Positions 1 through 64,000 of a stretch of 64,000 nucleotides of DNA are shown here, piece by piece. Below the pieces are notes generated by a model. It was not told the origin of the DNA. It saw only the letters and a program-made list of their open reading frames with translations, and ran no database searches. This DNA is from Pyrobaculum sp. 3827-6 (GTDB taxonomy: Archaea > Thermoproteota > Thermoprotei > Thermoproteales > Thermoproteaceae), in assembly GCF_025641885.1 (NCBI RefSeq), contig NZ_JAOTQN010000001.1:868001-932000 (forward strand), given 5' to 3'. Position numbers and translations under genes: made by a program. Each line of letters opens with the position of its first letter. The first letter of the stretch is position 1.

Positions 1-660
1 GGGCTAGACGACGTTGCGGAGGAGCTCGGAGCCGAAATGAAAAATGTGACCGGGAAATACCTCCCCGTCTTGAAGCTAGCCAACCCCAGGCTCAAAGCCC
101 CTGTATCCAAGCCCTTCAACCCACACGTCGTTGAGGCTGTGCTCTTCAAACTAGGGGCAGAGGTAGGCCTCCTCACCTACGACCGGGCACACAAGACGGC
201 AAGCTTGACAGAGCTAGCGGAGGAGCACATGGAGCAACAAGGCGTGGAGGTCGTGAGAACGGCCCCAGGGAGCCCCATAGTGCTGGCCGCCGTGGCCGCA
301 GCAGTAGCGTCTGCGAATAAGGTGCACATAATATCGCCCTGGGTCGACGACAAGGTGGCGCAGGCCCTAGATCCCTTGCTCCACGGGAGAAGGGCAGTGG
401 TGATTAGCAGAGAGCCGCGCGACGAGTCCCACAGACGTGGGCTGGAGATACTGTCAAAACACGGCGAGGTCCACTGCTACAGACACCTACACACAAAACT
501 CGTAGTGGGGATATCCGCAGTAGTTACAAGCGCCAATTTGGTATACACAAGCATGCTCCGCAACATAGAGACTGGGGTATTCTACCAAGACGCCCCGCCA
601 GCCCTAAGATTACACGCAGAAGAAATCCTGGCGTCGGCGAGGAGATGCGATCAAAATTAG
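1..660 (+). CDS. PLD-like nuclease domain protein (5' partial)
   Basis: The reading frame is open from base 1 and runs in frame into the ATG at 37, so the gene probably starts outside the window. The C-terminal half has a phospholipase D-type signature: His-Thr-Lys followed about 10 residues later by Thr-Ser-Ala-Asn-Leu, preceded by a strand around HIISPWVD typical of PLD folds. The acidic residue usually found five positions after the Lys is a Gly here, so activity is uncertain. Only one HxK motif is visible, as in single-motif nuclease-like members that act as dimers. Function unknown; a nuclease or an inactive relative are both possible. Confidence 0.7.
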   Translation, partial: GLDDVAEELGAEMKNVTGKYLPVLKLANPRLKAPVSKPFNPHVVEAVLFKLGAEVGLLTYDRAHKTASLTELAEEHMEQQGVEVVRTAPGSPIVLAAVAAAVASANKVHIISPWVDDKVAQALDPLLHGRRAVVISREPRDESHRRGLEILSKHGEVHCYRHLHTKLVVGISAVVTSANLVYTSMLRNIETGVFYQDAPPALRLHAEEILASARRCDQN

Positions 661-683
661 CCGCAGGGCATAGGCTAGAAAAC

Positions 684-800
684 TGGCGGGCCCGGTGGGA
701 TTCGAACCCACGACCTACGGGTTGCTCGGGCCAGGCCCGTTAAGAGCCTCGGCGGGCCCCGCCGGCCCACCGCCGCTCTACCAGGCTGAGCTACGGGCCC
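684..800 (-). tRNA. tRNA-Lys(CTT) with two introns
   Basis: Acceptor strands GGGCCCG and CGGGCCC pair, D stem GCTC/GAGC is intact, the T arm is GTGGG-TTCGAAT-CCCAC, and CCA is encoded at 684-686. The anticodon stem closes only if two segments are removed: about 22 nt within the 5' strand of the anticodon stem and about 18 nt after position 37. The mature loop is then CTCTTAA, anticodon CTT. The first intron site is non-canonical, which is known in Thermoproteales and implies the heteromeric splicing endonuclease. A TATA box (CTTAAAAA, about 822-831) lies upstream and overlaps a PaRep2b tail. Confidence 0.93.
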
Positions 801-824
801 CCTTTACTAATATTATACATGTTT

Positions 825-990
825 TTAAGTTTTTTGGCTTTGGCCCAGGTCGGCGTACGCAAGTCCCAGCATCGCCGGCGCCCAAGTCGCCGCCGAGGAG
901 TAGCATCTGCTCATGACCCCCCTCCGCCCCTTCCATTTCTCCATTCTCAAGATCTTGAGCGGGTTGGCCGTCCTCATGGAATCTGACTGG
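825..990 (-). pseudogene. PaRep2b C-terminal remnant (copy A)
   Basis: The minus strand encodes a decayed end of a PaRep2b-family protein. The segment MRTANPLKILRMEKW matches MRTAAVLKALGIKEW of the copy at 45837-47093, and it ends in LGQSQKT where that copy has LGQCRKT. Nothing recognisable of the family remains upstream of about 990. The stop codon lies 24 nt before tRNA-Lys, and the last codons (AAA ACT TAA) merge with that tRNA's TATA box. PaRep2b proteins are a repeated family known from Pyrobaculum; their function is unknown. Confidence 0.65.
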
Positions 991-1248
991 CTCCCAACCT
1001 GGCGTGGGCGTATGTCCACACTTGCCGTCTCTGGTTTTTCAAAACCAGAGGCCGCGGCGTTTCTGGCTTCTAGAGCCTCGAAACCGCTGGGCGTCTGCAG
1101 TTGTTCATCCCCGGCCACGGCATTCTTCACATCTCAGCATTGCCGGCCCCAATCACCGTATCTAAGTGGGGGAGGGGCTTAAATCTCTTCGCGCCAGGGT
1201 GAAGGAGTGGGGTATTGGAAGGGGTCCGCCCCGCGGGCGGCGTGGGTG
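991..1248. other. Intergenic stretch with a perfect hairpin
   Basis: No convincing coding potential. At 1029-1050 there is a perfect 10-bp inverted repeat (CTCTGGTTTT / AAAACCAGAG) with a 2-nt loop, followed at about 1062-1076 by a weaker palindrome around TCTAGA. The stretch sits upstream of the decayed PaRep2b tail and downstream of the minus-strand SWIM gene, so the hairpin could be a terminator for either strand or part of a decayed element. The sequence does not decide between these. Confidence 0.4.
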
Positions 1249-1638
1249 CTATATCTCTTTCTCGCCGGTGTGTAGCCAGGTTAGCTTGGTGAGGTCGATT
1301 TCCTTGCCCTGTTTTAGGAGGGACGTCATGTTCCAAGTTATGACGCCTATGATTATGTGTTTGCATATCTTGCCTCCTATCGTGTTGCCTTCGCATGTGC
1401 ACTTAGCTCCGTAGTATCCAACGGCGGTGTAGTACCACACGTCTGGCTTCTTCTCGGAGCGCACGGCGAGTCTTATCCCCGCGATCTCCCCGCCGCGCTC
1501 GACTAGCTCCACGATGCGGACCTTGTCGGGGGTGGCGTAGAGGTAGAGATCGAGCACCCTTTCAATCCTCACGCCCAGTGTCCTCGAGAGGGTTAGGAGG
1601 AAGGACCTGACCTTCTCCTCAATCTGTGGTTGCGGCAT
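1249..1638 (-). CDS. SWIM-type zinc finger protein
   Basis: A 129-residue protein with a SWIM-like metal site in its C-terminal half: Cys-Thr-Cys, nine residues, then Cys-Lys-His (CxCx9CxH). SWIM domains bind nucleic acid or protein in bacteria, archaea and eukaryotes. The N-terminal 60 residues look like a small alpha/beta region with no recognised family. The start lies 20 nt inside the upstream IMPase gene, so the two are probably co-transcribed. A link to DNA repair, as for some SWIM proteins partnered with recombinases, is only inference. Confidence 0.75.
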   Translation of the reverse strand: MPQPQIEEKVRSFLLTLSRTLGVRIERVLDLYLYATPDKVRIVELVERGGEIAGIRLAVRSEKKPDVWYYTAVGYYGAKCTCEGNTIGGKICKHIIIGVITWNMTSLLKQGKEIDLTKLTWLHTGEKEI

Positions 1639-2374
1639 TTACGAAATCTACGTCGCCCGCCACTAGGGATATCCTGGAGTGCGGCTTGGTGTCGCCCATC
1701 ACCACGTACCTAAAGCCGTCTACGTATTTGCCTATCGTCAACGCCCCCGCCACGTCGAGCAGTCTGAGCTTGCCCCGGAGGTCTAGGAAGCCGCGGGCTG
1801 TGCCCTCCACCGTGTACGCCAGCTCGGCGGCGGAGCTGCCGAGGCTCCTCCCCCTCAGCCCCAGCCGCCTCACGACTTCGCAGGTCTTTGGGGGGAAGCT
1901 GTTGCTCACTGCCACGAATACTATATTGCTCCTCGGGGTCCTCCTCAACGGCTTTCCGTTTTTGCGGGCGCCGACGCCGGGGGCCGCCGTGTAGACGTCT
2001 CCCGTGGGGGGTATCGCCACGACGGCGTATTCTAAATCGGCCAGGGTGCCCTCTCTATGTTTCCCGGCTGCGATGGATACGGCGAAGAAGGGCACGCCTA
2101 CGGCGTAGTTCAGCGACCCGTCGAGTGGGTCGAGGACGAAGATGTAGCGCTCGTCTCCCCACCTGTAGATGCCGCCTTCCTCTGCGTATAGGACGCCGCC
2201 TTCTTTAAAGGCCTCTCTGAGCATTTTGTATATGAGCGTCTCCGCGGCGATGTCCACCTCCCTGGTGACGTCGTCCTCTTTACGCGACACGACGTCTACG
2301 CCTCTGCCGGCTCTGAAGTACTCCATTAAAAAATGCGAGGCGCGGACCGCCACGGCCTCCAAGACGCCGAGCAC
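1619..2374 (-). CDS. Inositol monophosphatase / archaeal fructose-1,6-bisphosphatase family
   Basis: A 251-residue Mg-dependent sugar phosphatase of the IMPase superfamily. Metal ligands are visible as Glu-Glu near residues 65-66, DPLDGSLNY at 82-90, and the late LLDVAGALTI segment that normally supplies the last aspartate. Archaeal members often hydrolyse both inositol 1-phosphate and fructose 1,6-bisphosphate (class IV FBPase). The substrate cannot be fixed from sequence. The GTG start is supported by an AT-rich TATA box at about 2388-2402, 22 nt upstream. The SWIM gene follows with a 20-nt overlap. Confidence 0.9.
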   Translation of the reverse strand: MLGVLEAVAVRASHFLMEYFRAGRGVDVVSRKEDDVTREVDIAAETLIYKMLREAFKEGGVLYAEEGGIYRWGDERYIFVLDPLDGSLNYAVGVPFFAVSIAAGKHREGTLADLEYAVVAIPPTGDVYTAAPGVGARKNGKPLRRTPRSNIVFVAVSNSFPPKTCEVVRRLGLRGRSLGSSAAELAYTVEGTARGFLDLRGKLRLLDVAGALTIGKYVDGFRYVVMGDTKPHSRISLVAGDVDFVNAATTD

Positions 2375-2497
2375 GGCCCAACAATCACTATTATTTAAAT
2401 AGTCTACATACAGAACCGCTGGCGTTTTAAGCCCCGGGCCCCCGGGCTACATGGAGAAGGTGAAGAAGAGGTTTGTAATCGCGGCGGTGGGCGTTTT

Positions 2498-3520
2498 TTA
2501 GACTCTGATCTTCACGTCGAGGAAGTTCTCAGAAAGCCTAGCCCCCTCTGTCTCCAGCTCCAGGTCTAGGACGTAGTCCACGTACTTGGCGGCGCTCGCC
2601 ACGGCTGTTATGTAGTCAACGACGTCGTTGCCCAGCACCCTCTCCAAGTCGCGGAGGCCGGAGACCGCGAAGACCCAGGGCTTGAGGCGGCCCGAGTATA
2701 TATTATACAGCACCTCCACAATGTCTTTGAAGGTGGCGGCGACCCTCACCCTGTCCTCGTCGAGCTCAGCGGGGAGGGTGGTGGCGGGGAAGAGGGAGAG
2801 GTAAAACACGTCGCGCGCGGCGGCGACCTCCTCCAGCTTCTTGGCGAGGGCCTTCTTGTCCCTACCGTACACCCCCACGATCTGCGACTTGTAGAGCTCC
2901 CCCACGCCGAGGAGAGAGGCGTCCTCCTGCAGGGGTATCTTCGCCACCTGGGGCCTCCTGGGCGTGTAGACGTAGACGAGGCCCACCCCCTCTACGAAGT
3001 CGAAGAGAAGGCGCTCGCTGGGCGGGGCGAAGCGGGACTTCACCAGCTTTATATACCTCACCGTGTGGCCAACGGCGTTCTCCTTGTACCCAACCCTCAC
3101 CAGATTGTCGGCGATGTAGAACACCTGCCGGTGGACCCCCTCCACCACGGCTATAATGGGCATGTCCTTGGCGAGCTGGTAGAGGAAGCCGTGGACGAGC
3201 TCCTCAAGCTTCTCCCCCCGCGGCGCTATTCCGTTTACTGAGTCCACCACCAGCGCCTCGTATTCATGTATGTGGTCGGCCACGAACTTGGCTATGTTGC
3301 CTCTAAAGGCGCGGGGGAAGTCGAACACGTAGAACTTATCCGCCCTCGCCCCCACCCGCATAAACACCTCCTTCAACACGCCCGGCGGCTCGTTGGTGCT
3401 GATCCACAGAACCCTGTTGGCGACCCTGTCGGCCAGCTTCGCCGCGACGCTTGTCTTGCCGCTACCCGGCGGCCCGTAAACCACAGTAAAGCCCCTAGAC
3501 GCCGGCAAAAGATCAGACAC
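2498..3520 (-). CDS. RecA-superfamily (KaiC/RadB-like) ATPase
   Basis: A Walker A motif, GPPGSGKTS, lies near the N-terminus, and a Walker B-like strand, ALVVDSVNG, lies about 75 residues later, as in RecA/KaiC-type ATPases. The C-terminal 150 residues have no recognised domain. Archaeal single-domain relatives serve in recombination regulation or signalling; the role here is unknown. The frame extends 5 codons further upstream to a TTG, but GTG at 3520 is preferred because the TATA box (TTTTAAAA, around 3541-3549) lies 25 nt before it. No motif for DNA binding or a partner is evident. Confidence 0.8.
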   Translation of the reverse strand: MSDLLPASRGFTVVYGPPGSGKTSVAAKLADRVANRVLWISTNEPPGVLKEVFMRVGARADKFYVFDFPRAFRGNIAKFVADHIHEYEALVVDSVNGIAPRGEKLEELVHGFLYQLAKDMPIIAVVEGVHRQVFYIADNLVRVGYKENAVGHTVRYIKLVKSRFAPPSERLLFDFVEGVGLVYVYTPRRPQVAKIPLQEDASLLGVGELYKSQIVGVYGRDKKALAKKLEEVAAARDVFYLSLFPATTLPAELDEDRVRVAATFKDIVEVLYNIYSGRLKPWVFAVSGLRDLERVLGNDVVDYITAVASAAKYVDYVLDLELETEGARLSENFLDVKIRV

Positions 3521-3576
3521 GCCACATACTAACAACGAGTTTTAAAACTTGCCGCGCCCCCACCCGGCGAAGAGCC

Positions 3577-4188
3577 TCACGACGACCAGCCCCGCGAAGC
3601 CTCTCTATACGCAAGCATTTCTACAACATGCGCGGCGAAGAGAATAAGCAAGCCCAGAGGCGCCGTGACCACCGGGACGAGGAAGGCGACGCCCACCAGC
3701 GTGACCACATAAGCCGTGTGGAACCTCAAAACCCCGGTATGTCTATACATATGCTTGAGGTACAGCACATGCGTGGCTAGATACGCCAGCGCCAGGCCCC
3801 AGACAAGCCCCAAGACCGCCAGCGCGGTAGCCAGAGCCGCGTCCGGGGGGAGGTCCTGCAGTAGCGGCCTCTCCCTTCTCAGAAGCCCCAGCGCCAGAAG
3901 CGACAGCTCCACCACAAACAGAGCTGTGAGGAGCCGGGCCTGGACACCCGCCCACCTAACCCCCAGCTGGCTGAGCGCCATGAAGCCCCTATGGATTAGC
4001 AAGACGACGGCGAACCCCGCCGCCCCAAGGGGCAACGCCGCGAGGGCGAGGACGCCCAGGTAGGGAGACGCCGGGTTGCTAAACTCTACAAACACGGCGG
4101 ACATGAGCAATGCAAAAGAGGCGGCGAGGAGCACCAAGCTGTATAGATACCCCCTGTACATGAGCCGGCAGGCAGACGCCAGATCCAT
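3577..4188 (-). CDS. Polytopic membrane protein of unknown function
   Basis: A 203-residue protein with about six hydrophobic segments, for example LVLLAASFALLMSAVFV, LALAALPLGAAGFAVVL and TAYVVTLVGVAFLVPVV. No family is recognised. The open frame continues upstream into tRNA-Val, but that extension encodes tRNA sequence, so the ATG at 4188 (MDLASACRLM) is taken as the start. The gene lies directly after the tRNA-Val 3' end on the same strand. Its spacing to the ATPase gene at 2498 argues against translational coupling. Confidence 0.75.
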   Translation of the reverse strand: MDLASACRLMYRGYLYSLVLLAASFALLMSAVFVEFSNPASPYLGVLALAALPLGAAGFAVVLLIHRGFMALSQLGVRWAGVQARLLTALFVVELSLLALGLLRRERPLLQDLPPDAALATALAVLGLVWGLALAYLATHVLYLKHMYRHTGVLRFHTAYVVTLVGVAFLVPVVTAPLGLLILFAAHVVEMLAYREASRGWSS

Positions 4189-4215
4189 AACAGAGGCGGC
4201 TTGGGGGTAAAAATA

Positions 4216-4309
<94 letters not shown>

Positions 4310-4331
4310 GTTCCCCCCTATTCCACTATTT

Positions 4332-5113
4332 TTAAGTTTTTCTGCATTGGCCTAGGGTGGTGCACACCGGCTCTAGGCGCATGAAGGCGTCTAGGGCGCC
4401 GCCGGTGAGGCGTATCTCTCTTTCTACTCTGATCCACTTGTCCACGCCTAGGGCTTTCAGCACGGCGGCTGTTCTCAGGTAGTCGGCCTCGCGTCCGCCC
4501 TCCGCGTCTGCGTGTATGTTGACGTAGCCGCGAATCACGCCGCCGCTCTCTTTATAGAACCTGGCTTCCTTTTCCACAGCCACCTCGCGCCCCTCCTCCG
4601 CCACCACGGCTTTGATCTTGACGACTAGGTGCTCCTTCTTCTCGCTCTTCTCTGTCCACGCCTCCATCTCCTCAACACGCACTTTCATCCTCCTGCCCTC
4701 TACCTCAACCTCCCTCTCTATGGGCGGCTTCACGGAGCCCCACATCTCGCCTTCGCGGAAGTACTCCTCCAGCTGTTTACGCACTTCCACGCCCTTCCTC
4801 TCTGCCTCCCTTAGGAGCATTTCTTTCAGCCGCTGGGCTCTCTCGTCGCCGTGTAGGGCGAGCCAGCCGATGTATCTAAGGCCGTCGGCCGTTATGCGGA
4901 CGAAGCCCCTCTTCCCCTCACCGGGCTCCCTTGCGGTGAAGTGGACAATGCACCACTCCCCCTCGCACCTGTCCCTCATCCCCAGCCCCCGCAGAGGCTC
5001 CACCGCGCCTCTGAAGGATTGAGGGATCTCTAGGTTCAAATTCCACAACCACGGAGCCTTCGCTTGTCATTCCTACGGAGAACCTTACGCCTTCCCACTC
5101 CGGCGTCTCTGTA
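4332..5113 (-). pseudogene. PaRep2b protein, 5'-truncated and frameshifted (copy B)
   Basis: A 238-codon frame (4332-5048) matches the C-terminal half of the PaRep2b copy at 45837-47093 throughout, including WLALHGDE, EYFREGEMWGSVKPP, KEHLVVKIKAVV, EGGREADYLRTAAVLKALGV and the end LEPVCTTLGQCRKT. Homology continues upstream in another frame (TETPEWEGVRFSVG...VEFEPRDPS) to about 5113. Compared with copy C, one extra T in the stretch encoding PRDP-QSF causes the frameshift. The original N-terminal half is absent. The stop is 22 nt from tRNA-Val. Function of the family is unknown. Confidence 0.85.
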
Positions 5114-5463
5114 CTTTACTGTGTTTTATATAAGCCGTGGATGTTATAGAGCTGGGCGAGGAGTGGCGTATAGCCAAAATCGTAGCCAGGCAGGGGGATA
5201 TCCTTGAGATCTACGCTTCAACAAACCCCGCACGCAATGCCTAGTGAAGGCGGTAGAGGCAAAGCCCTAGTGGTAACATGGACCGGGATAAGGCAAGAAA
5301 AACTCTCGGACGTAAGACACGACACTTTAGAGACAACTCCTGTTATGGCTCCAACTAAATGCGACACATCACGTCGTTAGCCGACGCGCCTAGAAAAGCA
5401 GAACACAGTAAGCCATTTTTCGGCGAGATGTCCCTCGCCGGAGTCGATCCATACGAGATTCTA
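5114..5463. other. Non-coding or decayed stretch upstream of the SBP gene
   Basis: No gene is recognised. A short plus-strand frame at about 5135-5242 (VDVIELGEEWRIAKIV, about 35 codons) looks protein-like and is preceded by TTTATATAAG, but that box is too close to the GTG for leaderless expression. It may be the remnant of a gene. The remainder holds only short frames. Confidence 0.3.
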
Positions 5464-5479
5464 AATACTACGTAGTATT
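5464..5479. promoter_or_regulatory. Perfect 16-bp palindrome, candidate operator
   Basis: AATACTACGTAGTATT is a perfect palindrome 45 nt upstream of the substrate-binding protein start and about 12 nt before its TATA box (TATTTAAAT, 5493-5501). A symmetric site just upstream of a TATA box suits a dimeric regulator. Since the gene encodes an ABC uptake protein, a metal- or cofactor-responsive regulator is a reasonable guess, without direct evidence. Confidence 0.5.
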
Positions 5480-5523
5480 AAATGCGCTACAATATTTAAA
5501 TACACAATTATTATTACTGTTTC

Positions 5524-6843
5524 ATGTCTCCGAAACTCACAATATTAGTAGCAGTGGTGGTGGCCATCGCCATCGGGGCGGCTTTATACCTAATAAGCAA
5601 CCAAGCGCCACCAACCACAGCGCCTCAACCAACTCCAACCACAACTCAACAGACGACGCCACCCACGTCTCCAAAGACGGCGACATCTCCATCTCCAGCT
5701 CAACAGACCACACCACCCCCATCTCCAGCCACAACTCGACAAACGACGCCAACCCCCTCCACAGCCACGACCCAGCAGACGACGCCAGTCCAGAGCTCGA
5801 CGTCTCCGCAGACCACAGCCACACCGCCCCAGTACATAACCATAAGAGACGTCTTGGGGAGGGAGGTGCAGATTAAGCTACCAGTCAGAAGAGTAGTAGC
5901 CATAGGCCCAGGTGCGCTTCGCCTAGTCGTATACCTCAACGCGACGGATAAATTGGCGGGGATAGAGGCCCTGGAGAAAAGGCCTCCACAGGGGAGGGAT
6001 TACGGCTACGTGTTGTGGGCTAAAAACCTCACGGGCCTCCCAGTCGTAGGCCAAGGAGGGCCCGGCAGCCCCGTCAACTTCGAGGCTATTATCGAGGCGA
6101 GACCCGACGTGATAATAATGACGCCGACGCTCGCGAACACGCCAGATGAGGTACAAGCGAAGACCGGCATCCCCGTGGTAGCCGTGACTTACGGCACCAC
6201 GGGCACTATAAACTTCACGGAACTGTTCTACTCGTTGAAGATATTGGGCCAGATCTTGGATAGAGAACAGAGAGCCCGCCAGCTAATCGCGTACATGCAA
6301 TCGCTGATAAAAGACCTCGAGAGACGCACAGCCAACGTGACAAATAGGCCTAAGGTATACGCCGGCGCTATATCGTACAGGGGCGGACGGCCCTTCACCA
6401 GTACCCAGTCTGGCTTCCCGCCGCTTGTTCTGCTGAAGACGCCCAGCGTCGCCGATAAGTACAATATCATGCCCGGTGCCCAAATTAGCTGGGAGGCTCT
6501 CCTCAAAGAGCAACCCGACGTCGTGTTTATAGATTTGGGGAACTACCTAACTGTGGTGCAGGACTTCAACAAGTCTAAGGACCCATACTGCTCTCTCAAC
6601 GCGTTTAAGCAAGGCAAGGTGTACGGGGTCTTGCCCTTCAACCACTACTGGACAAATATAGCAACTATGCTCGCCGACGCCTACTACATGGGCAAGGTGC
6701 TGTACCCAGACCGCTTCGCCGACGTCGATCCGGCCAAGAAGGCCAACGAGATATATACCGAGTTTCTGGGAATGCCCCTATACCAGAAAATAGCCAAAGA
6801 CTTCGGAGGCGGCTTTAGACAGCTCAGCTTCCCATGCGGCTAA
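5524..6843 (+). CDS. ABC transporter substrate-binding protein (BtuF/FepB-like)
   Basis: 439 residues. An N-terminal hydrophobic segment (about 4-24) is followed by a roughly 70-residue Thr/Pro/Ser/Gln-rich linker, then a periplasmic-binding fold of the iron-siderophore, cobalamin or oxyanion class: ITIRDVLGREVQIKLPVRRVVAIGPGALRLVVYL, then ARPDVIIM, and later EQPDVVFIDLG. The protein is probably anchored outside the membrane, with the linker spanning the S-layer side and likely O-glycosylated. The ATG is 27 nt after the TATA box. A permease would be expected next, but only a short remnant follows. The ligand cannot be told from sequence. Confidence 0.88.
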   Translation: MSPKLTILVAVVVAIAIGAALYLISNQAPPTTAPQPTPTTTQQTTPPTSPKTATSPSPAQQTTPPPSPATTRQTTPTPSTATTQQTTPVQSSTSPQTTATPPQYITIRDVLGREVQIKLPVRRVVAIGPGALRLVVYLNATDKLAGIEALEKRPPQGRDYGYVLWAKNLTGLPVVGQGGPGSPVNFEAIIEARPDVIIMTPTLANTPDEVQAKTGIPVVAVTYGTTGTINFTELFYSLKILGQILDREQRARQLIAYMQSLIKDLERRTANVTNRPKVYAGAISYRGGRPFTSTQSGFPPLVLLKTPSVADKYNIMPGAQISWEALLKEQPDVVFIDLGNYLTVVQDFNKSKDPYCSLNAFKQGKVYGVLPFNHYWTNIATMLADAYYMGKVLYPDRFADVDPAKKANEIYTEFLGMPLYQKIAKDFGGGFRQLSFPCG

Positions 6844-7064
6844 GCTTGTATCTAGCGGCCTCCGCCACAGCCCTAATACTCCTATTTTTCTACCCCCTCT
6901 GTAATTGTTTTGTGCAGGTTGGGAGGGGGGTGGAGGGGTTTGGGTTTTCCTACTGGGGGTGGCCCACTTCTGGCGTTGGTTGCTGGCGAAGTCCTCTTAC
7001 CAGCTCCGTTGCTGGGGAATTTAGCTCCTCTAAGGCCGTGCGTAGCGCGTGGGGTTTCGGATAG
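6834..7064 (+). pseudogene. Truncated ABC permease start (remnant)
   Basis: An ATG overlaps the last codons of the substrate-binding protein in the ATG-N4-TAA arrangement typical of coupled ABC genes. It opens with MRLSLYLAASATALILLFFYPL, as expected for the first membrane helix of a FecCD-type permease. After about 25 residues the frame becomes Gly/Trp-rich and no longer resembles a permease, and no ATPase gene follows. I infer that the permease and ATPase were deleted. The match is short, so chance is not excluded. Confidence 0.4.
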
Positions 7065-7226
7065 CCGCCTCGTAGGCGCCTCCGCTGGCTGACTCGCCGA
7101 GACCCCGTTAAGCGTTTACAGACACCGCCCAGCTATCCGCAAGTAGCCTAAAGTCCTATAGCTGAACTGTCGTCGTTAAGAGCTACGAGCCCGCTTAGCC
7201 TTCCTTCACTTTTAAAGTTTTTCCCT

Positions 7227-7454
7227 ATGTGGTGGGTTGTCTGTCTCTTCGGCGCTACGGAGGATTTTTTAAACTGGATGTACTGCGTGTACATGGCGTC
7301 TGTGCTGGCGGTGCTGGGGGTTCACGCCAACGTGTTGAGGAGGTACGGCGTGTCTCCGGAGGAGGATGTCGAGGCCGCTGTTTCGAAGCTGGCGGCCGCG
7401 GCGCCTCACATAGCCCACTTCTTGAGGGAGGTGAGCAGGCTCGGCGGGTTGTAG
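7227..7454 (+). CDS. Small hypothetical protein
   Basis: Up to 75 residues. The C-terminal part (VSPEEDVEAAVSKLAAAAPHIAHFLREVSRL) is a plausible amphipathic helical segment, and codon use there resembles real genes. The TATA box CTTTTAAAG at 7209-7217 would give a transcript start near 7238, downstream of the first ATG, so the ATG at 7278 (MYCVYMASVLAVLG) may be the true start. No family recognised; it may be a fragment. Confidence 0.4.
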   Translation: MWWVVCLFGATEDFLNWMYCVYMASVLAVLGVHANVLRRYGVSPEEDVEAAVSKLAAAAPHIAHFLREVSRLGGL

Positions 7455-7574
7455 CGTGTGTTTTTCCGGGGGTGAAGTTTTATATGTCTCCGTGTTGTAT
7501 ATGACGGGTGACGAGAGGCGGTGGGAGATTGGTGATCGGGGATTTGAACGCTGATATAGGTTGTCTATTTCTAC

Positions 7575-8558
7575 GTGGATCTCGTTGTTAGGATTTCTCG
7601 GGGGAGGGCCTTGGAGCTCCGCGGGGGTGGCGTTAGGCTGGGGTCTAGCTTCGTGCCTGGCGAGGTGGAGGTGAGGTGGGACGGGGTATACGTGGGGGGT
7701 AGGCTCCTCGTCTTTAGGCGGGCTTTGAAGTGTCCTGTGAAAATCGGCGGTGCGTATCTCTGCGGGGGGCCGGCGGAGGTGCCCCGCTTTTTCTATAGAG
7801 AGGTTTTCGCAGAGGGGCTTGGGGAGAGGTTGCGGCTGGCTGAGCTCTTCGCCACCGACAGGCTAAACGGGGGTGACTGCCTCGCCGAGTATCTCTACGC
7901 CTTGGCGAGGGGGGCGCCCTTCCTCTGGTCTATCTACAGGCGGGGGCCTGTGGAGAGGCCGCGGAGGTGTGGCGAGGTGCTGGGGGTGCTGGTGTCGCGG
8001 GGGCTTAGGGAGCGGGTGGCTTACGAGCCCCCGCCGCTGGGGCGGGCGGCGGGTGCTCTCCTGGGTCTGCTACGCTTCCCGGAGGCGTTGGGGCTTGTGG
8101 AGAGGTCGTGGCTGGGGCTGGCGGTGGCTCTGCGGTACGGGATCTACGGCGCCCTGCGGTGGGACCTCCCGCGGTCTCCCGACATGTGGTTGCTTCTCTT
8201 TGGGATGTATGCGGCTCTTGACCCCGTGGTGGTGCCCGGCGGCGTGGCTCTGGATCTGGGTCTGCTGAGGGCGCTTCCCTACATAGTGGCGCGGGTCTTG
8301 GGGAGGTGGGTTGTTGCCTTCAACGTGGCGGGTCTCCGCATGGCGGCGGGGAATATCAACATGATGGTGGACGGCGGGCGGAGGAGGGCGCGGTACGCGT
8401 CGTGTGACGGGGATAGGTGCGTGGTGGGGGACCTCCACTTCAACATATGTGTGGAGCTGGAGTGCGGGGTGTTTAGGACTTGGGATTTTGAGTTTAAGGG
8501 GCCGGTTAAATGCCGCGACCTCGGTCTCCCCTACGTGGCGGTGGAGCCTTGTAAATAG
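7575..8558 (+). CDS. Conserved-looking hypothetical protein
   Basis: A 327-residue protein starting at GTG. It has strong GC-rich coding bias and no gaps in coding character, but I recognise no domain. Features visible are a beta-rich N-terminal 60 residues, a helical middle rich in Leu, Arg and Gly, and a C-terminal part with paired cysteines (CDGDRC, CVELEC). There is no clear signal peptide. It ends 41 nt before the phosphoribosyltransferase start but that gene has its own TATA box, so the pair is not necessarily an operon. Confidence 0.65.
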   Translation: MDLVVRISRGRALELRGGGVRLGSSFVPGEVEVRWDGVYVGGRLLVFRRALKCPVKIGGAYLCGGPAEVPRFFYREVFAEGLGERLRLAELFATDRLNGGDCLAEYLYALARGAPFLWSIYRRGPVERPRRCGEVLGVLVSRGLRERVAYEPPPLGRAAGALLGLLRFPEALGLVERSWLGLAVALRYGIYGALRWDLPRSPDMWLLLFGMYAALDPVVVPGGVALDLGLLRALPYIVARVLGRWVVAFNVAGLRMAAGNINMMVDGGRRRARYASCDGDRCVVGDLHFNICVELECGVFRTWDFEFKGPVKCRDLGLPYVAVEPCK

Positions 8559-8599
8559 TTCAAGTAATGTATATAAACGCGGCGGTTTCCTCTATCAAC

Positions 8600-9265
8600 G
8601 TGCCTAAGATACCTGTAAAGGTGGTGACTTTCGACGAGATTGTGGAGTGGAGTAGGCAGCTGGCGGCTAAGATTAGGGAGAGCGGGTGGCAGCCCGACGT
8701 GATTGTGGCCATCGCCAGGGGGGGCTTCGTCCCGGCGAGGCTTCTCTGCGACTGGCTGGGGGTTAGCGACTTGGTGAGTATTCAGGTGGTGCACTGGCCC
8801 TCGGCGGCGCAGGTGGCGGAGAAGGCGTATGTGAAGTACCCGGTCTCGGCGGATCTGCGGGGTAAGAAGGTGCTCATCGTAGACGACATAGTTGACACGG
8901 GGGACAGCGTAGAGCTCGCGAAGAGGAGCGTGGAGGAGTGCTGCAGGCCGGCCGAGGTGAGGACCGCGGCTCTGCAGGTTATTACAAGCGTCGCCAAGAT
9001 AATCCCCGACTACTACGCCGTCGAGGTCAGGGAGTGGGTGTGGTTCGCCTACCAGTGGAACGCGGTGGAGGACGCCGCCGGCTTCATTATGAAGATTGTG
9101 AAGGAGACTGGGAGGGCTGAGTGGTGCCTCGACGAGTTGATACAGGCGCATATGGAGTGGTACGGTGGGGAGTATGTAGAGAAGAGGTTTGGCTATATAC
9201 TCTACGCCCTGGATATGTTGAGCAAGAGGGGCCTGGTCAAGGTGGGCCGGTGCCGCTACGCCTGA
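8600..9265 (+). CDS. Purine phosphoribosyltransferase-like protein
   Basis: 221 residues of type I phosphoribosyltransferase fold. The PRPP-binding signature VLIVDDIVDTGDS is present about 85 residues in, and an earlier VIVAIARGGFVPARLL segment matches the PPi-binding loop. Archaeal relatives are xanthine-guanine or adenine PRTases used in purine salvage; the base is not determinable here. An in-frame start lies at 8567, but the TATA box GTATATAAAC is at 8568-8577, so the leaderless GTG at 8600 is chosen. The C-terminal about 60 residues form an additional helical region (LDELIQAHMEWYGGEY...LSKRGLVKVG) resembling a winged-helix tail. The 3' end overlaps convergent moeA by 29 nt. Confidence 0.85.
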   Translation: MPKIPVKVVTFDEIVEWSRQLAAKIRESGWQPDVIVAIARGGFVPARLLCDWLGVSDLVSIQVVHWPSAAQVAEKAYVKYPVSADLRGKKVLIVDDIVDTGDSVELAKRSVEECCRPAEVRTAALQVITSVAKIIPDYYAVEVREWVWFAYQWNAVEDAAGFIMKIVKETGRAEWCLDELIQAHMEWYGGEYVEKRFGYILYALDMLSKRGLVKVGRCRYA

Positions 9266-10472
9266 GGTCGCGGTAGAGGAGGACCGGCACCACGTCGCCC
9301 TTCTTCACCCCGCCCGGCGGGATTAGTGCAATGCCCCCGGCCTCCGGCTCGGTGAAGGAGTGGTGCTTCACCTTTATCGGCTTGGCGTAGAGCCCCCCCT
9401 CGCCCGGCTCTATCTTCACCCTCACCACCTGGGCCATCTCCCCCTGGACGTCTTGGGTGACGGCGGCGTATATCCAGCCCAGTCCTGGGGGCCGCGTCAC
9501 GTTGGCCATGTGGCGGAGGACTGGCTCTACTATTCTAATCACGCCGTGTAGGGCGCTGATTGGGTAGCCGGAGAGGCCGAAGACGGGCTTGCCGCCGACG
9601 ACGGCCACGCTTGTGGGCTTGCCGGGCTTCATCCGGAAGCCCCTCAGCCCGCCGAAGCCCAGCTTGTAGAAGTGGTCTATCTCGCTGGGGCCGGCGCCCC
9701 CCGTTATTATCACCGCGTCGTACTCGGCTAGGAACCTGTCCACGACGGCCCTCACCTCTTCGTGCCTGTCGCTGGCCACCACCTTCTCCCTCACCTCTAC
9801 ATACGGCATGTAGGTCTGGATGTACCACGCGACTAGGGAGGCCGTGGACTCAATGACTTTCCCCTTCATCACCAGCTCCGCGGCGGTGTCTGGGTCGATG
9901 GGCGGGACGATGAGCTCATCCCCCGTCGCCACTATGCCCACCTTCACCTTTCTGTAGGCGTATATCGTGGTTATGCCGACGTCGAGCAGACCGACGACGT
10001 CGAAGGGCGTCACCACCGTGCCTTGGCTGAGCATGACGGTCCCTCTGCGGACGTAAGACCCAGGGGGGTCTGCATTTGCGTATTTTTCATACCTCGCCTT
10101 GACCACCACGTACTCGCCGTCTCGCTCCACGGCCTCCTCCGGCACCACGGCGTCTGCGCCGTCTGGAAGAAAGGCCCCCACGGTGATGTAGACAGCCTCC
10201 CCGCTTCCAACAGCCAGATCTCCTCTGTACTGGCCCACCAGCACGGTGCCGACCACTCTAAACCTGCCCGGGGTGGCCTCGGAACTCACGGCGTAGCCGT
10301 CGTAGGCGGCCCGGGGCTTTGGGGGGTAGTCGTGGGGGGCTACGACATCTCTCGCGGCCACTCTCCCCGCCGCGTCCCAGGCGGCGACTTTCTCAACATC
10401 TGTAACTCTCTTGATTTGTGGGAGGATTTCCGCCACCCTCGCCACAGGGTTGAGCCCAGATAAGTACCTCAT
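9237..10472 (-). CDS. moeA: Molybdopterin molybdenumtransferase MoeA
   Basis: 411 residues covering the full MoeA architecture. An N-terminal region includes PRAAYDGYAV, the conserved segment around the active-site cleft. The central MoCF domain has VGIVATGDELI, ITGGAGPSEIDHFYKLGF and KPGKPTSVAVVGGKPVFGLSGYPISAL, and a C-terminal beta domain follows. MoeA inserts molybdate or tungstate into adenylylated molybdopterin. Pyrobaculum-type organisms rely on tungsto- and molybdo-enzymes in respiration, so this is a housekeeping role. The ATG is preceded by an A/T-rich box around 10490-10505. Confidence 0.95.
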   Translation of the reverse strand: MRYLSGLNPVARVAEILPQIKRVTDVEKVAAWDAAGRVAARDVVAPHDYPPKPRAAYDGYAVSSEATPGRFRVVGTVLVGQYRGDLAVGSGEAVYITVGAFLPDGADAVVPEEAVERDGEYVVVKARYEKYANADPPGSYVRRGTVMLSQGTVVTPFDVVGLLDVGITTIYAYRKVKVGIVATGDELIVPPIDPDTAAELVMKGKVIESTASLVAWYIQTYMPYVEVREKVVASDRHEEVRAVVDRFLAEYDAVIITGGAGPSEIDHFYKLGFGGLRGFRMKPGKPTSVAVVGGKPVFGLSGYPISALHGVIRIVEPVLRHMANVTRPPGLGWIYAAVTQDVQGEMAQVVRVKIEPGEGGLYAKPIKVKHHSFTEPEAGGIALIPPGGVKKGDVVPVLLYRDLRRSGTGPP

Positions 10473-10673
10473 ATAGAGTGGTGTGTGACCGGCTAATAAA
10501 TATTAGCAGGGGCTCCTGCGCGTTCTTTTTGGCGAGGCCGGGGCCGCCGGCTGGGGGAAGATTTTTAAAACGGCTTGTGGGGGTGTGTGGGTGATGCTGT
10601 CAGGGTTACGGCGAGTGGTGACCGGAGGCGCTACGGCTGATATTTTTATATAAGGGGGGTAGGGGTGGGTGTC

Positions 10674-10985
10674 ATGGGTAGGCGTAGGAGAAAGAGGAAA
10701 GTTTTACTTAGGCCGAAGAAGACTCTGCCGAAGATCTTTACCTGTCCCCACTGCGGGGCGCAGCTAGTCTCTGTCAAGAAGACGGAGAAGGGGTATCTGG
10801 TGATCTGCGGCAACTGTGGGCTGAGGCACGAGTTTGAGGAGAGGGCTGGGTGGATGCCGGTGGATTACTACAACGCCTTTGTTGACCTCTACCTAGAGGG
10901 GAGGATAGCCCCGCCGCAACCACAGGCGGGCCCCGCGGGGGGAGCGGCCGGGGAGGGGGCGGAGGAGGGCGATGAATCTCTATGA
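10674..10985 (+). CDS. Elf1-like zinc-ribbon transcription elongation factor
   Basis: 103 residues. A basic head ([22 protein letters not shown]) precedes a four-cysteine zinc ribbon CPHCG...CGNCG and a conserved Glu/Asp-rich region [17 protein letters not shown], matching Elf1/Spt4-class archaeal homologues. The eukaryotic protein acts with elongating RNA polymerase. The start is the ATG 25 nt after TTTTTATATA (10642-10651), not the in-frame GTG nine bases earlier. The last codons overlap GGGP synthase by 14 nt, indicating an operon. The tail is low-complexity Gly/Ala/Glu. Confidence 0.82.
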
Positions 10986-11691
10986 GTACTTACTAGAGGG
11001 GGTCAAGCATTTTACGTTGATTGACCCCGACAAGTCCGTCGACTATCTGAAGATCGCGAGGCACGCCCTGGAGGCGGGGACCGACGGGATACTTGTCGGC
11101 GGCTCGCTGGGGATTAAAGAGGAGCAGATAACCCGGGTGGTTAGGGACATCAAGACTGTTGCGAACGTGCCCGTTGTGCTGTTTCCAGGCTCTTTGACGC
11201 AGCTCACCGACGCGGCCGACGGGGTGCTGTTCCTAAGCGTATTGAACTCTCTCGACCCCTACTTCATCGTGGGGGCCCAGGTGCAGGCGGCGGTGTTGAT
11301 AGCCAAGCACTACCCCGGGCTTGAGGTCATCTCCACGGCGTATGTAATTGTGGGGGACGGCGGCGCGGCTGGCTTCGTCTCTATGAGCAAGCCGATTCCC
11401 TACACGAGGCCTGACATCGCCGCGGCGTATGCCCTGGCCGCGAACTACATCGGCTTTAAGGCTGTGTACCTCGAGGCTGGCAGCGGGGCGCCTCAGCCGG
11501 TGCCCCCCGAGATGGTGCGAGCCGCCAGGAGGGCCTTCCCGCGGGTTTTAATCGTGGGCGGGGGGATTAGGAGCGGCGAGGCGGCGAGGGCCATTGCCAG
11601 GGAGAGGCCGAACGTGGTGGTCACGGGGACCTTGGCGGAGGAGGCTCCCGAAAAGCTGGGCGATATAGTGAAGGCGGTTAAGAGGCCCTAG
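10972..11691 (+). CDS. Geranylgeranylglyceryl phosphate synthase
   Basis: 239 residues, a TIM-barrel prenyltransferase that makes the first ether bond of archaeal membrane lipids from sn-glycerol-1-phosphate and GGPP. Signature parts are [10 protein letters not shown] near the start, [26 protein letters not shown] and the phosphate-binding [14 protein letters not shown]. Length is normal for the family. It begins within the Elf1-like gene and its stop shares a CTAG with the stop of convergent eL39. Confidence 0.95.
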
Positions 11692-11843
11692 GCCTTTAGC
11701 TTCGTCCTCCTCCAGTGCCTCTTGGCGGGGGATCTTGTAACTTTCCTCTTGGTCTTCGCCACGACCCACACCGGCGGATTTCTGTTGGAGTTCAACGCGG
11801 CGGCGAGCCTCAGCTTCCTGCCGAGGGCCTTGTTCCTAGCCAT
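11688..11843 (-). CDS. rpl39e: 50S ribosomal protein eL39
   Basis: A 51-residue, very basic protein, [20 protein letters not shown]..., with the conserved PVWVV and the [10 protein letters not shown] end of eL39, which lies in the nascent-peptide exit tunnel of archaeal and eukaryotic large subunits. It stops at 11688 inside the same CTAG tetranucleotide that supplies the stop codon of GGGP synthase on the other strand, so the two genes overlap by four bases tail to tail. It is probably the last gene of an eS19-PDCD5-eL39 unit. Confidence 0.93.
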
Positions 11844-11880
11844 GTCAGCGGCTTAAAACACTGCTTATAAATCTTGTGGC

Positions 11881-12213
11881 CTAAAGCTTGAAGCGGTACT
11901 CCCTCCGGGTCTGGCTGTATATGCTCTCCAAGATCTTTTTCAAAGTGGCGTCGTCTATGGGCACCTTCACCCTACCCGACGCGGCTAGGCTTATGAGCTG
12001 TTGCTCGAGGGCCTCCGCCAGCTCTGGCCTCACCACCTTGATGTTGTCAAGCCTCGCCAAGGCCTCCGGCGTCAAGATCTGCTTCAACGCGGCCCGCCTC
12101 TGCGCAGCCGCTATCTGCGCCTGCCGCTCCAGCTCTGCCTTTTTCTGGAGCTCCTCCAACTTCCGCCGGCGGATCTCCTCAATCTCCCTGTCCACAATAC
12201 CTTCCCCCTCCAT
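11881..12213 (-). CDS. PDCD5/TFAR19 family DNA-binding protein
   Basis: 110 residues. The charged helical N-terminus ([22 protein letters not shown]) is followed by the conserved core [37 protein letters not shown] and a C-terminal helix, the layout of archaeal PDCD5 homologues such as MTH1615. Archaeal members bind DNA in vitro, but their cell role is unknown. Its ATG overlaps the eS19 stop codon (TAATG), showing translational coupling with the ribosomal protein, a common archaeal gene pair. Confidence 0.92.
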
Positions 12214-12689
12214 TACTCCCTGGGCGGCGCTACGTACTTGGCGAGCTCCGGCCTAGCCTTCACCAGATCCTTAGCTATCTTAGTGACTAGCCTGTCAACC
12301 AGAGAGCGGCCCTCCGGCGTCAAGACCCTCCCCTTCTTAGTCTTCGCCACGAGGCCCGCCTGCTCCAGTTGCTGTAGTATCTTTCTAATCACGGCGCCGC
12401 CTGCCTTCCTGGCCCTCTCCGGCCTGGTCTTGTCGCCGATTTTCGCCCTGTAGCCATACGCCGTCCTCAAACTGCCCACCCCCACGGGCCCGTGTATGTA
12501 CAGCTTCCTCATGAGGGAGGCGGCTCTTACGTACCACCAGTCGGCGGACATGGGAGGCCTCTCCTTGTTGGCGCCGGTCTTGACGAAAGGCGCCCAAACC
12601 GGCGGCTTCACCTGCGGCACGTTTTCCTTTATGTACCTGGCTAATTCACTTATCAACTGATCCGCTGGCACGTCCTTGACGGAGGGCAT
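12213..12689 (-). CDS. rps19e: 30S ribosomal protein eS19
   Basis: 158 residues with the eS19 core: [45 protein letters not shown] and [18 protein letters not shown], a winged-helix-like fold in the head of the small subunit. The ATG at 12689 is preferred over 12704 because the TATA box (TTTATATTG, about 12707-12715) is about 23 nt upstream. The stop overlaps the start of the PDCD5 gene. Confidence 0.95.
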
Positions 12690-12787
12690 AGGCGCCCTAC
12701 ACACCTCAATATAAAACCTTTACGCCCCACCGCCCGGCGCATTGGCGGGGGAATAATTTTATATACCCAACGACAGTGGGAGTCGTC

Positions 12788-13117
12788 ATGAAGTTCTGCC
12801 CCAACGACAAGAGTCTGCTAATCCCCGTGAGGAAGGGGGACAAGACTGTGCTGAGGTGTCCTAAGTGCGGCTACGAGGAGGACGCGTCTAACGCCCAGGG
12901 GCGCTACCAGAGCAAGACAGTTGTGGAGAATAGGAACACCGTCATCGTCTTGGCGGATAATGTGGCCAACCTGCCTAAGGTTAAGACTAGGGGGTGTCCC
13001 AAGTGCGGCCACGACGAGGCGTATTTCTGGGTTCAGCAGACGAGGGCGGCTGACGAGCCGCCCACCCGCTTCTACAAATGCACCAAGTGCGGCCACACCT
13101 GGCGTGAGTACGAGTAA
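12788..13117 (+). CDS. Transcription factor S (TFS / RPB9-TFIIS-like)
   Basis: 109 residues with two zinc ribbons. The N-terminal ribbon is MKFCPNDKSLL...CPKCGYEE. The C-terminal TFIIS-type ribbon is CPKCGHDEAYFWVQQTRAADEPPTRFYKCTKCGHTWREYE. The acidic pair at the ribbon tip that stimulates RNA cleavage is replaced by Ala-Asp-Glu order as RAADEP, so the D-E needed for polymerase rescue is retained. It reactivates backtracked RNA polymerase. TATA TTTTATATA at 12756-12764 fixes the leaderless ATG at 12788. Confidence 0.93.
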   Translation: MKFCPNDKSLLIPVRKGDKTVLRCPKCGYEEDASNAQGRYQSKTVVENRNTVIVLADNVANLPKVKTRGCPKCGHDEAYFWVQQTRAADEPPTRFYKCTKCGHTWREYE

Positions 13118-13166
13118 TATCGGGTGTCCCGCTAGAGCTTTTAAAAACTAGGCGGTAGATATAGAC

Positions 13167-13916
13167 ATGTCTAAGCCGGTTCTGACCTACATGGACGCCA
13201 AGGAGTTCGCCTACATAATCGACTCCATATCGGTGTTAGTGGAGGAGGCCAGCTTCGTGGTTAGGGGCGACGGCCTCTACCTCAGGGCTCTCGACGCCTC
13301 GAGGACCGCCATGGTGGATTTAATCATGCCGAAGGAGGCTTTCGAAGAGTTTCCAGAGGTGGAGGAGCTCAAGTTCGGCCTCAATCTAAAAGATCTCAAG
13401 AAGTTGCTTAGGAGGGTGAAGAAGGGGGACAAGATATCTATGGAGTTTGAAGAGGGGAGGCTGAAGATTAAGCTGGTTGGGAAGTCTGTTCGCTCCATCA
13501 CGTTGCCTTCTATTGAGGTGGTGGGGGAGGAGTTGCCCACGCCTAAGGTGGTGTACACCGCCATGGTTAAGACCGCCAGCGACATCTTGGCTTCGGCTAT
13601 TAAAGACGCCGACGCCGTGGCGGACGAGGTTAAGTTCGACGCCACCGAGGAGGCGTTTGTGATAAGCGCAACCAGCGACAAGGGGGAGGTGGAGGTGAGG
13701 CTAGACAAGAACAGCGAGTTGGTGTACGAATTCGACGTCAAGGAGCCGGCATCCGCCAGGTTCTCCCTGGAGTACCTAGGGGACATTGTGAGCAGGTCTT
13801 CGAAAATCAGCGACATCGTCACCGTGGAGCTCGCCACCGCCAAGCCGGTGCACCTCACCTTCGACATACCGGCTGGGGGGAGGATAGCCTACTTCGTCGC
13901 GCCGAGGGTGGAGTGA
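13167..13916 (+). CDS. pcn: DNA polymerase sliding clamp (PCNA)
   Basis: 249 residues, the normal PCNA length, with two structural repeats. Typical segments are [56 protein letters not shown] and the C-terminal [20 protein letters not shown]. Crenarchaea often encode several PCNAs that form heterotrimers; which subunit this is cannot be told. The gene overlaps priS by four bases (GTGA) and leads a replication operon PCNA-PriS-GINS. TATA CTTTTAAAAAC is at about 13138-13148. Confidence 0.95.
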
Positions 13917-14851
13917 TTATCGAGGTATTTTTCCGCAACTTCTACAGAAACTACGCCAGGTTTGAAATCGACGCTGTGGAGAGGAGGGAATTCGCCTTTC
14001 AGCCGTTCGGCGGGGGCATGGTGAGGCACAAGTCCTTCAAGTCGCTGGAGGACTTGAGGAGGTTCGCGGTGGAGAAGACGCCGAGGCATATATACCACTC
14101 CGTGGCGTACTACGAGAGGCCGGGCGAGGAGGATATGGAGGGGAAGGGCTGGCTGGGGGCGGACCTTGTCTTCGACATAGATGGGGACCACCTAGACACA
14201 GAGGCGTGCAGAGGAGCCACCCTGGTGACTCTCCAGTGCCTAGAGGACGCCAGGGAGGAGGCGAATAAGCTGGTAGACGTGCTGAGGGAGGAGCTGGACC
14301 TGAAGCCCGCTAGGATAGTGTTTTCGGGGAACAGGGGCTTCCACATCCATGTCTCGGGCGAGGAGGTGCTTGGGCTTGGGGTTAGGGAGAGGAGGGAGTT
14401 GGTGAACTTCCTAAAGGCGGGGGGGTTCGACCCCTCGAGGTTTGTGGCTAGGCTCGGCAGGAGGAGGGTTGTCCTCTACGAGGAGGTGCCCGTGGGGAGC
14501 CTATTGAGGATCCGGCAGGGGGTTGAGGACCCCAGGGCGCTTAGGGTTGAGATAGACGAGGTGGTGACGCAGGACGTCCACCGCCTCATCAGGGCGCCGG
14601 GGTCTATCAACGGGAAGACGGGCCTCGCCGCCATCCCCCTCGCGTTGAGGGATCTAGAGAGGGGGGTGGAGGACATAGTCGAGAGGGCCGTGGCTTTTCG
14701 CAAGGGCCACCTGAGGTTTAGGTTTGAGAAGGAGTTCCGCGGCGCCGTGTTGTTTGAAAAGGTGGAGGCGGGTGCCGGGGATTTCAAGGTGTTGCCGGCC
14801 TACGTGGCGATATATTTAGAACTCCAGGGATTTGGAAAGATACATGATTGA
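13913..14851 (+). CDS. priS: DNA primase catalytic (small) subunit PriS
   Basis: 312 residues of archaeo-eukaryotic primase. The catalytic acidic motif is in LVFDIDGD, followed by [13 protein letters not shown] with the conserved SGxxGxHxH, and a later [18 protein letters not shown] segment. It makes RNA primers with PriL, which is not in this window. The GTG start lies within the PCNA stop codon region, and the 3' end overlaps the GINS gene by 8 nt, so all three are translationally coupled. Confidence 0.95.
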
Positions 14852-15326
14852 GAAAATCAGGCTGTGGCTCTCTGCGGAGCTTAACTCGCGCATACTTTCC
14901 GACCCGCCGTTCAGCTCATATGCAGAGGCCGCCGAGCAGTTTCTAAGAGAGCTGCAAAACGCCCCCCTCCCCCAGGGCGTGCTGGACCAGGTAAAGGAGC
15001 AGGTGTCGGCCGCCCTGCTCACAATTATGGAGCTGAGGCTGAGGAAGATCGTCTGGGAGCTGGGGCAGGGGAGGGTGCCGAGCAGAGTCACGGCAGAGGA
15101 GGACAGGCTCATCAGGCCGCTTGTGAAAATTAGACAAGCCGGCCCCCAGAGGAAGAGGGCGCAGGAGTACGTTGTGGTGCAGTTTCTAGTGGACCACCCC
15201 ACCATAGTGACGGAGGACTTCGTCCAGGTGGGGCCGTTTACGCGTGGGGACCTGGCCAAGCTACCCCTCAGAGACGCCAAGGACCTCGAAGAGCGTGGGG
15301 TGGCTAGGCGTTTTCTAGGCGCGTAA
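14844..15326 (+). CDS. GINS complex subunit (Gins15/51-like)
   Basis: 160 residues, helical with a C-terminal beta segment. The motif [19 protein letters not shown], and a C-terminal [28 protein letters not shown] resemble archaeal GINS B-domain layout. Position directly after priS is the known location of Gins15 in crenarchaea, and it supports the call. GINS joins MCM and a RecJ/Cdc45-like protein in the replicative helicase. The start ATG overlaps the priS stop. Confidence 0.82.
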
Positions 15327-15356
15327 AATTTAAATCACCACCAGTTGCCCAGGGCC

Positions 15357-15632
15357 ATGAAGTTTCCCAAGAGCGTCAATATGTACTGCCCCCGTTGCAA
15401 CGCCTACACTAAGCACAGCGTTTCCAACTACCACGCCGGCCAGAGGCGCAGTTCGGCTGAGGGCCAGAGGAGGTATGAGAGGAAGCTAAAGGGCTACGGC
15501 TCGACGCCGAAGCCGAAGCAGAAGCGCTTCGCCAAGGTAAATAAGAAGGTGACGCTTGTCTTTACATGTAGCAAATGCGGCTACAAGCTGGTCAAGACCC
15601 TGGGCAGGATGAAGAAGGTGGAGCTGGTGTAG
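15357..15632 (+). CDS. rpl44e: 50S ribosomal protein eL42 (L44e)
   Basis: 91 residues, [20 protein letters not shown]..., with two Cys pairs (CPRC and CSKC) forming the zinc site, and the basic middle [21 protein letters not shown] near the E site of the large subunit. The TATA box AAATTTAAATC at 15328-15337 sets the ATG at 15357 rather than the in-frame GTG-like codon at 15345. eS27 follows after one base. Confidence 0.95.
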
Positions 15633-15633
15633 T

Positions 15634-15837
15634 ATGCCCGTCAGATTCGGCAAAGTCCTAATACCGCAACCCAAGTCCAAATTCATCAAGATTAGGTGCC
15701 CCGACTGCGGCAACGAGCAGATTACCTACAGCCACGCCGCCATGGTGGTGCGTTGCCTAGTCTGCGGAAGGGTGCTCGCGCAGCCCACGGGCGGTAAGGC
15801 GAGATTCGCCGGCCACATAGTCAAGATTCTAGAGTAG
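15634..15837 (+). CDS. rps27e: 30S ribosomal protein eS27
   Basis: 67 residues with a four-cysteine zinc finger, CPDCGNEQ...[18 protein letters not shown], diagnostic for eS27. The start is one base after the eL42 stop (TAGTATG), so the pair is co-translated. The order eL42-eS27-aIF2alpha-Nop10 is widely conserved in archaea and supports all four calls. Confidence 0.95.
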
Positions 15838-15871
15838 TAAAGGGATTTATAACCACCCCAACTCCCCTATT

Positions 15872-16669
15872 ATGCGCCTCGTCAAGAAGGAGTTTCCAGA
15901 CGTAGGCGAGGTGGTGATAGGCACGGTGAAGAAAATTGCAGAACACGGCGCCTATGTATACCTCGACGAGTACGAGCTAGAAGCCTTCGCCCCCACCCAG
16001 GAGATTATCCAGTCCTGGTTCCACTCCATTAGGGACTACGTCAAGGAGGGCAACAAGACTGTGTTTAAGGTGATCAGCGTCAACCCCAAGATGAGGGTAG
16101 TCGAGGTGTCGCTGAAGCGCGTCCGCGTCGACGAGAAGGAGAAGAAGCTCCTCCTATACCGCCACCGGGTCAGGACGCTGAAGCTTCTGGAAATCGCCAT
16201 GAAGAAGCTGGGCAAGACTCAGGAGGAGGCTCTTAAGACGATGTGGTACCTCGAGGAGCAGTTCGGCGACCCCTTCAAGGTGTTTGAGGAGGTCGTCAAG
16301 ACGGGGCCCCAGGTGCTGGACGACTTGGAGCTCGACCCCAAGCTTAAGGAGGCCATTGTCGAGCTGGCGAGGCAGCAGATAGAGATACCCCCCACGAAGA
16401 TTTCTGGAATAATAAAAGCGGTGAGCGTCGAGGGAGACGGCGCCGAGAGGATAAAAGCCGCACTCGCCGAGCTAGCCAAGGCCATACAGGAGAAGTACCC
16501 GCAAATCTCGGCAAAGATATACGTAGTGGGGCCGCCCCGCTACAGAATCGACATCGTAGGACAGCAGCCGAAGCAGGTGGAGGCGGCGTTTACAGACATC
16601 ACAAATCTCCTACAGACACTCCAGAAGAAGTACAAGGTGATAACCACCGTACAGCGCATCGAGCAATGA
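15872..16669 (+). CDS. Translation initiation factor 2 subunit alpha
   Basis: 265 residues with three regions: an S1/OB domain (DVGEVVIGTVKKIAEHGAYVYLDEYELEAFAPTQEI), a helical middle, and a C-terminal alpha/beta domain ending KYKVITTVQRIEQ. aIF2 alpha-beta-gamma delivers initiator tRNA to the small subunit. A TATA-like GATTTATAAC at 15843-15852 precedes the ATG by about 24 nt, so it can be transcribed separately from eS27. The last bases overlap nop10 in an ATGA. Confidence 0.95.
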   Translation: MRLVKKEFPDVGEVVIGTVKKIAEHGAYVYLDEYELEAFAPTQEIIQSWFHSIRDYVKEGNKTVFKVISVNPKMRVVEVSLKRVRVDEKEKKLLLYRHRVRTLKLLEIAMKKLGKTQEEALKTMWYLEEQFGDPFKVFEEVVKTGPQVLDDLELDPKLKEAIVELARQQIEIPPTKISGIIKAVSVEGDGAERIKAALAELAKAIQEKYPQISAKIYVVGPPRYRIDIVGQQPKQVEAAFTDITNLLQTLQKKYKVITTVQRIEQ

Positions 16670-16884
16670 GGTCGTTGCTGAGGCGCTGCGCCAACTGCGG
16701 CGCCTACACCCTCTCCAAGGAGAGGTGCCCCCGGTGCGGAGGGCCCGTGAGGGTCCCCCACCCCCCTAAATACTCGCCAGAGGACAAGTACCAAAAATAT
16801 AGAATACTCCAGAAGCTGGCGACAGGTCAGCTCCCAGTGAGGGAGGACACCAAGGAAAAGATTTTGAAAGACCTCACGACGTGA
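16666..16884 (+). CDS. nop10: H/ACA RNP protein Nop10
   Basis: 72 residues with a zinc ribbon CANCG...CPRCGGPVRVPHPPKYSPEDKYQKYR, the signature of archaeal Nop10, which binds Cbf5 in pseudouridylation particles. It starts inside the aIF2alpha stop and overlaps convergent STT3 by 11 nt at its end. It is somewhat longer than the roughly 60-residue norm because of a C-terminal extension, REDTKEKILKDLTT. Confidence 0.94.
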   Translation: MRSLLRRCANCGAYTLSKERCPRCGGPVRVPHPPKYSPEDKYQKYRILQKLATGQLPVREDTKEKILKDLTT

Positions 16885-19210
16885 CTTGATACACGACAAC
16901 CCAGCCATAGGGCTTAGATACGTACACAAGCCTCAGCGGCGCCGTGAGCGCCGTCACGAAGGGGATGTCTTCGGTCCTCCCGGTGAGTGGATCCACCACA
17001 ACCTCCACACCTTTCTGAGTCCAGCCTTGTATGACGTAGGTAGCCAAGCCCTGGAGCCTCTGCTGGACGTCCACTGGCAGATACACATTCCCGCCGGTTA
17101 CTTTCAAAGCTCTGAAAGAGGTGAATACGTCGCCGCGCTCCACTCCCTCGAAAATCCAAGGCAGGTACTGGCTGACGTTGCCGTAGATGGGGAATAGCCT
17201 CTCCTTAGAGAAGAGCATCGCGTAGAGCGTCCGGTTTAGATTTAGAGGCACCGGGTAGTAGCTACCCCCTATTGTGAAGTAGGCGTATGAGCCAGGCGGC
17301 GGGCCTGGGTACGACATGACTCTAGTATATATGAAATCCTCGGCGCTAACGCCCGCGGGAACGCCGAGAACCGCCTCTGCCTCTTTCCTAACATTTTCAA
17401 GCGCGATGCGCGTCATCCAGTACGACTTCAGAAAGTCCCCACCGGGTGGGTACTCGTGGATTAACACAGGCGCTTGGCCTATCTGCAGATTTATTGGGTA
17501 GATGGTGAACGGCATAATTGCGAGGATGTATTTGGTGCCGAACCCCCTGCTGAATATATTGGCGCCTATCTGCGGAGGCGCCATCATTCCGAGGCCTATC
17601 TTCCCAATCTGCGTGGCGTTTATAGTGGAGTTGTCCGCGAGGCTAGTCTTGTTCCCCACTACAGATATCCAGTAGCCGTAGTCCCACCACGAGGCCACAG
17701 GCTCGTAGGGCGGCAACCTCGTCTTTAGCCACATCAACGTGTCTAGGAAGTCGTCGCTGGGGTAGCCCACCGCAGAGGTCACGATCTGGGTGGGTTGCGC
17801 CGCTACGCTGGCGCCCGACACCAACATCATCACCATAGACACGACGGCGCCGAGGAGCATCAGTGGCCCCAGCCTCCTGCTATCAAACAGCCTCACAACG
17901 CCAAGCGCCGCTGAGACGGCCGCCGCCGGCGCCAGCAGGACTAGCAGACGCACCATCGTGGCGGCGGCGTAGCCGCCCGTCACTAAGTAAGTTAACGCCA
18001 GAAGACCACCGGGGGTGAAGAGGAAGGGTACTGACACTATAATGAAGGGCAGTATTGGGCCGTATCTCAAAAGTATTTGGTAGAACTGGGTTGTGCTGTG
18101 CTCCGCGACGCTGGCCACAATTGCCGATCTTCCGAAGGGCAGGAGGGTGGCTATGAACTTGCCGCTGATTAGCCCCGCGGCTATTGCTACTACGAAGACG
18201 CCGATACCTGCGAGGGCGATTGCGAGTATTAGCCAGATATACCTCCTAAGGAGCTCCGTGGCGCGGGATATGCCGAGTCTTGTATCTAGGGCCCAGACAG
18301 CCGCCGCGGCGAGTAGGCCGAAGGTGGGCAGTATGTTGAATGCGCCGGTTAGACTGGCTACGCCGTAGCGGGGGATCGCGGCTACGAAAAATGCGTAGAC
18401 GACGTAGAACAGTAGATAGGACAGGAGTAGGTTTCTCGTGCTGAAGGGCAAAGCCGGCGCCTGGGGCTGAGGTTGTTGCCTCTTTCGCCCCCTAGGCGCC
18501 TCCTCTCTCCTCGTTAATGCTAGTTTGAGGAAGTAGTAGGTCGGCAGAACCAGGGCGTAAAGACCCGCCAGGTTCCAGATGTAGAAGTGGGCTCCCCAGG
18601 TCCACGCGATGTACCCCAGCGCAACTCCGGCCAGGGCGCCCATCCACGGCCTTTTCAAGCCGTCGATTAGGAAGGCGAGGCCTAGGGGTATGAGGAAGAG
18701 GCTTATGGGCTCGTCGTCGAACCAGGCGGCGAACCCCCTCTCGATGTAGGCCGGCATGAAGGCCACTAGGAGAGCCGTCACCAGCCCCACTCTGACGCCG
18801 CCGTTGGGGACGCCCAGCTCGCTCCCCACCCTATACCCGAGGTAGAAGGCGGAGAAGACAGCCAGCGCGTTCATGATGGCGGGGGCGGCGATCACCGCGT
18901 GCCACAAATCGACGCCGAAGGGCCTCAGGATTGAGTAGACGAAGAGGCCGTAGAAGGAGGTGCCGGGGAGGAGAACCTTCCCCCAGTCGATGCCGTAGGG
19001 GTACCAGAACTGGGTAAAGTGGGCCCCGCCCCACCACCACCCCACCCCGTGTTCAAGAGTGTACCTGGCCAGGTAGTAGCGCACATACGGGTCAAACTCG
19101 TCCAGCCACCACCCCCAGAGAAACACCCTGTACATCCTCACGTAGAGAGCCATCGCAAACGCCGCAAGCAGAGCCGGTACAACCAGCAGTATCTTCTCCC
19201 TCCGATCCAT
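16874..19210 (-). CDS. Oligosaccharyl transferase STT3/AglB
   Basis: 778 residues. The N-terminal two thirds hold about 12-13 membrane segments with the first acidic loop motif DEFDPYVRYY and a second acidic site in FDDEPISLF. The C-terminal soluble domain has the sequon-binding motif WWDYGYW. It moves a lipid-linked glycan to Asn-X-Ser/Thr sites on exported proteins. Many sequons are present in the surface proteins of the 27-51 kb island, which are plausible substrates. A TATA box GATATATAG lies at about 19231-19239. Confidence 0.95.
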   Translation of the reverse strand: MDRREKILLVVPALLAAFAMALYVRMYRVFLWGWWLDEFDPYVRYYLARYTLEHGVGWWWGGAHFTQFWYPYGIDWGKVLLPGTSFYGLFVYSILRPFGVDLWHAVIAAPAIMNALAVFSAFYLGYRVGSELGVPNGGVRVGLVTALLVAFMPAYIERGFAAWFDDEPISLFLIPLGLAFLIDGLKRPWMGALAGVALGYIAWTWGAHFYIWNLAGLYALVLPTYYFLKLALTRREEAPRGRKRQQPQPQAPALPFSTRNLLLSYLLFYVVYAFFVAAIPRYGVASLTGAFNILPTFGLLAAAAVWALDTRLGISRATELLRRYIWLILAIALAGIGVFVVAIAAGLISGKFIATLLPFGRSAIVASVAEHSTTQFYQILLRYGPILPFIIVSVPFLFTPGGLLALTYLVTGGYAAATMVRLLVLLAPAAAVSAALGVVRLFDSRRLGPLMLLGAVVSMVMMLVSGASVAAQPTQIVTSAVGYPSDDFLDTLMWLKTRLPPYEPVASWWDYGYWISVVGNKTSLADNSTINATQIGKIGLGMMAPPQIGANIFSRGFGTKYILAIMPFTIYPINLQIGQAPVLIHEYPPGGDFLKSYWMTRIALENVRKEAEAVLGVPAGVSAEDFIYTRVMSYPGPPPGSYAYFTIGGSYYPVPLNLNRTLYAMLFSKERLFPIYGNVSQYLPWIFEGVERGDVFTSFRALKVTGGNVYLPVDVQQRLQGLATYVIQGWTQKGVEVVVDPLTGRTEDIPFVTALTAPLRLVYVSKPYGWVVVYQVTS

Positions 19211-19258
19211 GAGGCGGCAGAGGGGGGCTCTATATATCTTTAACTCACTTACACAGAT

Positions 19259-19435
19259 CTAGGCCCTCCTCCTAGCCCGCAGAAGCCCCACGGCAATTTT
19301 TATAGGCCTCCTCTCAAGGGGAGACATACACTTGGGGCATATACCTCCCCACATCTTCAACACAGCCTCCACAGTCTTCGGCTCCTCGCCCTTGTAGAGG
19401 AGGAAGCCGCAGGAGTCGCACTTCACGACATACAC
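19259..19435 (-). CDS. Small zinc-ribbon protein
   Basis: A 58-residue frame with CDSCGFLLYKGEEPKTVEAV then CPKCMSPL, two CxxC pairs spaced for a zinc ribbon, and a basic C-terminus. The GTG at 19435 is 26 nt from the TATA box at 19456-19466, which supports expression. The sequence resembles small conserved crenarchaeal zinc ribbons of unknown function. The same TATA region could also serve the plus-strand RNA candidate at 19491. Confidence 0.75.
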   Translation of the reverse strand: MYVVKCDSCGFLLYKGEEPKTVEAVLKMWGGICPKCMSPLERRPIKIAVGLLRARRRA

Positions 19436-19490
19436 CAACCAAACCCGGCCCCCCGTTATTAAAAGTTTGCGTGTATTACTAGCATATAGA

Positions 19491-19678
19491 TGTCCCTACG
19501 CCACACTCTCAGGGCGCCCCACGGGGCTCAGGCCGGAGCCGAGGCGCGCCAAGGGAGTCGCCCGGAGGCGTCTCCGCCGCCCACTCCGCAGTGCTTATTC
19601 GAAGCGGCGGTCAACCCCTCTGTCTTCAAGTTGGAGGGACGTCTAGCTCAGGCGGGACGTCAGATATCGATAGGGACA
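19491..19678 (+). ncRNA. Candidate structured RNA, family unknown
   Basis: The two ends pair perfectly (TGTCCCTA at 19491-19498 with TAGGGACA at 19671-19678). Inside are successive strong hairpins: GGCTC/GAGCC, GGAGTCGCC/GGCGTCTCC with loop CGGA, GCCGCC/GGCGGT, CCCTC/GAGGG and ACGTC/GACGT, a multi-branched layout. A TATA box TTATTAAAAG at 19457-19466 is about 28 nt upstream. An open frame across it has no protein-like composition. It is not RNase P RNA, which is at 24635. The RNA call is inference from pairing. Confidence 0.5.
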
Positions 19679-19712
19679 GACGCCGAAGGGGGACGGCGTT
19701 CCACAAGGAGAG

Positions 19713-20261
19713 TCAGGGGTGACTGTTGCCGCATAGGGACGCCCTTACCCCGTCGTGGTAGGTGAAGGATAGGGCGTCTATCTCGTCTTCTTCCAGCTCG
19801 GGGTACTTGTCCCTTAGCCAACGCCTGGACCAGCTTGCCGAGAGCTCGTCGACGAGCCTGACCTCGCCGCAGCCGAGGAGGGAAGTTGCCTTCTTCACGT
19901 CTACATACGGCGAAGAGCCGATGTGGACCTCGACGCCGTCTATCCCCTTCAAGATCTTTTCCACGGCGCCCCAGTCCAGCACCGCGTGCAACAGGGGCGT
20001 CCCCCTCCACACGTAGGCCAGCCCGTTTTTAGAGGCGCCTAGGTCGACTCCCAGCTTCCCCCCGCCCAGCACCCGGGGTATGGAGGTGAAGAGCTCAGTG
20101 GCGACGCACCGGTAGTCTCCGCAGCGCAGAACCACCTCCCCCCTCTCCCTGACCCCCGCGTCCACCACGGTTACGTCCCCCCTCTCAAACAAGCCCACTT
20201 CAAATGCAATTCTCCTAACCACGTCGTAGATCCCCCTCCGCCCGATGTAGCCCAGCCTCAA
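19713..20261 (-). CDS. RNase H-fold-like conserved protein
   Basis: 182 residues. The segment KLGVDLGASKNGLAYVWRG looks like the first strand pair of an RNase H/actin-type fold with an acidic residue after the strand, and EEDEIDALSFTYHDG near the C-terminus could supply a second acidic cluster, as in RuvC/YqgF-like nucleases. This is a weak structural guess; no family is recognised with confidence. It starts opposite the DHH gene, and the two share a 40-nt divergent promoter region containing TAAATAAATAC. Confidence 0.6.
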   Translation of the reverse strand: MRLGYIGRRGIYDVVRRIAFEVGLFERGDVTVVDAGVRERGEVVLRCGDYRCVATELFTSIPRVLGGGKLGVDLGASKNGLAYVWRGTPLLHAVLDWGAVEKILKGIDGVEVHIGSSPYVDVKKATSLLGCGEVRLVDELSASWSRRWLRDKYPELEEDEIDALSFTYHDGVRASLCGNSHP

Positions 20262-20303
20262 CGTGTGTAGTAAAGTCTATAAATAAATACTTAAAGACGC
20301 CGC

Positions 20304-21257
20304 GTGAAAGTGCTGAGAGCTCTGCTGGCGAAGGCCGCGCGGCGACCCCTGGCGCTGTGCGACGTAGGCGACGTCGACGGGCTGGCGTCGGCGGCGTTGT
20401 TCAAGAGGAGGTATCCAGAAGGCGTAGTGGTGCTGATGGCCCCAAGCGAAGTGAAGAAGTGGTGGGTCAAGGCCTTGACGTGGGACTTCGTCGCGGATCT
20501 GCCGTGCCCCGGCAGGGCCAAGGTGAGGGCCGACCACCACCTCACCAACAAGCCGTGCGCCGAGGTGGAGTACTACGACCCAGGCGCCCCCGCCGCGGCC
20601 CTCCTCGCCGCCAGGGCCCTAGGGCTCGACGGCGACGCGGTGGCCCGAGAGCTTGTCGAGGCCGCCGTGCAGACAGACACCGCCAACGTCACAGATCGGC
20701 GGGTGCGGTTGCTGGACCTCGCAGTGAGGTATTCAGGCGAGGCGGAGAAATACGCAGTGGTTGACATACTCGCCAAGAGGGGCCTCGCGGCTGTCGAGGA
20801 GGAGCCTTTGAAGAGCATGGCGGAGAGGGGCCTTGAGAGAGACGGCTTGATGCGCAGATTGGCGGAGGCGCTGCCCGGGGAGGAGAAGCTGTTTATATAC
20901 TCGCCCAGGAGGCTCGGCATTTCCTACCGCGCCTTGACGATAGAGCTGGAGAAGAAGGGGGCAAGGTTCGTCAACATACTGGTGAAGAGGGGGTGGAGGA
21001 CCTACCGCCTGTACTGCGGCGCCCATAGAGACAGCGGGTACAACTGCGCCGAGCTCGCCGCGAGGCTGGGAGGCGGCGGGCATAAATACGCCGCCGGGGC
21101 CGTGATAAAGGCCCCCATATACGACTTGACGAGGCCCATATACACACTAGCCGAGTTGGTGAAGCCGGAGGTGGTATACGTCCTGGGGAGATGTGAAGGT
21201 TTAAAACTGCCTTGTAAAGAGGTGGCGGTGATGAATAGAGGTTCAGGTGAGGGGTGA
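20304..21257 (+). CDS. DHH-family phosphoesterase
   Basis: 317 residues. The DHH motifs are clear: LCDVGDVDGLASAALF, RADHHLTN (motif III), TDTANVTDRR, and a C-terminal DHHA1 domain ending GGGGHKYAAGA. Such archaeal proteins are RecJ-like exonucleases, nanoRNases or Cdc45/GAN-like replication partners; the domain order DHH-DHHA1 fits nanoRNase or RecJ-like enzymes. The leaderless GTG start follows ATACTTAAAG (20287-20296). Confidence 0.88.
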   Translation: MKVLRALLAKAARRPLALCDVGDVDGLASAALFKRRYPEGVVVLMAPSEVKKWWVKALTWDFVADLPCPGRAKVRADHHLTNKPCAEVEYYDPGAPAAALLAARALGLDGDAVARELVEAAVQTDTANVTDRRVRLLDLAVRYSGEAEKYAVVDILAKRGLAAVEEEPLKSMAERGLERDGLMRRLAEALPGEEKLFIYSPRRLGISYRALTIELEKKGARFVNILVKRGWRTYRLYCGAHRDSGYNCAELAARLGGGGHKYAAGAVIKAPIYDLTRPIYTLAELVKPEVVYVLGRCEGLKLPCKEVAVMNRGSGEG

Positions 21258-21277
21258 GCGGCCTTCAGCGGCACTGA

Positions 21278-21457
21278 GGGACAGCGCGAGGTGCGGGACG
21301 CGCGCCGCTCCAACCGCCCGCCACCACGAGCGTCTTCACACGTAAAAAATCGCAGGCCCTACACATCTGCCAATTGTGCGGATACAGAAGGCCGCCGGGC
21401 TACTTCACTATTAAGGGGCCGGTGTGCGTAATGCTGGGGCTGTGTCAAAAAACTTAG
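21278..21457 (+). pseudogene. PaRep2b-type 3' tail before glmS (copy E)
   Basis: A startless frame ends GPVCVMLGLCQKT-stop, matching the PaRep2b end EPVCAALGQCRKT, and the DNA AAAAACTTAGTA is identical to the end of copy C at 47093. Just upstream lies CQLCGYRRPPGYFTIKG, a possible zinc-binding stretch that does not match PaRep2b. The stop is 43 nt before glmS and 15 nt before its TATA box. I take it as a remnant or a related repeat family sharing the tail. Confidence 0.45.
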
Positions 21458-21500
21458 TAGCTAGATGCGTAAGTTTATATTATAGCCTGAGGTGTGGGAC

Positions 21501-23309
21501 GTGTGCGGCATATTCGGCATAGTATTTGCAGAGAGGCCGGGGCGCCCCCTCGGCGAGATTCTGAGGAGGGGTCTCGAGAGGCTTGAGTACAGGGGGTACG
21601 ACTCGGCCGGCGTCGCGGTGGTGGACAGGGGACTCGTTGTGAGGAAAGACGCGGGGAAGGTGGCGGAGGTGGCGCGGCGCTACGGCTTCGACGCGTTGCA
21701 GGGCGTGGCGGGGCTGGCCCACACCAGGTGGGCGACTCACGGCAGGCCCGATCAAGCAAACGCCCACCCCCACGTAGACTGCGGCGGGGTGATAGCAGTC
21801 GTGCACAACGGCATTATTGAAAATTATGCAGAGCTGAGGGAGGAGCTGGCTAAGAGGGGCCACGTCTTCCGCTCGGAGACGGATACGGAGGTCGTCGCAC
21901 ATCTGGTGGAGGAGTACAAGAGACAGGGTCTCGACACCTTCTCTGCGTTTAAGAAGGCTATTTCTAGGATAAGGGGGGCCTACGCCATTGCGCTGATAGA
22001 TGCGGAGAACCCGCGGGCTATATACTTTGCCAGGAACCTCTCGCCTCTCATCATCGGCGTGGGGGACGGCTTCAACATCGTGGCCAGCGACATCCCCACG
22101 GTCCTCGATCACACCAAGAGGATAATAGCCGTCCGCGACGGGGAGTACGGCTACATAACCCCCACCGAGGTGTATATAGAGGCCGACGGGGTGCCGCAGG
22201 ACGCCGCGTCGCGGGTGGAGGAGATCCCGTGGAGCGCCGAGATGGCCACGAAGGGCGGCTACCCCCACTTCATGCTCAAGGAGATATACGAGCAGCCGGA
22301 GTCCCTCGCCTCCACCGCCGCCGGTCTAGAGCCGGCGCGGCTGGAGGCGGCGGCCAACGCCCTCCTGGCGGCTAGGAACGTCTACATAGTGGGGGCCGGC
22401 ACCTCCTACCACGCCGGGCTCACCCTGGCCCACCTCCTCCCCCGCCTAAAGCTGACGCCCGTGCCCATCGTGGCGTCTGAATACGCCGCGTACGAGCCGC
22501 TTTTCGACAAAGACGACTTCGCCATCGCCGTGTCCCAGTCGGGGGAGACGATAGACACCATAAAGGCCGTGAGGGCCATGAGAGAGAGGGGGGTGAGGGT
22601 GGCGGCGGTTACCAACGTGGTTGGGAGCACCCTCTCTAGGGAAAGCGACTTGGTCATCTACACGAGGGCGGGGCCTGAGATAGGTGTAGCGGCCACCAAG
22701 ACCTTCACCACGCAGGTGCTGACCCTCTCCGCCCTGTACGTATCCGCCCTGAGGTTGCTGGGCTACGACGTGGCGGAACGCGAGAGGGAGCTGAAAGCCG
22801 CACCCGAGCTCGCCAGGAGGGTCGTGGAGAAGACCGCTGGCACCGCCAAGGACCTAGCCAGGAGGCTGAGGCAGAAGCCCAGCGCCTACTACCTAGGCCG
22901 CGGGGCCGCCCTGCCGGTGGCCATGGAGGGCGCCCTCAAGCTCAAGGAGGTGGCCTATATACACGCCGAGGCCTACCCCGCTGGCGAGTCCAAGCACGGC
23001 CCAATCGCCCTAGTGGAGGAGGACTTCCCCGTGGTGTTCGTCTTCTCAGACCCGGCCACCCGGGAGAAGACGCTGAGCAACGTCGCGGAGATGAAGGCGA
23101 GAGGCGCCTTCGCCATAGGCACAGTCCCAGCGCGGAGCGACTACGCAAAGAAGCTGGACGTCGCCATCGAGGTGCCCGAGGCCGGCGAGCTCACAGCCCC
23201 AATAGCCCACGTAATCCCCCTACAGATGCTCGCCTACTTCGCCGCCGTGGAGAGGGGCTACGACCCAGACAAGCCGAGAAACCTCGCCAAGACAGTAACA
23301 GTGGAGTGA
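21501..23309 (+). CDS. glmS: Glutamine-fructose-6-phosphate aminotransferase
   Basis: 602 residues. The start GTG directly precedes Cys, giving the N-terminal nucleophile CGIFGIV of the glutaminase domain (about 1-220, with HTRWATHGRP and DTEVVAHLV), followed by two SIS isomerase domains (GAGTSYHAG, SQSGETIDT, AEAYPAGESKHGPIALV). It makes glucosamine-6-phosphate for glycans and sugar nucleotides. The GTG nine bases earlier is rejected because it would bury the catalytic Cys. TATA TTTATATTATAG is at 21474-21485. The GlmU-like gene follows at once. Confidence 0.96.
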   Translation: MCGIFGIVFAERPGRPLGEILRRGLERLEYRGYDSAGVAVVDRGLVVRKDAGKVAEVARRYGFDALQGVAGLAHTRWATHGRPDQANAHPHVDCGGVIAVVHNGIIENYAELREELAKRGHVFRSETDTEVVAHLVEEYKRQGLDTFSAFKKAISRIRGAYAIALIDAENPRAIYFARNLSPLIIGVGDGFNIVASDIPTVLDHTKRIIAVRDGEYGYITPTEVYIEADGVPQDAASRVEEIPWSAEMATKGGYPHFMLKEIYEQPESLASTAAGLEPARLEAAANALLAARNVYIVGAGTSYHAGLTLAHLLPRLKLTPVPIVASEYAAYEPLFDKDDFAIAVSQSGETIDTIKAVRAMRERGVRVAAVTNVVGSTLSRESDLVIYTRAGPEIGVAATKTFTTQVLTLSALYVSALRLLGYDVAERERELKAAPELARRVVEKTAGTAKDLARRLRQKPSAYYLGRGAALPVAMEGALKLKEVAYIHAEAYPAGESKHGPIALVEEDFPVVFVFSDPATREKTLSNVAEMKARGAFAIGTVPARSDYAKKLDVAIEVPEAGELTAPIAHVIPLQMLAYFAAVERGYDPDKPRNLAKTVTVE

Positions 23310-23310
23310 C

Positions 23311-24402
23311 ATGAAAATCGCCCCAGTGGTCCTCGCGGGGGGGAAGCCCGGCGTCTTTGAAAAACTCACGGGGCCCCTCCCCAAGACCTACGTAAAGATA
23401 GGCGGGAGGAGGCTCTACCACTACGCCGCCGAGGCCCTGGCCTCCATCTTCGGCAAGGTCTACGTCGTCGCCCCGCGCCCCGAGGCTCTCCCCTACACAT
23501 ACGTAGAGGAGAGGGGCCAAGGCATCGAGCAGGCAATCGCCGCCGCGGAGTCCTACATAGGCGCCGAGAGCCACATCCTCCTCGCCTACGGCGACGTCTA
23601 CGTCGACCCCGCGGCGTACAGAGCCCTGGTGGAGGGCGCCGCCTCGGCGGGGGCAGACGGCGCAGTGCTGGCGGTTCCGAGGAGGGCGACCAGGGGATAC
23701 GGCGTCCTCGAGACGAGGCCCGGCGGGCTCCTGGCGAGGATAGGCGGCGAGGGGCAGTGGATATTCGGCGGCGCCGCCCTCCTCCCCCGCGCCTTGGCTA
23801 AGGCGGCGGCGCAACGCGGCCTCTACGAAGCAGTGAACGAGGCCGCCGGCTCCATGAAAATCGCCGTGGTGCCCTGGAGCGGCGTCTGGCACGACGTAAA
23901 CTACCCAGAAGACCTCGTACAGTTGCTCGAATACACAGCCCCTAGACACACCTACATAGCGAGAGGCGCCAAGGTGAGCCCCACAGCCGTCGTGGAGGGC
24001 CCCGTCGTCGTTGAGGAGGGGGCTGAGATAGATCACTTCGCCGTGGTGAAAGGCCCCGCCTACATAGGCAGAGGAGCCTTCATAGGAGCCCACGCCCTAG
24101 TCCGCAACCACGCCGACGTGGAGGAGGGCGCCGTGGTGGGTAGCAGCTCAGAGGTAAGCCACAGCCTAATATGCGAAAGGGCCACCGTAGGAAGGGCCTC
24201 CTTCATATCCTACAGCGTGGTAGGCCCCGACGCAGTCGTCGAGCCAAACGTAGTCACCATGTCAGTCCTGAGGGAGGGACGCGAGAGGCTAGAGCCGATA
24301 GAGGTGAGAGGCAGAACCTACTACAAACTCGGCGCCTTGATACCGAGAGCGAGCCGCGTCCAGTCAGGCACAGCCCTCCAGCCAGGCACAGGCTGGCACT
24401 AA
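23311..24402 (+). CDS. GlmU-like sugar-1-phosphate nucleotidylyl/acetyltransferase
   Basis: 363 residues. The N-terminal nucleotidyltransferase domain begins APVVLAGGKPGVFEKLTGPLPKTYVKIGG and contains AYGDVYVD, with the metal-binding Asp. From about residue 215 the chain turns into left-handed beta-helix hexapeptide repeats (AVVEGPVVVEEGAEI, GPAYIGRGAFIGAHALVRN, GPDAVVEPNVV). Next to glmS this points to glucosamine-1-phosphate uridylylation and acetylation for UDP-GlcNAc-type precursors of N-glycans. The first motif KPGVFEKL lacks the usual GxGxRL form, so substrate details are uncertain. Confidence 0.85.
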   Translation: MKIAPVVLAGGKPGVFEKLTGPLPKTYVKIGGRRLYHYAAEALASIFGKVYVVAPRPEALPYTYVEERGQGIEQAIAAAESYIGAESHILLAYGDVYVDPAAYRALVEGAASAGADGAVLAVPRRATRGYGVLETRPGGLLARIGGEGQWIFGGAALLPRALAKAAAQRGLYEAVNEAAGSMKIAVVPWSGVWHDVNYPEDLVQLLEYTAPRHTYIARGAKVSPTAVVEGPVVVEEGAEIDHFAVVKGPAYIGRGAFIGAHALVRNHADVEEGAVVGSSSEVSHSLICERATVGRASFISYSVVGPDAVVEPNVVTMSVLREGRERLEPIEVRGRTYYKLGALIPRASRVQSGTALQPGTGWH

Positions 24403-24634
24403 ACCCCACACAAAGTAGCCCCACCCACGGCGGCACCCCACCGCCGACCACGACAAGCCCCTCACACCTATTCAAAAAGACACGCAACTCAGACTCCACC
24501 TTCCACAGGATACAGAAAACAGCCGGGCGGTGACGACTGGCTCGGCCTCTGAACTCTGAAGATAGGGTGTTGAGCCCGCCCCGGCCATTCACACTATACA
24601 CATCTATTTATAAGTCTCACCGCTCGGCCCCCCA
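24403..24634. promoter_or_regulatory. Intergenic region carrying the RNase P RNA promoter
   Basis: No gene is seen between the GlmU-like stop and the RNase P RNA. The plus-strand TATA box CTATTTATAAG at 24603-24613 is placed about 25 nt before the inferred RNA start. The rest is C-rich with no clear frame. Confidence 0.55.
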
Positions 24635-24822
24635 CGGAGGCCTAGCCACCACCAGCACCAAACTCCAAGAACCCACGCACACGACCCCCAAACCCCCCCA
24701 TCGATGGAGGAAATCGACCGAGCAACCTACCGCCGATGCAAGCCCCTCTCAACTTTATACCGTCATAAAATCCAAGAGGGTAAGTGAACAGAACCCCTTG
24801 GCGGCGCCCCACGGCTAGGCGG
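24635..24822 (+). ncRNA. rnpB: RNase P RNA, minimal (type T-like)
   Basis: The ends pair as P1 (GCCTAGCC at 24640-24647 with GGCTAGGC at 24813-24820). The conserved region I core appears as GGAGGAAATC around 24714-24723, and the conserved region V core as AACAGAA at 24787-24793. A hairpin CCTCT/AGAGG lies between. Total length is under 200 nt, with no room for a specificity domain. This fits the shortened RNase P RNA known in Pyrobaculum and relatives, which lacks that domain. A TATA box is correctly spaced upstream. Confidence 0.85.
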
Positions 24823-24931
24823 ATCCCCTCCACAGCAAACAGCGTCAAGAACACCACAGCAACCACACGGCGAAGCCACAAAACAGAAACTTGTAAACAA
24901 CCAAATCTCCACCACAATGAAAGTAACTAAA

Positions 24932-25058
24932 TGGTGGGGCCGCCGGGATTTGAACCTTATCCCAAGCCCCCACGCGGGGGCTTGACGGGATCACCGGCGC
25001 ACTGGCGAGCGGGGCTCGGCCCCAGGCCGGCATCCTAGCCAGGCTAGACTACGGCCCC
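24932..25058 (-). tRNA. tRNA-Pro(GGG) with two introns
   Basis: Acceptor GGGGCCG/CGGCCCC, discriminator A and encoded CCA (24932-24934). The anticodon stem CCGGC/GCCGG closes around CTGGGG plus C after removal of a 20-nt canonical intron following position 37, giving anticodon GGG. The T stem CCGGG is broken after its third base by about 29 nt containing a strong hairpin (CAAGCCCCC/GGGGGCTTG). Removal restores CCGGG-TTCAAAT-CCCGG. The minus-strand TATA box CTTATAAAC is at 25082-25090. Confidence 0.93.
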
Positions 25059-25160
25059 CCAGCGCCTGTGTATATGCCCCATGTTTATAAGTCTTTCGCC
25101 GTTGTGCCGGATCTCTGCGTGCTCAAAAAATTTAAAAACTAGATGCAATTCCCCGTACAG

Positions 25161-25279
25161 AGCCCGGTCGTCTAGCGGCCAAAGGACAACCCGGCTTGGG
25201 ATGCGGGGCTCTGGACCCCGTGGCCCGTCGAGCCCCTTATGGGGCTCGGGCTAGGGTTCGAATCCCGGCCGGGCTACCA
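25161..25279 (+). tRNA. tRNA-Gln(CTG) with two introns
   Basis: Acceptor AGCCCGG/CCGGGCT with A73 and encoded CCA at 25277-25279. The mature anticodon arm CGGGG-CTCTGGA-CCCCG follows a roughly 15-nt insertion after position 26. A second intron of about 27 nt interrupts the T stem and contains CGAGCCCC/GGGGCTCG, very like the T-arm intron of the divergent tRNA-Pro 100 bp away. TATA AATTTAAAAAC is at 25129-25139. Gln-tRNA here is probably made through GatDE, whose GatE subunit is at 59772. Confidence 0.92.
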
Positions 25280-25458
25280 CTTACTGTTTCTATCTGTGTG
25301 GAAATGTCTCAAAGGCGCTATACGGCGCCCCACATCTAAAGTTCTTCCTTATTACGACACTAGCATAGTGACGCGTAGCTGGCATGGCGCTGTTCTACAC
25401 GTATTTATGGGACGTGGCCCGCACTTAACAGCTTATATATTGCGGCTCTGTTGTCTCT

Positions 25459-25950
25459 GTGGAGCTGGCGGTTCCTGGCTCTCTGTTGGCTGTCTTGGCG
25501 TATGTGGTTCACATCTTTGGCTTTGTGCTGGCGGTTGTGGGGTGGGCGCAACAGGGCGTCTATCTACTCGTCGTTTCCCATCTGCTTATGCTATTTGGGA
25601 TGGGCATGCTTTTTGTGGGGCTTTCGGGGTATGGGAGGCTTGGCGCGGCGTTTGTACTGCTGTCGGAGGTATTAAGCATCTACACACGGTTTTCTGTGTT
25701 TATATTTATGTCGCCGGCTTCTTTCTACACGGTGCTGGCGCCCGCGGGGCTGTCACTACTGTGGGTTGAGACGGCCAAGAGGAGGGGGGCGTTGGCCAAG
25801 TCTCTAAGTATTCTGCTCCTCGCCAGCTTCGTCTCGACTACCCTCGCCTTGGTGGGGTACGTACTTGGGGTGGGGATCGTGCCGGCGCTCCCCCTCGCGT
25901 ATCTACTCGAAGGCCCCGTCGGCCAGGTAGCTGTTGCACCGGCGCGGTAG
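25459..25950 (+). CDS. Polytopic membrane protein of unknown function
   Basis: 163 residues with about five hydrophobic segments (SLLAVLAYVVHIFGFVLAVVG, LLVVSHLLMLFGMGMLFVGL, SFYTVLAPAGLSLLWV, SILLLASFVSTTLALVGYVLG). No charged catalytic motif and no family recognised. The leaderless GTG at 25459 follows the TATA box GCTTATATAT at 25431-25440. Confidence 0.7.
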   Translation: MELAVPGSLLAVLAYVVHIFGFVLAVVGWAQQGVYLLVVSHLLMLFGMGMLFVGLSGYGRLGAAFVLLSEVLSIYTRFSVFIFMSPASFYTVLAPAGLSLLWVETAKRRGALAKSLSILLLASFVSTTLALVGYVLGVGIVPALPLAYLLEGPVGQVAVAPAR

Positions 25951-26079
25951 CGCCGCATCGGCGCATTACCGGACAGCGCCTGGCGTGGGGGGGCTTCTAC
26001 CGGAGAGGCCAGCTTGTCCAACGCCGACGGTTGCCCGGGTTCGGGGTTCTGGTTTTTATAGCGGTTTTTATCTGGGGTT

Positions 26080-26847
26080 GTGGAGGTGGCGGTGGCGCAG
26101 ATGCCTAGGTTTTCGCGGGTGGAGGAGGGGGTGGCGTGGTTGCTGGGGCGGGTTCCGCGGGTGGATCTGCTGGTGCTTCCGGAGTACTGGCTGGGGGCTA
26201 GAGCTCTGGAGGAGGGGGAGTTTGGGCGGGTGGTGTCGGGGCTGGTGGAGGTGGCGGGGGTGGTTGGGGGTGTGGTGGTGGGGGGCGGCCTCGCGGTGAG
26301 GCGGGGCGGCGCCGTGGTGAACGTCTGCCCCGTGGTGGGGAGGGACGGCTTGTTGACGTGGGGGGAGAAGATCTTCCCCTCGGCGGCCACCGGGGAGAGG
26401 GGCTGGGTCTCGCCGGGGAGGCGGCTGGCGCTGTTTAGGGCTGGGGGGTTTGTAGTTGGCTGTCTGGTGTGTGTAGATCTGCTTTATCCGGAGCTCGCGC
26501 GGAGGTTGGCCTCCGCCGGGGCTGAGGTGCTGGTTAACCCCGCCAGCATTTCCGCAGACCGCCGGGGGCTGTGGAGGGCTGTGGGCTTGGTGCGGGCGTT
26601 TGAAAACTCGGTGTACGTCGCGGCGGCGCTTGGGACTGGCTACCGCTACGCAGACGGGCGGCCGGCGGCTGGGGGGTCCTACGTGGCTTCTCCCAACGGC
26701 GGGTTGGTGGACTTCGGCGAGGAGGCAGGGGTCTACACGGCGCGGATCAGCCGCTCGGAGCTGGACTACGCCAGGTCAAGGCGGCGCTACCTGGAGGACG
26801 TGGCTAGGGGGGCGCCGGAGGTTGACTTAAATACCCACGGCCTATAG
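26080..26847 (+). CDS. Carbon-nitrogen hydrolase (nitrilase superfamily)
   Basis: 255 residues with the Glu-Lys-Cys triad in the usual order: Glu in LLVLPEYWLG, Lys in GEKIFPS, Cys in GCLVCVDLLYPELARRLA. These enzymes hydrolyse amides or nitriles; archaeal members include omega-amidase- and carbamoyl-type hydrolases. The substrate is not determinable. The GTG start follows GGTTTTTATAGCGG. Six bases separate its stop from the TrmO gene, yet a TATA box (CTTAAATAC) inside its last codons may drive trmO separately. Confidence 0.85.
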   Translation: MEVAVAQMPRFSRVEEGVAWLLGRVPRVDLLVLPEYWLGARALEEGEFGRVVSGLVEVAGVVGGVVVGGGLAVRRGGAVVNVCPVVGRDGLLTWGEKIFPSAATGERGWVSPGRRLALFRAGGFVVGCLVCVDLLYPELARRLASAGAEVLVNPASISADRRGLWRAVGLVRAFENSVYVAAALGTGYRYADGRPAAGGSYVASPNGGLVDFGEEAGVYTARISRSELDYARSRRRYLEDVARGAPEVDLNTHGL

Positions 26848-26852
26848 GCGAC

Positions 26853-27335
26853 GTGTCGTGTCCAATCTGCCTAAAGCCTGTGGGGGTCGTGGAGGTAGGC
26901 CTCCCGCGGCTGGGGCGGGTGGATAAATACGACTTCGTGTCTGTGATTCGGATTTTCGACGAGTATGTGGAGGGGCTTGGGGGGCTGGAGGAGTACAGCC
27001 ACGCATTCATAATATGGCTCTTCCACGAGACACGGGGCGTCAAGCTGAAGCTGAGGCCCTGGGGCCGGGAAGACTTCCCAGAGGTGGGCATATTCGCCAC
27101 GCGCTTCACCCAGAGGCCCAACCCCATCGCCCTCTCCATAGTCAAGATCGTGGAGGTGGACCCGCCGAGGCTCAGAGTCCTAGGCCTCGACGCGTGGAGC
27201 GGGAGCCCCGTGCTGGACATCAAGCCCTACGACCACCTCGACGTCGTCAACGAGTTCAGAACCCCAGACTGGTTCGAGGAGTTTTTCAAAGAGACACGCG
27301 GCGGCCTCCCCCGCTGGCTAGGCCCAAGCCGCTAA
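26853..27335 (+). CDS. TrmO-like tRNA (t6A37) methyltransferase family protein
   Basis: 160 residues of the TsaA/TrmO (UPF0066) beta-barrel family. Diagnostic parts are EEYSHAFIIWLFH, FATRFTQRPNPIALSIVKI and LDAWSGSPVLDIKPYDHLD. The bacterial enzyme methylates N6-threonylcarbamoyladenosine at tRNA position 37 using SAM; archaeal members share the fold. An N-terminal CPIC pair is unusual but short. The leaderless GTG at 26853 lies 24 nt from its TATA box. Confidence 0.9.
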   Translation: MSCPICLKPVGVVEVGLPRLGRVDKYDFVSVIRIFDEYVEGLGGLEEYSHAFIIWLFHETRGVKLKLRPWGREDFPEVGIFATRFTQRPNPIALSIVKIVEVDPPRLRVLGLDAWSGSPVLDIKPYDHLDVVNEFRTPDWFEEFFKETRGGLPRWLGPSR

Positions 27336-27615
27336 GGGCAACTGCGCATCTACCGCGCACCAATGCCGCATCCCTTCACGAGGCCCCGCCAGCCCTCTAA
27401 ATGGCAAGGCCACCAGCAACTATCAGCGGCATTCGGAGGGATCCGAGGTCTTCTAGAGCACGTTCCTGGGATGATGCCGGTGTTGTGAATTGATCACGCT
27501 GATCCCAGCCGCGGTTGCGGCTGGGGTGCCTACGCCGCTAGATGAAATTATGTAAGAGAGCACCGCGCCGCGGATCTAGACGGGGTAGCACCTCTCGCCC
27601 CGTCCTATTTGTCGC
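27336..27615. other. Island left boundary region with a strong hairpin
   Basis: No gene seen. At 27504-27525 a perfect 9-bp stem (CCCAGCCGC / GCGGCTGGG, loop GGTT) is followed by GTGCC, and could terminate trmO transcription or be a boundary structure. Just upstream, GGGATGATG...CTGATCCC has C-box-like and D-box-like words with a short closing stem, but the 39-nt length is too small for a standard C/D RNA. Confidence 0.4.
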
Positions 27616-27692
27616 GTTTTACGTTGTATCTCCGCCGTTATGCGTAGACTTTGAGTAGATAAGTCTTATATATCCCGGCGTAGCGGCGTTTC
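27616..27692 (+). promoter_or_regulatory. R-box promoter copy R1 (class B)
   Basis: The first of nine near-identical modules. From TTTTACGTTGTATCTCC to the start codon is 76 nt. The class B middle reads CGTAGACTTTGAGTA-ATAAG, followed by the TATA box CTTATATA (27664-27671), CCCGG, and a CGGCG-rich block just before ATG 27693. The TATA-to-ATG distance of about 25 nt implies a leaderless transcript. Confidence 0.8.
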
Positions 27693-27851
27693 ATGAAGGC
27701 TCCGGGACCCGGGCTTGAGGCGGCTGTGTTGGTGGCTGTGGGGCTGGTTGTGCTGGTGGTTGCGTTAACACAAAGCGATTTATCTAAATATCAAGACCCG
27801 TTGTTTCCGGGGGTGAAGATGGCGAAGCCAGCCACGTGCCAGAGTGTGTGA
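27693..27851 (+). pseudogene. Truncated N-terminus of a serine protease paralogue
   Basis: 52 codons directly behind R1: MKAPGPGLEAAVLVAVGLVVLVVAL, a hydrophobic anchor, then DPLFPGVKM and a stop soon after. The protease behind R5 has DPIYPGVEI at the same point after its anchor. It is followed by a partner-type gene just as the R5 protease is. I infer a protease gene that lost its catalytic domain; expression of a 52-residue membrane peptide remains possible. Confidence 0.55.
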
Positions 27852-27878
27852 ATAGATTCTACGGCTTGGGGTTTAGGT

Positions 27879-28907
27879 ATGGCAACTAGGTTGCTAATTC
27901 TCTTACTGCTGGCGGCCGCGGCTTTAATGGCCGTAGAGGTGTATCACGGCCAAGTTGTAAAGTTTGGCAACCTCACGGTGGTGTACTCAGTTTACGAAAT
28001 CCCGGCGGTGAGAGTTGAGCTAAACGGATGTGTCTACTACGTAGTACGTGGCCATGACCCGAAGATTGTAGACATGTGGCGCCGTACGCAGAAAGAGCTA
28101 GCCGTGTTTCACAACTTCACAGAGAGGTGGCAGAGGGAGTTTGAATTCAAGACGTGGCCTCTTATAGCTGACGAGCTTAGATCTGCCAACTACAGCGGAT
28201 ACCTAGATTTCTACTACTGTTGCGGCCCTCTTGTAAACAGGTCCCTCGCAGAGAGACTCTCAAAATCAAGCAGGTGGGTAAACAGGACGGTTTCGCTCGC
28301 CGACGCCGTGAACAAGACGCTTAAAGTAGCAGGTCTAGATGTTAGGGGCGTCTATATTAACGTGTGGCAGGGCTTCATAAGCGTGGAGGCCTTCACAGAC
28401 CCCCGCAGAGGCCTCAGCCAATACGCCAAGGTGAAAGGCGATCTTGACAGTGTATTTAAAGCGTATAAAGACCTTAAACTGCTAGCGATTATAAACATAA
28501 AAGAGGCCCCGGCCCCGTCGCCCTACGTAGTCGGGCTCGACCTTGAGTCTGTCAAGGAGAAGCTAGCCGGGCTTAAAGAGGCTATATTCCAAGCGTATAG
28601 AGAAAGGGGAGTAGACATGAATCCCATTGACGTCGTCACTGGCATAGGCGCCAGAGAGGGGCTCTACTTAGTACTAATAGCGCCGCCTAATGAAACAGAT
28701 TTTCTAAAAGCGCTTACAGAGAAAAGCGCCAAGGGGCTGGGGGCGTGCCCCAACGGCTCCGTAGTAATCTTCTTCAAGACCGGCGCCCGCGAGCTCGTCG
28801 GCGTCAGCATTCCGTGGCACCTAGCGGCGCTGGAGGTCGTAGCGATAGCGGCGGCCACCTCCGCCACCGTCTACGTCGTTAAGAAAAAGTTAACCAAACC
28901 GAAATAA
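27879..28907 (+). CDS. Membrane-anchored surface protein (protease-partner type)
   Basis: 342 residues: signal-like segment RLLILLLLAAAALMAV, an extracellular region with several N-glycosylation sequons (NLT, NFT, NYS, NRS, NRT, NKT), then a C-terminal helix LAALEVVAIAAATSATVYVV and tail KKKLTKPK. The layout matches the genes at 36830 and 39298. Shared marks are an early Cys followed by a strand (CVYYVV, compare CSAYVYVA) and a late Cys before F-x-KTG (CPNG...FFKTGAR, compare CKSP...FWPKTGYD). The two Cys may form a disulfide. Function unknown; location behind a protease-type gene suggests a partner or substrate. Confidence 0.7.
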   Translation: MATRLLILLLLAAAALMAVEVYHGQVVKFGNLTVVYSVYEIPAVRVELNGCVYYVVRGHDPKIVDMWRRTQKELAVFHNFTERWQREFEFKTWPLIADELRSANYSGYLDFYYCCGPLVNRSLAERLSKSSRWVNRTVSLADAVNKTLKVAGLDVRGVYINVWQGFISVEAFTDPRRGLSQYAKVKGDLDSVFKAYKDLKLLAIINIKEAPAPSPYVVGLDLESVKEKLAGLKEAIFQAYRERGVDMNPIDVVTGIGAREGLYLVLIAPPNETDFLKALTEKSAKGLGACPNGSVVIFFKTGARELVGVSIPWHLAALEVVAIAAATSATVYVVKKKLTKPK

Positions 28908-29269
28908 GAGGTTTTCCCCCGCCCACGTTTTCGCGGGGGCGTTAATCTCCCGGAGGCGCTTTGATACATGCTACGTGCGTCTATCAAGCCGTTCCAAACC
29001 CCCATGGGATTTATCTTGAAACGTGGGGCACTAAGTCCACCAGCACGCCGCTTCTTGAATAGATAGCTTCCTCTAGCGTGAAGAGACGTGGCGGTTCTCT
29101 GGCGTTGGCGATGGTTAAGAGTTGGCGTCTCAAGGTTTGCAGTTGCTATTTTATCCCTGGGTGCAGGATTTCGGCGGCCGTGCCGTTTTTGACGAATATG
29201 GCTTCTCGTGCTGTCGCCGCGGTTGCTGTGTGAGGCGACTAGGCGTCTGCCGGCCCATCAAGCCGCTTT

Positions 29270-29346
29270 GTTTTACGTTGTATCTACACCGCTATGTGTG
29301 GACTGTGAGTATGCAAACCATATATATCCCGGCACAGCGGCGCGTC
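29270..29346 (+). promoter_or_regulatory. R-box promoter copy R2 (class A)
   Basis: TTTTACGTTGTATCT at 29271 to ATG 29347 is 76 nt. The class A middle is TGTGAGTATGCAAACC, followed by TATATAT (29319-29326) and CCCGGCACAGCGGCG. The left arm is CACCGCTATG, an 8/10 match to the reverse complement of the right arm CACAGCGGCG. Confidence 0.8.
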
Positions 29347-31650
29347 ATGAAGGTTCCGAAGCCCCGAGCGCTAGTGGGCGGGGCGTATTCAAAGCGCTTA
29401 GGCTCTTTATCTGGAGCGGCTTCAGAGCCCAGGGTTGCGGCGATTATAGTCGTGGTAGTGATAGTGTTGCCTATGTTTGCATTATCTCAAGTTTTAGAAA
29501 TTCCGGAACAGAAAGGACAAAAGCTGTTCGTGTACCTAGTTGAGTCAGATATACCGCTTGGAGATGAGGTCCCCCATTTACCCGGCGCCAAGTGGGCTCT
29601 TGGCGAGCAGGCGCTGGTGGTGTTCGTGCCTAGGGACGTAGGGCGGGGCTTTGTACTATTTACAAACGAGACTGTGGACATACCGGCATACGACAGGAAA
29701 TACTTCTTGCTAGCGCTCCCCGCGGGGGCCAAGCCGGCTAAGGCTAGGGGCAACGCCACGTTGAAGACACCAGACGGGGAATTCCCCGTGGTGTTTAGAA
29801 AGCCAGATGGGGGGTTAATAGAGGTTGTGGCGGGGAGCGTAGACGAGGCCTTCAAAATATTGAGGGAGTTGGGCTTTCAGCCGGAGTTCCGCGGGCGGGC
29901 GAGACTTGAAAGAGGCGGCGGATCTAGACCGGACGGCGCGTCAGCCGCGGCGGCCGCCCCCGCCCCCAGCACTGGCGCCTCGCTATACGTCTACGGCGGG
30001 GTGTACTTCAGACCGGTGAGAGTGAGCAGTAGCTATACGGAATACGTAGTGCCAGTACATGGGGAATCCGGCGCCAGCGCTTGTAGAAACGTGCCCGACG
30101 CGGCGTATATCGGCTACGACGCGGCTTCGCTATCACTAGGCGTGTTAATTAAAGGCGGCTCTGTAGACGGCGTGTTGACAGCAGACGTCTACCGCATAAA
30201 CGCCGACGGCACATGCACGCTTCTTCAATCCAGCTCCTACACCTTGGCCGACAGAGCCAGGTTGTGGATTTCTGGTGTTAACCTAGACAGCAGCCGGGAT
30301 AGCGAGCTGGCGGTTAGACTCAGAGTTTACATAAACACGTACTCCGGCGCGCCGGCCGTTAGCATAAACGGCACTGTGCAGTACCTCCGATACTACTACC
30401 GTAACTACACACTAGCTGAGATGTTATACGCCACGGCCACAGACTACTATGGACGGCTGAGCGGATACTCGGTGGGTAGCTATATCGACAGAATTCTAAT
30501 AGGGCCCTACGCCGCCTTCGACGGCCTAGTCGAGGGGACCTTCACGGGGGGCGTAGCCCTGCAGTTGACCACAGACGCCGTGGGCGGTACATGTCCGGGA
30601 CTTATGTGGGAGCTGTGGCTCAACGGCATGTGGTATGTGGCGGGGTCAACGGCATACGGCAGTTATAACAGTGGGGCTAACGGATGTTTTTACGAAATAG
30701 ACACGGGGACCTACAGCCTCGGCGCCTATCCCTACAGCTTTGCCAAATCCTTCGGCGGGGCGCTCTCCTGGCTTGTCAAAATAAAGTTTGACAACGGCGC
30801 TACTCCATACGTGAGGTCTATTTTCGTCAGAACCGCCGAGGTTTTCAGAGCGTGGCGCTGGGTAGAGCAGTGGAGGGATTTCCCAGACGCCATGGATAAG
30901 ATATGGAGGAACCCCTACGCGGCCTCCGTCCTCGAAATATACGGCGCCCCTTCCGACCCCCAAGCCGGCCCATATGTATACCACGGGCTCGTACTCCTCA
31001 GAGTTAATGATATATACGACACGTACCAGCGAATAATGCTCCAAGTCGCAGGGCGCTTTGTGTCTGGTAGTTATGTGGATTATATAAAGGGGTTTGAAGT
31101 GTACATGAGGCTGTCTATTCCAACGAAGACTAGCTCAGGTTCGGCCTCTCTGTACAAGGCCAACTACATTAAAGGGACCTCTATTGCCGATGTCACAAAG
31201 CCTTGGCTTATAGACGTCGCTCAGAGAGTTCTCGATGCTATAAACTTCATCTTAATCTTCGTGCCAAGCAAACTGGCGTCTCTACTCGCCTTCTTAGCAG
31301 GCCAGGCACTGCAGACTGCGTCAGGTAGCTATAACCTGGACATTATCGATAGTAATAACGTGAGAGTTTGGTGGACCGCACCTTGGACCGGATCAGAGTC
31401 AGATTCGCTATTATTCGCCATAAGTCTTCCCACGGCGGCGGCAGATCCTTATGCGAGCATGCCCATAGAGGTGAAAATCACCAAAGCCTGTTTAGAACAG
31501 TACTGCATCAGCCCAGATCAGGGACTCAAGGGTTATATCCAGCCGACAAATCCATTCATCTATTCTGCCTTAAGACACGCCGAGGTGAAAACGTGGATGT
31601 TTAGAGGACTAACAAGCGCCGGTATGAAATATGTACTTAATGACTCCTAA
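29347..31650 (+). CDS. Large exported Tyr/Gly-rich surface protein
   Basis: 767 residues. A basic head (MKVPKPRALVGGAYSKRLG) precedes one hydrophobic segment, AAIIVVVVIVLPMFAL (about 36-52). The rest is an extracellular beta-rich chain with an Ala/Pro linker near residue 200 and several N-glycosylation sequons (NET, NAT, NGT, NYT). A second hydrophobic stretch, FILIFVPSKLASLLAFLAGQAL, lies near residue 640. No known family; not an S-layer type I recognise. The frame is open further upstream through R2, but ATG 29347 is fixed by the TATA box. It overlaps the membrane gene at 31631. Confidence 0.75.
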   Translation: MKVPKPRALVGGAYSKRLGSLSGAASEPRVAAIIVVVVIVLPMFALSQVLEIPEQKGQKLFVYLVESDIPLGDEVPHLPGAKWALGEQALVVFVPRDVGRGFVLFTNETVDIPAYDRKYFLLALPAGAKPAKARGNATLKTPDGEFPVVFRKPDGGLIEVVAGSVDEAFKILRELGFQPEFRGRARLERGGGSRPDGASAAAAAPAPSTGASLYVYGGVYFRPVRVSSSYTEYVVPVHGESGASACRNVPDAAYIGYDAASLSLGVLIKGGSVDGVLTADVYRINADGTCTLLQSSSYTLADRARLWISGVNLDSSRDSELAVRLRVYINTYSGAPAVSINGTVQYLRYYYRNYTLAEMLYATATDYYGRLSGYSVGSYIDRILIGPYAAFDGLVEGTFTGGVALQLTTDAVGGTCPGLMWELWLNGMWYVAGSTAYGSYNSGANGCFYEIDTGTYSLGAYPYSFAKSFGGALSWLVKIKFDNGATPYVRSIFVRTAEVFRAWRWVEQWRDFPDAMDKIWRNPYAASVLEIYGAPSDPQAGPYVYHGLVLLRVNDIYDTYQRIMLQVAGRFVSGSYVDYIKGFEVYMRLSIPTKTSSGSASLYKANYIKGTSIADVTKPWLIDVAQRVLDAINFILIFVPSKLASLLAFLAGQALQTASGSYNLDIIDSNNVRVWWTAPWTGSESDSLLFAISLPTAAADPYASMPIEVKITKACLEQYCISPDQGLKGYIQPTNPFIYSALRHAEVKTWMFRGLTSAGMKYVLNDS

Positions 31651-32152
31651 ATTAGTTCTCCTCTCCGCTTTAGTTTTTTATTCTTTATTATGGCTCATTA
31701 TACCTTGGTCTAGGGCTGTGGCGTTGTTTATTACAGGTGCTGCGTTCCTCTGGATCCTCTTCTTCTCGTCGCTGGTTGTAAACATTAAGCGTAGAGAGAT
31801 AGTTGCCGCCGTAGCCCTCTCGACCCCCTTCGCCTTTGCGGCGCTGTCAACCGAGGCCTTGATATGGTACGGGCTGGGCCCCCTGGCGGCGCTCATCTGG
31901 CTTATATATCTCGCAAGGGGGGTCTACGGCAGTTGGCTTAAGGGAATTTTCTTCATACTTGGCGTGATGTGGCTACACGTACTTCTACTCATCGCCATAG
32001 ATGTAACAACGGGGGGAGTTTTAACAAAGGCCTACGGCGTCGGCCTCCACCCATTCCAGAGGTGGAATGTTCCGGTTATTGCAACGGCAGACACGTCGGC
32101 GTTGTACACAGCGGCTGAGGTATTGAAAAAATTATTGAAGCTCTGGCGATAG
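31631..32152 (+). CDS. Polytopic membrane protein coupled to the R2 surface protein
   Basis: 173 residues with four or five hydrophobic helices (LVLLSALVFYSLLWLIIPW, AVALFITGAAFLWILFF, IVAAVALSTPFAFAALS, GIFFILGVMWLHVLLLIAI). The ATG lies 20 nt inside the end of the surface-protein gene, and a second ATG at 31640 is also possible. Tight overlap indicates co-translation. The R7 operon has the same order, exported protein then polytopic protein, so a conserved partnership is likely. No family recognised. Confidence 0.7.
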   Translation: MYLMTPKLVLLSALVFYSLLWLIIPWSRAVALFITGAAFLWILFFSSLVVNIKRREIVAAVALSTPFAFAALSTEALIWYGLGPLAALIWLIYLARGVYGSWLKGIFFILGVMWLHVLLLIAIDVTTGGVLTKAYGVGLHPFQRWNVPVIATADTSALYTAAEVLKKLLKLWR

Positions 32153-32313
32153 ACGGGAAAGTCGATCCGCCAAGGCCGACGGCCACCTAGGCGCCGATTT
32201 GACACCTATTTTAGAGACGCTGTGCTTGCGCTTGCTCAAATCTCAGCAAATTTGTGATATAGAATGCCGCGTGTTAAACGCCACAGTGTTTACCACGCCG
32301 TCCTTAATGCCCG

Positions 32314-32389
32314 AGTTTACGTTGTATCTCCGCCGCTATGTGCGAATCAGGAGTATGCAAACCATATATATCCCGGCACAGCGGCGGGC
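32314..32389 (+). promoter_or_regulatory. R-box promoter copy R3 (class A)
   Basis: TTTACGTTGTATCTCC then CGCCGCTATG (left arm), GCGAATCAGGAGTATGCAAA, TATATAT (32365-32371), CCCGG and right arm CACAGCGGCG, ending at GTG 32390. The arms match at 9 of 10 positions and bracket the TATA box. Confidence 0.82.
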
Positions 32390-33934
32390 GTGGCGCAGAA
32401 ACCCCGAGTAATCAAGCTGGTGGCGTTGGCGGCTTTGGTTGCCGTGGTGTTTGTGGTGCTGGGGTTTCAGACGCCTAGCCCGGGGGTCACGCTGAGGTTT
32501 GAGCTCTACGAGGCTGGCGTCAAGAAGAGCGACCTCTTTACAAGGCCTGACGTGGCCGCCGTGGTCTTCGTAAGAGCCGTCACGCCGGATGGAGAAGTGG
32601 CAGTTTTCTCAGGGCCCACCAGGGGCTCTGTACACATACCAGCCGGCGCCCTAGCCGACGTGGCTAAGAACTGGACTGAATTACTGAGGGCGAGGGGGCA
32701 CGACCCCGAGGACTTCTTCACGGCGCTTATAGTCAGCCTGGCGGTTGTAAACAAAACCAGTGGGAGGCCTCTGTTCTACACCACCTACTTCCTAGACTAC
32801 CCCCCAGCCAAGGTGGCGAGGGGAGACAGAGAGCTGATATACACGCTACATGTGGCAAAGGGCAGGGGGGAGTGGAGGGCGCATGTGGCTAAGGTGGATA
32901 GAGAGGAGAAGAGAGGACTGCTTGCAAGCTACGGCTCTGCGCCTCCCTCGATGAAGCCGCCGTATGCCGAGCCGCCGAAAGACACGTGGTGTGAAGTAGT
33001 GAATCCAGACCCCCCGGTGTTTATCTGCTGGTATAGAAAGGCTTGGGTGGGAGTTGACAACTTAACCGCCGTGTTTCCCTCTACGTACTTCACAAACTAC
33101 AACGGCAGGCTGTATATGAAAGTGCCTGTTGTCATTGCGGTAAACAACTTTACATACAGCGGATCGGTGGGGCTGAGCATAATAGGCGGTATATTGACTA
33201 CTTCACAATTAGCCGTCGGCGTCTCTTTATCGGTTCCGGGTAACAGCAGATCCTCAATTAACTTAGCTAGATGGAGCTGGGGAGGTAAGCAGTACTATTT
33301 AACAGACGGGCTGTTCTTAGGTCCTACCAGCTCTGGCTGGATTTGGATATTGGGGAGGCCTGTCTTCGTCTCGTACGACGTCTACTACGAGGGGCCCATA
33401 GGCAGAGAATATATACGAGAGGAGGACTACTTCTACATAGCGGATATCTACATCAGCGGTAGCACAATTGTAAGTGGAAAAGATTTTGGCCTGCCCCAGG
33501 AAATTATTGACTTCTTCTACGGCGGGGTAGATAAGCAACGACTCTCCATTTCCAACACTGCGCTTTCAGACGGGGCTCTTCAGCCCGGCGAGACTATGTG
33601 GTTCCACGAGATATTCCCCTGTGGGGTTGGTTTTGAAGTGGATATCCCAGTGGGCGCCGTGGCGCTGGCAGTTTTGACCAGAACGCCGATTCCCATAACA
33701 CTGCCTAAAGGCGTATTCCCCGGCATAGACATATCGCTGTCTATTCAAGGCGCCGTGATAGAAGTCGCAGGCTCGATAACCAACTACGGCGACCACCCCG
33801 GCGTCCCCAACGACTACAACGTCCCGGAGTACATATACGCCGCTGTGAGCAAGTATCAATACACCGCGACGGACTTGTGGGGCAACACCTGCCACAACCA
33901 AGTGCCACCCGTCATATACATAGAGGCTAGGTAA
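32390..33934 (+). CDS. Large exported surface protein, paralogue of the R9 product
   Basis: 514 residues from GTG: head MAQKPRVIK, hydrophobic segment LVALAALVAVVFVVLGF, then an extracellular chain. The first about 180 residues resemble the R9 protein in layout (a VAVVNKTSGRPLFYTTYF-like strand set after a helical L-x-RARGHDPED segment; R9 has LARKLGYKPDE). Near the C-terminus VPAGA/VLxR-type segments are also shared (IPVGAVALAVLTRTPIPITLPKG versus VPAGAIVNWVILKRFGVVLPSH). Sequons include NKT, NLT and NFT. No known family. No membrane gene follows. Confidence 0.75.
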   Translation: MAQKPRVIKLVALAALVAVVFVVLGFQTPSPGVTLRFELYEAGVKKSDLFTRPDVAAVVFVRAVTPDGEVAVFSGPTRGSVHIPAGALADVAKNWTELLRARGHDPEDFFTALIVSLAVVNKTSGRPLFYTTYFLDYPPAKVARGDRELIYTLHVAKGRGEWRAHVAKVDREEKRGLLASYGSAPPSMKPPYAEPPKDTWCEVVNPDPPVFICWYRKAWVGVDNLTAVFPSTYFTNYNGRLYMKVPVVIAVNNFTYSGSVGLSIIGGILTTSQLAVGVSLSVPGNSRSSINLARWSWGGKQYYLTDGLFLGPTSSGWIWILGRPVFVSYDVYYEGPIGREYIREEDYFYIADIYISGSTIVSGKDFGLPQEIIDFFYGGVDKQRLSISNTALSDGALQPGETMWFHEIFPCGVGFEVDIPVGAVALAVLTRTPIPITLPKGVFPGIDISLSIQGAVIEVAGSITNYGDHPGVPNDYNVPEYIYAAVSKYQYTATDLWGNTCHNQVPPVIYIEAR

Positions 33935-34417
33935 AGCCCCATCTATTTTTACTGTGAAGGAGAAGAGGGCGGAGCTGGCCGTAGGTAGAGATGTATAGGT
34001 TTCGGCCAAGGAGAGGCGAAGTCATAAAGGGAGATGGAAGACCAGCGCGCCAGCGCAGAGGGCAGAGGCGAGACGGAATACACGACTACGACGGCTTTGG
34101 TGGAGAATGGGAGGTGGAGATATGGTGAATTAGAAGTAGCTCTCAGAGGCGCCAACTAATGCGCCCGGGGGATCCCCCTGTGGAGTAGCGTGTCTACTTT
34201 GAGCCATGTGGGCGTTGGGGGTAGAAATTATGTAGCGCGGCTACGCGCGTGCCGAACCGGCGCCAGAGACGCTTAGTTCGGAATATCGATTGGCAACGTG
34301 TCGGCGCGTTGCCGTGCTGGAGCTTCCGCGCAGGAGACGCCGCCGGGGCGGCGGAGAGGCTATCTGCGGCGGAGGCGGGGCACGTCACTGTGACTACCAT
34401 GCTGTTCTCTCCGCTGT
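33935..34417. other. Gene-free stretch between R3 and R4 units
   Basis: No coding region is convincing. The first about 200 bases are purine-rich on the plus strand (GGAGAAGAGGGCGG..., AGGGAGATGGAAG...). The remainder is GC-rich with short frames only. It may be decayed coding sequence from an earlier unit. Confidence 0.35.
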
Positions 34418-34493
34418 GTTTTACGTTGCATTTCCGCCGCTATCCGTAGACTTTGAGTACATAAGTCCTATAAATCCGGGCGCAACGCCAGGC
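34418..34493 (+). promoter_or_regulatory. R-box promoter copy R4 (class B)
   Basis: TTTTACGTTGCATTTCC, CGCCGCTATC, then the class B middle CGTAGACTTTGAGTACATAAG, TATA box CCTATAAAT (34477-34485) and CCGGGCGCAACG before ATG 34494. The right-hand arm of the inverted repeat is eroded. Confidence 0.75.
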
Positions 34494-34619
34494 ATGGCTC
34501 CAAAACCTAAAACCTGGACCAGCGGCGTCCGCAGTAGCGGCGGCTTTCGAGGTTGCCGAATGCAAAAGAGGTCAGAATTTCAACCCCTACGAAATCCCTC
34601 TCATACACCTACGAGCTGA
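34494..34619 (+). pseudogene. Decayed first gene of the R4 unit
   Basis: A 41-codon frame starts at the R4 ATG (MAPKPKTWTSG...) but lacks the hydrophobic segment seen in all other R-box genes. In the next frame the same DNA reads PAASAVAAAFEVAEC, close to the usual anchor, so a frameshift after about codon 8 is likely. The remnant ends 6 nt before the partner-type gene. Confidence 0.5.
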
Positions 34620-34625
34620 GTTAAT

Positions 34626-35753
34626 ATGAGGTGGCTGGCTTTGCTCATTCTGTTTGCCGCCCTTGCCGCGGCCGCCATGGTTAAGTTTCCAGAGGACTTC
34701 AGCCAAGCGCGGGTGGGTAATGTGCTGGCGCTTTACGCCCCGCAGGAGGTCTGTCCGGTAATTGAGGTGCGAGAGGTGCATTCAGAAATGGGCAAAATGT
34801 TGGCAAATCTCCTCGGCATTACGCCAAACTTCACGAACCCTAAGGCCGCGTATTACATAGCGGCTACTCTGAGAGCCGCGGCCGAGGCCGCTGGGGGCAG
34901 GGTGTATATGGTGGGCGTATTAAGCTACTCGCCCCCCGCTGGCTTTGTCGCCGCCTCGCCGCTTAACGTAACTGAATTCGCCCGCCAGGTGGGAGGCGTA
35001 AAGGCGGTTGTGATAGTGTTGCCCTGGAACATCACGGAGTTAGACGCGAGGGTTGAAGTCAAGCTTCTTAGAGAACTTGAAAAACACCCAGAGTGGAAAA
35101 AGGCGTATGAGTATATGCAAAAGGCTATGTTTGAAAAGGCCAGGGCTTTTAGGAGCTGGCTTATGGGCAACGACTCTGCCCTAGGCGCTATGGATCTTAA
35201 AAGAATACGCGAAGGCGTGCGTAGCCTCCGTGGGGAGCTCGACAACGAGACGTTGCGCCTAGCCGTGAGGAGGCTGGTGGAGACTACGTTGGGGAAGCCT
35301 CTAGAAAAGGCTTCTGACAAAGAGCTGGCTGATGTGCTTCCGTATTTTGTATGGGCGCCGGTGTTAATGCCTGAGTCGGCCGCGGCTAGAGATGCGTACT
35401 TCGGAATTCCCGCCGTCCGCTTCGCCGCTATTAAAGGCTCGAATATGTCTATAGACGGCGTGCGGGAGGCGTTGCTAAACGCAGTTAAGATACTCAACTG
35501 CACGCCCTCTGTGATATACGTCGGCGAGATGGACCTCCCCCTCTTTACCCACGATGTGCTGATGTACGCCGACAATGTGTTGATGAACGCCGACCTGCCA
35601 GATAGGCGGGGGGAGCAGGACGCCGCGCCGGCTAACAACATGAACACCACATGGCTTCCCATAGCCATAACTGTAGCCGCCGCTGTAATCTTGATGATAA
35701 TAAAGAGGGCAACACCTGGCTCGGTTGGAGAGCCGCACAGCGCCGCCGCTTGA
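34626..35753 (+). CDS. Membrane-anchored surface protein of the R4 unit
   Basis: 375 residues: signal segment LALLILFAALAAAAMV, a long helical extracellular part with sequons (NFT, NVT, NIT, NDS, NET, NMS), then C-terminal helix PIAITVAAAVILMII and a short tail. It has an early Cys (EVCPVIEV) and a late Cys (NCTPSVIYVGEMD), as in the partner proteins at 27879, 36830 and 39298. Sequence similarity to them is otherwise low. Expressed probably from R4 through the decayed first gene. Confidence 0.7.
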   Translation: MRWLALLILFAALAAAAMVKFPEDFSQARVGNVLALYAPQEVCPVIEVREVHSEMGKMLANLLGITPNFTNPKAAYYIAATLRAAAEAAGGRVYMVGVLSYSPPAGFVAASPLNVTEFARQVGGVKAVVIVLPWNITELDARVEVKLLRELEKHPEWKKAYEYMQKAMFEKARAFRSWLMGNDSALGAMDLKRIREGVRSLRGELDNETLRLAVRRLVETTLGKPLEKASDKELADVLPYFVWAPVLMPESAAARDAYFGIPAVRFAAIKGSNMSIDGVREALLNAVKILNCTPSVIYVGEMDLPLFTHDVLMYADNVLMNADLPDRRGEQDAAPANNMNTTWLPIAITVAAAVILMIIKRATPGSVGEPHSAAA

Positions 35754-35844
35754 CGCGCACCCCCACTATGTCATATAACTAAATTTCTTTTTTCAATTCT
35801 ACCGACAGCCGCAGTTTACGAAATTCAAGAGGGCTCGGCGAGAA

Positions 35845-35966
35845 TCGCGTAGGCGCTTAACGGCGGCCCCGCCATTTTCAAATATCTGAAACCAGGTCCT
35901 TAAGCCTTCGGGCGCCGCCGGCGAGTTTCTGCAGACGACGCACCCGGCGTTCGAAATGTACATCGC
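35845..35966 (+). repeat. 122-nt direct repeat, upstream of R5
   Basis: Nearly identical to 39089-39210: both begin TCGCGTAGGCGCTTAACGGC and end ACATCGC, with only about six to eight scattered differences. Each copy lies 12-13 nt before an R box of class B. No frame is conserved; it looks regulatory or a remnant of unit duplication. Confidence 0.85.
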
Positions 35967-35978
35967 GCCCTCCGCAGT

Positions 35979-36054
35979 ATTTACGTTGTACCTCCGCCGT
36001 TATGCGTAGACTTTGAGTAGATAAGTCTTATATATTCCGGCACGGCGGCGTTTC
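35979..36054 (+). promoter_or_regulatory. R-box promoter copy R5 (class B)
   Basis: TTTACGTTGTACCTCC, CGCCGTTATG, class B middle CGTAGACTTTGAGTAGATAAG, TATA box CTTATATAT (36027-36035), CCGGCACGGCGGCG, ending at GTG 36055. Confidence 0.8.
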
Positions 36055-36843
36055 GTGAAGATTCAAGAGGTCCTGAAAATAGCGGCGTTGACCGCCGTTG
36101 TGCTGGCCGTGTTTGTGGCATATGCCGGACTTACAGATAGGGTTGATCCCATATATCCTGGTGTAGAGATCGAATCCAACAAGATCAATGCACTCTGGCC
36201 GGGGGCGTACTGCTCCGCCGGCGTTCCCGTACAGTACAGCGAGTCGGGAGGATCGCTGGGCTTTTTAATTGCTAGCCACTGCACTGATCCCGGCGATTGG
36301 CAAAAGCTAGTATTTCAACCCTATTACGTAGGGGGTGGCGATAACAACTACGCCGGCTATACTGTGGATTGGGGAACCAATGACGCATACCACGAGCCAG
36401 ATCGTTCCAAGCCCGACGCCGCCGTGTGGTGGGTTGTGAACAGGGGAGTTAGCTATTATGTCCCCACGGGGTTATGTGGTTGGAGGCAGAGCTGGGCGCC
36501 GGTCATAGAGGTAATCCCGGACGCGCAGCTGGCTTACAGCTACGGGGCATGGAAGATTGGATATGTGACTTCGTGCACCGGTTCCGACTACGCGCAACTA
36601 ATACCTGACGATAGGTACTCTGGTAGAGTCTACGCCGTCGATTATAATATAATGTCCGCTCAAGACCATGACAGCGGTGGCATAGTCTTCAGAGCTGGAT
36701 GTAAGGGCTCGCTGTGCGGTGTAAGGGCAATTGGTATTGTAATAGGCGCGATACCTCCGGGCGGTCCATACTACTATGTTTTAGTGCAGTCTGCTGACTA
36801 CGCAATCAAGTACTATGGCGTGTATCCCTATGTGGCTCAGTAG
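36055..36843 (+). CDS. Exported trypsin-fold (S1/PA clan) serine protease
   Basis: 262 residues: anchor or signal LKIAALTAVVLAVFVAYA, then a chymotrypsin-like domain. The triad is readable: His75 in GFLIASHCTD, Asp121 in KPDAAVWWV, Ser207 in DHDSGGIVF. Cys53 and Cys76 flank the His as the conserved His-loop disulfide of the family does; C141, C174, C216 and C221 could form others. Extracellular proteases of this fold are uncommon in archaea, where subtilisins dominate. The GTG start is set by the R5 TATA box. The partner gene starts inside its end. Confidence 0.85.
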   Translation: MKIQEVLKIAALTAVVLAVFVAYAGLTDRVDPIYPGVEIESNKINALWPGAYCSAGVPVQYSESGGSLGFLIASHCTDPGDWQKLVFQPYYVGGGDNNYAGYTVDWGTNDAYHEPDRSKPDAAVWWVVNRGVSYYVPTGLCGWRQSWAPVIEVIPDAQLAYSYGAWKIGYVTSCTGSDYAQLIPDDRYSGRVYAVDYNIMSAQDHDSGGIVFRAGCKGSLCGVRAIGIVIGAIPPGGPYYYVLVQSADYAIKYYGVYPYVAQ

Positions 36844-37909
36844 GTTCGCCCTCGTTCTTCTGGCGTCGCTGGCGCTAGCCGCCTCCAGCGCGTCGCTTGT
36901 TGAGAGACACGGCTCTGTGGTAGTGGTAAACCTAACAGCGCTGACGGACGTCCTGAGGCCTGCCCACGTGTTTGACCTGGGCAGATGCTCGGCGTATGTC
37001 TACGTGGCGAGGAGTTTCAACGACACGACCCCCATGCTGTCGCTCCCAAGGATGGAGAAGCCTCCGCCGCCCCCATCACACAGCTTTGAAGAACTTGTGG
37101 ACGCCGTCTTACCTCTCGTAGGTCCAGAGGTGGAGGTGGGGGTCAGCATCTACGGGGCATCGAACGCAGGTAAGGGAGCATATCAAGTATCTAAGGTCGT
37201 GAAAGTGGCCGCCGGCAACTACACAGAGCTAGAGGCTGCTGTAAGCAGGGCGCTAGGGTTGAAAGTCTACAGAGATCCGTCCAGGGGGCTTAGGGAAAAT
37301 GGGACCGCGCAAGGTGGCCGACGGGAGGTCGCCGTAATAGACTTCGTTGTTAAGAAGACGGAGAAGGTCCAAGTCTGGATAGAACGCGGCGCCCCCCTAA
37401 TCATAACAACCACAAGCTTCGCCGAGGCTGAGAAAATAATCAAAGCTGTTAAGGAGAGGCTAGGCGACTTCTCGGCCTACGTGACGGTAGGCCCATACTG
37501 GGTGGATGACGGCGAGGAGGCTGAGAGGCTTAGAAACGCCGCGATGCAACTAGAAAGGGAGATGGGGACCGTGAGAGAAACAGAGAGGGGAGTCCAGGGC
37601 ATTATCCACATCTTTTCACTATCCCACGCAGGCCCCCGGGTATTCGTCTTCCCGTACCCCAACGACACGAGGCCGCCAGATGAAAAGACGGCGGAAAAAA
37701 TAGCGAGGCGCTTCGTCGAGCTCTCCGGATACTGCAAATCGCCGCTGATACTTGAATTCTGGCCTAAAACCGGATACGACAAATTCACACAGCCCCGCGA
37801 TGCGCCGCCTCTATGGGTAGTCGCCTTGTTGATAGCGCTGGCATCACCAGCGGCTATTTATCTCCACAGGAGGAGGCATAAAGGTAGCAGAGATGCTATG
37901 GCGGCTTGA
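36830..37909 (+). CDS. Membrane-anchored partner of the R5 protease
   Basis: 359 residues from ATG 36830 (an in-frame ATG at 36815 is also possible): signal peptide MWLSRFALVLLASLALAASSA, ectodomain with CSAYVYVARSFNDTTPM, YVTVGPYWVDD, and CKSPLILEFWPKTGYD, then C-terminal helix PLWVVALLIALASPAAIYL and a basic tail. It overlaps the protease by 14 nt, so the two are made together. Close paralogue of 39298-40362 (shared ARSFND-TPML, GTxRxxERGV, PPDEKTA). It could localise, inhibit or be cut by the protease; no evidence selects one. Confidence 0.75.
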   Translation: MWLSRFALVLLASLALAASSASLVERHGSVVVVNLTALTDVLRPAHVFDLGRCSAYVYVARSFNDTTPMLSLPRMEKPPPPPSHSFEELVDAVLPLVGPEVEVGVSIYGASNAGKGAYQVSKVVKVAAGNYTELEAAVSRALGLKVYRDPSRGLRENGTAQGGRREVAVIDFVVKKTEKVQVWIERGAPLIITTTSFAEAEKIIKAVKERLGDFSAYVTVGPYWVDDGEEAERLRNAAMQLEREMGTVRETERGVQGIIHIFSLSHAGPRVFVFPYPNDTRPPDEKTAEKIARRFVELSGYCKSPLILEFWPKTGYDKFTQPRDAPPLWVVALLIALASPAAIYLHRRRHKGSRDAMAA

Positions 37910-38084
37910 ATATTCTCCGTAGATCCTACTAAGCACACCTTTTTTCTATTACTACTCCTCTTACTTCTTATCGCTTCGTTTGTACTGATCTTCGTACCGC
38001 CTTATATCTTAGACGCCGCCTTGCTTTACATAGCTAATTTGTGATTGTGGCTGTCCCCGTGTTTTAACGATAGGGACGAGGAGG

Positions 38085-38735
38085 TTGACGCCATTAATTA
38101 TCTCTCTCATAGGTTTCTTTTTGCTTTGGCTCTTCTACAACTATGCCGCTGTTATATCTTTCCGGAGTGAGCTTATGATTCGTCTAGGCGTCGCCAAGCC
38201 GCCCCCTCCGTGCCCAGCCGGCGAGGTGGCCAACGCCTCAGGCTACGTATACGGGCCTTGCTAATACGACGGCCCCCTTGAGCCAAGCCAGCCGACTTGC
38301 GACGCGGGCCTCCGCATACTATATCACAGCTTGCAGAAATGCGTGGCGAGCGACGGGAGGTACGCAGCATTTCTCGTCTTGTTCGGCCACGCGCCGCATC
38401 CTCCGCCGCCGGGGCCCCAACCGGCAGTAGTGCCTCTCGAACACCTAGCCTTGTTTGTCGACTTGAAGAACGGCGACGCCGCGGCTCTGCGCCTTGCACA
38501 CACTAGGGCGCTGGAGGAACTTCACCGTTTCGTGGTCTTCGGCGACTCGGGGGTGTACATAAGGGGCGTGGCTGGCGGCGGCACCAGCGGAGTTCTAGTC
38601 AGTAACACGCTGGTTGTGTCAAAGACCTTCTACGCCATACGAGTCAAGCTCGACCCGGCCAGGCTGAAAACGCCTCAGCGCCTGGAGTACGTAAGCGGCA
38701 CCTTTGTAAGAGTCCCCCAAGCCGAAAGCCGATGA
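38085..38735 (+). pseudogene. Membrane-anchored protein gene with an in-frame stop
   Basis: A single frame from about TTG 38085 encodes a hydrophobic segment (PLIISLIGFLFLLWLFYNYAAV), then PPPPCPAGEVANASGYVYGPC, a TAA at 38262, and continues in the same frame as YDGPLEPSQPTCDAGLRILYHSL...LFVDLKNGDAAALRLAHTRALEEL to the stop at 38735. Coding character continues across the TAA, so a nonsense mutation is the simplest reading. No R box precedes it. The family is unknown. Confidence 0.6.
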
Positions 38736-39088
38736 TGCACTGAGCCCGCGGCGCCGCTTCTCAGCGTAGCCTCACAGCCGGCAGGGACCTGGCGCGCCCA
38801 GCGCCGCACCCCACGGACAGGTTTCGGCAAAAGCGTTACGTACAGGGCGGCTAATGTGAGAATACGTCAAAGGAGCCACGTGTCACGCCTAATATCTACC
38901 GGCCCTTGTCTAGCCGCAGTTTACCAAATTCATAGGGGCTCGGCGTTGAGTATAACCTCCGGCTCGGGGTTTAGGTAAGATCCAGCTCACCCTAACATGG
39001 AGAGACGCGGCAACTCTCCGGCGAAAGCAATGGCTAGGAACACTTGCCCCCGTGCCCGCGGCCGCCGCCTCAGCCTAGGCGGATGGAG
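38736..39088. other. Gene-free stretch before the second 122-nt repeat
   Basis: No gene seen. At 38912-38945 a segment (GCCGCAGTTTACCAAATTCA and following CTCGGCG) repeats 35810-35840 upstream of R5, and GAGAGACGCGGCAACTCTCC near 39000 resembles 29080-29100 before R2. These are shared pieces of the R-unit upstream regions. Confidence 0.4.
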
Positions 39089-39210
39089 TCGCGTAGGCGC
39101 TTAACGGCGGCCCCGCCATTTTCAAATATCTGAAACCAGTTTCTTAAACCCTCGGGCGCCGCCGGCGAGTTTCTGCAGACGACGCACCCGGCGTTCGAGA
39201 TGCACATCGC
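39089..39210 (+). repeat. 122-nt direct repeat, upstream of R6
   Basis: Second copy of 35845-35966, same length and orientation, ending 12 nt before R6. Together with the R box the conserved block reaches over 200 bp, consistent with duplication of a whole promoter region. Confidence 0.85.
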
Positions 39211-39221
39211 TCACTCCGTTT

Positions 39222-39297
39222 TTTTACGTTGTACCTCCGCCGCTATCCGCAGACTATGAGTACATAAGGGATATATGTCCCGGCACAGCTGTGTTCT
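39222..39297 (+). promoter_or_regulatory. R-box promoter copy R6 (class B)
   Basis: TTTTTACGTTGTACCTCC, CGCCGCTATC, class B-like middle CGCAGACTATGAGTACATAAG, TATA box GATATATG (39269-39276), CCCGGCACAGC, ending at ATG 39298. The last ten bases before the ATG differ from the other copies. Confidence 0.75.
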
Positions 39298-40362
39298 ATG
39301 GAGTCTCATCAAGTCTTGAAAATGACGGCTTTAGCCGCCGTTGTGCTTTCCGCGGTTGCGCTGGGCTCCGTGTGGTATCAGGTGGACAACTACACCGTGT
39401 TCAACTTGACGGGGTTGATAGATCACTTCAAGCCCACCTACGTCTTCAAGCTGGGCAACTGCGACGCCTACGTCTACGTTGCTAGGTCTTTTAACGACTC
39501 CACTCCGATGCTTGCCTACGGTAGGCTCCAGCTTCCGCCCCCGAAGCTGGCCGCGGATGTCGATTTCAACAAGCTCCTTGACGCCCTCCTTAAGTTGCCA
39601 GGTGGCGACTTGGAAATAGAGGTGGTGATTTACGACATCGTCGCCTCGGATCGCCTGCGTGTGGCCGTAAGCGCGTCTAACCGCACGGAGCTGGTTAGGA
39701 AAGTCGGCGAGAGGCTGGGAGTGGCTGTGTACGAGAGGGTTGAGGAGGCGAAGGAGAGGCTGAAGGAGGCGGCTGGGCGCGGGGAGAGCGCAAAGGTGGC
39801 TTTTATAACCTCGGCGACGAGGAGGACGGGGGATGTGCTGGTGGCGGTGTATAGAGATGGGCCCTCCGTGAGGATCTGGACGACGAATTTAACCGAGGCG
39901 CTTAAGGCACTGCGGCAGATGGAAGGGGAGGTTGGGAAAGGGATACCCGCATACATAACGGTGGGCTCCTACTGGAATAGCGAGCAGATTGAAGAGACTT
40001 TCCGCAACGCCGCAATGCGCTGGGAGGAGGAGATGGGCACCCGCAGGAGGGTTGAAAGAGGAGTTGAGGGGCTAGTTCACATCTTCGAGCTATCCCGCCC
40101 CCTAGGCCCCGTGTACCTCGTGTTCCCATATGTCAACGGCACACCGCCTGATGAGAAGACGGCCAAGAGGCTTCTGGAGAGGTACGTGGAGCTAACCGGC
40201 TTCTGCCCGCAACCGCTAATCGCAGAATTTTGGCCAAAAACCGGGATGGACCTCCTCATCGGCGGGCCCAGCTACACAGCCGCGGCCACCATAGCCGCCA
40301 CCGCAATAGGCGCCGCGGCGGTCGCCTCGGCGGCGTTAAAGCTGAGGAGAAGAAGGCGATAA
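39298..40362 (+). CDS. Membrane-anchored partner-type surface protein
   Basis: 354 residues. Unlike its paralogue at 36830, it is fused directly to an R-box head: MESHQVLKMTALAAVVLSAVALGS, the same head style as the R5 protease. The ectodomain carries CDAYVYVARSFNDSTPM, YITVGSYWNSE, RVERGVEGLVHIFELSRPLGP, CPQPLIAEFWPKTGMD, followed by helix AATIAATAIGAAAVASAAL and an RRRRR tail. Identity to 36830-37909 is clear over the full length. So the partner can stand alone behind its own R box. Function unknown. Confidence 0.75.
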   Translation: MESHQVLKMTALAAVVLSAVALGSVWYQVDNYTVFNLTGLIDHFKPTYVFKLGNCDAYVYVARSFNDSTPMLAYGRLQLPPPKLAADVDFNKLLDALLKLPGGDLEIEVVIYDIVASDRLRVAVSASNRTELVRKVGERLGVAVYERVEEAKERLKEAAGRGESAKVAFITSATRRTGDVLVAVYRDGPSVRIWTTNLTEALKALRQMEGEVGKGIPAYITVGSYWNSEQIEETFRNAAMRWEEEMGTRRRVERGVEGLVHIFELSRPLGPVYLVFPYVNGTPPDEKTAKRLLERYVELTGFCPQPLIAEFWPKTGMDLLIGGPSYTAAATIAATAIGAAAVASAALKLRRRRR

Positions 40363-40913
40363 ATTCAACGGCATTCTTTCCACAGTTGTTTGCGTCTCCC
40401 AACCAGCGCCCCCCTTTTAACGGCTTCAGTAGATAGGCGAGGTCTATACAGCACGCCAGGTAGGTAGGCGGCAGACACGGTATGCAACACGACACTGCCG
40501 TCGGGGGAGGTCTGGAGGATAATAGCGTTGCGGTGTCTGGACGCCCAGGCGGCTTAGAGAGGGGTAAAGCCCTGTCGGGGGAGGTACGTGGACCGGGTCT
40601 GATATCTCCGAGAGTCTTACTAACATAGCGAGCCCTCTAAGTCCGCCAAGGCGGTGAGGACGTCGGCCCTAGGCGTAGAGGATATTAGGAGACGTGCAAC
40701 GGGGGATAATCCCCGAGAGGCGCCAGGTGATAAAACTGTCATAACTTGCGAAGCGACGCTGACGGTAGGCGGCGGAAGACTTATGAAATAATGGCCGGGG
40801 GAGGCCCGCTTTGTAATACGCTTGCTTGGGGGGATGTCCGCCACGAGTCTGTATCATGTAAAACTCGCTCTACCTGTCCGTTGCTGCGCCAGTCGCGCAA
40901 TTTCCTCAGCTGT
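40363..40913. other. Gene-free stretch of about 550 bases before R7
   Basis: Only short frames on both strands; no recognisable gene, RNA or repeat. Composition is mixed with several direct GGGGGAGG words at about 40500, 40575 and 40795, which may hint at decayed sequence. Confidence 0.35.
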
Positions 40914-40989
40914 GGTTTACGTTGTATCTCCGCCGCTATGTGCGAATCAGGAGTATGCAAAGCCTATAAACCCCGGCACAGCGGCGGGC
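40914..40989 (+). promoter_or_regulatory. R-box promoter copy R7 (class A)
   Basis: TTTACGTTGTATCTCC, left arm CGCCGCTATG (40931-40940), GCGAATCAGGAGTATGCAAAG, TATA box CCTATAAAC (40963-40971), right arm CACAGCGGCG (40977-40986), ATG 40990. Arms match 9/10 and are separated by 36 nt. Confidence 0.85.
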
Positions 40990-41712
40990 ATGGCTCAGAA
41001 ACTCCAAATGGTTAAGCTGGCGGTGCTCGCCGCGTTGGCGGCCGCGGCGGTGGCCGCGGCTCTGAGCGCCGGCGCGTTTAAAGTGACGTTCACATATGAG
41101 AACGGTGTTGTGAAGATGGTAGATCCCCAGGGCGGTGTGCACACAGCGGCGCTGAACCTGAAGGAGGGGGTTAAGAAGGTTGAGATAAGGCTGTTGCCAA
41201 ACGGCTCCGCCGTGGTGCTAGAGGGTGGGAGGCCCATTGCTATAATTAAGGAAATAGTCATGAGAGGGGGCGAGGCTAGGCGTGTTGAATTCAAGCTGTT
41301 GCCCAACGGCACACTTCTGGTAATAGACGGCGGCAAGGTCTGGTCTAAGGGTAGAATTGAGGGGAAAGGCGGGGGAGAAGGCGCCAGCCAGGCCGGTGAG
41401 AAGCCGAGCCCGGCCATAATAAAATCGCCACAGCCTATCTCCGGCTCGCTACCCCCCGGCACTGGAGATAGCTACGGGCCTTACACCGGGCTTATCAACA
41501 TAGAGTTCAGCGTCTCGTGGAGCCCCACGGGCTATCTCTGCCTCGGGTATGTAGATTTGAAAACGGGAAGCGGACCCGGCATATGTAGCTACGGCCAGAG
41601 AGCCTCCGCCTCCTTCTCTCTAGATCCGTCTCAAAATATCATAGCTGTGGTGTACAACCCCAACTCTTATTCAATAACTTATTCGGGCACGCTGACGCTA
41701 TACTACCAATAA
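40990..41712 (+). CDS. Exported surface protein, first gene of the R7 operon
   Basis: 240 residues: head MAQKLQMVK, anchor LAVLAALAAAAVAAALSAGAF, two short beta repeats (KKVEIRLLPNGSAVVLEGG and RRVEFKLLPNGTLLVIDGG), a Gly/Glu/Pro linker around 125-155, and a C-terminal beta domain with two Cys (YLCLGY, GICSYG). The repeated VEx(K/R)LLPNG motif suggests an internal duplication. No family recognised. The stop overlaps the next start (TAATG), so it is coupled to the membrane protein. Confidence 0.72.
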   Translation: MAQKLQMVKLAVLAALAAAAVAAALSAGAFKVTFTYENGVVKMVDPQGGVHTAALNLKEGVKKVEIRLLPNGSAVVLEGGRPIAIIKEIVMRGGEARRVEFKLLPNGTLLVIDGGKVWSKGRIEGKGGGEGASQAGEKPSPAIIKSPQPISGSLPPGTGDSYGPYTGLINIEFSVSWSPTGYLCLGYVDLKTGSGPGICSYGQRASASFSLDPSQNIIAVVYNPNSYSITYSGTLTLYYQ

Positions 41713-42461
41713 TGCCTCTCCAAACACCCTCTTTTTTCTCAATTGTGTCTCGATTTGTCTTTCTGTTTAAAATGATATTAAGCAGAGCCCCTCTCCGCTC
41801 TATGTCTCTGCTTTTCCGTCTGTGCAGGTGGGCTCCTCCCCTCCTCTACCTAACCCTGGTTCACGTGTGGCTGTTGCCGGTCCTGTTCCTCCTCTATGTT
41901 GGAGGGGCCGTGGGGGGCTTTGTCTTTCCGGCCACGGCGGCCTCGGCGGTGGCCGCCGCGGTTGTCGGCCTTCTCCCTGGGGGGAGGGGGGCCGGGGGGC
42001 TGGATCTGCTGGAGCTGTTCCACAGACGCGGGGGTGTCTGCGCCGTAGCTCCTGTTTTGTACGTCGCGTCATACGCGGCGCTTGCATTTGTCGCAACCAC
42101 CTCGCTGTATCTGTACACAACCCCCCTGGTGGTGGTTGAGGTAGCTCCTGCGTCCGCCGCGGCCGGCGTGGGGGGACTTGGCAACCACACCGCGGCTCCC
42201 GTCGGCAACGTAACCGAGGTGGTGTTCCACGTAAGGGGCGTGGGGGGCGTCGCCCCGGGAGGGAAGTTTATAGTAGTTGTGAAGGGGGATGTGTTCGGGG
42301 GGTCGGCAGGCTGGGTTTTGTACACGGCTCTGTGGGCCGCTTCCTTCTACAGCGCCTTGGCTGTGGCGTTGGTCCTGGCGTGGAGGCTTGTGGTGCGATC
42401 CGCCGAGTTGGCGAGGAGGGCCGAGGTGTTTTATGAAAAGGCGAGGGAGATTCTATCCTGA
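41712..42461 (+). CDS. Polytopic membrane protein of the R7 operon
   Basis: 249 residues. Two N-terminal helices (LLYLTLVHVWLLPVLFLLYV, ATAASAVAAAVVGLL), a third around VLYVASYAALAFVATTSLYLY, an external loop of about 80 residues with two sequons (NHT, NVT), and a last helix FYSALAVALVLAWRLV followed by a cytoplasmic amphipathic tail SAELARRAEVFYEKAREIL. It lies between an exported protein and a DNA-binding protein, the order expected of a transmembrane signalling module. No family recognised. Confidence 0.7.
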   Translation: MPLQTPSFFSIVSRFVFLFKMILSRAPLRSMSLLFRLCRWAPPLLYLTLVHVWLLPVLFLLYVGGAVGGFVFPATAASAVAAAVVGLLPGGRGAGGLDLLELFHRRGGVCAVAPVLYVASYAALAFVATTSLYLYTTPLVVVEVAPASAAAGVGGLGNHTAAPVGNVTEVVFHVRGVGGVAPGGKFIVVVKGDVFGGSAGWVLYTALWAASFYSALAVALVLAWRLVVRSAELARRAEVFYEKAREILS

Positions 42462-42708
42462 CCTCTACGTCTTGACGAAAATCCTGCTCCTCCTCGCCGA
42501 TGGACACAGCAGGAGAGAGGCGGCGTTGCTGTCCGGGTTGAGCTACAGCCGCTTTCAGCAATACGTGGAGTATCTAAAAGAGAGGGGGTTCGTAACGGGC
42601 GACGAGGAGCTGAGGCTGACACCCAGGGGCGTAGAGGCGGCGGCGAGGCTCGCCGAGCTGATAAAGGAGCTGACAGGAGAAGAGCCGAGAAGCCTCAAGA
42701 GGAGGTAG
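42433..42708 (+). CDS. Winged-helix transcription regulator of the R7 operon
   Basis: 91 residues: RFYPDLYVLTKILLLLADGHSRREAALLSGLSYSRFQQYVEYLKERGFVTGDEELRLTPRGVEAAARLAELI. Helix-turn-helix around HSRREAALLSGLSYSRFQQYVEYL and wing with the RLTPRG turn match archaeal HTH_45-like winged helices. The ATG is 29 nt inside the membrane-protein gene, so both are produced together. It is the only evident transcription factor in the island, making it the leading candidate to bind R boxes; that is inference. Confidence 0.8.
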   Translation: MKRRGRFYPDLYVLTKILLLLADGHSRREAALLSGLSYSRFQQYVEYLKERGFVTGDEELRLTPRGVEAAARLAELIKELTGEEPRSLKRR

Positions 42709-42903
42709 CCCGGGCCCCCGACACAACCTCAGAGACGTAGGGAAGTCTCAACTCCGCGCCTCCGTCGGTCGACGCAGGCACGGCTCCGTACGCGTAGATG
42801 TGCCTGGCGGGGCGTTGGGCGTCCAGCGCACGGACGTGTAGAGCGGGTGGCTTGCCGCGGCGCCTCCACCCGCCATCTAGATCGACCGCCCCTCTATGCG
42901 GCG

Positions 42904-43560
42904 TCACCTCTGCTGTGCGGATTTTGCCTTCTGCAACGCCTCGCGGTGGCGGGTGGCGTTGTAGGGGCCGAGCCTCGTCGCATTCATCACGATCTCAATC
43001 TTCACATCCCGTCCCCCTACCCGGAAGGTGTACCCGGCCCTGAGCCAGAGGACCACCCCCTTGCTTTCACACACCTCCGCATCCGCCGTCGCGTTTAGAG
43101 AGACGCCGTGCGCCTTAGCCACCTCGGCTAGGAGGCCCAGCTCGGGCACCCCGCTGGCCTTCATTAAAGCCCCCTCGCGGCCGAGGTGTCTGCAGACGCC
43201 CGCTGTCGACACCGCGACCGACTTAAGATCGACCGGTAGCTCGACGCTCCCCCTGGGGTTCGCTACGCATCTGCCCATGGCGCATATAGCCTCGTAGCTT
43301 TTGCCGCCCTCCGTGGCATCGTATAGCTGTATCTCGACGCCGCCGAACCTCAGCACAGCCACGCTGTAGTTCTGCGGACCCACCCCCACCACCATCCAGC
43401 CGAGATCCAGCGCCTGCCTCCCGCTGGGCGTCGTGAAGATGTAGGAGACGCTGTAGTTCACTTCATAAGGCTGAGGAGACAGGTACTGTTGCAACGCCAC
43501 AAGCAGCACCAAGACAAGCGCCGCGGCGGCCAAGCCAGCTACGAGGAGCTTCGACGCCAT
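42904..43560 (-). CDS. Exported or membrane-anchored protein, unknown
   Basis: 218 residues: N-terminal helix LLVAGLAAAALVLVLLVALQQYL, then an ectodomain with sequons (NYS, NAT) and paired Cys (CAMGRC, CRHLG, CESKG). It has its own TATA box TTTATATATAG at 43578-43588 and the ATG fits leaderless spacing. It does not follow an R box and is on the opposite strand to the island genes, though its topology is similar. No family recognised. Confidence 0.7.
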   Translation of the reverse strand: MASKLLVAGLAAAALVLVLLVALQQYLSPQPYEVNYSVSYIFTTPSGRQALDLGWMVVGVGPQNYSVAVLRFGGVEIQLYDATEGGKSYEAICAMGRCVANPRGSVELPVDLKSVAVSTAGVCRHLGREGALMKASGVPELGLLAEVAKAHGVSLNATADAEVCESKGVVLWLRAGYTFRVGGRDVKIEIVMNATRLGPYNATRHREALQKAKSAQQR

Positions 43561-43631
43561 ACGCCAAAATGCAGGAGACTATATATAAATTACCACGGCG
43601 GGGGACCCGTCTGGGACGGACTTCGGCAGGC

Positions 43632-44042
43632 CTAGGGCGACGTGCCGCGGCTAATCACGTCGACGCCCGATCTGGCGGCCGCCTCGGCTTGTCTCTCGTC
43701 CAGCGTCAGCAACGGGGCCTTCCGCCTCAGCGCCTGGGCTATGTACAAAGCGTCGTACACAGTGATGCGGAGGTCGAGCGCCAGCCTAAACGCGTCGGGG
43801 AGGTAGATCGCCTCGGGCTCCAGCTCTATATTCCTCTCAACCAGCGACAGGAGGATTTCCAAGAGCTTCAAGGCCCCTCCCCTATCTACGAGGCCCCTCA
43901 TATGGGCCTTCCAAACCGCGTTCGCCGCCTCCTTCAACACCAGATCTACCGAAATCGACCTGGCTATATACCTCGAAATTGTTCTCCAGCCCGGCTCCTT
44001 CAAGAGGAAGGCGGATAGAGCCGACGCGTCAACCACTATCAC
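43632..44042 (-). CDS. vapC: VapC-type PIN-domain toxin
   Basis: 136 residues with the PIN fold: first acidic residue in MIVVDASALSAFLLKE, Glu in LVLKEAANAVWKA, and Asp in ITVYDALYIAQAL, then LLTLDERQAEAA. VapC proteins are Mg-dependent RNases held in check by VapB. The start overlaps the antitoxin gene by 14 nt, the classical order with antitoxin first. Such pairs are abundant in Crenarchaea. Confidence 0.92.
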   Translation of the reverse strand: MIVVDASALSAFLLKEPGWRTISRYIARSISVDLVLKEAANAVWKAHMRGLVDRGGALKLLEILLSLVERNIELEPEAIYLPDAFRLALDLRITVYDALYIAQALRRKAPLLTLDERQAEAAARSGVDVISRGTSP

Positions 44043-44259
44043 GATCCTCCCTCACGGAGCCGGCAGAGAAGCCCCGAGGCGCCTCGACAGGAATCTCCTC
44101 AAGCTCCCTCAGCACTCGCTCCATGTTCTCCTCCGCCTCCAGCTGCCTGATCCGCTCCTCGACGAACCTCCTTAACTCCTCGGCCCAGTTCACTCTGTCC
44201 CTATACTTAGCCATCTTCTCCTTAACCTCGCGCCGCACCTTAAAACTCACCACAGCCAC
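44029..44259 (-). CDS. vapB: VapB-type antitoxin
   Basis: 76 residues: MAVVSFKVRREVKEKMAKYRDRVNWAEELRRFVEERI, a ribbon-helix-helix-like head, then a charged helix and a disordered acidic tail that would wrap the toxin. It sits directly upstream of and overlaps the PIN toxin. TATA TTATATTTAAG lies at 44273-44283; the first GTG (44259) or the next ones at 44253 and 44250 could be the start. Confidence 0.85.
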   Translation of the reverse strand: MAVVSFKVRREVKEKMAKYRDRVNWAEELRRFVEERIRQLEAEENMERVLRELEEIPVEAPRGFSAGSVREDRDSG

Positions 44260-44499
44260 GGCCCTCTAAGTCTACTTAAATATAAACCTATCGGTCTACC
44301 CACAACGGCGGTGCAGGTCTACCGCAAGCAGGCCACCAGCGCAAGCGCCGATTCTACCAACCCCCCGCCGGCCAGCCGCGCGGCGACTCGCCGCCCCTCG
44401 GCCTCGGCGGCCCTATCAGCCCCCGTCCTCCCCGTGTCCTTTCCAACCAGCTCCAACATGCGGAACTCGCTTGTTATCCGGGGCAGATAGGCCTCCGGG

Positions 44500-44691
44500 T
44501 TGCCCAGACTCTCCCCTCGCCGACGCGGAGAGAGGGCGCAAGGCGGACTACGCGAGGACAGTCGCCGATCTGAAAGCGTGGAGAAGTGGAGCAGACACAA
44601 AGAGCAGATACTACTCACCGTATGCGCGGCAGAAGCCCTCACACGCCTACAGCCCATATGCGCCGCGCTGGGCAAATGCCAAAAAGCTTAA
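44500..44691 (+). pseudogene. PaRep2b C-terminal remnant, frameshifted (copy D)
   Basis: One frame reads DAERGRKADYARTVADLKAW, matching EGGREADYMRTAAVLKALG of PaRep2b; homology then continues in another frame as EALTRLQPICAALGKCQKA-stop, matching DAFMRLEPVCAALGQCRKT. So it is the last about 65 codons with at least one frameshift. Its stop is 26 nt before tRNA-Thr and the final bases AAAAAGCTTAAAAAG form that tRNA's TATA box. Confidence 0.75.
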
Positions 44692-44717
44692 AAAGTCGTG
44701 GGAGATTTCCGGGGGAG

Positions 44718-44810
44718 GCCCCGGTAGCTCAGCCTGGTGGAGCGCCTCACTGGTAAAGGCCTCCGGGCTACCGGCTGAGGAGGTCCCGGGTTCGAATCCC
44801 GGCCGGGGCT
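44718..44810 (+). tRNA. tRNA-Thr(GGT) with intron
   Basis: Acceptor GCCCCGG/CCGGGGC with T73, D stem GCTC/GAGC, T arm CCGGG-TTCGAAT-CCCGG. Anticodon stem CCTCA/TGAGG with loop CTGGTAA-C closes after removal of about 19 nt behind position 37, the canonical intron site, giving anticodon GGT. CCA is not encoded (CTT follows). From base 44728 onward 84 bp are identical to 47117-47200. Confidence 0.93.
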
Positions 44811-44811
44811 C
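44728..44811 (+). repeat. 84-bp perfect direct repeat (left copy, in tRNA-Thr)
   Basis: Runs from the D stem of tRNA-Thr to one base past T73, intron included. The identical right copy is at 47117-47200. The repeats flank 2.3 kb containing the PaRep2b gene, the layout of an att duplication or of a tandem duplication. Confidence 0.95.
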
Positions 44812-45316
44812 TTATGGAACTTTACACACGGCGCCGCGCTTTTTTACATTCTGGTGGAGTATCTAAAGAAGATGGCCGGGGATGCACGTTTCTTAACGTC
44901 GGGTCTCTCGGCGCATTTCGTATATTCGGCGCGCCGCTCCCGCCTAGCGTCTCCCGGCCGTCTGTCGGCGTCTGCGGCGCTACACATCTTTATATGGGGG
45001 TTTGACTTCCCTTTCCCTTCTCTTCTTGACTCCCAGCTTTCCTTCGCCTTCTACCACCGCCTTGTACGTCGAGACGGCGGCTTTTAGAGCTGGCTTGTTG
45101 GGATTAGCCAGCCGCTGGCCGGCTCCGCCACACCCTCCACAAGGCCCCTATCCACGGCCCACTTCACAGCGCCGTGCATCGCCTACACGAGCCGGCGCCT
45201 CCGCATATGTCGTACGCCACTCTAAACGCAGAACCCATGGGCGCAATTGAGGAGAGCCGTTCCAGAAAGGCCTCTAGAGGCCGCGGCGCCGAGGTCTTGA
45301 GTAGATCCCCGGAGGG
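44812..45316. other. Gene-free stretch inside the repeat-flanked segment
   Basis: About 500 bases with no convincing gene. Short Ser/Arg-rich frames on the plus strand look random. No integrase, transposase or replication gene is present. It may hold the decayed 5' part or flank of a mobile unit. Confidence 0.35.
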
Positions 45317-45751
45317 TTGGCTGAGGAGGTGGTGCAAGAGCTGAGGAGGGCCTACGAGGAGGCGGTGAAAGAAGTCGGCGAGACTCTCGACTATTACACG
45401 CGGCCGGAGAAGTACTGGGCTGGGGTGGCGCGGGAGATGGCCTTCGAAAACGCCTCTCTGGCGCGGTTCTTCCTCTCGTGGCTGTCCATGTACCTATGGG
45501 CGATGGAGGGTAGGAATGAGAGAGCTGTGGCTGACTCCCTCACCGCCAGTAAGGCGGTGGCGGAGTTCCTCACAGCCGCCGTCATGGGAGACGGGAGTAT
45601 ACAGAGTGATAAAGTGACGCTGACCATAGGCAAATTCTCCACAGATGAGGGTAAGGCTGGGCCCGTAACCCACGTCCACAAGACAGCGCTGGCCCTCGGC
45701 ATCTTGAAGGCGGCCGGCCACGAGCCGGAGAGGGTGTACGCCAAGGGCTGA
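45317..45751 (+). pseudogene. PaRep2b protein, N-terminal part before a frameshift (copy C)
   Basis: 144 codons from TTG: MAEEVVQELRRAYEEAVKEVGETLDYYTRPEKYWAGVAREMAFENA..., helical, with AVMGDGSIQSDKVTLTIGK near residue 95. The frame ends at a TGA just after KG, while the +1 frame continues without loss as ADERSRWFELAWGVDAARGFLSSASLWLYAVELAGG into the next frame. One extra G in a GGG run at 45745-45747 explains this. It is either a recent mutation or a sequencing or programmed shift. Confidence 0.75.
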
Positions 45752-45836
45752 CGAGAGGAGCAGGTGGTTCGAGCTGGCGTGGGGCGTCGACGCGGCCAGG
45801 GGCTTTCTGTCCAGCGCCTCTCTCTGGCTGTACGCC

Positions 45837-47093
45837 GTGGAGCTGGCTGGCGGCGCAGACGAGATAAGGATTAAGTACTCAAGGGCTATGGAGGCCGTGG
45901 GCGTAGAAGCCCACATAAAGGACTTCACCGCCGAGGGCAAGAGGCCGAGGGCCAAGCTGGTGGTGAGGCTCGGCGGAGACGTGGCCGAGTACACAATACG
46001 CCTACGTAAAGACAACGCCGTGGAGCTCGACTTCCGCACAACCGACCGCGAAGAGACTGAGCGGAGGGCCGCCGTGCTTAGGGCTGTCGGCGTCAAGGCA
46101 GAGGTGAAGAAAATCTACGACAAGTCCCGCGGCCGTGACGTGTGGCGCATACAGGTCTCGACTAACGCCTTAGCCGCCGACTCCGTCCACGAGGCTGTTA
46201 GAAAGGCGGTGGCGGAGTTCCTTCAGCGGTGTAGAGAGGCCGGCGCCATCGAAGAGGAGACATACAGCCGTTTAGTCAAGAAGTTCGAGAGGGGAGTGCC
46301 GGAGTGGGGCGAGGTTAGGTTCTCCATATGGCTGAGAAAAGACGGCGCTGTAGAAGTAGTGTATCGACCCAGAGATCCCCAGTCCTTCAACAAAGCGGTG
46401 GAGCTTCTGCGGGGATTGGGGATGGGAGACAGATGCGAGGGCGATTGGTGCCTCGTCCACTTCACCGCAAGGGAGCCGGGCGTGGGCGAGGAGGGCTTCG
46501 TCCGCATTACCGTAGACGGCCTTAGGTACATCGGTTGGCTGGCCCTACACGGAGAGGGCGAGGCAAAGGAGAAGGCCCAGTGGCTGAAGGAAGCGCTTTT
46601 AAAAGAGGCGGAGGCAAGGGGGAGGGAGGTGCGCCAGCGGCTGGAGGAGTACTTCAGAGAGGGGGAGCAGTGGGGCTCTGTGAAGCCTCCCGTCGAGAGG
46701 GAGGTCGAGGTAGAGGACAGGAAGATGAATGTGCGCGTTGAGGAGGTAGAGGCGTGGAGAGAGAAGAGCGAGAAGAAGGAGCACCTAGTCGTCAAAATAC
46801 GGGCAAAGGTCGTTGAGGAGAACAGCGAAGTAGCGGTGGAGAAGGAGGCCAGGTTCTATAAAAAGAGCGGCGGCGTAGTGGGCTATATAATTATACACGA
46901 CAGCGCCGAGGGCGGACGCGAGGCCGACTACATGAGGACGGCGGCTGTGCTGAAGGCCCTTGGAATAAAGGAGTGGTCAGTGCACAAAAAGAGGGGTAGG
47001 CCAAAGCGGATAGAATTCACTGGAGGCGCCCTAGACGCGTTCATGCGCCTAGAGCCCGTATGCGCCGCTCTGGGCCAATGCAGAAAAACTTAG
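45837..47093 (+). CDS. PaRep2b protein, main C-terminal part (copy C)
   Basis: 418 codons, joined in frame to coding sequence back to 45747, so the true protein was about 590 residues with the preceding entry. It contains the family's typical C-terminal segments: WLALHGEGEAKEKAQWLKEALLKEA, EYFREGEQWGSVKPPVERE, EKKEHLVVKIRAKVVEE, EGGREADYMRTAAVLKALG and the end GGALDAFMRLEPVCAALGQCRKT. PaRep2b function is unknown; it is a multi-copy family in Pyrobaculum. The stop lies 13 nt before a damaged tRNA-Thr copy. Confidence 0.82.
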   Translation: MELAGGADEIRIKYSRAMEAVGVEAHIKDFTAEGKRPRAKLVVRLGGDVAEYTIRLRKDNAVELDFRTTDREETERRAAVLRAVGVKAEVKKIYDKSRGRDVWRIQVSTNALAADSVHEAVRKAVAEFLQRCREAGAIEEETYSRLVKKFERGVPEWGEVRFSIWLRKDGAVEVVYRPRDPQSFNKAVELLRGLGMGDRCEGDWCLVHFTAREPGVGEEGFVRITVDGLRYIGWLALHGEGEAKEKAQWLKEALLKEAEARGREVRQRLEEYFREGEQWGSVKPPVEREVEVEDRKMNVRVEEVEAWREKSEKKEHLVVKIRAKVVEENSEVAVEKEARFYKKSGGVVGYIIIHDSAEGGREADYMRTAAVLKALGIKEWSVHKKRGRPKRIEFTGGALDAFMRLEPVCAALGQCRKT

Positions 47094-47106
47094 TATATTT
47101 GTAAAT

Positions 47107-47202
47107 GGCCGTGTATCTCAGCCTGGTGGAGCGCCTCACTGGTAAAGGCCTCCGGGCTACCGGCTGAGGAGGTCCCGGGTTCGAATCCCGGCCGGGGCTC
47201 CA
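47107..47202 (+). pseudogene. tRNA-Thr pseudogene or 3' duplicate
   Basis: From 47117 it is identical to tRNA-Thr(GGT) for 84 bp and even encodes CCA at 47200-47202. The 5' acceptor strand reads GGCCGTG instead of GCCCCGG and base 10 is T, so three acceptor pairs and the first D-stem pair fail. The TATA box is altered to CTTAGTATATTT. It probably cannot make a mature tRNA. Confidence 0.8.
47117..47200 (+). repeat. 84-bp perfect direct repeat (right copy)
   Basis: Identical to 44728-44811. Marks the right end of the 2.3-kb PaRep2b segment. Confidence 0.95.
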
Positions 47203-47361
47203 TGTAAATTTGAATCGAAGTTTTACTATACATGTCGACTAGCGCGGTGGATTAGACTATGCGTGTGGGGTCGAGTCGTGGCCGGGGCTACCAGCGGTGT
47301 GGCCCTCGCGGGGGCCGGGGGTGCGGGCCAACGCCCACGTGATATGTAGCTCTTTCCGCAG

Positions 47362-47437
47362 TTTTTGCGTTGTATCTCCGCCGCTGTGTGCGAATCAGGA
47401 GTATGCAAAGCTTATAAACCTCGGCACAGCGGCGGGC
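47362..47437 (+). promoter_or_regulatory. R-box promoter copy R8 (class A)
   Basis: TTTTTGCGTTGTATCTCC, left arm CGCCGCTGTG (47379-47388), GCGAATCAGGAGTATGCAAAG, TATA box CTTATAAAC (47411-47419), right arm CACAGCGGCG (47425-47434), ATG 47438. The two arms are a perfect 10/10 inverted repeat. Confidence 0.85.
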
Positions 47438-47812
47438 ATGGAAAAGAAATCCCAAATGGTTAAGCTGGCGGCGCTCGCCGCATTAACGATCGCGGCTTTA
47501 AGGGTAAACTCGTCTAAAATGACGTCCACAAGTAATGCGGTTTTCACGCACAAACGTTTGAAGCAGGCTGTAACGTGGGTCCCTAGCTTAGCTATTACTA
47601 TGGTGTTATTAATCTTAGGCGTGTCAACTTCTGCTCAAAACACAGTCTCATATAGCTGGAACTGTCCAGCCACTCCAATAGCGGGTAATAGCCCCGCTGT
47701 GTCTACGAATAGAGGCGGTGGATGGGTGACGGTTTATATAACAGTGTGTCCCCAGAAGCAATATTATGTATATTACGCGAACGATGGTACGAACAGATGG
47801 GTGTGGCTATAG
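47438..47812 (+). CDS. Composite exported protein, first part (ends at in-frame TAG)
   Basis: 124 codons. The R-box head MEKKSQMVKLAALAALTIAAL is followed by RVNSSKMTSTSNAVFTHKRL and then a second, complete signal peptide, AVTWVPSLAITMVLLILGVSTSAQ, leading into NTVSYSWNCPATPIAG. This reads as an R-box head joined to another secreted protein that had its own signal. From about 47500 the DNA is more A/T-rich than its surroundings, suggesting a foreign insert. The TAG at 47810 is followed by an open frame in phase. Confidence 0.6.
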   Translation: MEKKSQMVKLAALAALTIAALRVNSSKMTSTSNAVFTHKRLKQAVTWVPSLAITMVLLILGVSTSAQNTVSYSWNCPATPIAGNSPAVSTNRGGGWVTVYITVCPQKQYYVYYANDGTNRWVWL

Positions 47813-48406
47813 TTGATGAGAGAATATAGTGTGCCGAATACTGCCAGTGGTTGGAAACATACCACGGGTGGAATAACTAGAGATCGTGCGGTGCCCACAC
47901 AACACGTGAAACATATATGTGCATCATGGTACTATATAGCACCTGACTATTCGTATATATCTTATACGCTCAGTGACAATTGTATATATGGACCTGCCGT
48001 TCCTGGTACTATTGCGCCTAATAGCGGCGAGTACAATATAGGAACTGTGACAAGAACTGTAGGATACCAGATAAGTGCTCAGGCAAAGGATCAAAGTGGC
48101 TCGCTAACCATCACACTAAATGCGCAATGGAGTGAGGTCATCCCAAGAATACAGGTTTCGGTAGATGGCGTAGATCCGAAGTCAATAAAATGGTATCAGT
48201 ATATATATGACGGAGGCGATTCTTCGCTGGGAGCTACGTGGGGCTCTATGAGCTGGGACTGGATGTATGGTCTAACTGTGTTAGCTTTGCCGAATGCGCA
48301 GTTCTATCTCGGCGTAGTGGGACAGGCCAGCTTCTGGAGATGCGGATTTGCATGCCTTTCGGTGGAGTACGACCAGCCATTGGCAGCCTACTTCGTGGGG
48401 CCATGA
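47813..48406 (+). CDS. Composite exported protein, second part after TAG
   Basis: 197 codons in the same frame as the preceding part, from TTG 47813 or ATG 47816: REYSVPNTASGWKHTTGGITRDRAVPTQHVKHICASWYYIAPDYSYISYTLSDNC, beta-rich and Tyr/Ser/Trp-rich like the other island exports. No signal peptide of its own, so it makes sense only as the continuation of the upstream part. A nonsense mutation is most likely; readthrough or re-initiation is possible. It overlaps the next gene in ATGA. Confidence 0.55.
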   Translation: MMREYSVPNTASGWKHTTGGITRDRAVPTQHVKHICASWYYIAPDYSYISYTLSDNCIYGPAVPGTIAPNSGEYNIGTVTRTVGYQISAQAKDQSGSLTITLNAQWSEVIPRIQVSVDGVDPKSIKWYQYIYDGGDSSLGATWGSMSWDWMYGLTVLALPNAQFYLGVVGQASFWRCGFACLSVEYDQPLAAYFVGP

Positions 48407-49194
48407 AGTTGTGGAAGTTCTATCTCTTAGCCGCCGTCGCGGTTGCCGTGGCGGTGGGCATCCCCGCCGCCATCTACGTCTTCCTAAAAGAGCCGCCGGG
48501 CGTAGCCACAACGGTAGACGTATTTACCTGCAACTTGGTCAACATGTCTGGTACACTGGTGCTAGACGGGGCGTGTCGGGGTAGGTATGTCCAGGTTTCT
48601 ACCTTTGTCATAAATTCGACTTATCTTAAATATGAAGTAGATAACCGGCTGAAGCTGGAGACCTACGCCGAAGATCTATGGAGAGGTATGACCACCGTCG
48701 GCGATGTGGTTGGCAACAAGACGAAGATCTTCAGAGTGGGGAATGAGACGTATAGAACCTCGCCCGAAAATTTAATACCGCCGCCCCTCCGCGCCGCTTT
48801 GGCTAGACTAGTCAAGAAACACCCATGGCTAGCCGAGAGCTACTTGGTAAATGGAGAGATTTTCCGCGGCTTAGTCTGGGACCCGGTGGCTAACCAAAAG
48901 GTTGCAGGCTATGTCTTTACGGCACTTCAGCCGATGTGTAGTAGAGGCTTCACGTCAGGCCCTGGTGGCGGCGTGGTAAATAAATATGACGCATGTTGGT
49001 TTACAGCATTAATTCTTGTAAACAAATCAAAGCTAGTAGTATTAGACGTAAGTGTTAAATTGACAAATATCGAGAATAGCTTAGAGATTAGCGATAGAGG
49101 TGGCGCCATTACTATACGCGGCAGAGCAATAGGACTGTTAATGCAAGCAATACAAAACGCAACAAAACAATTAGAGGAAGTCATAACTAGATAG
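48403..49194 (+). CDS. Membrane-anchored surface protein of the R8 unit
   Basis: 263 residues: N-terminal anchor KFYLLAAVAVAVAVGIPAAIYVFL, then an ectodomain with sequons (NMS, NST, NKT, NET, NAT) and four Cys (FTCNLV, GACRG, PMCSRG, DACWF). No C-terminal membrane helix, unlike the class B partners. The start overlaps the preceding stop (ATGA), so it is expressed from R8. No family recognised. Confidence 0.7.
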   Translation: MKLWKFYLLAAVAVAVAVGIPAAIYVFLKEPPGVATTVDVFTCNLVNMSGTLVLDGACRGRYVQVSTFVINSTYLKYEVDNRLKLETYAEDLWRGMTTVGDVVGNKTKIFRVGNETYRTSPENLIPPPLRAALARLVKKHPWLAESYLVNGEIFRGLVWDPVANQKVAGYVFTALQPMCSRGFTSGPGGGVVNKYDACWFTALILVNKSKLVVLDVSVKLTNIENSLEISDRGGAITIRGRAIGLLMQAIQNATKQLEEVITR

Positions 49195-49543
49195 ATTTTT
49201 ATTTCTATATTTTGTTTTACTATTTTTAGCCGGCGTGAGAGTCGTCTAGGGTCTTCTCACAGCTCTCCAATCTGGAGGATCTGAACCCACGGCTACGGCC
49301 TACGCCGGCGGCTACGCGAGGCGGGCCGGGGATCTGCTCGCGGTGGAAGAGGGGCGCGTGCCGCTACGGGGGGGCGCAGTATGTTCTTCCACCGCTCTGT
49401 GTTGCGGCCGCCGCTGGAGCAACCCTTACGGTGTTTTTAACTAGGAGGAGGGATCCTCATCGCGATCTTTAAATTAGGTGTTTTATAGCGGCTCGTCCGC
49501 CACGGCTAAGTCTCACCTCATCTCTAGCTTAGTTTCCCCCGCA
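49195..49543. other. Gene-free stretch between R8 and R9 units
   Basis: No gene seen. Around 49272-49300 the words GGATCTGAACCCACGGC resemble a degenerate tRNA T arm on the minus strand, without the rest of a tRNA. The last 60 bases lead into R9. Confidence 0.35.
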
Positions 49544-49619
49544 GTTTTACGTTGTATCTCCGCCGCTGTGTGCGGATTTGGAGTATGCAAAGCCTATAAA
49601 CCCCGGCACAGCGGCGGGC
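49544..49619 (+). promoter_or_regulatory. R-box promoter copy R9 (class A)
   Basis: TTTTACGTTGTATCTCC, left arm CGCCGCTGTG (49561-49570), GCGGATTTGGAGTATGCAAAG, TATA box CCTATAAAC (49593-49601), right arm CACAGCGGCG (49607-49616), GTG 49620. Perfect 10/10 inverted repeat with 36 nt between arms. Confidence 0.85.
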
Positions 49620-51263
49620 GTGGCTCAGAAACTCCAGGTCAAGCTGGCGGCGCTCGCCGCGTTTGCGGCCGTGGCGGTGGTTGTGGCTTTAAGCGCTGGT
49701 GCATTTAAAGCGGCGCCTTATTATCAGAGTAGGGACGGGAGGGTGGCCGCCTATCTTGTTCAGTCCAGCGGTGGCACAAATCTGGTATTGGAAGTTGTAG
49801 ACGTCAATGGTCGGCCTGTGAATTTCACGGCGTTTTTAAGCGGTCCTGTTGTTGACAAATTTAGGGATGTTGGAGTGGTGAAGGGGAAGGGGAGGGGCAA
49901 GGCCGCAATCGGCGGGTACGTGGCCGAGGCCGCCCAGCTGGCTAGAAAACTCGGCTACAAGCCTGATGAGGTGAGATTCGGCGTCGTGGCGTTTATCACA
50001 GCTGTTGAAAAACAGGAGAACGAAACATACCTCCTCACAGACATAGTCACTATCCCGGTGGGCCCCGGCGAGGCGGTGGGCAAGGACATCGTGGCAAAGG
50101 TTAGATTTGAGCCGAGGTTCAAGATCAAGATAGGCACCGGCAGGCCGCCGGACGCCGCCGGTGACGTTGCCCAAGCCTCAAATGCCCAAAATACGCCGCC
50201 AGACACGATAGATATGGGCTGTGACTCGCCAGTAGGCTACGCCACGTGCTATAGGTACAGAGCCGTGGAGACATATGCCTCATCTGCAGAGGGTGTGCCA
50301 CTACTCGTGACAAGGACAGATAGTTTTGACAGTAAATATATATTACAAATTATACATGATCACAACATATTTTTAAGTACTCAAACAATAACATCTATTT
50401 CATTTGAGATGTCTTTTGCAGTATTCAAAAAAAGTGTAAATAACAATAACGACTTTGAAGTCCAGGCATTAGGTCCAGGCTTCGAAATTGTGCTCAGCCA
50501 GCAGACAGAGAAGAAATTACTAGAGCTTTCATGTAGATTTGCCCCAGGCCAATCCACTGAGTGTTACTATGGAAGATCTGGGTTTACACCTGTTAACTCT
50601 TATTATGCTGGTGATAGTATTCTTGCTACAGGTCTAGTGGGGGATGTTAGAGCAGTGAAATACATCCTGGAGGAGAGGTGGTGCTACATTTTCCCCTCGG
50701 GTGCCGTCTACTGCGGCGAGTGGAGGCCTACGGATGTGGAGGCATGGGGGGTGTGGCTGGCTGGGCTGTGGGGAGGAGACTCCTTCCTCCCCTATGCCGA
50801 GGTTAGCAACAACCCCTACAGCCGAGACGATAAGCTCGGCTATCTATACCAGTCTACATTAGATCTCTACCGGCTGGGGAAGGTAAATGTGAGGTGGCTA
50901 GAAAGTTACTACACTGACTACTATAAAGTTAGCTGGTCTACACTTGCGTGGAGTTCACAATCGAGTAGTTACTTTTCCGTAGGCGTGCCGGCCGGGGCTA
51001 TTGTTAACTGGGTTATTCTCAAGAGGTTCGGCGTTGTTCTGCCTAGTCATATTTCAAAGGCACTTGATAGTTTGAGTGTGGGTGTATCTGTAGGCACATC
51101 AAGACTTGATATATTAAGTTATTACGCCTCAGTACATATGTCAGCAAAAACTGCAGTTAAGTGGTCGCCGTTTTACTATGAGTTTACAAACTACTATATC
51201 AAGATGGCGGATCAGTATTATAACGTACCTGTTGCCATAGTTAGGCCGTTTATTATTGGTTAA
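49620..51263 (+). CDS. Large exported Tyr/Ser-rich surface protein (R9)
   Basis: 547 residues: head MAQKLQVK, anchor LAALAAFAAVAVVVALSAGAF, then an extracellular chain with cysteines in pairs (MGCDSPVGYATCYR, LSCRFAPGQSTECYYG, RWCYIFPSGAVYCGEW) likely to form disulfides. The N-terminal 180 residues and a late VPAGAIVNWVILKRFGVVLP segment resemble the R3 product. From about 50300 to 50650 codon use turns A/T-rich (NNNNDF), hinting at a chimeric gene. No known family. Confidence 0.75.
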   Translation: MAQKLQVKLAALAAFAAVAVVVALSAGAFKAAPYYQSRDGRVAAYLVQSSGGTNLVLEVVDVNGRPVNFTAFLSGPVVDKFRDVGVVKGKGRGKAAIGGYVAEAAQLARKLGYKPDEVRFGVVAFITAVEKQENETYLLTDIVTIPVGPGEAVGKDIVAKVRFEPRFKIKIGTGRPPDAAGDVAQASNAQNTPPDTIDMGCDSPVGYATCYRYRAVETYASSAEGVPLLVTRTDSFDSKYILQIIHDHNIFLSTQTITSISFEMSFAVFKKSVNNNNDFEVQALGPGFEIVLSQQTEKKLLELSCRFAPGQSTECYYGRSGFTPVNSYYAGDSILATGLVGDVRAVKYILEERWCYIFPSGAVYCGEWRPTDVEAWGVWLAGLWGGDSFLPYAEVSNNPYSRDDKLGYLYQSTLDLYRLGKVNVRWLESYYTDYYKVSWSTLAWSSQSSSYFSVGVPAGAIVNWVILKRFGVVLPSHISKALDSLSVGVSVGTSRLDILSYYASVHMSAKTAVKWSPFYYEFTNYYIKMADQYYNVPVAIVRPFIIG

Positions 51264-51478
51264 TAAAGTTTTTTAAAGGTTTTTTAATAACATTTACCTG
51301 GGGTACATACTCTCGTTTTTGCCTATCACGTTGGAGGTGTCGGGGACTTGCTATGTTTAAATTCCCGAAGCTATCCAAGCGCCATCGCTGTGGCGCATTC
51401 CACCTCCACCGCGGCGTCTCTTCCGGTCAGCCAGGTGTTGACTTGGCCATCATGAGTTCCGCCGCGGAGCGGGGGGCT
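51264..51478. other. Right edge of the island, no gene seen
   Basis: A short stretch with A/T-rich start (AATAAAGTTTTTTAAAGG, possibly transcription-ending T runs) and no frame with coding character. The minus-strand gene at 51479 ends here. Confidence 0.35.
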
Positions 51479-52123
51479 TCACCGTTGTTTTTCTCGCCAC
51501 TTTGGTTGTGGCCGCACGTTGCCAAGTATTGTGTTGTACGCATTTTTCCAGCCTTCTCTTGTGATTTTGTGGTATGCCTCGTCGAGGTTTATGCTGTCTA
51601 CTATATGCGCTATGAATTTGGTGATCCAGAGGGCTAGTTCGGTTTTCTTCTGTGGGGTGAGGGTGTGCCACAGCTCGTGTGCGGCTTCTATTGGGTTGGG
51701 TGGGTGGGTTCCGCACACCACCAGCTCCTCTCCTCTCACTGCGCCGAGGGCTAGGGAGGGGGTGGGCGGGGGGCTTGGCGGGTGGCTGAAGTAGGCGTCC
51801 CACTCCCTTAGGTCGACTTTTCCGTATACCCTGGCCTTTATGACGAGGGCGGCTAGCTTGGCCGTGGCTAGCTCCCTCAGCCGGAGGTCTTCGGCTGAGC
51901 CGTAGCAGCGCCAGTGTGCCTCTACCTCGTGGTAGAGGGCGAGGAGGGGCTCTAGGTACTTCTCGAGGGGGCCCAGGTCTACTGGTCGGCCGGCGCAGAG
52001 CTCCCTGGGTAGTGGTAGCCAGAACTCGCCGAGCCTCGGCGCCGCCGCCTCTAGGAAGTCTACGCAGGCCTCGACGCCTGTCCTTGTGAGGGTGGTGGTG
52101 GCTATGAACAGGGCTCTCCGCAT
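51479..52123 (-). CDS. Hypothetical protein with HELWH motif
   Basis: 214 residues. The N-terminus MRRALFIATTTLTRTGVEACVDFL looks like a Rossmann-type first strand and helix. A HELWH sequence at AAHELWHTLTPQKK fits the HExxH zinc-protease pattern, but nothing else supports a protease. Its start overlaps the preceding gene by 22 nt and both follow RidA on the same strand, so a three-gene operon is likely. No family recognised. Confidence 0.6.
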   Translation of the reverse strand: MRRALFIATTTLTRTGVEACVDFLEAAAPRLGEFWLPLPRELCAGRPVDLGPLEKYLEPLLALYHEVEAHWRCYGSAEDLRLRELATAKLAALVIKARVYGKVDLREWDAYFSHPPSPPPTPSLALGAVRGEELVVCGTHPPNPIEAAHELWHTLTPQKKTELALWITKFIAHIVDSINLDEAYHKITREGWKNAYNTILGNVRPQPKWREKQR

Positions 52124-52416
52124 CTATACTCGGCGCAGAGGGGGTGGCCCTCCGGCGCCACTACGACCACCTTGTCCCGGGGGAGGCTGGGGAGTAGCTG
52201 GGCGAATTCTGGGTAGATGTATATCTTCTCGGCGGCGTCTAATAGGAGGAGGGCGAGGCCGGGGTCCTCGACGTGTGCCTGGACTCCGCCGTCTACCTCC
52301 TCGGGCTTGACCTCGGCGTAGCGGTCTATGTGGACTCCGCCGCACTCCTTGGCGCGTCTCAACGCCTGGGGGCCGCCTCCGAGGATGAAGAGGGTCGGCA
52401 CCCGGTTCGTCGTCAC
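52102..52416 (-). CDS. Small hypothetical protein, CARF/Rossmann-like
   Basis: 104 residues with alternating strands and helices: VPTLFILGGGPQALRRAKE, VDGGVQAHVEDPGLALLLLDAAEKIYIYPEF, DKVVVVAPEGHPLC. A Gly-rich turn after the first strand suggests nucleotide binding, but no family is recognised. GTG 52416 or GTG 52401 could be the start. It lies 22 nt after RidA and overlaps the next gene. Confidence 0.55.
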   Translation of the reverse strand: MTTNRVPTLFILGGGPQALRRAKECGGVHIDRYAEVKPEEVDGGVQAHVEDPGLALLLLDAAEKIYIYPEFAQLLPSLPRDKVVVVAPEGHPLCAEYRCGEPCS

Positions 52417-52438
52417 GGTTCGGCGCTGCGAGTCCTCC

Positions 52439-52819
52439 TCACTCCCTCGCGGCTATTACGGCTATCTCTATTAAAACGTCTCTGGGGAGCCTCGCGGCCT
52501 GCACGGTGACGCGGGCGGGGGGCTTCTCGGGGAAGTACTGGGCGTAGACTTCGTTGAAGGCGGCGAAGTTGTTTAGGTCTGAGAGGAATACGAAGGCCAT
52601 GGCCACGTCGCCGAGGGTGTAGCCCGCGGCCTCCAGCACAGCCTTTACATTCTCCAGCACCTGCCTCGTCTGCTCCTTTATGCCGCCCTTGACCACCTCG
52701 CCGGTTTTCGGGTCGACGGGGATCTGCCCCGCGACGAAAAACATCTTCCCCACCTTAACCGCCTGGGAGTAGGGGCCGATGGGCTTGGGCGCCGCCTCGG
52801 TGTAGACAACCTCCTTCAT
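52439..52819 (-). CDS. RidA family enamine/imine deaminase
   Basis: 126 residues, the full YjgF/RidA length. Typical parts are [34 protein letters not shown], the [18 protein letters not shown] helix and [23 protein letters not shown] with the conserved active-site Arg. RidA removes reactive enamines formed by PLP enzymes. TATA GTTATAAAC at 52840-52848 gives a leaderless ATG. Confidence 0.95.
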
Positions 52820-52840
52820 GTGGAGACGGTACGTAGGTGT

Positions 52841-53305
52841 TTATAACACCACCCGCCTACCCCCACACAGCCTCTCTCTGTAGTAGCCGGCCACCACGTC
52901 GGCGAGCTGTATGCCGGGGGTGCGTCTCGAGTCTCTCTCGACGTACCTAAACCCCGGCCTCAAGTCGCCGTGGAGCAACTGGTTGTCCAACACAGCCAGC
53001 GCGGCGTCTCTGGCCAGCTCCTCCAGCTCTCGTAGAAATCCCTCGGGGTTTTTGTAGTGAAACGCGGTGTACCGCAACTCGGCGGCTTTCTCTATCAGGG
53101 CTATTACGGCCTCTGCATTCCCCCTCCTCTTTACGGCGCGCCACTTCAACTCGCCGCCGATTCTCAACATCCTTTTGATATTGTCGACTAGGTGTCTACC
53201 CAGCTCTAGATACGTGGCGCCTCTGCTTGACGCAAATGCTACGGCGCCGAGGACAACACAGTTGCAGACATCCTTCAAGCCGCTCTCGTCAATGAAAACA
53301 ATCAC
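52841..53305 (-). CDS. DUF3800-like protein (RNase H-like fold)
   Basis: 154 residues beginning MIVFIDESGLKD, the FIDESG signature of DUF3800 proteins, with a late acidic region GIQLADVVAGYYRERL that matches the family's conserved C-terminal Asp. These proteins are often near mobile or defence genes and are predicted nucleases; no activity is established. The GTG at 53305 is preferred over a TTG at 53320 because TTAAAAAG (53326-53333) is 25 nt upstream and the TTG lies inside a second TATA-like word. Confidence 0.78.
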   Translation of the reverse strand: MIVFIDESGLKDVCNCVVLGAVAFASSRGATYLELGRHLVDNIKRMLRIGGELKWRAVKRRGNAEAVIALIEKAAELRYTAFHYKNPEGFLRELEELARDAALAVLDNQLLHGDLRPGFRYVERDSRRTPGIQLADVVAGYYRERLCGGRRVVL

Positions 53306-53343
53306 AAAGCTTTTATACAAGAACTTGCTTTTTAACTAGTGAG

Positions 53344-53457
53344 GCCGGGGGACGTGTCCCCCCGGAATGGGGAGGGAATCCCCCGCTGACTTTCCGTGAA
53401 GCCGGCGGATATGTCCCCCCGGAATGGGGAGGGAATCCGCCGCCGACTCTCCTGGGC
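53344..53457. repeat. Two-copy 57-bp tandem repeat forming matched hairpins
   Basis: Unit 1 (53344-53400) and unit 2 (53401-53457) share the core TGTCCCCCCGGAATGGGGAG and GGAATC. In each, the flanks of the core pair: CGGGGGA with TCCCCCG in unit 1, CGGCGGA with TCCGCCG in unit 2, so one base pair is swapped with its partner kept. The inner stem is TCCCC/GGGGA. It lies between the divergent DUF3800 and pncA-like promoters. Confidence 0.85.
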
Positions 53458-53490
53458 ATAAAGCTAATATTTGGAAGTTAACAGTTCTTT

Positions 53491-54096
53491 ATGTTGCCGG
53501 AGAGTGTAAAGGTGCCGAAGATCGCTCTGGTGGATAAGGTGTCTCTTCCGGCGAGGAGGACTGCGGTTGTTGTGGTGGATATGCAGAACGACTTTGCCCA
53601 CCCCAATGGGAGGCTGTTTGCGCCTGCGGCTCGGGACATAATTCCGCGTATCGCGGCGCTTTTGGAGAAGGCTAGGCGGAGTGGGGTGAGGGTGGTGTAT
53701 ACGCAGGATACGCACTACAGAGACGACCCAGTGGAGTTCCCCATCTGGGGTGAGCATGTGGTTAAGGGGAGCTGGGGGTGGCAGATTGTGGATGAGCTCA
53801 AGCCGAAGGAGGGGGACGTCGTGGTTGAGAAGATGAGGTACGACGCCTTTTTCGGCACGCCGCTTGACCACGTGCTCCGCATGTACGGCGTGCAGCACCT
53901 CGTGGTGACCGGCACCGTGGCTAACATCTGCGTGCTCCACACGGTGGCCAGCGCGAGGCTTCGGCTTTACGACGTGGTTGTGCCCATAGACGCAATTGCG
54001 GCCCTCAACGAGTTTGACTACGCCGCGGCTCTGAGGCAGATGGACTTCCTCTACCGGGTGACGCTGACGAAGACGGAGGGGGTGGAATTCATATAG
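53491..54096 (+). CDS. Isochorismatase-family hydrolase (nicotinamidase-like)
   Basis: 201 residues. The Asp-Lys-Cys triad is visible: VVVVDMQNDFAH, VVEKMRYDAFFGT and TGTVANICVLHTVASA, preceded by the cis-peptide-type TGT turn. TQDTHYRDDPVEFPIWGEHV matches the nicotinamidase metal-site region (D-x-H). Nicotinamidase (NAD salvage) is the best guess; other amidohydrolases of the family are possible. The ATG follows GCTAATATTTGG (53462-53473). Confidence 0.88.
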   Translation: MLPESVKVPKIALVDKVSLPARRTAVVVVDMQNDFAHPNGRLFAPAARDIIPRIAALLEKARRSGVRVVYTQDTHYRDDPVEFPIWGEHVVKGSWGWQIVDELKPKEGDVVVEKMRYDAFFGTPLDHVLRMYGVQHLVVTGTVANICVLHTVASARLRLYDVVVPIDAIAALNEFDYAAALRQMDFLYRVTLTKTEGVEFI

Positions 54097-54109
54097 CGTT
54101 TTTTCCGCC

Positions 54110-54754
54110 GTGTCAGATTTAGAGCTAGCCGCGGCGCTGGGGGCGTGGGTTATGTTTGTCACGCTGGTGTTGACTAGGCTTACATACAAGCCGCTGTCGA
54201 GGCTGGGGCATATGCGGGCTGTGTATTTCAACAGGAAGATTATACACATGCTGGCCGGCGGGGTTGTGGCTGTTTTAGTGCCGGCGTTCTCCAGCTGGGT
54301 GGTGCCCACGCTGTCGGCGCTTGCAATCGCCGTCTTTCTCTACGTCCCCCATAGGGTGGGGAGGCTTTTCTGGTGGTTTCAAGATCCCGACAACATGTAC
54401 GAGGTGTCTTTCGCCGTTATGTGGGGCCTCGTGGTGGCTCTGAGCTGGGGTGTGTTGGGCGACTGGAGGCTCGGCGTGGTGCCGGCCCTCTTCATGGCCG
54501 TGGGCGACTCGGCCACCGGCATAGTAAGGAACCTCTTGTTCAAGAGGCGGACTAAACACTGGGTAGGGAACGTGGCGATGGCCGCGGTCTCTGTGCCGAT
54601 TGGCTGGCACTACCTCGGGCTACCCGGCGCCTTGGCAGGCCTTCTGGCCAGCGCCGTGGAGAGGTTCGAGTTTCCGCCGGTTGACGACAACGTGCTGGTC
54701 CCCCTCTCCTCCTTCCTATTCCTCGCCGTTACCGGCATATTCTACCCATTATGA
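54110..54754 (+). CDS. Dolichol kinase / CTP-transferase-like membrane protein
   Basis: 214 residues with five or six hydrophobic segments. RKIIHMLAGG, GDSATGIVRN and KHWVGNVAM are the conserved polar motifs of the SEC59/phosphatidate cytidylyltransferase-like family that uses CTP to act on polyprenols or lipids. Dolichol phosphate made this way would feed the N-glycan pathway ending in STT3. The GTG start is 13 nt after the hydrolase gene. Its end overlaps the convergent THUMP gene by 26 nt. Confidence 0.8.
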   Translation: MSDLELAAALGAWVMFVTLVLTRLTYKPLSRLGHMRAVYFNRKIIHMLAGGVVAVLVPAFSSWVVPTLSALAIAVFLYVPHRVGRLFWWFQDPDNMYEVSFAVMWGLVVALSWGVLGDWRLGVVPALFMAVGDSATGIVRNLLFKRRTKHWVGNVAMAAVSVPIGWHYLGLPGALAGLLASAVERFEFPPVDDNVLVPLSSFLFLAVTGIFYPL

Positions 54755-55721
54755 TGTGGCTGTAGAGGCCCCCCTGGTAGATAACTCTCTTGAGGAGGAG
54801 CTCTCCCCCCACCTGGCTGAGGAATGTTCTGTACCTCGGGGTGATGACGACATAGGTGGCGCACCCCCTGGCGAGCCTCCTCATGGCCCTCCCCAGTAGG
54901 CGGTAGAGCCTGCCGATTTTTCCAGGTATTCTGAAGCCGTACGGGGGGTTGAATATGTATTTGTCGCAGATGGGCCTCGCGGCTCTATATACCTTGGTGG
55001 AGTCGAACCAGATGTGGTCCACCTGGGGGAGGTGGGCTGTGTTTGCCACGGCGCCTTTGACGTGTCTAAGGGAGATGTCTATACACAAGTACCGGGCGTG
55101 TGGGTAGAGCTCAGCGGCCTCTGCCACCACCGTCCCGCCTCCGCAGGTCAAGTCGCAGATGGTCTCGCCGGGTTGCGGCTTGGCTAGCCTCGCCATGGCG
55201 TTTGCAATTATGGGGTTTAGGCTCGCGTAGTGCTGATACACACGCCAGGGCCTGTCCTTTAGACTCCTCTTTGCCACCGTCACCCAGACGGAGACGTAGT
55301 GCTCCACCACGTCGACGTTTATCTCGACGTCGGGGTCCACCAGGCTTATGGTGAAGCCCCTGTCCTTGAGCCACCTGCCGACCTCCCGCTCCACGTCCCG
55401 CGAGGTGAAGCCGTGCTCCCCCACCCGCTCGCACCTCACCCCCACAGTGGTGTTGCCCGTGAGGTATCTAAGCGCCTTGGGGAGCTGGCCGACGGCGAGC
55501 TCCACCACCTCCTCCAAAGTGTCGGCGCGGCCGTCCCCCAGGAAGACGCCGAAGCGCTCCACAGTCCTCAGACGGAACAGCTCCGGGGGGGCCGCCTCCA
55601 CCTGGGCCACCACCCTCCCCGTCATGTAGAGGCCCCTCGCCCTCTGCGCGCCGAACCTCTCTGCGAGCTCCTCTATGACGAAATCCTCCAGCCCGGGCAC
55701 CGTGGTGAGTAGGTAATCCAC
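54729..55721 (-). CDS. THUMP-domain tRNA guanine-N2 methyltransferase
   Basis: 330 residues. The N-terminal THUMP-like region (VGVRCERVGEHGFTSRDVEREVGRWL) binds tRNA, and the C-terminal class I methyltransferase has ETICDLTCGGGTVVAEAAELYP for SAM and IFNPPYGFR, the NPPY motif for exocyclic amino methylation. It resembles Trm14 (m2G6) and the archaeal m2G10 enzymes; the target base is not certain. Shares a divergent promoter with PINA, TATA CTATAAAC at 55740-55747. Confidence 0.9.
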   Translation of the reverse strand: MDYLLTTVPGLEDFVIEELAERFGAQRARGLYMTGRVVAQVEAAPPELFRLRTVERFGVFLGDGRADTLEEVVELAVGQLPKALRYLTGNTTVGVRCERVGEHGFTSRDVEREVGRWLKDRGFTISLVDPDVEINVDVVEHYVSVWVTVAKRSLKDRPWRVYQHYASLNPIIANAMARLAKPQPGETICDLTCGGGTVVAEAAELYPHARYLCIDISLRHVKGAVANTAHLPQVDHIWFDSTKVYRAARPICDKYIFNPPYGFRIPGKIGRLYRLLGRAMRRLARGCATYVVITPRYRTFLSQVGGELLLKRVIYQGGLYSHIIMGRICR

Positions 55722-55793
55722 GTGGCGCCTCCGCCCACTTGTTTATAGGTTGTGCTTCGCTAAAAAATTTATACACATTGAAAGGTCCGGACG

Positions 55794-57350
55794 GTGGATA
55801 AGTACGTGGCTGACAGCTCGGTGGTGCTTGACGGGACGCTGAAGGAGGCCGTGGTGGCCGGCAAGGTGAGAGGCACCGTCTTCATCCTCTCGGAGCTGGT
55901 GGAGTACTTCTCCCAGCTGGCCAGGTCCGGAGACGGCGTCGGCGTGGTGGGGATGGAGGAGCTGAGCGATCTCTACGACGTGGTGGATAAGCTGGGCCTG
56001 GGCGACTTTGTGAAAATCGAGGTGGTTCCCGCGGGCAGGCGGCTGGAGCCGGGGGAGCTCGACGCATACGCCAGGCGCCTAGCTAAGGAGAATGGCTACG
56101 TCTACATCACTAGCGACGAGCTGGCGAGGGACACCGCGGTGGTGGAGGGGGTGGAGGTGCTGTACCTGGGTAGGACGCGCGACGTGCTGGCTATTGAGAA
56201 GTTCTTCGGCCCCGACATAATGTCGGTGCACTTGAAGGAGGACCTCCCGCCGTTTGGTAAGGCGGGGAGGCCTGGTAGCTGGCGTATTGTGCAGCTCTCC
56301 GAGGAGCCGCTTACGCGGAAGCAACTGGAGGCGGTGGTGAGGGAGCTCATATCGGAGGCGTCGCGGCTGGGGCCCCGCACGAAGATAGAGATTAGGAGGC
56401 CCCACTCCATGATAATACAGCACAAGGAGTATAGAATCGTCATAGTCTTCCCGCCGGTCTCCGAGAGGCTTGAGATCACCGCCACCAGGCCCGTGGTGAG
56501 GAAGAGGATTGAGGACTACGGGCTTGACCCGAGGGTTTTGGAGAGGCTTGAGAAAAGCGCTGAGGGTATCCTCATCGCCGGGGCCCCCGGCGCTGGCAAG
56601 ACCACCTTTGCCCAGGCGCTTGCGGAGTTTTACCTAAGCAAGGGGAGGGTTGTGAAGACTGTGGAGTCGCCTAGGGATATGGTGCTCAGCCCGGCTATAA
56701 CCCAGCTCTCTAAGAACCTCGCCACTTCGGAGGAGATACACGACCTGCTTCTCCTCTCGAGGCCTGACTACACCATATTCGACGAGATGAGAGACACGGC
56801 GGACTTCCAGCTCTATGTGGATTTGAGGCTCGCCGGTGTGGGGATGGTGGGGGTTGTCCACGCCACGTCGCCTATAGACGCCATCCAGCGCTTCATTAGG
56901 AGGGTGGAGCTGGGGATGATCCCCTCGATTATAGACACGGTGATTTTCATGAGGGACGGCGAGGTGCGGAAGATATACGCCTTGTCTATGGTGGTGAAGG
57001 TGCCCGCCGGCATGAGGGAGGAGGACTTGGCCAGGCCCGTGATCCTCGTTAAGGACTTCCTCACCGACGAGGTGGAGTACGAGATATATGTATTTGGCGA
57101 GGAGACCTTCGTAGTCCCGGTTAAGAGGGTTGAGGAGGGGAGGGCGCCGAGCCGCAAGATTTACTCCATGGTGGTGTCGGCGCTGAAGCGCTACGTGCCC
57201 CCCAGCGAGATTAGGCTGGAGGAGCGGGACGGCCTAATCTTGATAAAAGTCCCGGAGGAGTACCTCGGGGTTGTGCTCTCCCGCGGCGTGACGAAACTGG
57301 AGAAACTCAGGCGGAAGTTGTCAGTAGACTTCAGGATAGAGGCTAGGTGA
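55794..57350 (+). CDS. PINA: PIN-domain hexameric ATPase
   Basis: 518 residues in three parts: PIN domain (YVADSSVVLDG, ITSDELARDTAV, about 1-130), VirB11/PilT-like ATPase with Walker A GAPGAGKTTFAQ and DYTIFDEMRDTADF as Walker B, and a C-terminal KH-like domain (LEERDGLILIKVPEEYLGVVLSRGVTKLEKLRRKL). This is the crenarchaeal PINA architecture, shown elsewhere to promote Holliday-junction migration. It shares four bases with the next gene (GTGA). Confidence 0.9.
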   Translation: MDKYVADSSVVLDGTLKEAVVAGKVRGTVFILSELVEYFSQLARSGDGVGVVGMEELSDLYDVVDKLGLGDFVKIEVVPAGRRLEPGELDAYARRLAKENGYVYITSDELARDTAVVEGVEVLYLGRTRDVLAIEKFFGPDIMSVHLKEDLPPFGKAGRPGSWRIVQLSEEPLTRKQLEAVVRELISEASRLGPRTKIEIRRPHSMIIQHKEYRIVIVFPPVSERLEITATRPVVRKRIEDYGLDPRVLERLEKSAEGILIAGAPGAGKTTFAQALAEFYLSKGRVVKTVESPRDMVLSPAITQLSKNLATSEEIHDLLLLSRPDYTIFDEMRDTADFQLYVDLRLAGVGMVGVVHATSPIDAIQRFIRRVELGMIPSIIDTVIFMRDGEVRKIYALSMVVKVPAGMREEDLARPVILVKDFLTDEVEYEIYVFGEETFVVPVKRVEEGRAPSRKIYSMVVSALKRYVPPSEIRLEERDGLILIKVPEEYLGVVLSRGVTKLEKLRRKLSVDFRIEAR

Positions 57351-58096
57351 GCAGGGCGGTAGCCAAGTACTACGACTCCATAGCCCACATCTACAGCGAC
57401 GTTTATCTCAGGATGGAGTACTACAGACGCCTCTACCGGCGCATCGGCGAGGTGCTGGATAGATACATCAAGCCGGGCATGTCTGTCCTCGACGTGGGCT
57501 CCGGCACGGGCTTCTGGAGCCTCTACATGACGCGGCTAGGGGCCCGCGTAACTTCGCTAGACATCTCGCAGATGTCTCTCAAGCAGTGCCGATGCGCCGA
57601 GAAAGTCGCCGGAGACGCCGCGCGCCTCCCCGTGAGGAGGGGGGTCTACGACGCCGTGACCGCCCTCGGGAGCGTGTACAACCACCTAAGCGACGTGGGG
57701 GACGCCTTCCGCTCCGCGGCCTGGGCGCTGAGGAGAGGCGGCCTCTTCATAGCAGACATAGACAACGCCGTTGGTATAGACATGCTGTATGAGTACCTCC
57801 TTTTCCAAAACCCCTCGAAGCTCATCGCGGCGGCTAGAGACGGCGTTGTGAGGGGGGTCTGGGAGTCCGCCGACGGCGAGATCCCCTTCACCTACTACAC
57901 ATATTTCTATGTCAAATCCGCCTTGGCCAGGGCCGGGCTTAGGCTGGTCGAGGCGAGGCCTATATACCTCGCGCCGCCCCTCCCCACGCGGCTCCTCCAG
58001 AGGAGGTTCCGCCTGGGCTTTTTCGAAAAGCTAGACCTCCTAAGGCCGCTCGCCCCGCTCTCCACCACGGTGATATACGTAGCCGTCAAAGCTTGA
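57347..58096 (+). CDS. SAM-dependent methyltransferase
   Basis: 249 residues of class I fold: motif I VLDVGSGTGFWSLYMTRLG, acidic motif II SLDISQMSL, motif IV YDAVTALGSVYNHL. It belongs to the broad UbiE/Methyltransf_11 group; substrate unknown. The overlap with PINA suggests co-expression. Its 3' end overlaps convergent RNase Z by 11 nt. Confidence 0.85.
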   Translation: MSRAVAKYYDSIAHIYSDVYLRMEYYRRLYRRIGEVLDRYIKPGMSVLDVGSGTGFWSLYMTRLGARVTSLDISQMSLKQCRCAEKVAGDAARLPVRRGVYDAVTALGSVYNHLSDVGDAFRSAAWALRRGGLFIADIDNAVGIDMLYEYLLFQNPSKLIAAARDGVVRGVWESADGEIPFTYYTYFYVKSALARAGLRLVEARPIYLAPPLPTRLLQRRFRLGFFEKLDLLRPLAPLSTTVIYVAVKA

Positions 58097-58949
58097 CGAG
58101 GAGAGTCTCGAAGTCCTCCGGCACGTATACGTGGGGCGGGGGGGCCACCCGGGAGGCCAGCTCCCTGTGCCGCCTCTTGTCGGGGTACCTCGCGCTGATG
58201 TGGGTTAGGATCAGCACCGAGGCCCCCAGCGCCTTCGCCGCCTCCACCGCGTCGGCCACGGTGGAGTGGCCCTCGTCGTGGGCCTTGGCAGGGTCGACGT
58301 CGTCTGCAAACGTGGCCTCGTGGATCAAGACGTCTACGTTGCCCACCGCCTCCCACATCCTGGGGCACGGCGCCGTGTCGCCCGTGTAGAGGAGGCGCCT
58401 AAACCTCTTGTGGGCCGGGTCGGCCACCTCCTCGGGCGTCACCACCCTCTCCCCCACCTTGACCGGCCTCCCCCTGATCAAGTCCGTCAAGGCTCGCCTG
58501 GGCAGTCCCTCGACCTTCGACAGGTCCAGCCTGTACCCCACATCCCACTCGAAAAGCCACCCGCAGGCGTCGACGGTGTGGCACACCTCGACGCACGTGG
58601 CCTTGAAGCGCTCCTCCACGTGGCTGTCGCCGACCTCCACCCCCAGCCTCTCCAACACCCCGTGCGCCGTCCTCGGCGCCAGCACCTTGAGCCTCCCCCC
58701 GAGAAATCTGCTGGTTATGACCAGCCCCGGGAGGCCCAGCGTGTGGTCCTCGTGCATGTGGGTGACGGCGACCATGGTGAGGGAGGGGGGAGACACGCCG
58801 ATCTGCAACAGGCGGTACTGGGCACCCTCCCCCGCGTCTAGGAGCACTCTGTGGCCCAGCCAGTCCTCCATGTATATGGAGGGGAGCATCCGGTCGGCTT
58901 TGGGGACGGCGCCGCCGGTCCCCAGAAACACTAGTTTAAGCAGAGGCAC
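58086..58949 (-). CDS. rnz: Ribonuclease Z (tRNA 3' endonuclease)
   Basis: 287 residues of metallo-beta-lactamase fold: LKLVFLGTGGAVP start, zinc motif THMHEDHTLGLPGL, LLYTGDTAP, LIHEATFADD and LILTHISARY. It cuts the 3' trailer of pre-tRNAs, including those here without encoded CCA. The frame is open upstream to 59063, inside rsmA, but GTG 58949 is preferred because it directly precedes the conserved first strand and lies about 26 nt after a T/A-rich box in the end of rsmA. Confidence 0.93.
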   Translation of the reverse strand: MPLLKLVFLGTGGAVPKADRMLPSIYMEDWLGHRVLLDAGEGAQYRLLQIGVSPPSLTMVAVTHMHEDHTLGLPGLVITSRFLGGRLKVLAPRTAHGVLERLGVEVGDSHVEERFKATCVEVCHTVDACGWLFEWDVGYRLDLSKVEGLPRRALTDLIRGRPVKVGERVVTPEEVADPAHKRFRRLLYTGDTAPCPRMWEAVGNVDVLIHEATFADDVDPAKAHDEGHSTVADAVEAAKALGASVLILTHISARYPDKRRHRELASRVAPPPHVYVPEDFETLLVKL

Positions 58950-58977
58950 GGGGGAGGGGGCGAGGGGGGTAAAATCC

Positions 58978-59667
58978 TTAATGGCCCGCCGACGTTCTGA
59001 ACAGCTCCACGATCTCCTCGAGAGACAGCTGGTACACCCGCTTAGTGGAGGGGGACAGCCCAAGCCTCCGCAGGGTCTTCCTCCTAGCCGAGAAGAGCCA
59101 CGCGGTGAAGCGCTGGAAGCCCTCGAAATCCTCTACACACGGCGCCCTCGGCGTGAGCCTAACCACGGCTGAGTACACCTTCGGAGGTGGGGCGAAGACC
59201 TGGGGAGGCAACACCCGCAGAACCTCGACGTCGTAGTGGCAACGTACGGCCACGGTCAGCCTCCCGTAGTCCCCGCTCCCCGGCGCCGCCGCCAGCCGGT
59301 GGGCCACCTCCCTCTGCACCGTCACGACGGCCGGCAACCTGCGGCGCGCCAGCCTCAGCAGGAGCGGCGAAGTCACCGCGTATGGGATGTTCGAGACGAA
59401 GAAATCCGCATGCGGCCACTCCACCTCAAGCGCGTCCCCATGAATCACCACCACGTTCGGGGGCGCCACCCGCCTCAGCCACTCAGCCAGCTCCCGGTCG
59501 AGCTCGATGGCGTACACCCTCCTCGACCTTGCGGCGAGGGGGAAGGTCAGGGCCCCCCTGCCCGGCCCCACCTCAACCACGTCCAGACCCGGGGGTATCA
59601 GAGATACGATGTACTCAGCCGCCGAGGGGTCCACGAGGAAGTGTTGCGAGAGGCGCCTCCTCCCCAC
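58978..59667 (-). CDS. rsmA: 16S rRNA dimethyladenosine transferase RsmA/KsgA
   Basis: 229 residues. Starts LSQHFLVDPSAAEYIVSLI, then SAM motif VVEVGPGRGALTFPLA, IELDRELAEWL and the catalytic FVSNIPYAVTSPLLL. It dimethylates two adenines near the 16S 3' end. Slightly shorter than bacterial forms. GTG start with TATA CTATATATATAG at 59682-59693. RNase Z follows, 28 nt downstream. Confidence 0.95.
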   Translation of the reverse strand: MGRRRLSQHFLVDPSAAEYIVSLIPPGLDVVEVGPGRGALTFPLAARSRRVYAIELDRELAEWLRRVAPPNVVVIHGDALEVEWPHADFFVSNIPYAVTSPLLLRLARRRLPAVVTVQREVAHRLAAAPGSGDYGRLTVAVRCHYDVEVLRVLPPQVFAPPPKVYSAVVRLTPRAPCVEDFEGFQRFTAWLFSARRKTLRRLGLSPSTKRVYQLSLEEIVELFRTSAGH

Positions 59668-59771
59668 ACCCTTTACAACCCGTCTATATATATAGCCACA
59701 CCCCCGTATCCCCCCACGCCGCCAGCCGCCACACCAATAAGCATAAAAAAGCTCGTCTATCTACATGGCAC

Positions 59772-61598
59772 GTGGATTACAGGGCGCTTGGCCTTAAGAC
59801 GGGTCTCGAAATCCATATCCAGCTACAGACGAGGCGTAAGCTATTTTGTCACTGTCCTCCGGTGCTGAGGGACGACGAGCCTCATTTTAGGCTGGAGAGG
59901 AGGCTTCACATTTCGGTGAGCGAGCTGGGGGCGGTGGACCCAGCTGTACAGTGGGAAGTGCGCAAGAGGAGGAGGTACATCTACGAGGGGTACAGGGACA
60001 CCACCTGTCTGGTGGAGCTGGACGAGGAGCCGCCTCACCTCCCAGACGAGGAGGCCCTGGCGACGGCGGTGGCCGTGGCGAAGATTTTCAACGCCAAACT
60101 GTTCGACGAGATCCACGTCATGCGTAAAACCGTAGTTGACGGCTCCAACGTCTCGGGATTCCAGCGGACTATGTTGGTGGCCTACGGGGGGAGGGCCAAG
60201 ATCCTGGGGTACGACATTGGTGTTGAGACGATTGCGCTGGAGGAGGACGCGGCTAGGAAGATGTCTGAGGAAGGGAAGACGGTGGTCTATAGGCTGGATA
60301 GGCTCGGGATCCCGCTTATTGAAATCGCGACGGAGCCTATGGCCTATGCGCCGCAGCAGGTGGAGGAGGTGGCGTGGATAATTGGCTACAGCGTCAAGAT
60401 CACGGGGAGGGCGAGGAGGGGGGTGGGCACAGTGAGGCAGGACGTGAACGTGTCTATCGCCGGCGGCGCCAAGACGGAGATCAAGGGGGTGCCGGACCTG
60501 GCCCTTATACCCAAGGTTATCGACTACGAGGCCCAGCGGCAGCTAAATCTTTTGAAAATCGCCGAGGAGCTGAGGAGAAGGGGAGTGGATAAGGTGGAGC
60601 TCTCGGTTGCCGACGTGACGCAGGCGTTCGCCGGCACGAAGTCTAAGCTGGTGAAGAGGGTGCTGGACGCCGGCGGGAGGGTCGTGGCTGTGAAGGCGCC
60701 TGGGTTCCAGAAGTTGCTGGGCTTCGAGGTCCAGCCGGGCCGGCGCTTCGGCACGGAGCTCGCGGACTACGTGAGGGCGTGGACTGAGCTCGGCGGCCTT
60801 CTGCACAGCGACGAGCTCCCGGGCTACGGCATATCTGCAGAGGAGGTGAGGGAAGTCTCGGCGAGGGCCGGCGTGGAGAGCTTCGTACTGCTGATGGGGG
60901 TGGAGGAGTCGGAGCTGATGGAGGCGGCTAGAGTCGTCGTGGAGAGGCTCAACGCGGCGCCGAGGGGGGTTCCGGAGGAGACCAGGGCGGCGAATCCCGA
61001 CGGCACTACGAGATTTCTCAGGCCGAGGCCCGGCGCGGCTAGGATGTACCCGGAGACGGATCTGCCCCCCGTTAAGATCACTTTCGAGATTTTGAAAAAG
61101 GCTGAGGAAATCGCCAGGACGACTCTAGACGCCAAGCTTGGGGAGCTTACGTCTATGGGGCTCAGCAGAGATCTCGCCCTCCAGCTGATAAAGTCGCCTC
61201 AGTTGGAGAAGTTTGACGAGTACGTCGGGAGGTACAAGCAGGTGCCGCCGCAACAGATAGCCAACCTGCTTGTAAACACCTCCAGGGCCCTGGCGAGGGA
61301 GGGGGTGGAGGTTACGGAGGCCAAGATCGAGTCCGTGCTGGAGGCCCTGGATAGGAGAGTCATAACGAAGGAGGCTGTGGAGGAGGTTCTCCGGGGGATG
61401 AGGCCTGGGGAGACGGCCGAGGAGGCGGCGAAGAGGCTAGGCCTGGTACGTCTGCCCTACGAAGAGGTTAAGAAAATTGTGGAGGAGGTGGCGCGTCAGG
61501 TAAGCAGAGAGAAGGTGGTGGGGGAGGTTATGCGGAGGTACAGAGGGAGGGTGGATGTGGAGGACGTGAAGCGCGCCCTTTCTGAGTTACATTTTTAA
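59772..61598 (+). CDS. gatE: Glu-tRNA(Gln) amidotransferase subunit E
   Basis: 608 residues. It opens LGLKTGLEIHIQLQTRRKLFCHCPP, the GatB/GatE signature, has an archaeal GatE-specific AspRS-like insert in the middle, and a C-terminal YqeY-like helical tail. With GatD (not in the window) it converts Glu-tRNA(Gln) to Gln-tRNA(Gln). The frame is open far upstream, but GTG 59772 is fixed by the TATA box CATAAAAAAG (59742-59751). tRNA-Gln is also in this window. Confidence 0.96.
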   Translation: MDYRALGLKTGLEIHIQLQTRRKLFCHCPPVLRDDEPHFRLERRLHISVSELGAVDPAVQWEVRKRRRYIYEGYRDTTCLVELDEEPPHLPDEEALATAVAVAKIFNAKLFDEIHVMRKTVVDGSNVSGFQRTMLVAYGGRAKILGYDIGVETIALEEDAARKMSEEGKTVVYRLDRLGIPLIEIATEPMAYAPQQVEEVAWIIGYSVKITGRARRGVGTVRQDVNVSIAGGAKTEIKGVPDLALIPKVIDYEAQRQLNLLKIAEELRRRGVDKVELSVADVTQAFAGTKSKLVKRVLDAGGRVVAVKAPGFQKLLGFEVQPGRRFGTELADYVRAWTELGGLLHSDELPGYGISAEEVREVSARAGVESFVLLMGVEESELMEAARVVVERLNAAPRGVPEETRAANPDGTTRFLRPRPGAARMYPETDLPPVKITFEILKKAEEIARTTLDAKLGELTSMGLSRDLALQLIKSPQLEKFDEYVGRYKQVPPQQIANLLVNTSRALAREGVEVTEAKIESVLEALDRRVITKEAVEEVLRGMRPGETAEEAAKRLGLVRLPYEEVKKIVEEVARQVSREKVVGEVMRRYRGRVDVEDVKRALSELHF

Positions 61599-61619
61599 GT
61601 ATCTCTTTTAAAGGCGTCG

Positions 61620-62885
61620 ATGGCGAAAATCTACATAGCAACGGACGTGCTGGGCTTCTTCGCCCTTGACGAAGCCGGCAACGTCGTGGACAAAGAGCTC
61701 TACGAGAAGAAACCCGACGTGGTGGCGGCCCGGCTTATGGAGCTGGAGAAGTCAAACTACGTGCCGGAAATTGTCAAACTCATTGAGAGAATAAAGCCGA
61801 GGGCGGAGAAGGTGGTGTTGGAGGACCCCGAGCTGGCCCGCAAGCTGGTGGCGGCGGTGAAAGGCGTTGAGATAGTCGGCGAGAGCCCCTCGCACATACT
61901 CGTCGAATTTAGGCGGAACTTCCCGATGTATCTAGGCGCTCTGGGGCTCACGTGGGATGAATACCAGAAGTTCCTTTTCGAGGTCAGCGACTTGGTAACC
62001 AGGCTGAAGCTGAGGCAGGCGGTGGAGAGGCGCGACCTCTTTATTGCCCAGGCGATCAGCACGCTGGACGACGTGGATAAAATACTAAACTTAATAGCGT
62101 CAAGGATTAGGGAGTGGTATGGGCTGCATTTTCCAGAGCTTGAGGAGTTAATTAGAGACAATAAGGAGTACGTCACAATTGTGTACCACATAGGACACAG
62201 ATCTAGGATAGCGGAGGACGCCTTGAAGAAGATTCTCCCGGAGATGCCTGAGGAAAGGGCAAAGAGAATTGTGGAGTCGGCCAAGAAGAGCATCGGAGCC
62301 GAGATGTCTGATTGGGATTTAGAGCAGTTGAAGATATACGCCGACATATATCTAAACCTAGACGCGTATAGGGAGAAGCTAGCCACGTACATCGACGAGG
62401 CGATGAAGGAGGTGGCTCCCAACGTAAGAGAGCTGGTTGGCCCACTCCTCGGGGCTAGGTTGATAAAACTGGCCGGCGGCCTCACAAGAATGGCGTTTCT
62501 ACCCGCCTCGACGATCCAGGTGCTGGGCGCCGAGAAGGCGCTGTTCAGGGCGTTGAGGACCGGGGGCAAGCCGCCGAAACACGGCGTCATCTTCCAGTAC
62601 CCGGAGATTTTCCGCTCCCCGCGTTGGCAGAGGGGGAAGATAGCCAGGGCCCTGGCGGCTAAGCTGGCCATAGCGGCTAAGGCCGACGCCTTCACCGGCA
62701 ACTTCATAGCGCCGCGGCTCAAGGAGGAGTTGTTAAAGAGGATACAGGAGGTTAAGACTCTATACGCCAAGCCGCCCCCCAAGGCCCCCACGCAGCCAGC
62801 CGCCAAGACGCCGCCCCCACCTCCACCGCCTAAGAAAGGCGGCGAGAAGAGGCCTCCTCCAAGAAGGGAGAGGGGGAGGCGCTAG
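61620..62885 (+). CDS. nop5: C/D box RNP scaffold Nop5 (Nop56/58)
   Basis: 421 residues: N-terminal domain that binds fibrillarin, coiled coil around 120-200, and the NOP domain (MSDWDLEQLKIYADIY..., ELVGPLLGARLIKLAGGLTRMAFLPASTIQVLGAEKALFRALRTGGKPPKHGVIFQ). The C-terminal 50 residues are Pro/Lys-rich. It holds guide RNA, L7Ae and fibrillarin for 2'-O-methylation. Fibrillarin follows, the usual archaeal pair. Confidence 0.96.
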   Translation: MAKIYIATDVLGFFALDEAGNVVDKELYEKKPDVVAARLMELEKSNYVPEIVKLIERIKPRAEKVVLEDPELARKLVAAVKGVEIVGESPSHILVEFRRNFPMYLGALGLTWDEYQKFLFEVSDLVTRLKLRQAVERRDLFIAQAISTLDDVDKILNLIASRIREWYGLHFPELEELIRDNKEYVTIVYHIGHRSRIAEDALKKILPEMPEERAKRIVESAKKSIGAEMSDWDLEQLKIYADIYLNLDAYREKLATYIDEAMKEVAPNVRELVGPLLGARLIKLAGGLTRMAFLPASTIQVLGAEKALFRALRTGGKPPKHGVIFQYPEIFRSPRWQRGKIARALAAKLAIAAKADAFTGNFIAPRLKEELLKRIQEVKTLYAKPPPKAPTQPAAKTPPPPPPPKKGGEKRPPPRRERGRR

Positions 62886-62925
62886 CCCGCGTTAAGTATA
62901 TAAACAACGGGGTTGCCCAGCTCCT

Positions 62926-63636
62926 ATGTCTATTGAAGTGGTAGACGTGAGACCTCACGAGCGTCATTACGGCGTGTATATCGTCAAGTTTGAAGACGGC
63001 ACAGAGAGGATCGCCACTGTGAACCTAACTCCGGGGAAGAGGGTCTACGGGGAGAGGCTTATTAAGTGGGGTGGCTTGGAGTACAGGGAGTGGAATCCCT
63101 ACCGCTCAAAGCTAGCCGCGGCTATTCTAAACGGTCTGAAGTTCGTCCCCATCGCCGAGGGCACCCACATCCTCTACCTAGGCGCGGCGTCGGGCACCAC
63201 CCCCAGCCACATGAGCGACATTGTGGGGGAGAGGGGCTTGATATACTCGGTGGAGTTCTCCCCCCGCGTCTTTAGGGAGTTTATGGAGAAGCTTGTGGAT
63301 CAGGGGAGGAGAAACGTAATCCCCATACTTGGCGACGCCAGATTCCCCTACCAGTACGCCCACTACGTCAAGGGGGTGGACGTGGTGTATATAGACGTGG
63401 CCCAGCCGGCCCAGGCTAAGATATTGGCGGACAACGCCGACTACTTCCTAAAGCCGGGCGGCCACGTCATGCTGGTGATCAAGGCCATGAGCATCGACGT
63501 CACGGCGCCCGCCACAGAGACCTTTAAGCAGGAGATAAACACGCTGAAGGAGAGGGGATTTGACATAATTGAGACGGTCCACCTAGAGCCGTACGACACG
63601 GCCCACGCGATGGTTATCGCGAAAAAGAAGTCTTAG
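62926..63636 (+). CDS. flpA: Fibrillarin-like rRNA/tRNA 2'-O-methyltransferase
   Basis: 236 residues with [20 protein letters not shown], the SAM motif [39 protein letters not shown] and the conserved KAMSIDVT end. The catalytic partner of Nop5 in C/D RNPs. TATA AAGTATATAAAC at 62895-62906 gives a leaderless ATG. The stop overlaps the convergent oxidoreductase by 3 bases. Confidence 0.96.
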
Positions 63637-64000
63637 GATTTTAGAAACTCGTCTACGTACTGAGCCGCCCTCATCCCGGAGCCAAGCGCCTTGCCGATGA
63701 GGGAGGGCCCCGTGGCCACGTCCCCAGCTGCGAAAACCCCGCGCCGCGTCGTCATCATTTTCTCGTCCACCTTTATAGTGCCGTCTGGGTTGAACTCGAT
63801 CCCTAGGCAGCTACCAGGTGGGGTGGGCTCCTCGCCGGCGGCGATCAGCGCCGTGTCGAATTCCTCCTCAAACTCGCTACCGGGGACGGGCTCCGGCCTA
63901 GGCCTGCCCGACTTGTCAGGCGGCCCAAGCCGCATCCGTATAAACCTCACCTTTTCAAGCCTCCCGGTGCCTAGGAAAGCCACGGGGTTGACCAGCTCCC
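63633..64000 (-). CDS. NAD(P)/FAD oxidoreductase, GltD-like (5' partial)
   Basis: The C-terminal about 122 residues only; the frame is open to the window edge. [18 protein letters not shown] and the FAD-binding [37 protein letters not shown] match the small subunit of glutamate synthase and related ferredoxin:NADP oxidoreductases (NfnB type). Which of these it is depends on the missing N-terminus. Confidence 0.85.

What the first reader, a model, noticed from the sequence alone, without database searches (positions are those of the whole stretch)
40914..42708. R7 operon resembles an export-sense-regulate module
Behind R7 lie, with overlapping stops and starts, an exported protein, a polytopic membrane protein with a cytoplasmic amphipathic tail, and a 91-residue winged-helix protein. 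This is the order of a transmembrane signalling unit, and its own promoter is an R box. The winged-helix protein is the only evident DNA-binding regulator in the island, so autoregulation and control of R1-R9 is a testable proposal.
Basis: inference. Interest (0 to 1): 0.78.

Follow-up and report, generated by a model that had tools for sequence, protein, structure and literature searches.

The report
Membrane-linked regulator of a secretome regulon
A membrane-protein gene that overlaps a small DNA-binding-protein gene travels with its own set of near-identical promoter boxes in several heat-loving archaea, which points to a signalling pair that switches on (or off) a batch of secreted proteins, including trypsin-like proteases, in organisms that lack two-component systems.

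Summary
R7 (40907-40993) is one of 11 copies in this Pyrobaculum-group genome of an ~85-nt promoter: upstream block, partial palindrome, TATA box, start codon 25-26 nt after TATA. Behind R7 lie an exported protein E, a membrane protein M (about four TM, hand-read) and a winged-helix protein W. M and W overlap by exactly 29 nt in all 11 loci compared. The claimed E/M overlap is not conserved; M probably starts at 41772/41802 with its own TATA-like box.
Among 19 family genomes, R boxes occur only where the trio occurs; nine trio-less genomes have none. Where W is diverged, the box is diverged with it: G007 has five copies of a new box beside its trio, and T. uzoniensis has the palindrome TGCATACT-TTG-AGTATGCA carrying the R-box half-site. 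A second, paralogous trio in the same genome has an unrelated palindrome (AATACGAnTCGTATT), five exact copies, four within 7 kb.
Best reading: W binds the boxes and co-regulates a secretome that includes a trypsin-like protease; M is its membrane partner. E is disrupted in three species and relaxed, so the conserved core is M-W, not export-sense-regulate. Binding, sign and signal are untested.

The parts
40907..40993 (+). R7 box: archaeal promoter element in front of E
   Evidence: One of 11 copies in the genome; model R1 87.8 bits
40916..40929 (+). Block A of R7, TTTACGTTGTATCT (mean column identity 0.96 over 32 boxes)
40941..40959 (+). Block B of R7, TGCGAATC-AGG-AGTATGCA: degenerate form of the 19-bp palindrome TGCATACT-N3-AGTATGCA of T. 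uzoniensis; proposed W operator
40965..40970 (+). TATA box TATAAA; 9 nt after AGTA and 25 nt before the start codon (leaderless)
40990..41712 (+). E: exported/anchored protein, 240 aa, C-terminal beta-jellyroll
   Evidence: disrupted in G001, G004, G005
41732..41737 (+). T-run after E, possible archaeal terminator
   Evidence: read directly; also in G004, G005, G015
41802..42461 (+). M: membrane protein (about four TM by hand reading, extracytoplasmic loop, positively charged cytoplasmic tail); alternative start 41772; start 41712 not conserved
42433..42461 (+). 29-nt overlap of M end and W start, same length in all 11 loci compared
42433..42708 (+). W: 91-aa winged-helix protein, proposed regulator of R boxes
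27609..27694 (+). R1 box, before a remnant protease gene and the 342-aa gene 27879-28907
29263..29348 (+). R2 box, before 767-aa exported protein
32308..32393 (+). R3 box, before 514-aa exported protein
34410..34496 (+). R4 box with decayed leader, before 375-aa exported protein 34626-35753
35972..36055 (+). R5 box, before trypsin-like protease gene
36055..36843 (+). Secreted trypsin-like serine protease (His/Asp/Ser triad conserved with L086 protein, a Pfam Trypsin hit)
39214..39299 (+). R6 box, before 354-aa anchored protein
47355..47441 (+). R8 box with leader joined to a gene that has its own signal
49537..49623 (+). R9 box, before 547-aa exported protein

Best explanation
M and W are a membrane-linked transcription-regulator pair. 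W, a small winged-helix protein presumably acting as a dimer, binds the palindrome of the R box, whose inner half-site AGTA lies exactly 9 nt upstream of the TATA box, next to the site where TFB and TBP assemble. It thereby co-regulates the R-box genes, nearly all secreted or surface-anchored proteins, among them a trypsin-like protease, as well as E in front of its own genes. M, whose gene end is interlocked with the start of W, is inferred to hold or release W through its cytoplasmic tail in response to something outside the cell. E is best read as a regulated surface protein, not an obligatory sensor. Shown: box anatomy, distribution, co-divergence with the trio, a second trio with its own box, the fixed M/W overlap, purifying selection on W and M. 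Inferred: W binds the boxes, M controls W. Open: activation versus repression (activation slightly favoured by the position just upstream of BRE/TATA), the signal, and whether M-W transcription depends on R7.
For: (1) Distribution: 10 of 19 family genomes carry the trio W; strong R boxes occur in six of them and in none of nine trio-less genomes (Fisher P 0.011, not corrected for phylogeny). In T. tenax (G015) the only R box in the genome precedes the trio. (2) Co-divergence: G007 (W 45% identical) has a new box TACCTGGAGTACATnArGnTTATAA, five copies within 10 kb beside its trio, none in the reversed-pattern control. (3) Promoters that are not copies of the R box keep the half-site at the same spacing: T. 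uzoniensis TGCATACT-TTG-AGTATGCA, G012 ATGTACT-TTT-AGTACAT, G008 GTACTC-C-GAGTAC. (4) The paralogous trio on contig C3 has the unrelated palindrome AATACGAnTCGTATT: five exact copies in G000 (0.009 expected), four within 7 kb, at promoters of exported proteins including two trypsin-like ones; the same in G003, no exact copy in trio-less G002 and G006. (5) M/W overlap is 29 nt in 11 of 11 loci although W falls to about 32% identity; overlapping membrane/wHTH pairs recur across the order. (6) dN/dS for W is 0.07-0.17; for M mostly 0.1-0.35, with values of 0.5 and 0.73 in two of the closest pairs. (7) W is the only DNA-binding protein found in the island.
Against: No binding data. In the R boxes of this genome the left half of the palindrome is poor (dyad matches 3-5 of 8), and strongly conserved block A is not explained by W alone. 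The E promoter of the C3 trio has its palindrome further upstream and flipped. R boxes have spread partly by copying of promoter plus leader, so similarity among copies is not independent evidence. M has no recognised family, and a cytoplasmic contact with W is inferred only. A few loci with W relatives show no intact overlapping membrane gene.
Confidence: 0.66

Rival explanations
1. R boxes are a strong promoter plus signal-sequence cassette copied in front of secreted-protein genes by duplication and gene conversion, with no dedicated regulator; the neighbouring wHTH is incidental.
For: Identity runs into the leader codons (133-nt repeats 78-89%); decayed or superfluous leaders at R4, R8 and X10; upstream flanks of the trio in G003 and G004 match flanks of R9 and R4 in G000; exact 146-nt promoter-leader duplication in G012.
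Against: Explains copying, not the retained half-site and spacing in promoters of G007, G008, G012 and G016 that are not copies, nor the separate box of the C3 trio.
Confidence: 0.12
2. W regulates the boxes, but M has no signalling role: M is another membrane protein whose gene happens to overlap.
For: M has no recognised domain and is less conserved than W (55% vs 75% identity to P. aerophilum).
Against: Fixed 29-nt overlap in 11 loci and similar pairs in distant families; conserved cytoplasmic tail.
Confidence: 0.13
3. A different protein (for example a genome-wide Lrp-like factor) binds the boxes; W acts elsewhere.
For: Block A is the best-conserved part and is unexplained.
Against: Boxes vanish in genomes lacking the trio, and each trio has its own box, which a shared global factor would not produce.
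Confidence: 0.05
4. M and W are made as one tethered protein by +1 frameshifting at the conserved CC-TGA end of M, which would join the M tail to W at Asp10.
For: All overlaps end in CCTGA and W-frame Pro9-Asp10 is invariant; membrane-tethered wHTH activators exist in Sulfolobus (PMC6396743).
Against: The W start codon is conserved in all loci; CCTGA is also forced by the Pro-Asp codons of W; no experimental sign of recoding.
Confidence: 0.04

Closest known systems
ArnR/ArnR1 of Sulfolobus acidocaldarius (membrane-bound one-component regulators)
   Same: Crenarchaeal membrane-associated HTH regulators acting on genes of surface structures (PMC6396743)
   Different: HTH and TM are in one polypeptide there; here two overlapping genes, M then W, with an autoregulated cluster of secreted proteins
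BlaR1/BlaI and MecR1/MecI (bacterial membrane sensor plus wHTH repressor; from memory)
   Same: Membrane protein and small wHTH protein in adjacent genes, palindromic operators, control of a secreted enzyme and of themselves
   Different: M has no HExxH protease motif in any of nine orthologues; W has no BlaI-family hit in Pfam
Sso10a / HTH_45 and AspA small winged-helix proteins of Sulfolobus
   Same: W passes the HTH_45 cut-off and matches Sso10a and AspA structures
   Different: NCBIfam Sso10a model 23.4 bits against cut-off 60; those are chromatin or partition proteins, not membrane-linked regulators
Pyrobaculum-specific expansions of secreted proteins in archaeal 'dark matter islands' (Makarova et al. 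2014, PMC4158269)
   Same: Secreted, mostly beta-stranded proteins associated with membrane proteins, expanded in Pyrobaculum
   Different: In the passages read no shared promoter box, operator or regulator is mentioned

Membership tests
PF14947 HTH_45 / winged-helix fold | Profile score above gathering cut-off; wHTH fold | tested here: met
   27.3 vs 25.5 bits; AlphaFold pLDDT 87, hits to MarR, AspA, Sso10a folds
Sso10a chromatin proteins (NF053610) | Score above curated cut-off 60 | tested here: not met
   23.4 bits
ArnR-type one-component regulator | HTH and transmembrane segments in one polypeptide | tested here: not met
   Separate overlapping ORFs in all 11 loci; recoding not excluded
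BlaR1/BlaI | Zinc metalloprotease motif HExxH in the membrane sensor | tested here: not met
   Absent from nine M orthologues
BlaI (Penicillinase_R) | Pfam match of the wHTH partner | tested here: not met
   Not among Pfam hits of W at E <= 1
Two-component system | Histidine kinase and receiver domains | tested here: not met
   No such domain in E, M or W; none found in 44 finished crenarchaeal genomes (PMC5847659)
Autoregulated regulon | Regulator binds the shared operator | not testable with these tools
   Needs EMSA or footprinting
Autoregulated regulon | Operator shared by regulator locus and targets, co-distributed with the regulator | tested here: met
S1 trypsin-like protease (R5 product) | His/Asp/Ser triad | tested here: met
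   Invariant H75, D121, S207 in A7; L086 homologue is a PF00089 hit above cut-off

The most novel reading that the evidence does not exclude
Overlapping membrane-protein/winged-helix gene pairs are a lineage-wide class of transmembrane signalling module in Thermoproteales, doing the job that two-component systems do elsewhere; each pair carries its own operator, which is copied together with signal sequences to recruit new secreted proteins into its regulon.
Probability: 0.35. Interest if true: 0.85.

Novelty: new variant of a known kind. Interest (0 to 1): 0.72.

Why it matters
Finished crenarchaeal genomes were reported to have no two-component systems (PMC5847659), so how an outside signal reaches their promoters is largely open. 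This gives a concrete candidate: a membrane/wHTH pair with a defined operator, a defined set of secreted targets, and two naturally different regulator-operator pairs in one genome that serve as each other's control. It also gives a function-neutral handle (shared regulation) on Pyrobaculum secreted-protein islands so far listed as dark matter.

Tried and rejected
E/M overlap at 41712 as a real start: rejected because of frame-breaking indels between species. A stem-loop made of CCGCCGCT...AGCGGCGG around TATA: seen by eye, not kept in R4 and R6, dropped. E as essential sensor: rejected as the default because E is truncated in G004 and G005 and frameshifted in G001 with relaxed dN/dS (0.69-0.86 against G015). 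A genome-wide scan for the full palindrome with 3 mismatches is close to background outside R boxes. The C-terminal domain of E resembles jellyroll or fibre proteins (Ena, Tk-SP), but the N-terminal half is not modelled (pLDDT < 50), so no ligand function was assigned. Literature searches with Pyrobaculum or Thermoproteus and promoter, regulon or membrane-bound regulator terms returned nothing recognisable as this box or gene pair; only some of those papers were opened.

Full report
What was checked. R7 belongs to a family of promoter boxes: nine in the window and two elsewhere in the genome. Every R box in this genome has AGTA exactly 9 nt before a TATA box, and in the seven directly readable cases the start codon lies 25-26 nt after the first base of TATA, the geometry of a leaderless archaeal promoter. 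Most longest downstream frames begin with a hydrophobic segment. Behind R7 are E (40990-41712), M and W (42433-42708).

Corrections to the observation. M/W overlap is real and remarkable: 29 nt in all 11 loci compared, including a paralogue whose W is only about 32% identical. E/M overlap is not: the ATG at 41712 is followed by sequence with frame-breaking indels between species, and in G003, G004, G005 and G015 the M frame opens at residue 21. A T-run and a TATA-like TGATATTAA precede 41802 (read directly). In G007 a second copy of that genome's box stands between E and M; in G012 E lies on the opposite strand to M-W. E is cut short by different deletions in G004 and G005 and frameshifted in G001, while M and W stay open. 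dN/dS is 0.07-0.17 for W, mostly 0.1-0.35 for M (0.5 and 0.73 in two of the closest pairs), and 0.69-0.86 for E against G015. The conserved unit is therefore M-W.

Tests of regulation. Model R1, built from the 11 boxes, finds strong boxes only in G000, G001, G003, G004, G005 and G015 among the 19 family genomes, all with the trio; none of nine trio-less genomes has one. The matches in G001 are weaker (24-36 bits) than in the others. Fisher P is 0.011 without phylogenetic correction. In T. tenax the single box of the genome precedes the trio. G007, with a 45% identical W, has a different box in five copies within 10 kb next to its trio, before E, M, a trypsin-like protease and two further exported proteins. 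The E promoters of G016, G012 and G008, which are not copies of the R box, hold palindromes with the same inner half-site (AGTAT or AGTAC) 9 nt before TATA; that of T. uzoniensis, TGCATACT-TTG-AGTATGCA, contains the exact R-box half-site AGTATGCA. The trio R boxes of G003, G004 and G005 differ from this palindrome at two positions.

A second system in the same genome. Contig C3 holds a paralogous trio (L086 3398-4567). Its palindrome AATACGAnTCGTATT occurs exactly five times in G000 (0.009 expected), four times within 7 kb of the trio, and before exported proteins including two trypsin-like ones; G003 shows the same pattern; trio-less G002 and G006 have no exact copy. Two unrelated boxes, each gathered around its own trio, are hard to explain without a trans-acting factor encoded in the trio, and W is the only DNA-binding candidate found. 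One oddity remains: in front of the C3 E gene the palindrome lies further upstream and flipped.

Targets. R5 drives a secreted trypsin-like protease: the triad is conserved with homologues, one of which scores above the Pfam Trypsin cut-off. E carries a C-terminal beta-jellyroll (nearest solved folds Ena fibre subunits and the C-terminal part of Tk-SP). The other targets hit no family.

Copying. Boxes have spread partly as promoter-plus-leader cassettes: identity continues into the leader codons, R4, R8 and X10 carry leaders in front of genes with their own signal, and in G012 146 nt are duplicated exactly. Flanks of the trio in G003 and G004 match flanks of other R boxes in G000, so R boxes may also be exchange points.

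Mechanism. W has a winged-helix fold. Its proposed site sits just upstream of BRE/TATA. EarA of Methanococcus also binds upstream of its promoter, and BRE changes bypass it (passage in PMC13286277), so activation is slightly favoured; repression is not excluded. M, read by hand as about four TM segments with both ends inside by charge, is the natural signal-transmitting partner, but this is inference (the hydropathy script found three segments). Overlapping membrane/wHTH pairs recur in the wider order, which makes the pair, rather than this island, the more general finding.

Limits. Nothing here shows binding. Species names are recalled from genome sizes. Block A is unexplained.

Noticed in passing
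36815-36843; L010:2104-2132: The R5 protease gene and its anchored partner overlap by 29 nt, and so do the homologous pair in L010: the same overlap length as M/W.
   Followed up: no
27692-27860: Behind R1 lies a remnant of a protease gene (start and end pieces only) before the intact partner gene 27879-28907.
   Followed up: partly
43632-44259: PIN-domain protein (PF01850) and a 76-aa upstream gene on the minus strand, likely a VapBC-type toxin-antitoxin pair inside the island.
   Followed up: partly
44718-44811 and 47113-47200: A tRNA-Pro gene and a 99% copy of it flank a PaRep2b gene (45837-47093), suggesting a duplication or insertion at the tRNA; only the first copy is called by ARAGORN.
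   Followed up: partly
L116:7554-8032: In T. tenax the trio with its single R box lies next to a tRNA-Thr gene and W is 89% identical to Pyrobaculum, which fits lateral transfer.
   Followed up: partly
L119:8697-8842 and 9489-9634: In G012 a 146-nt promoter plus leader is duplicated without a difference in front of two different exported proteins.
   Followed up: partly
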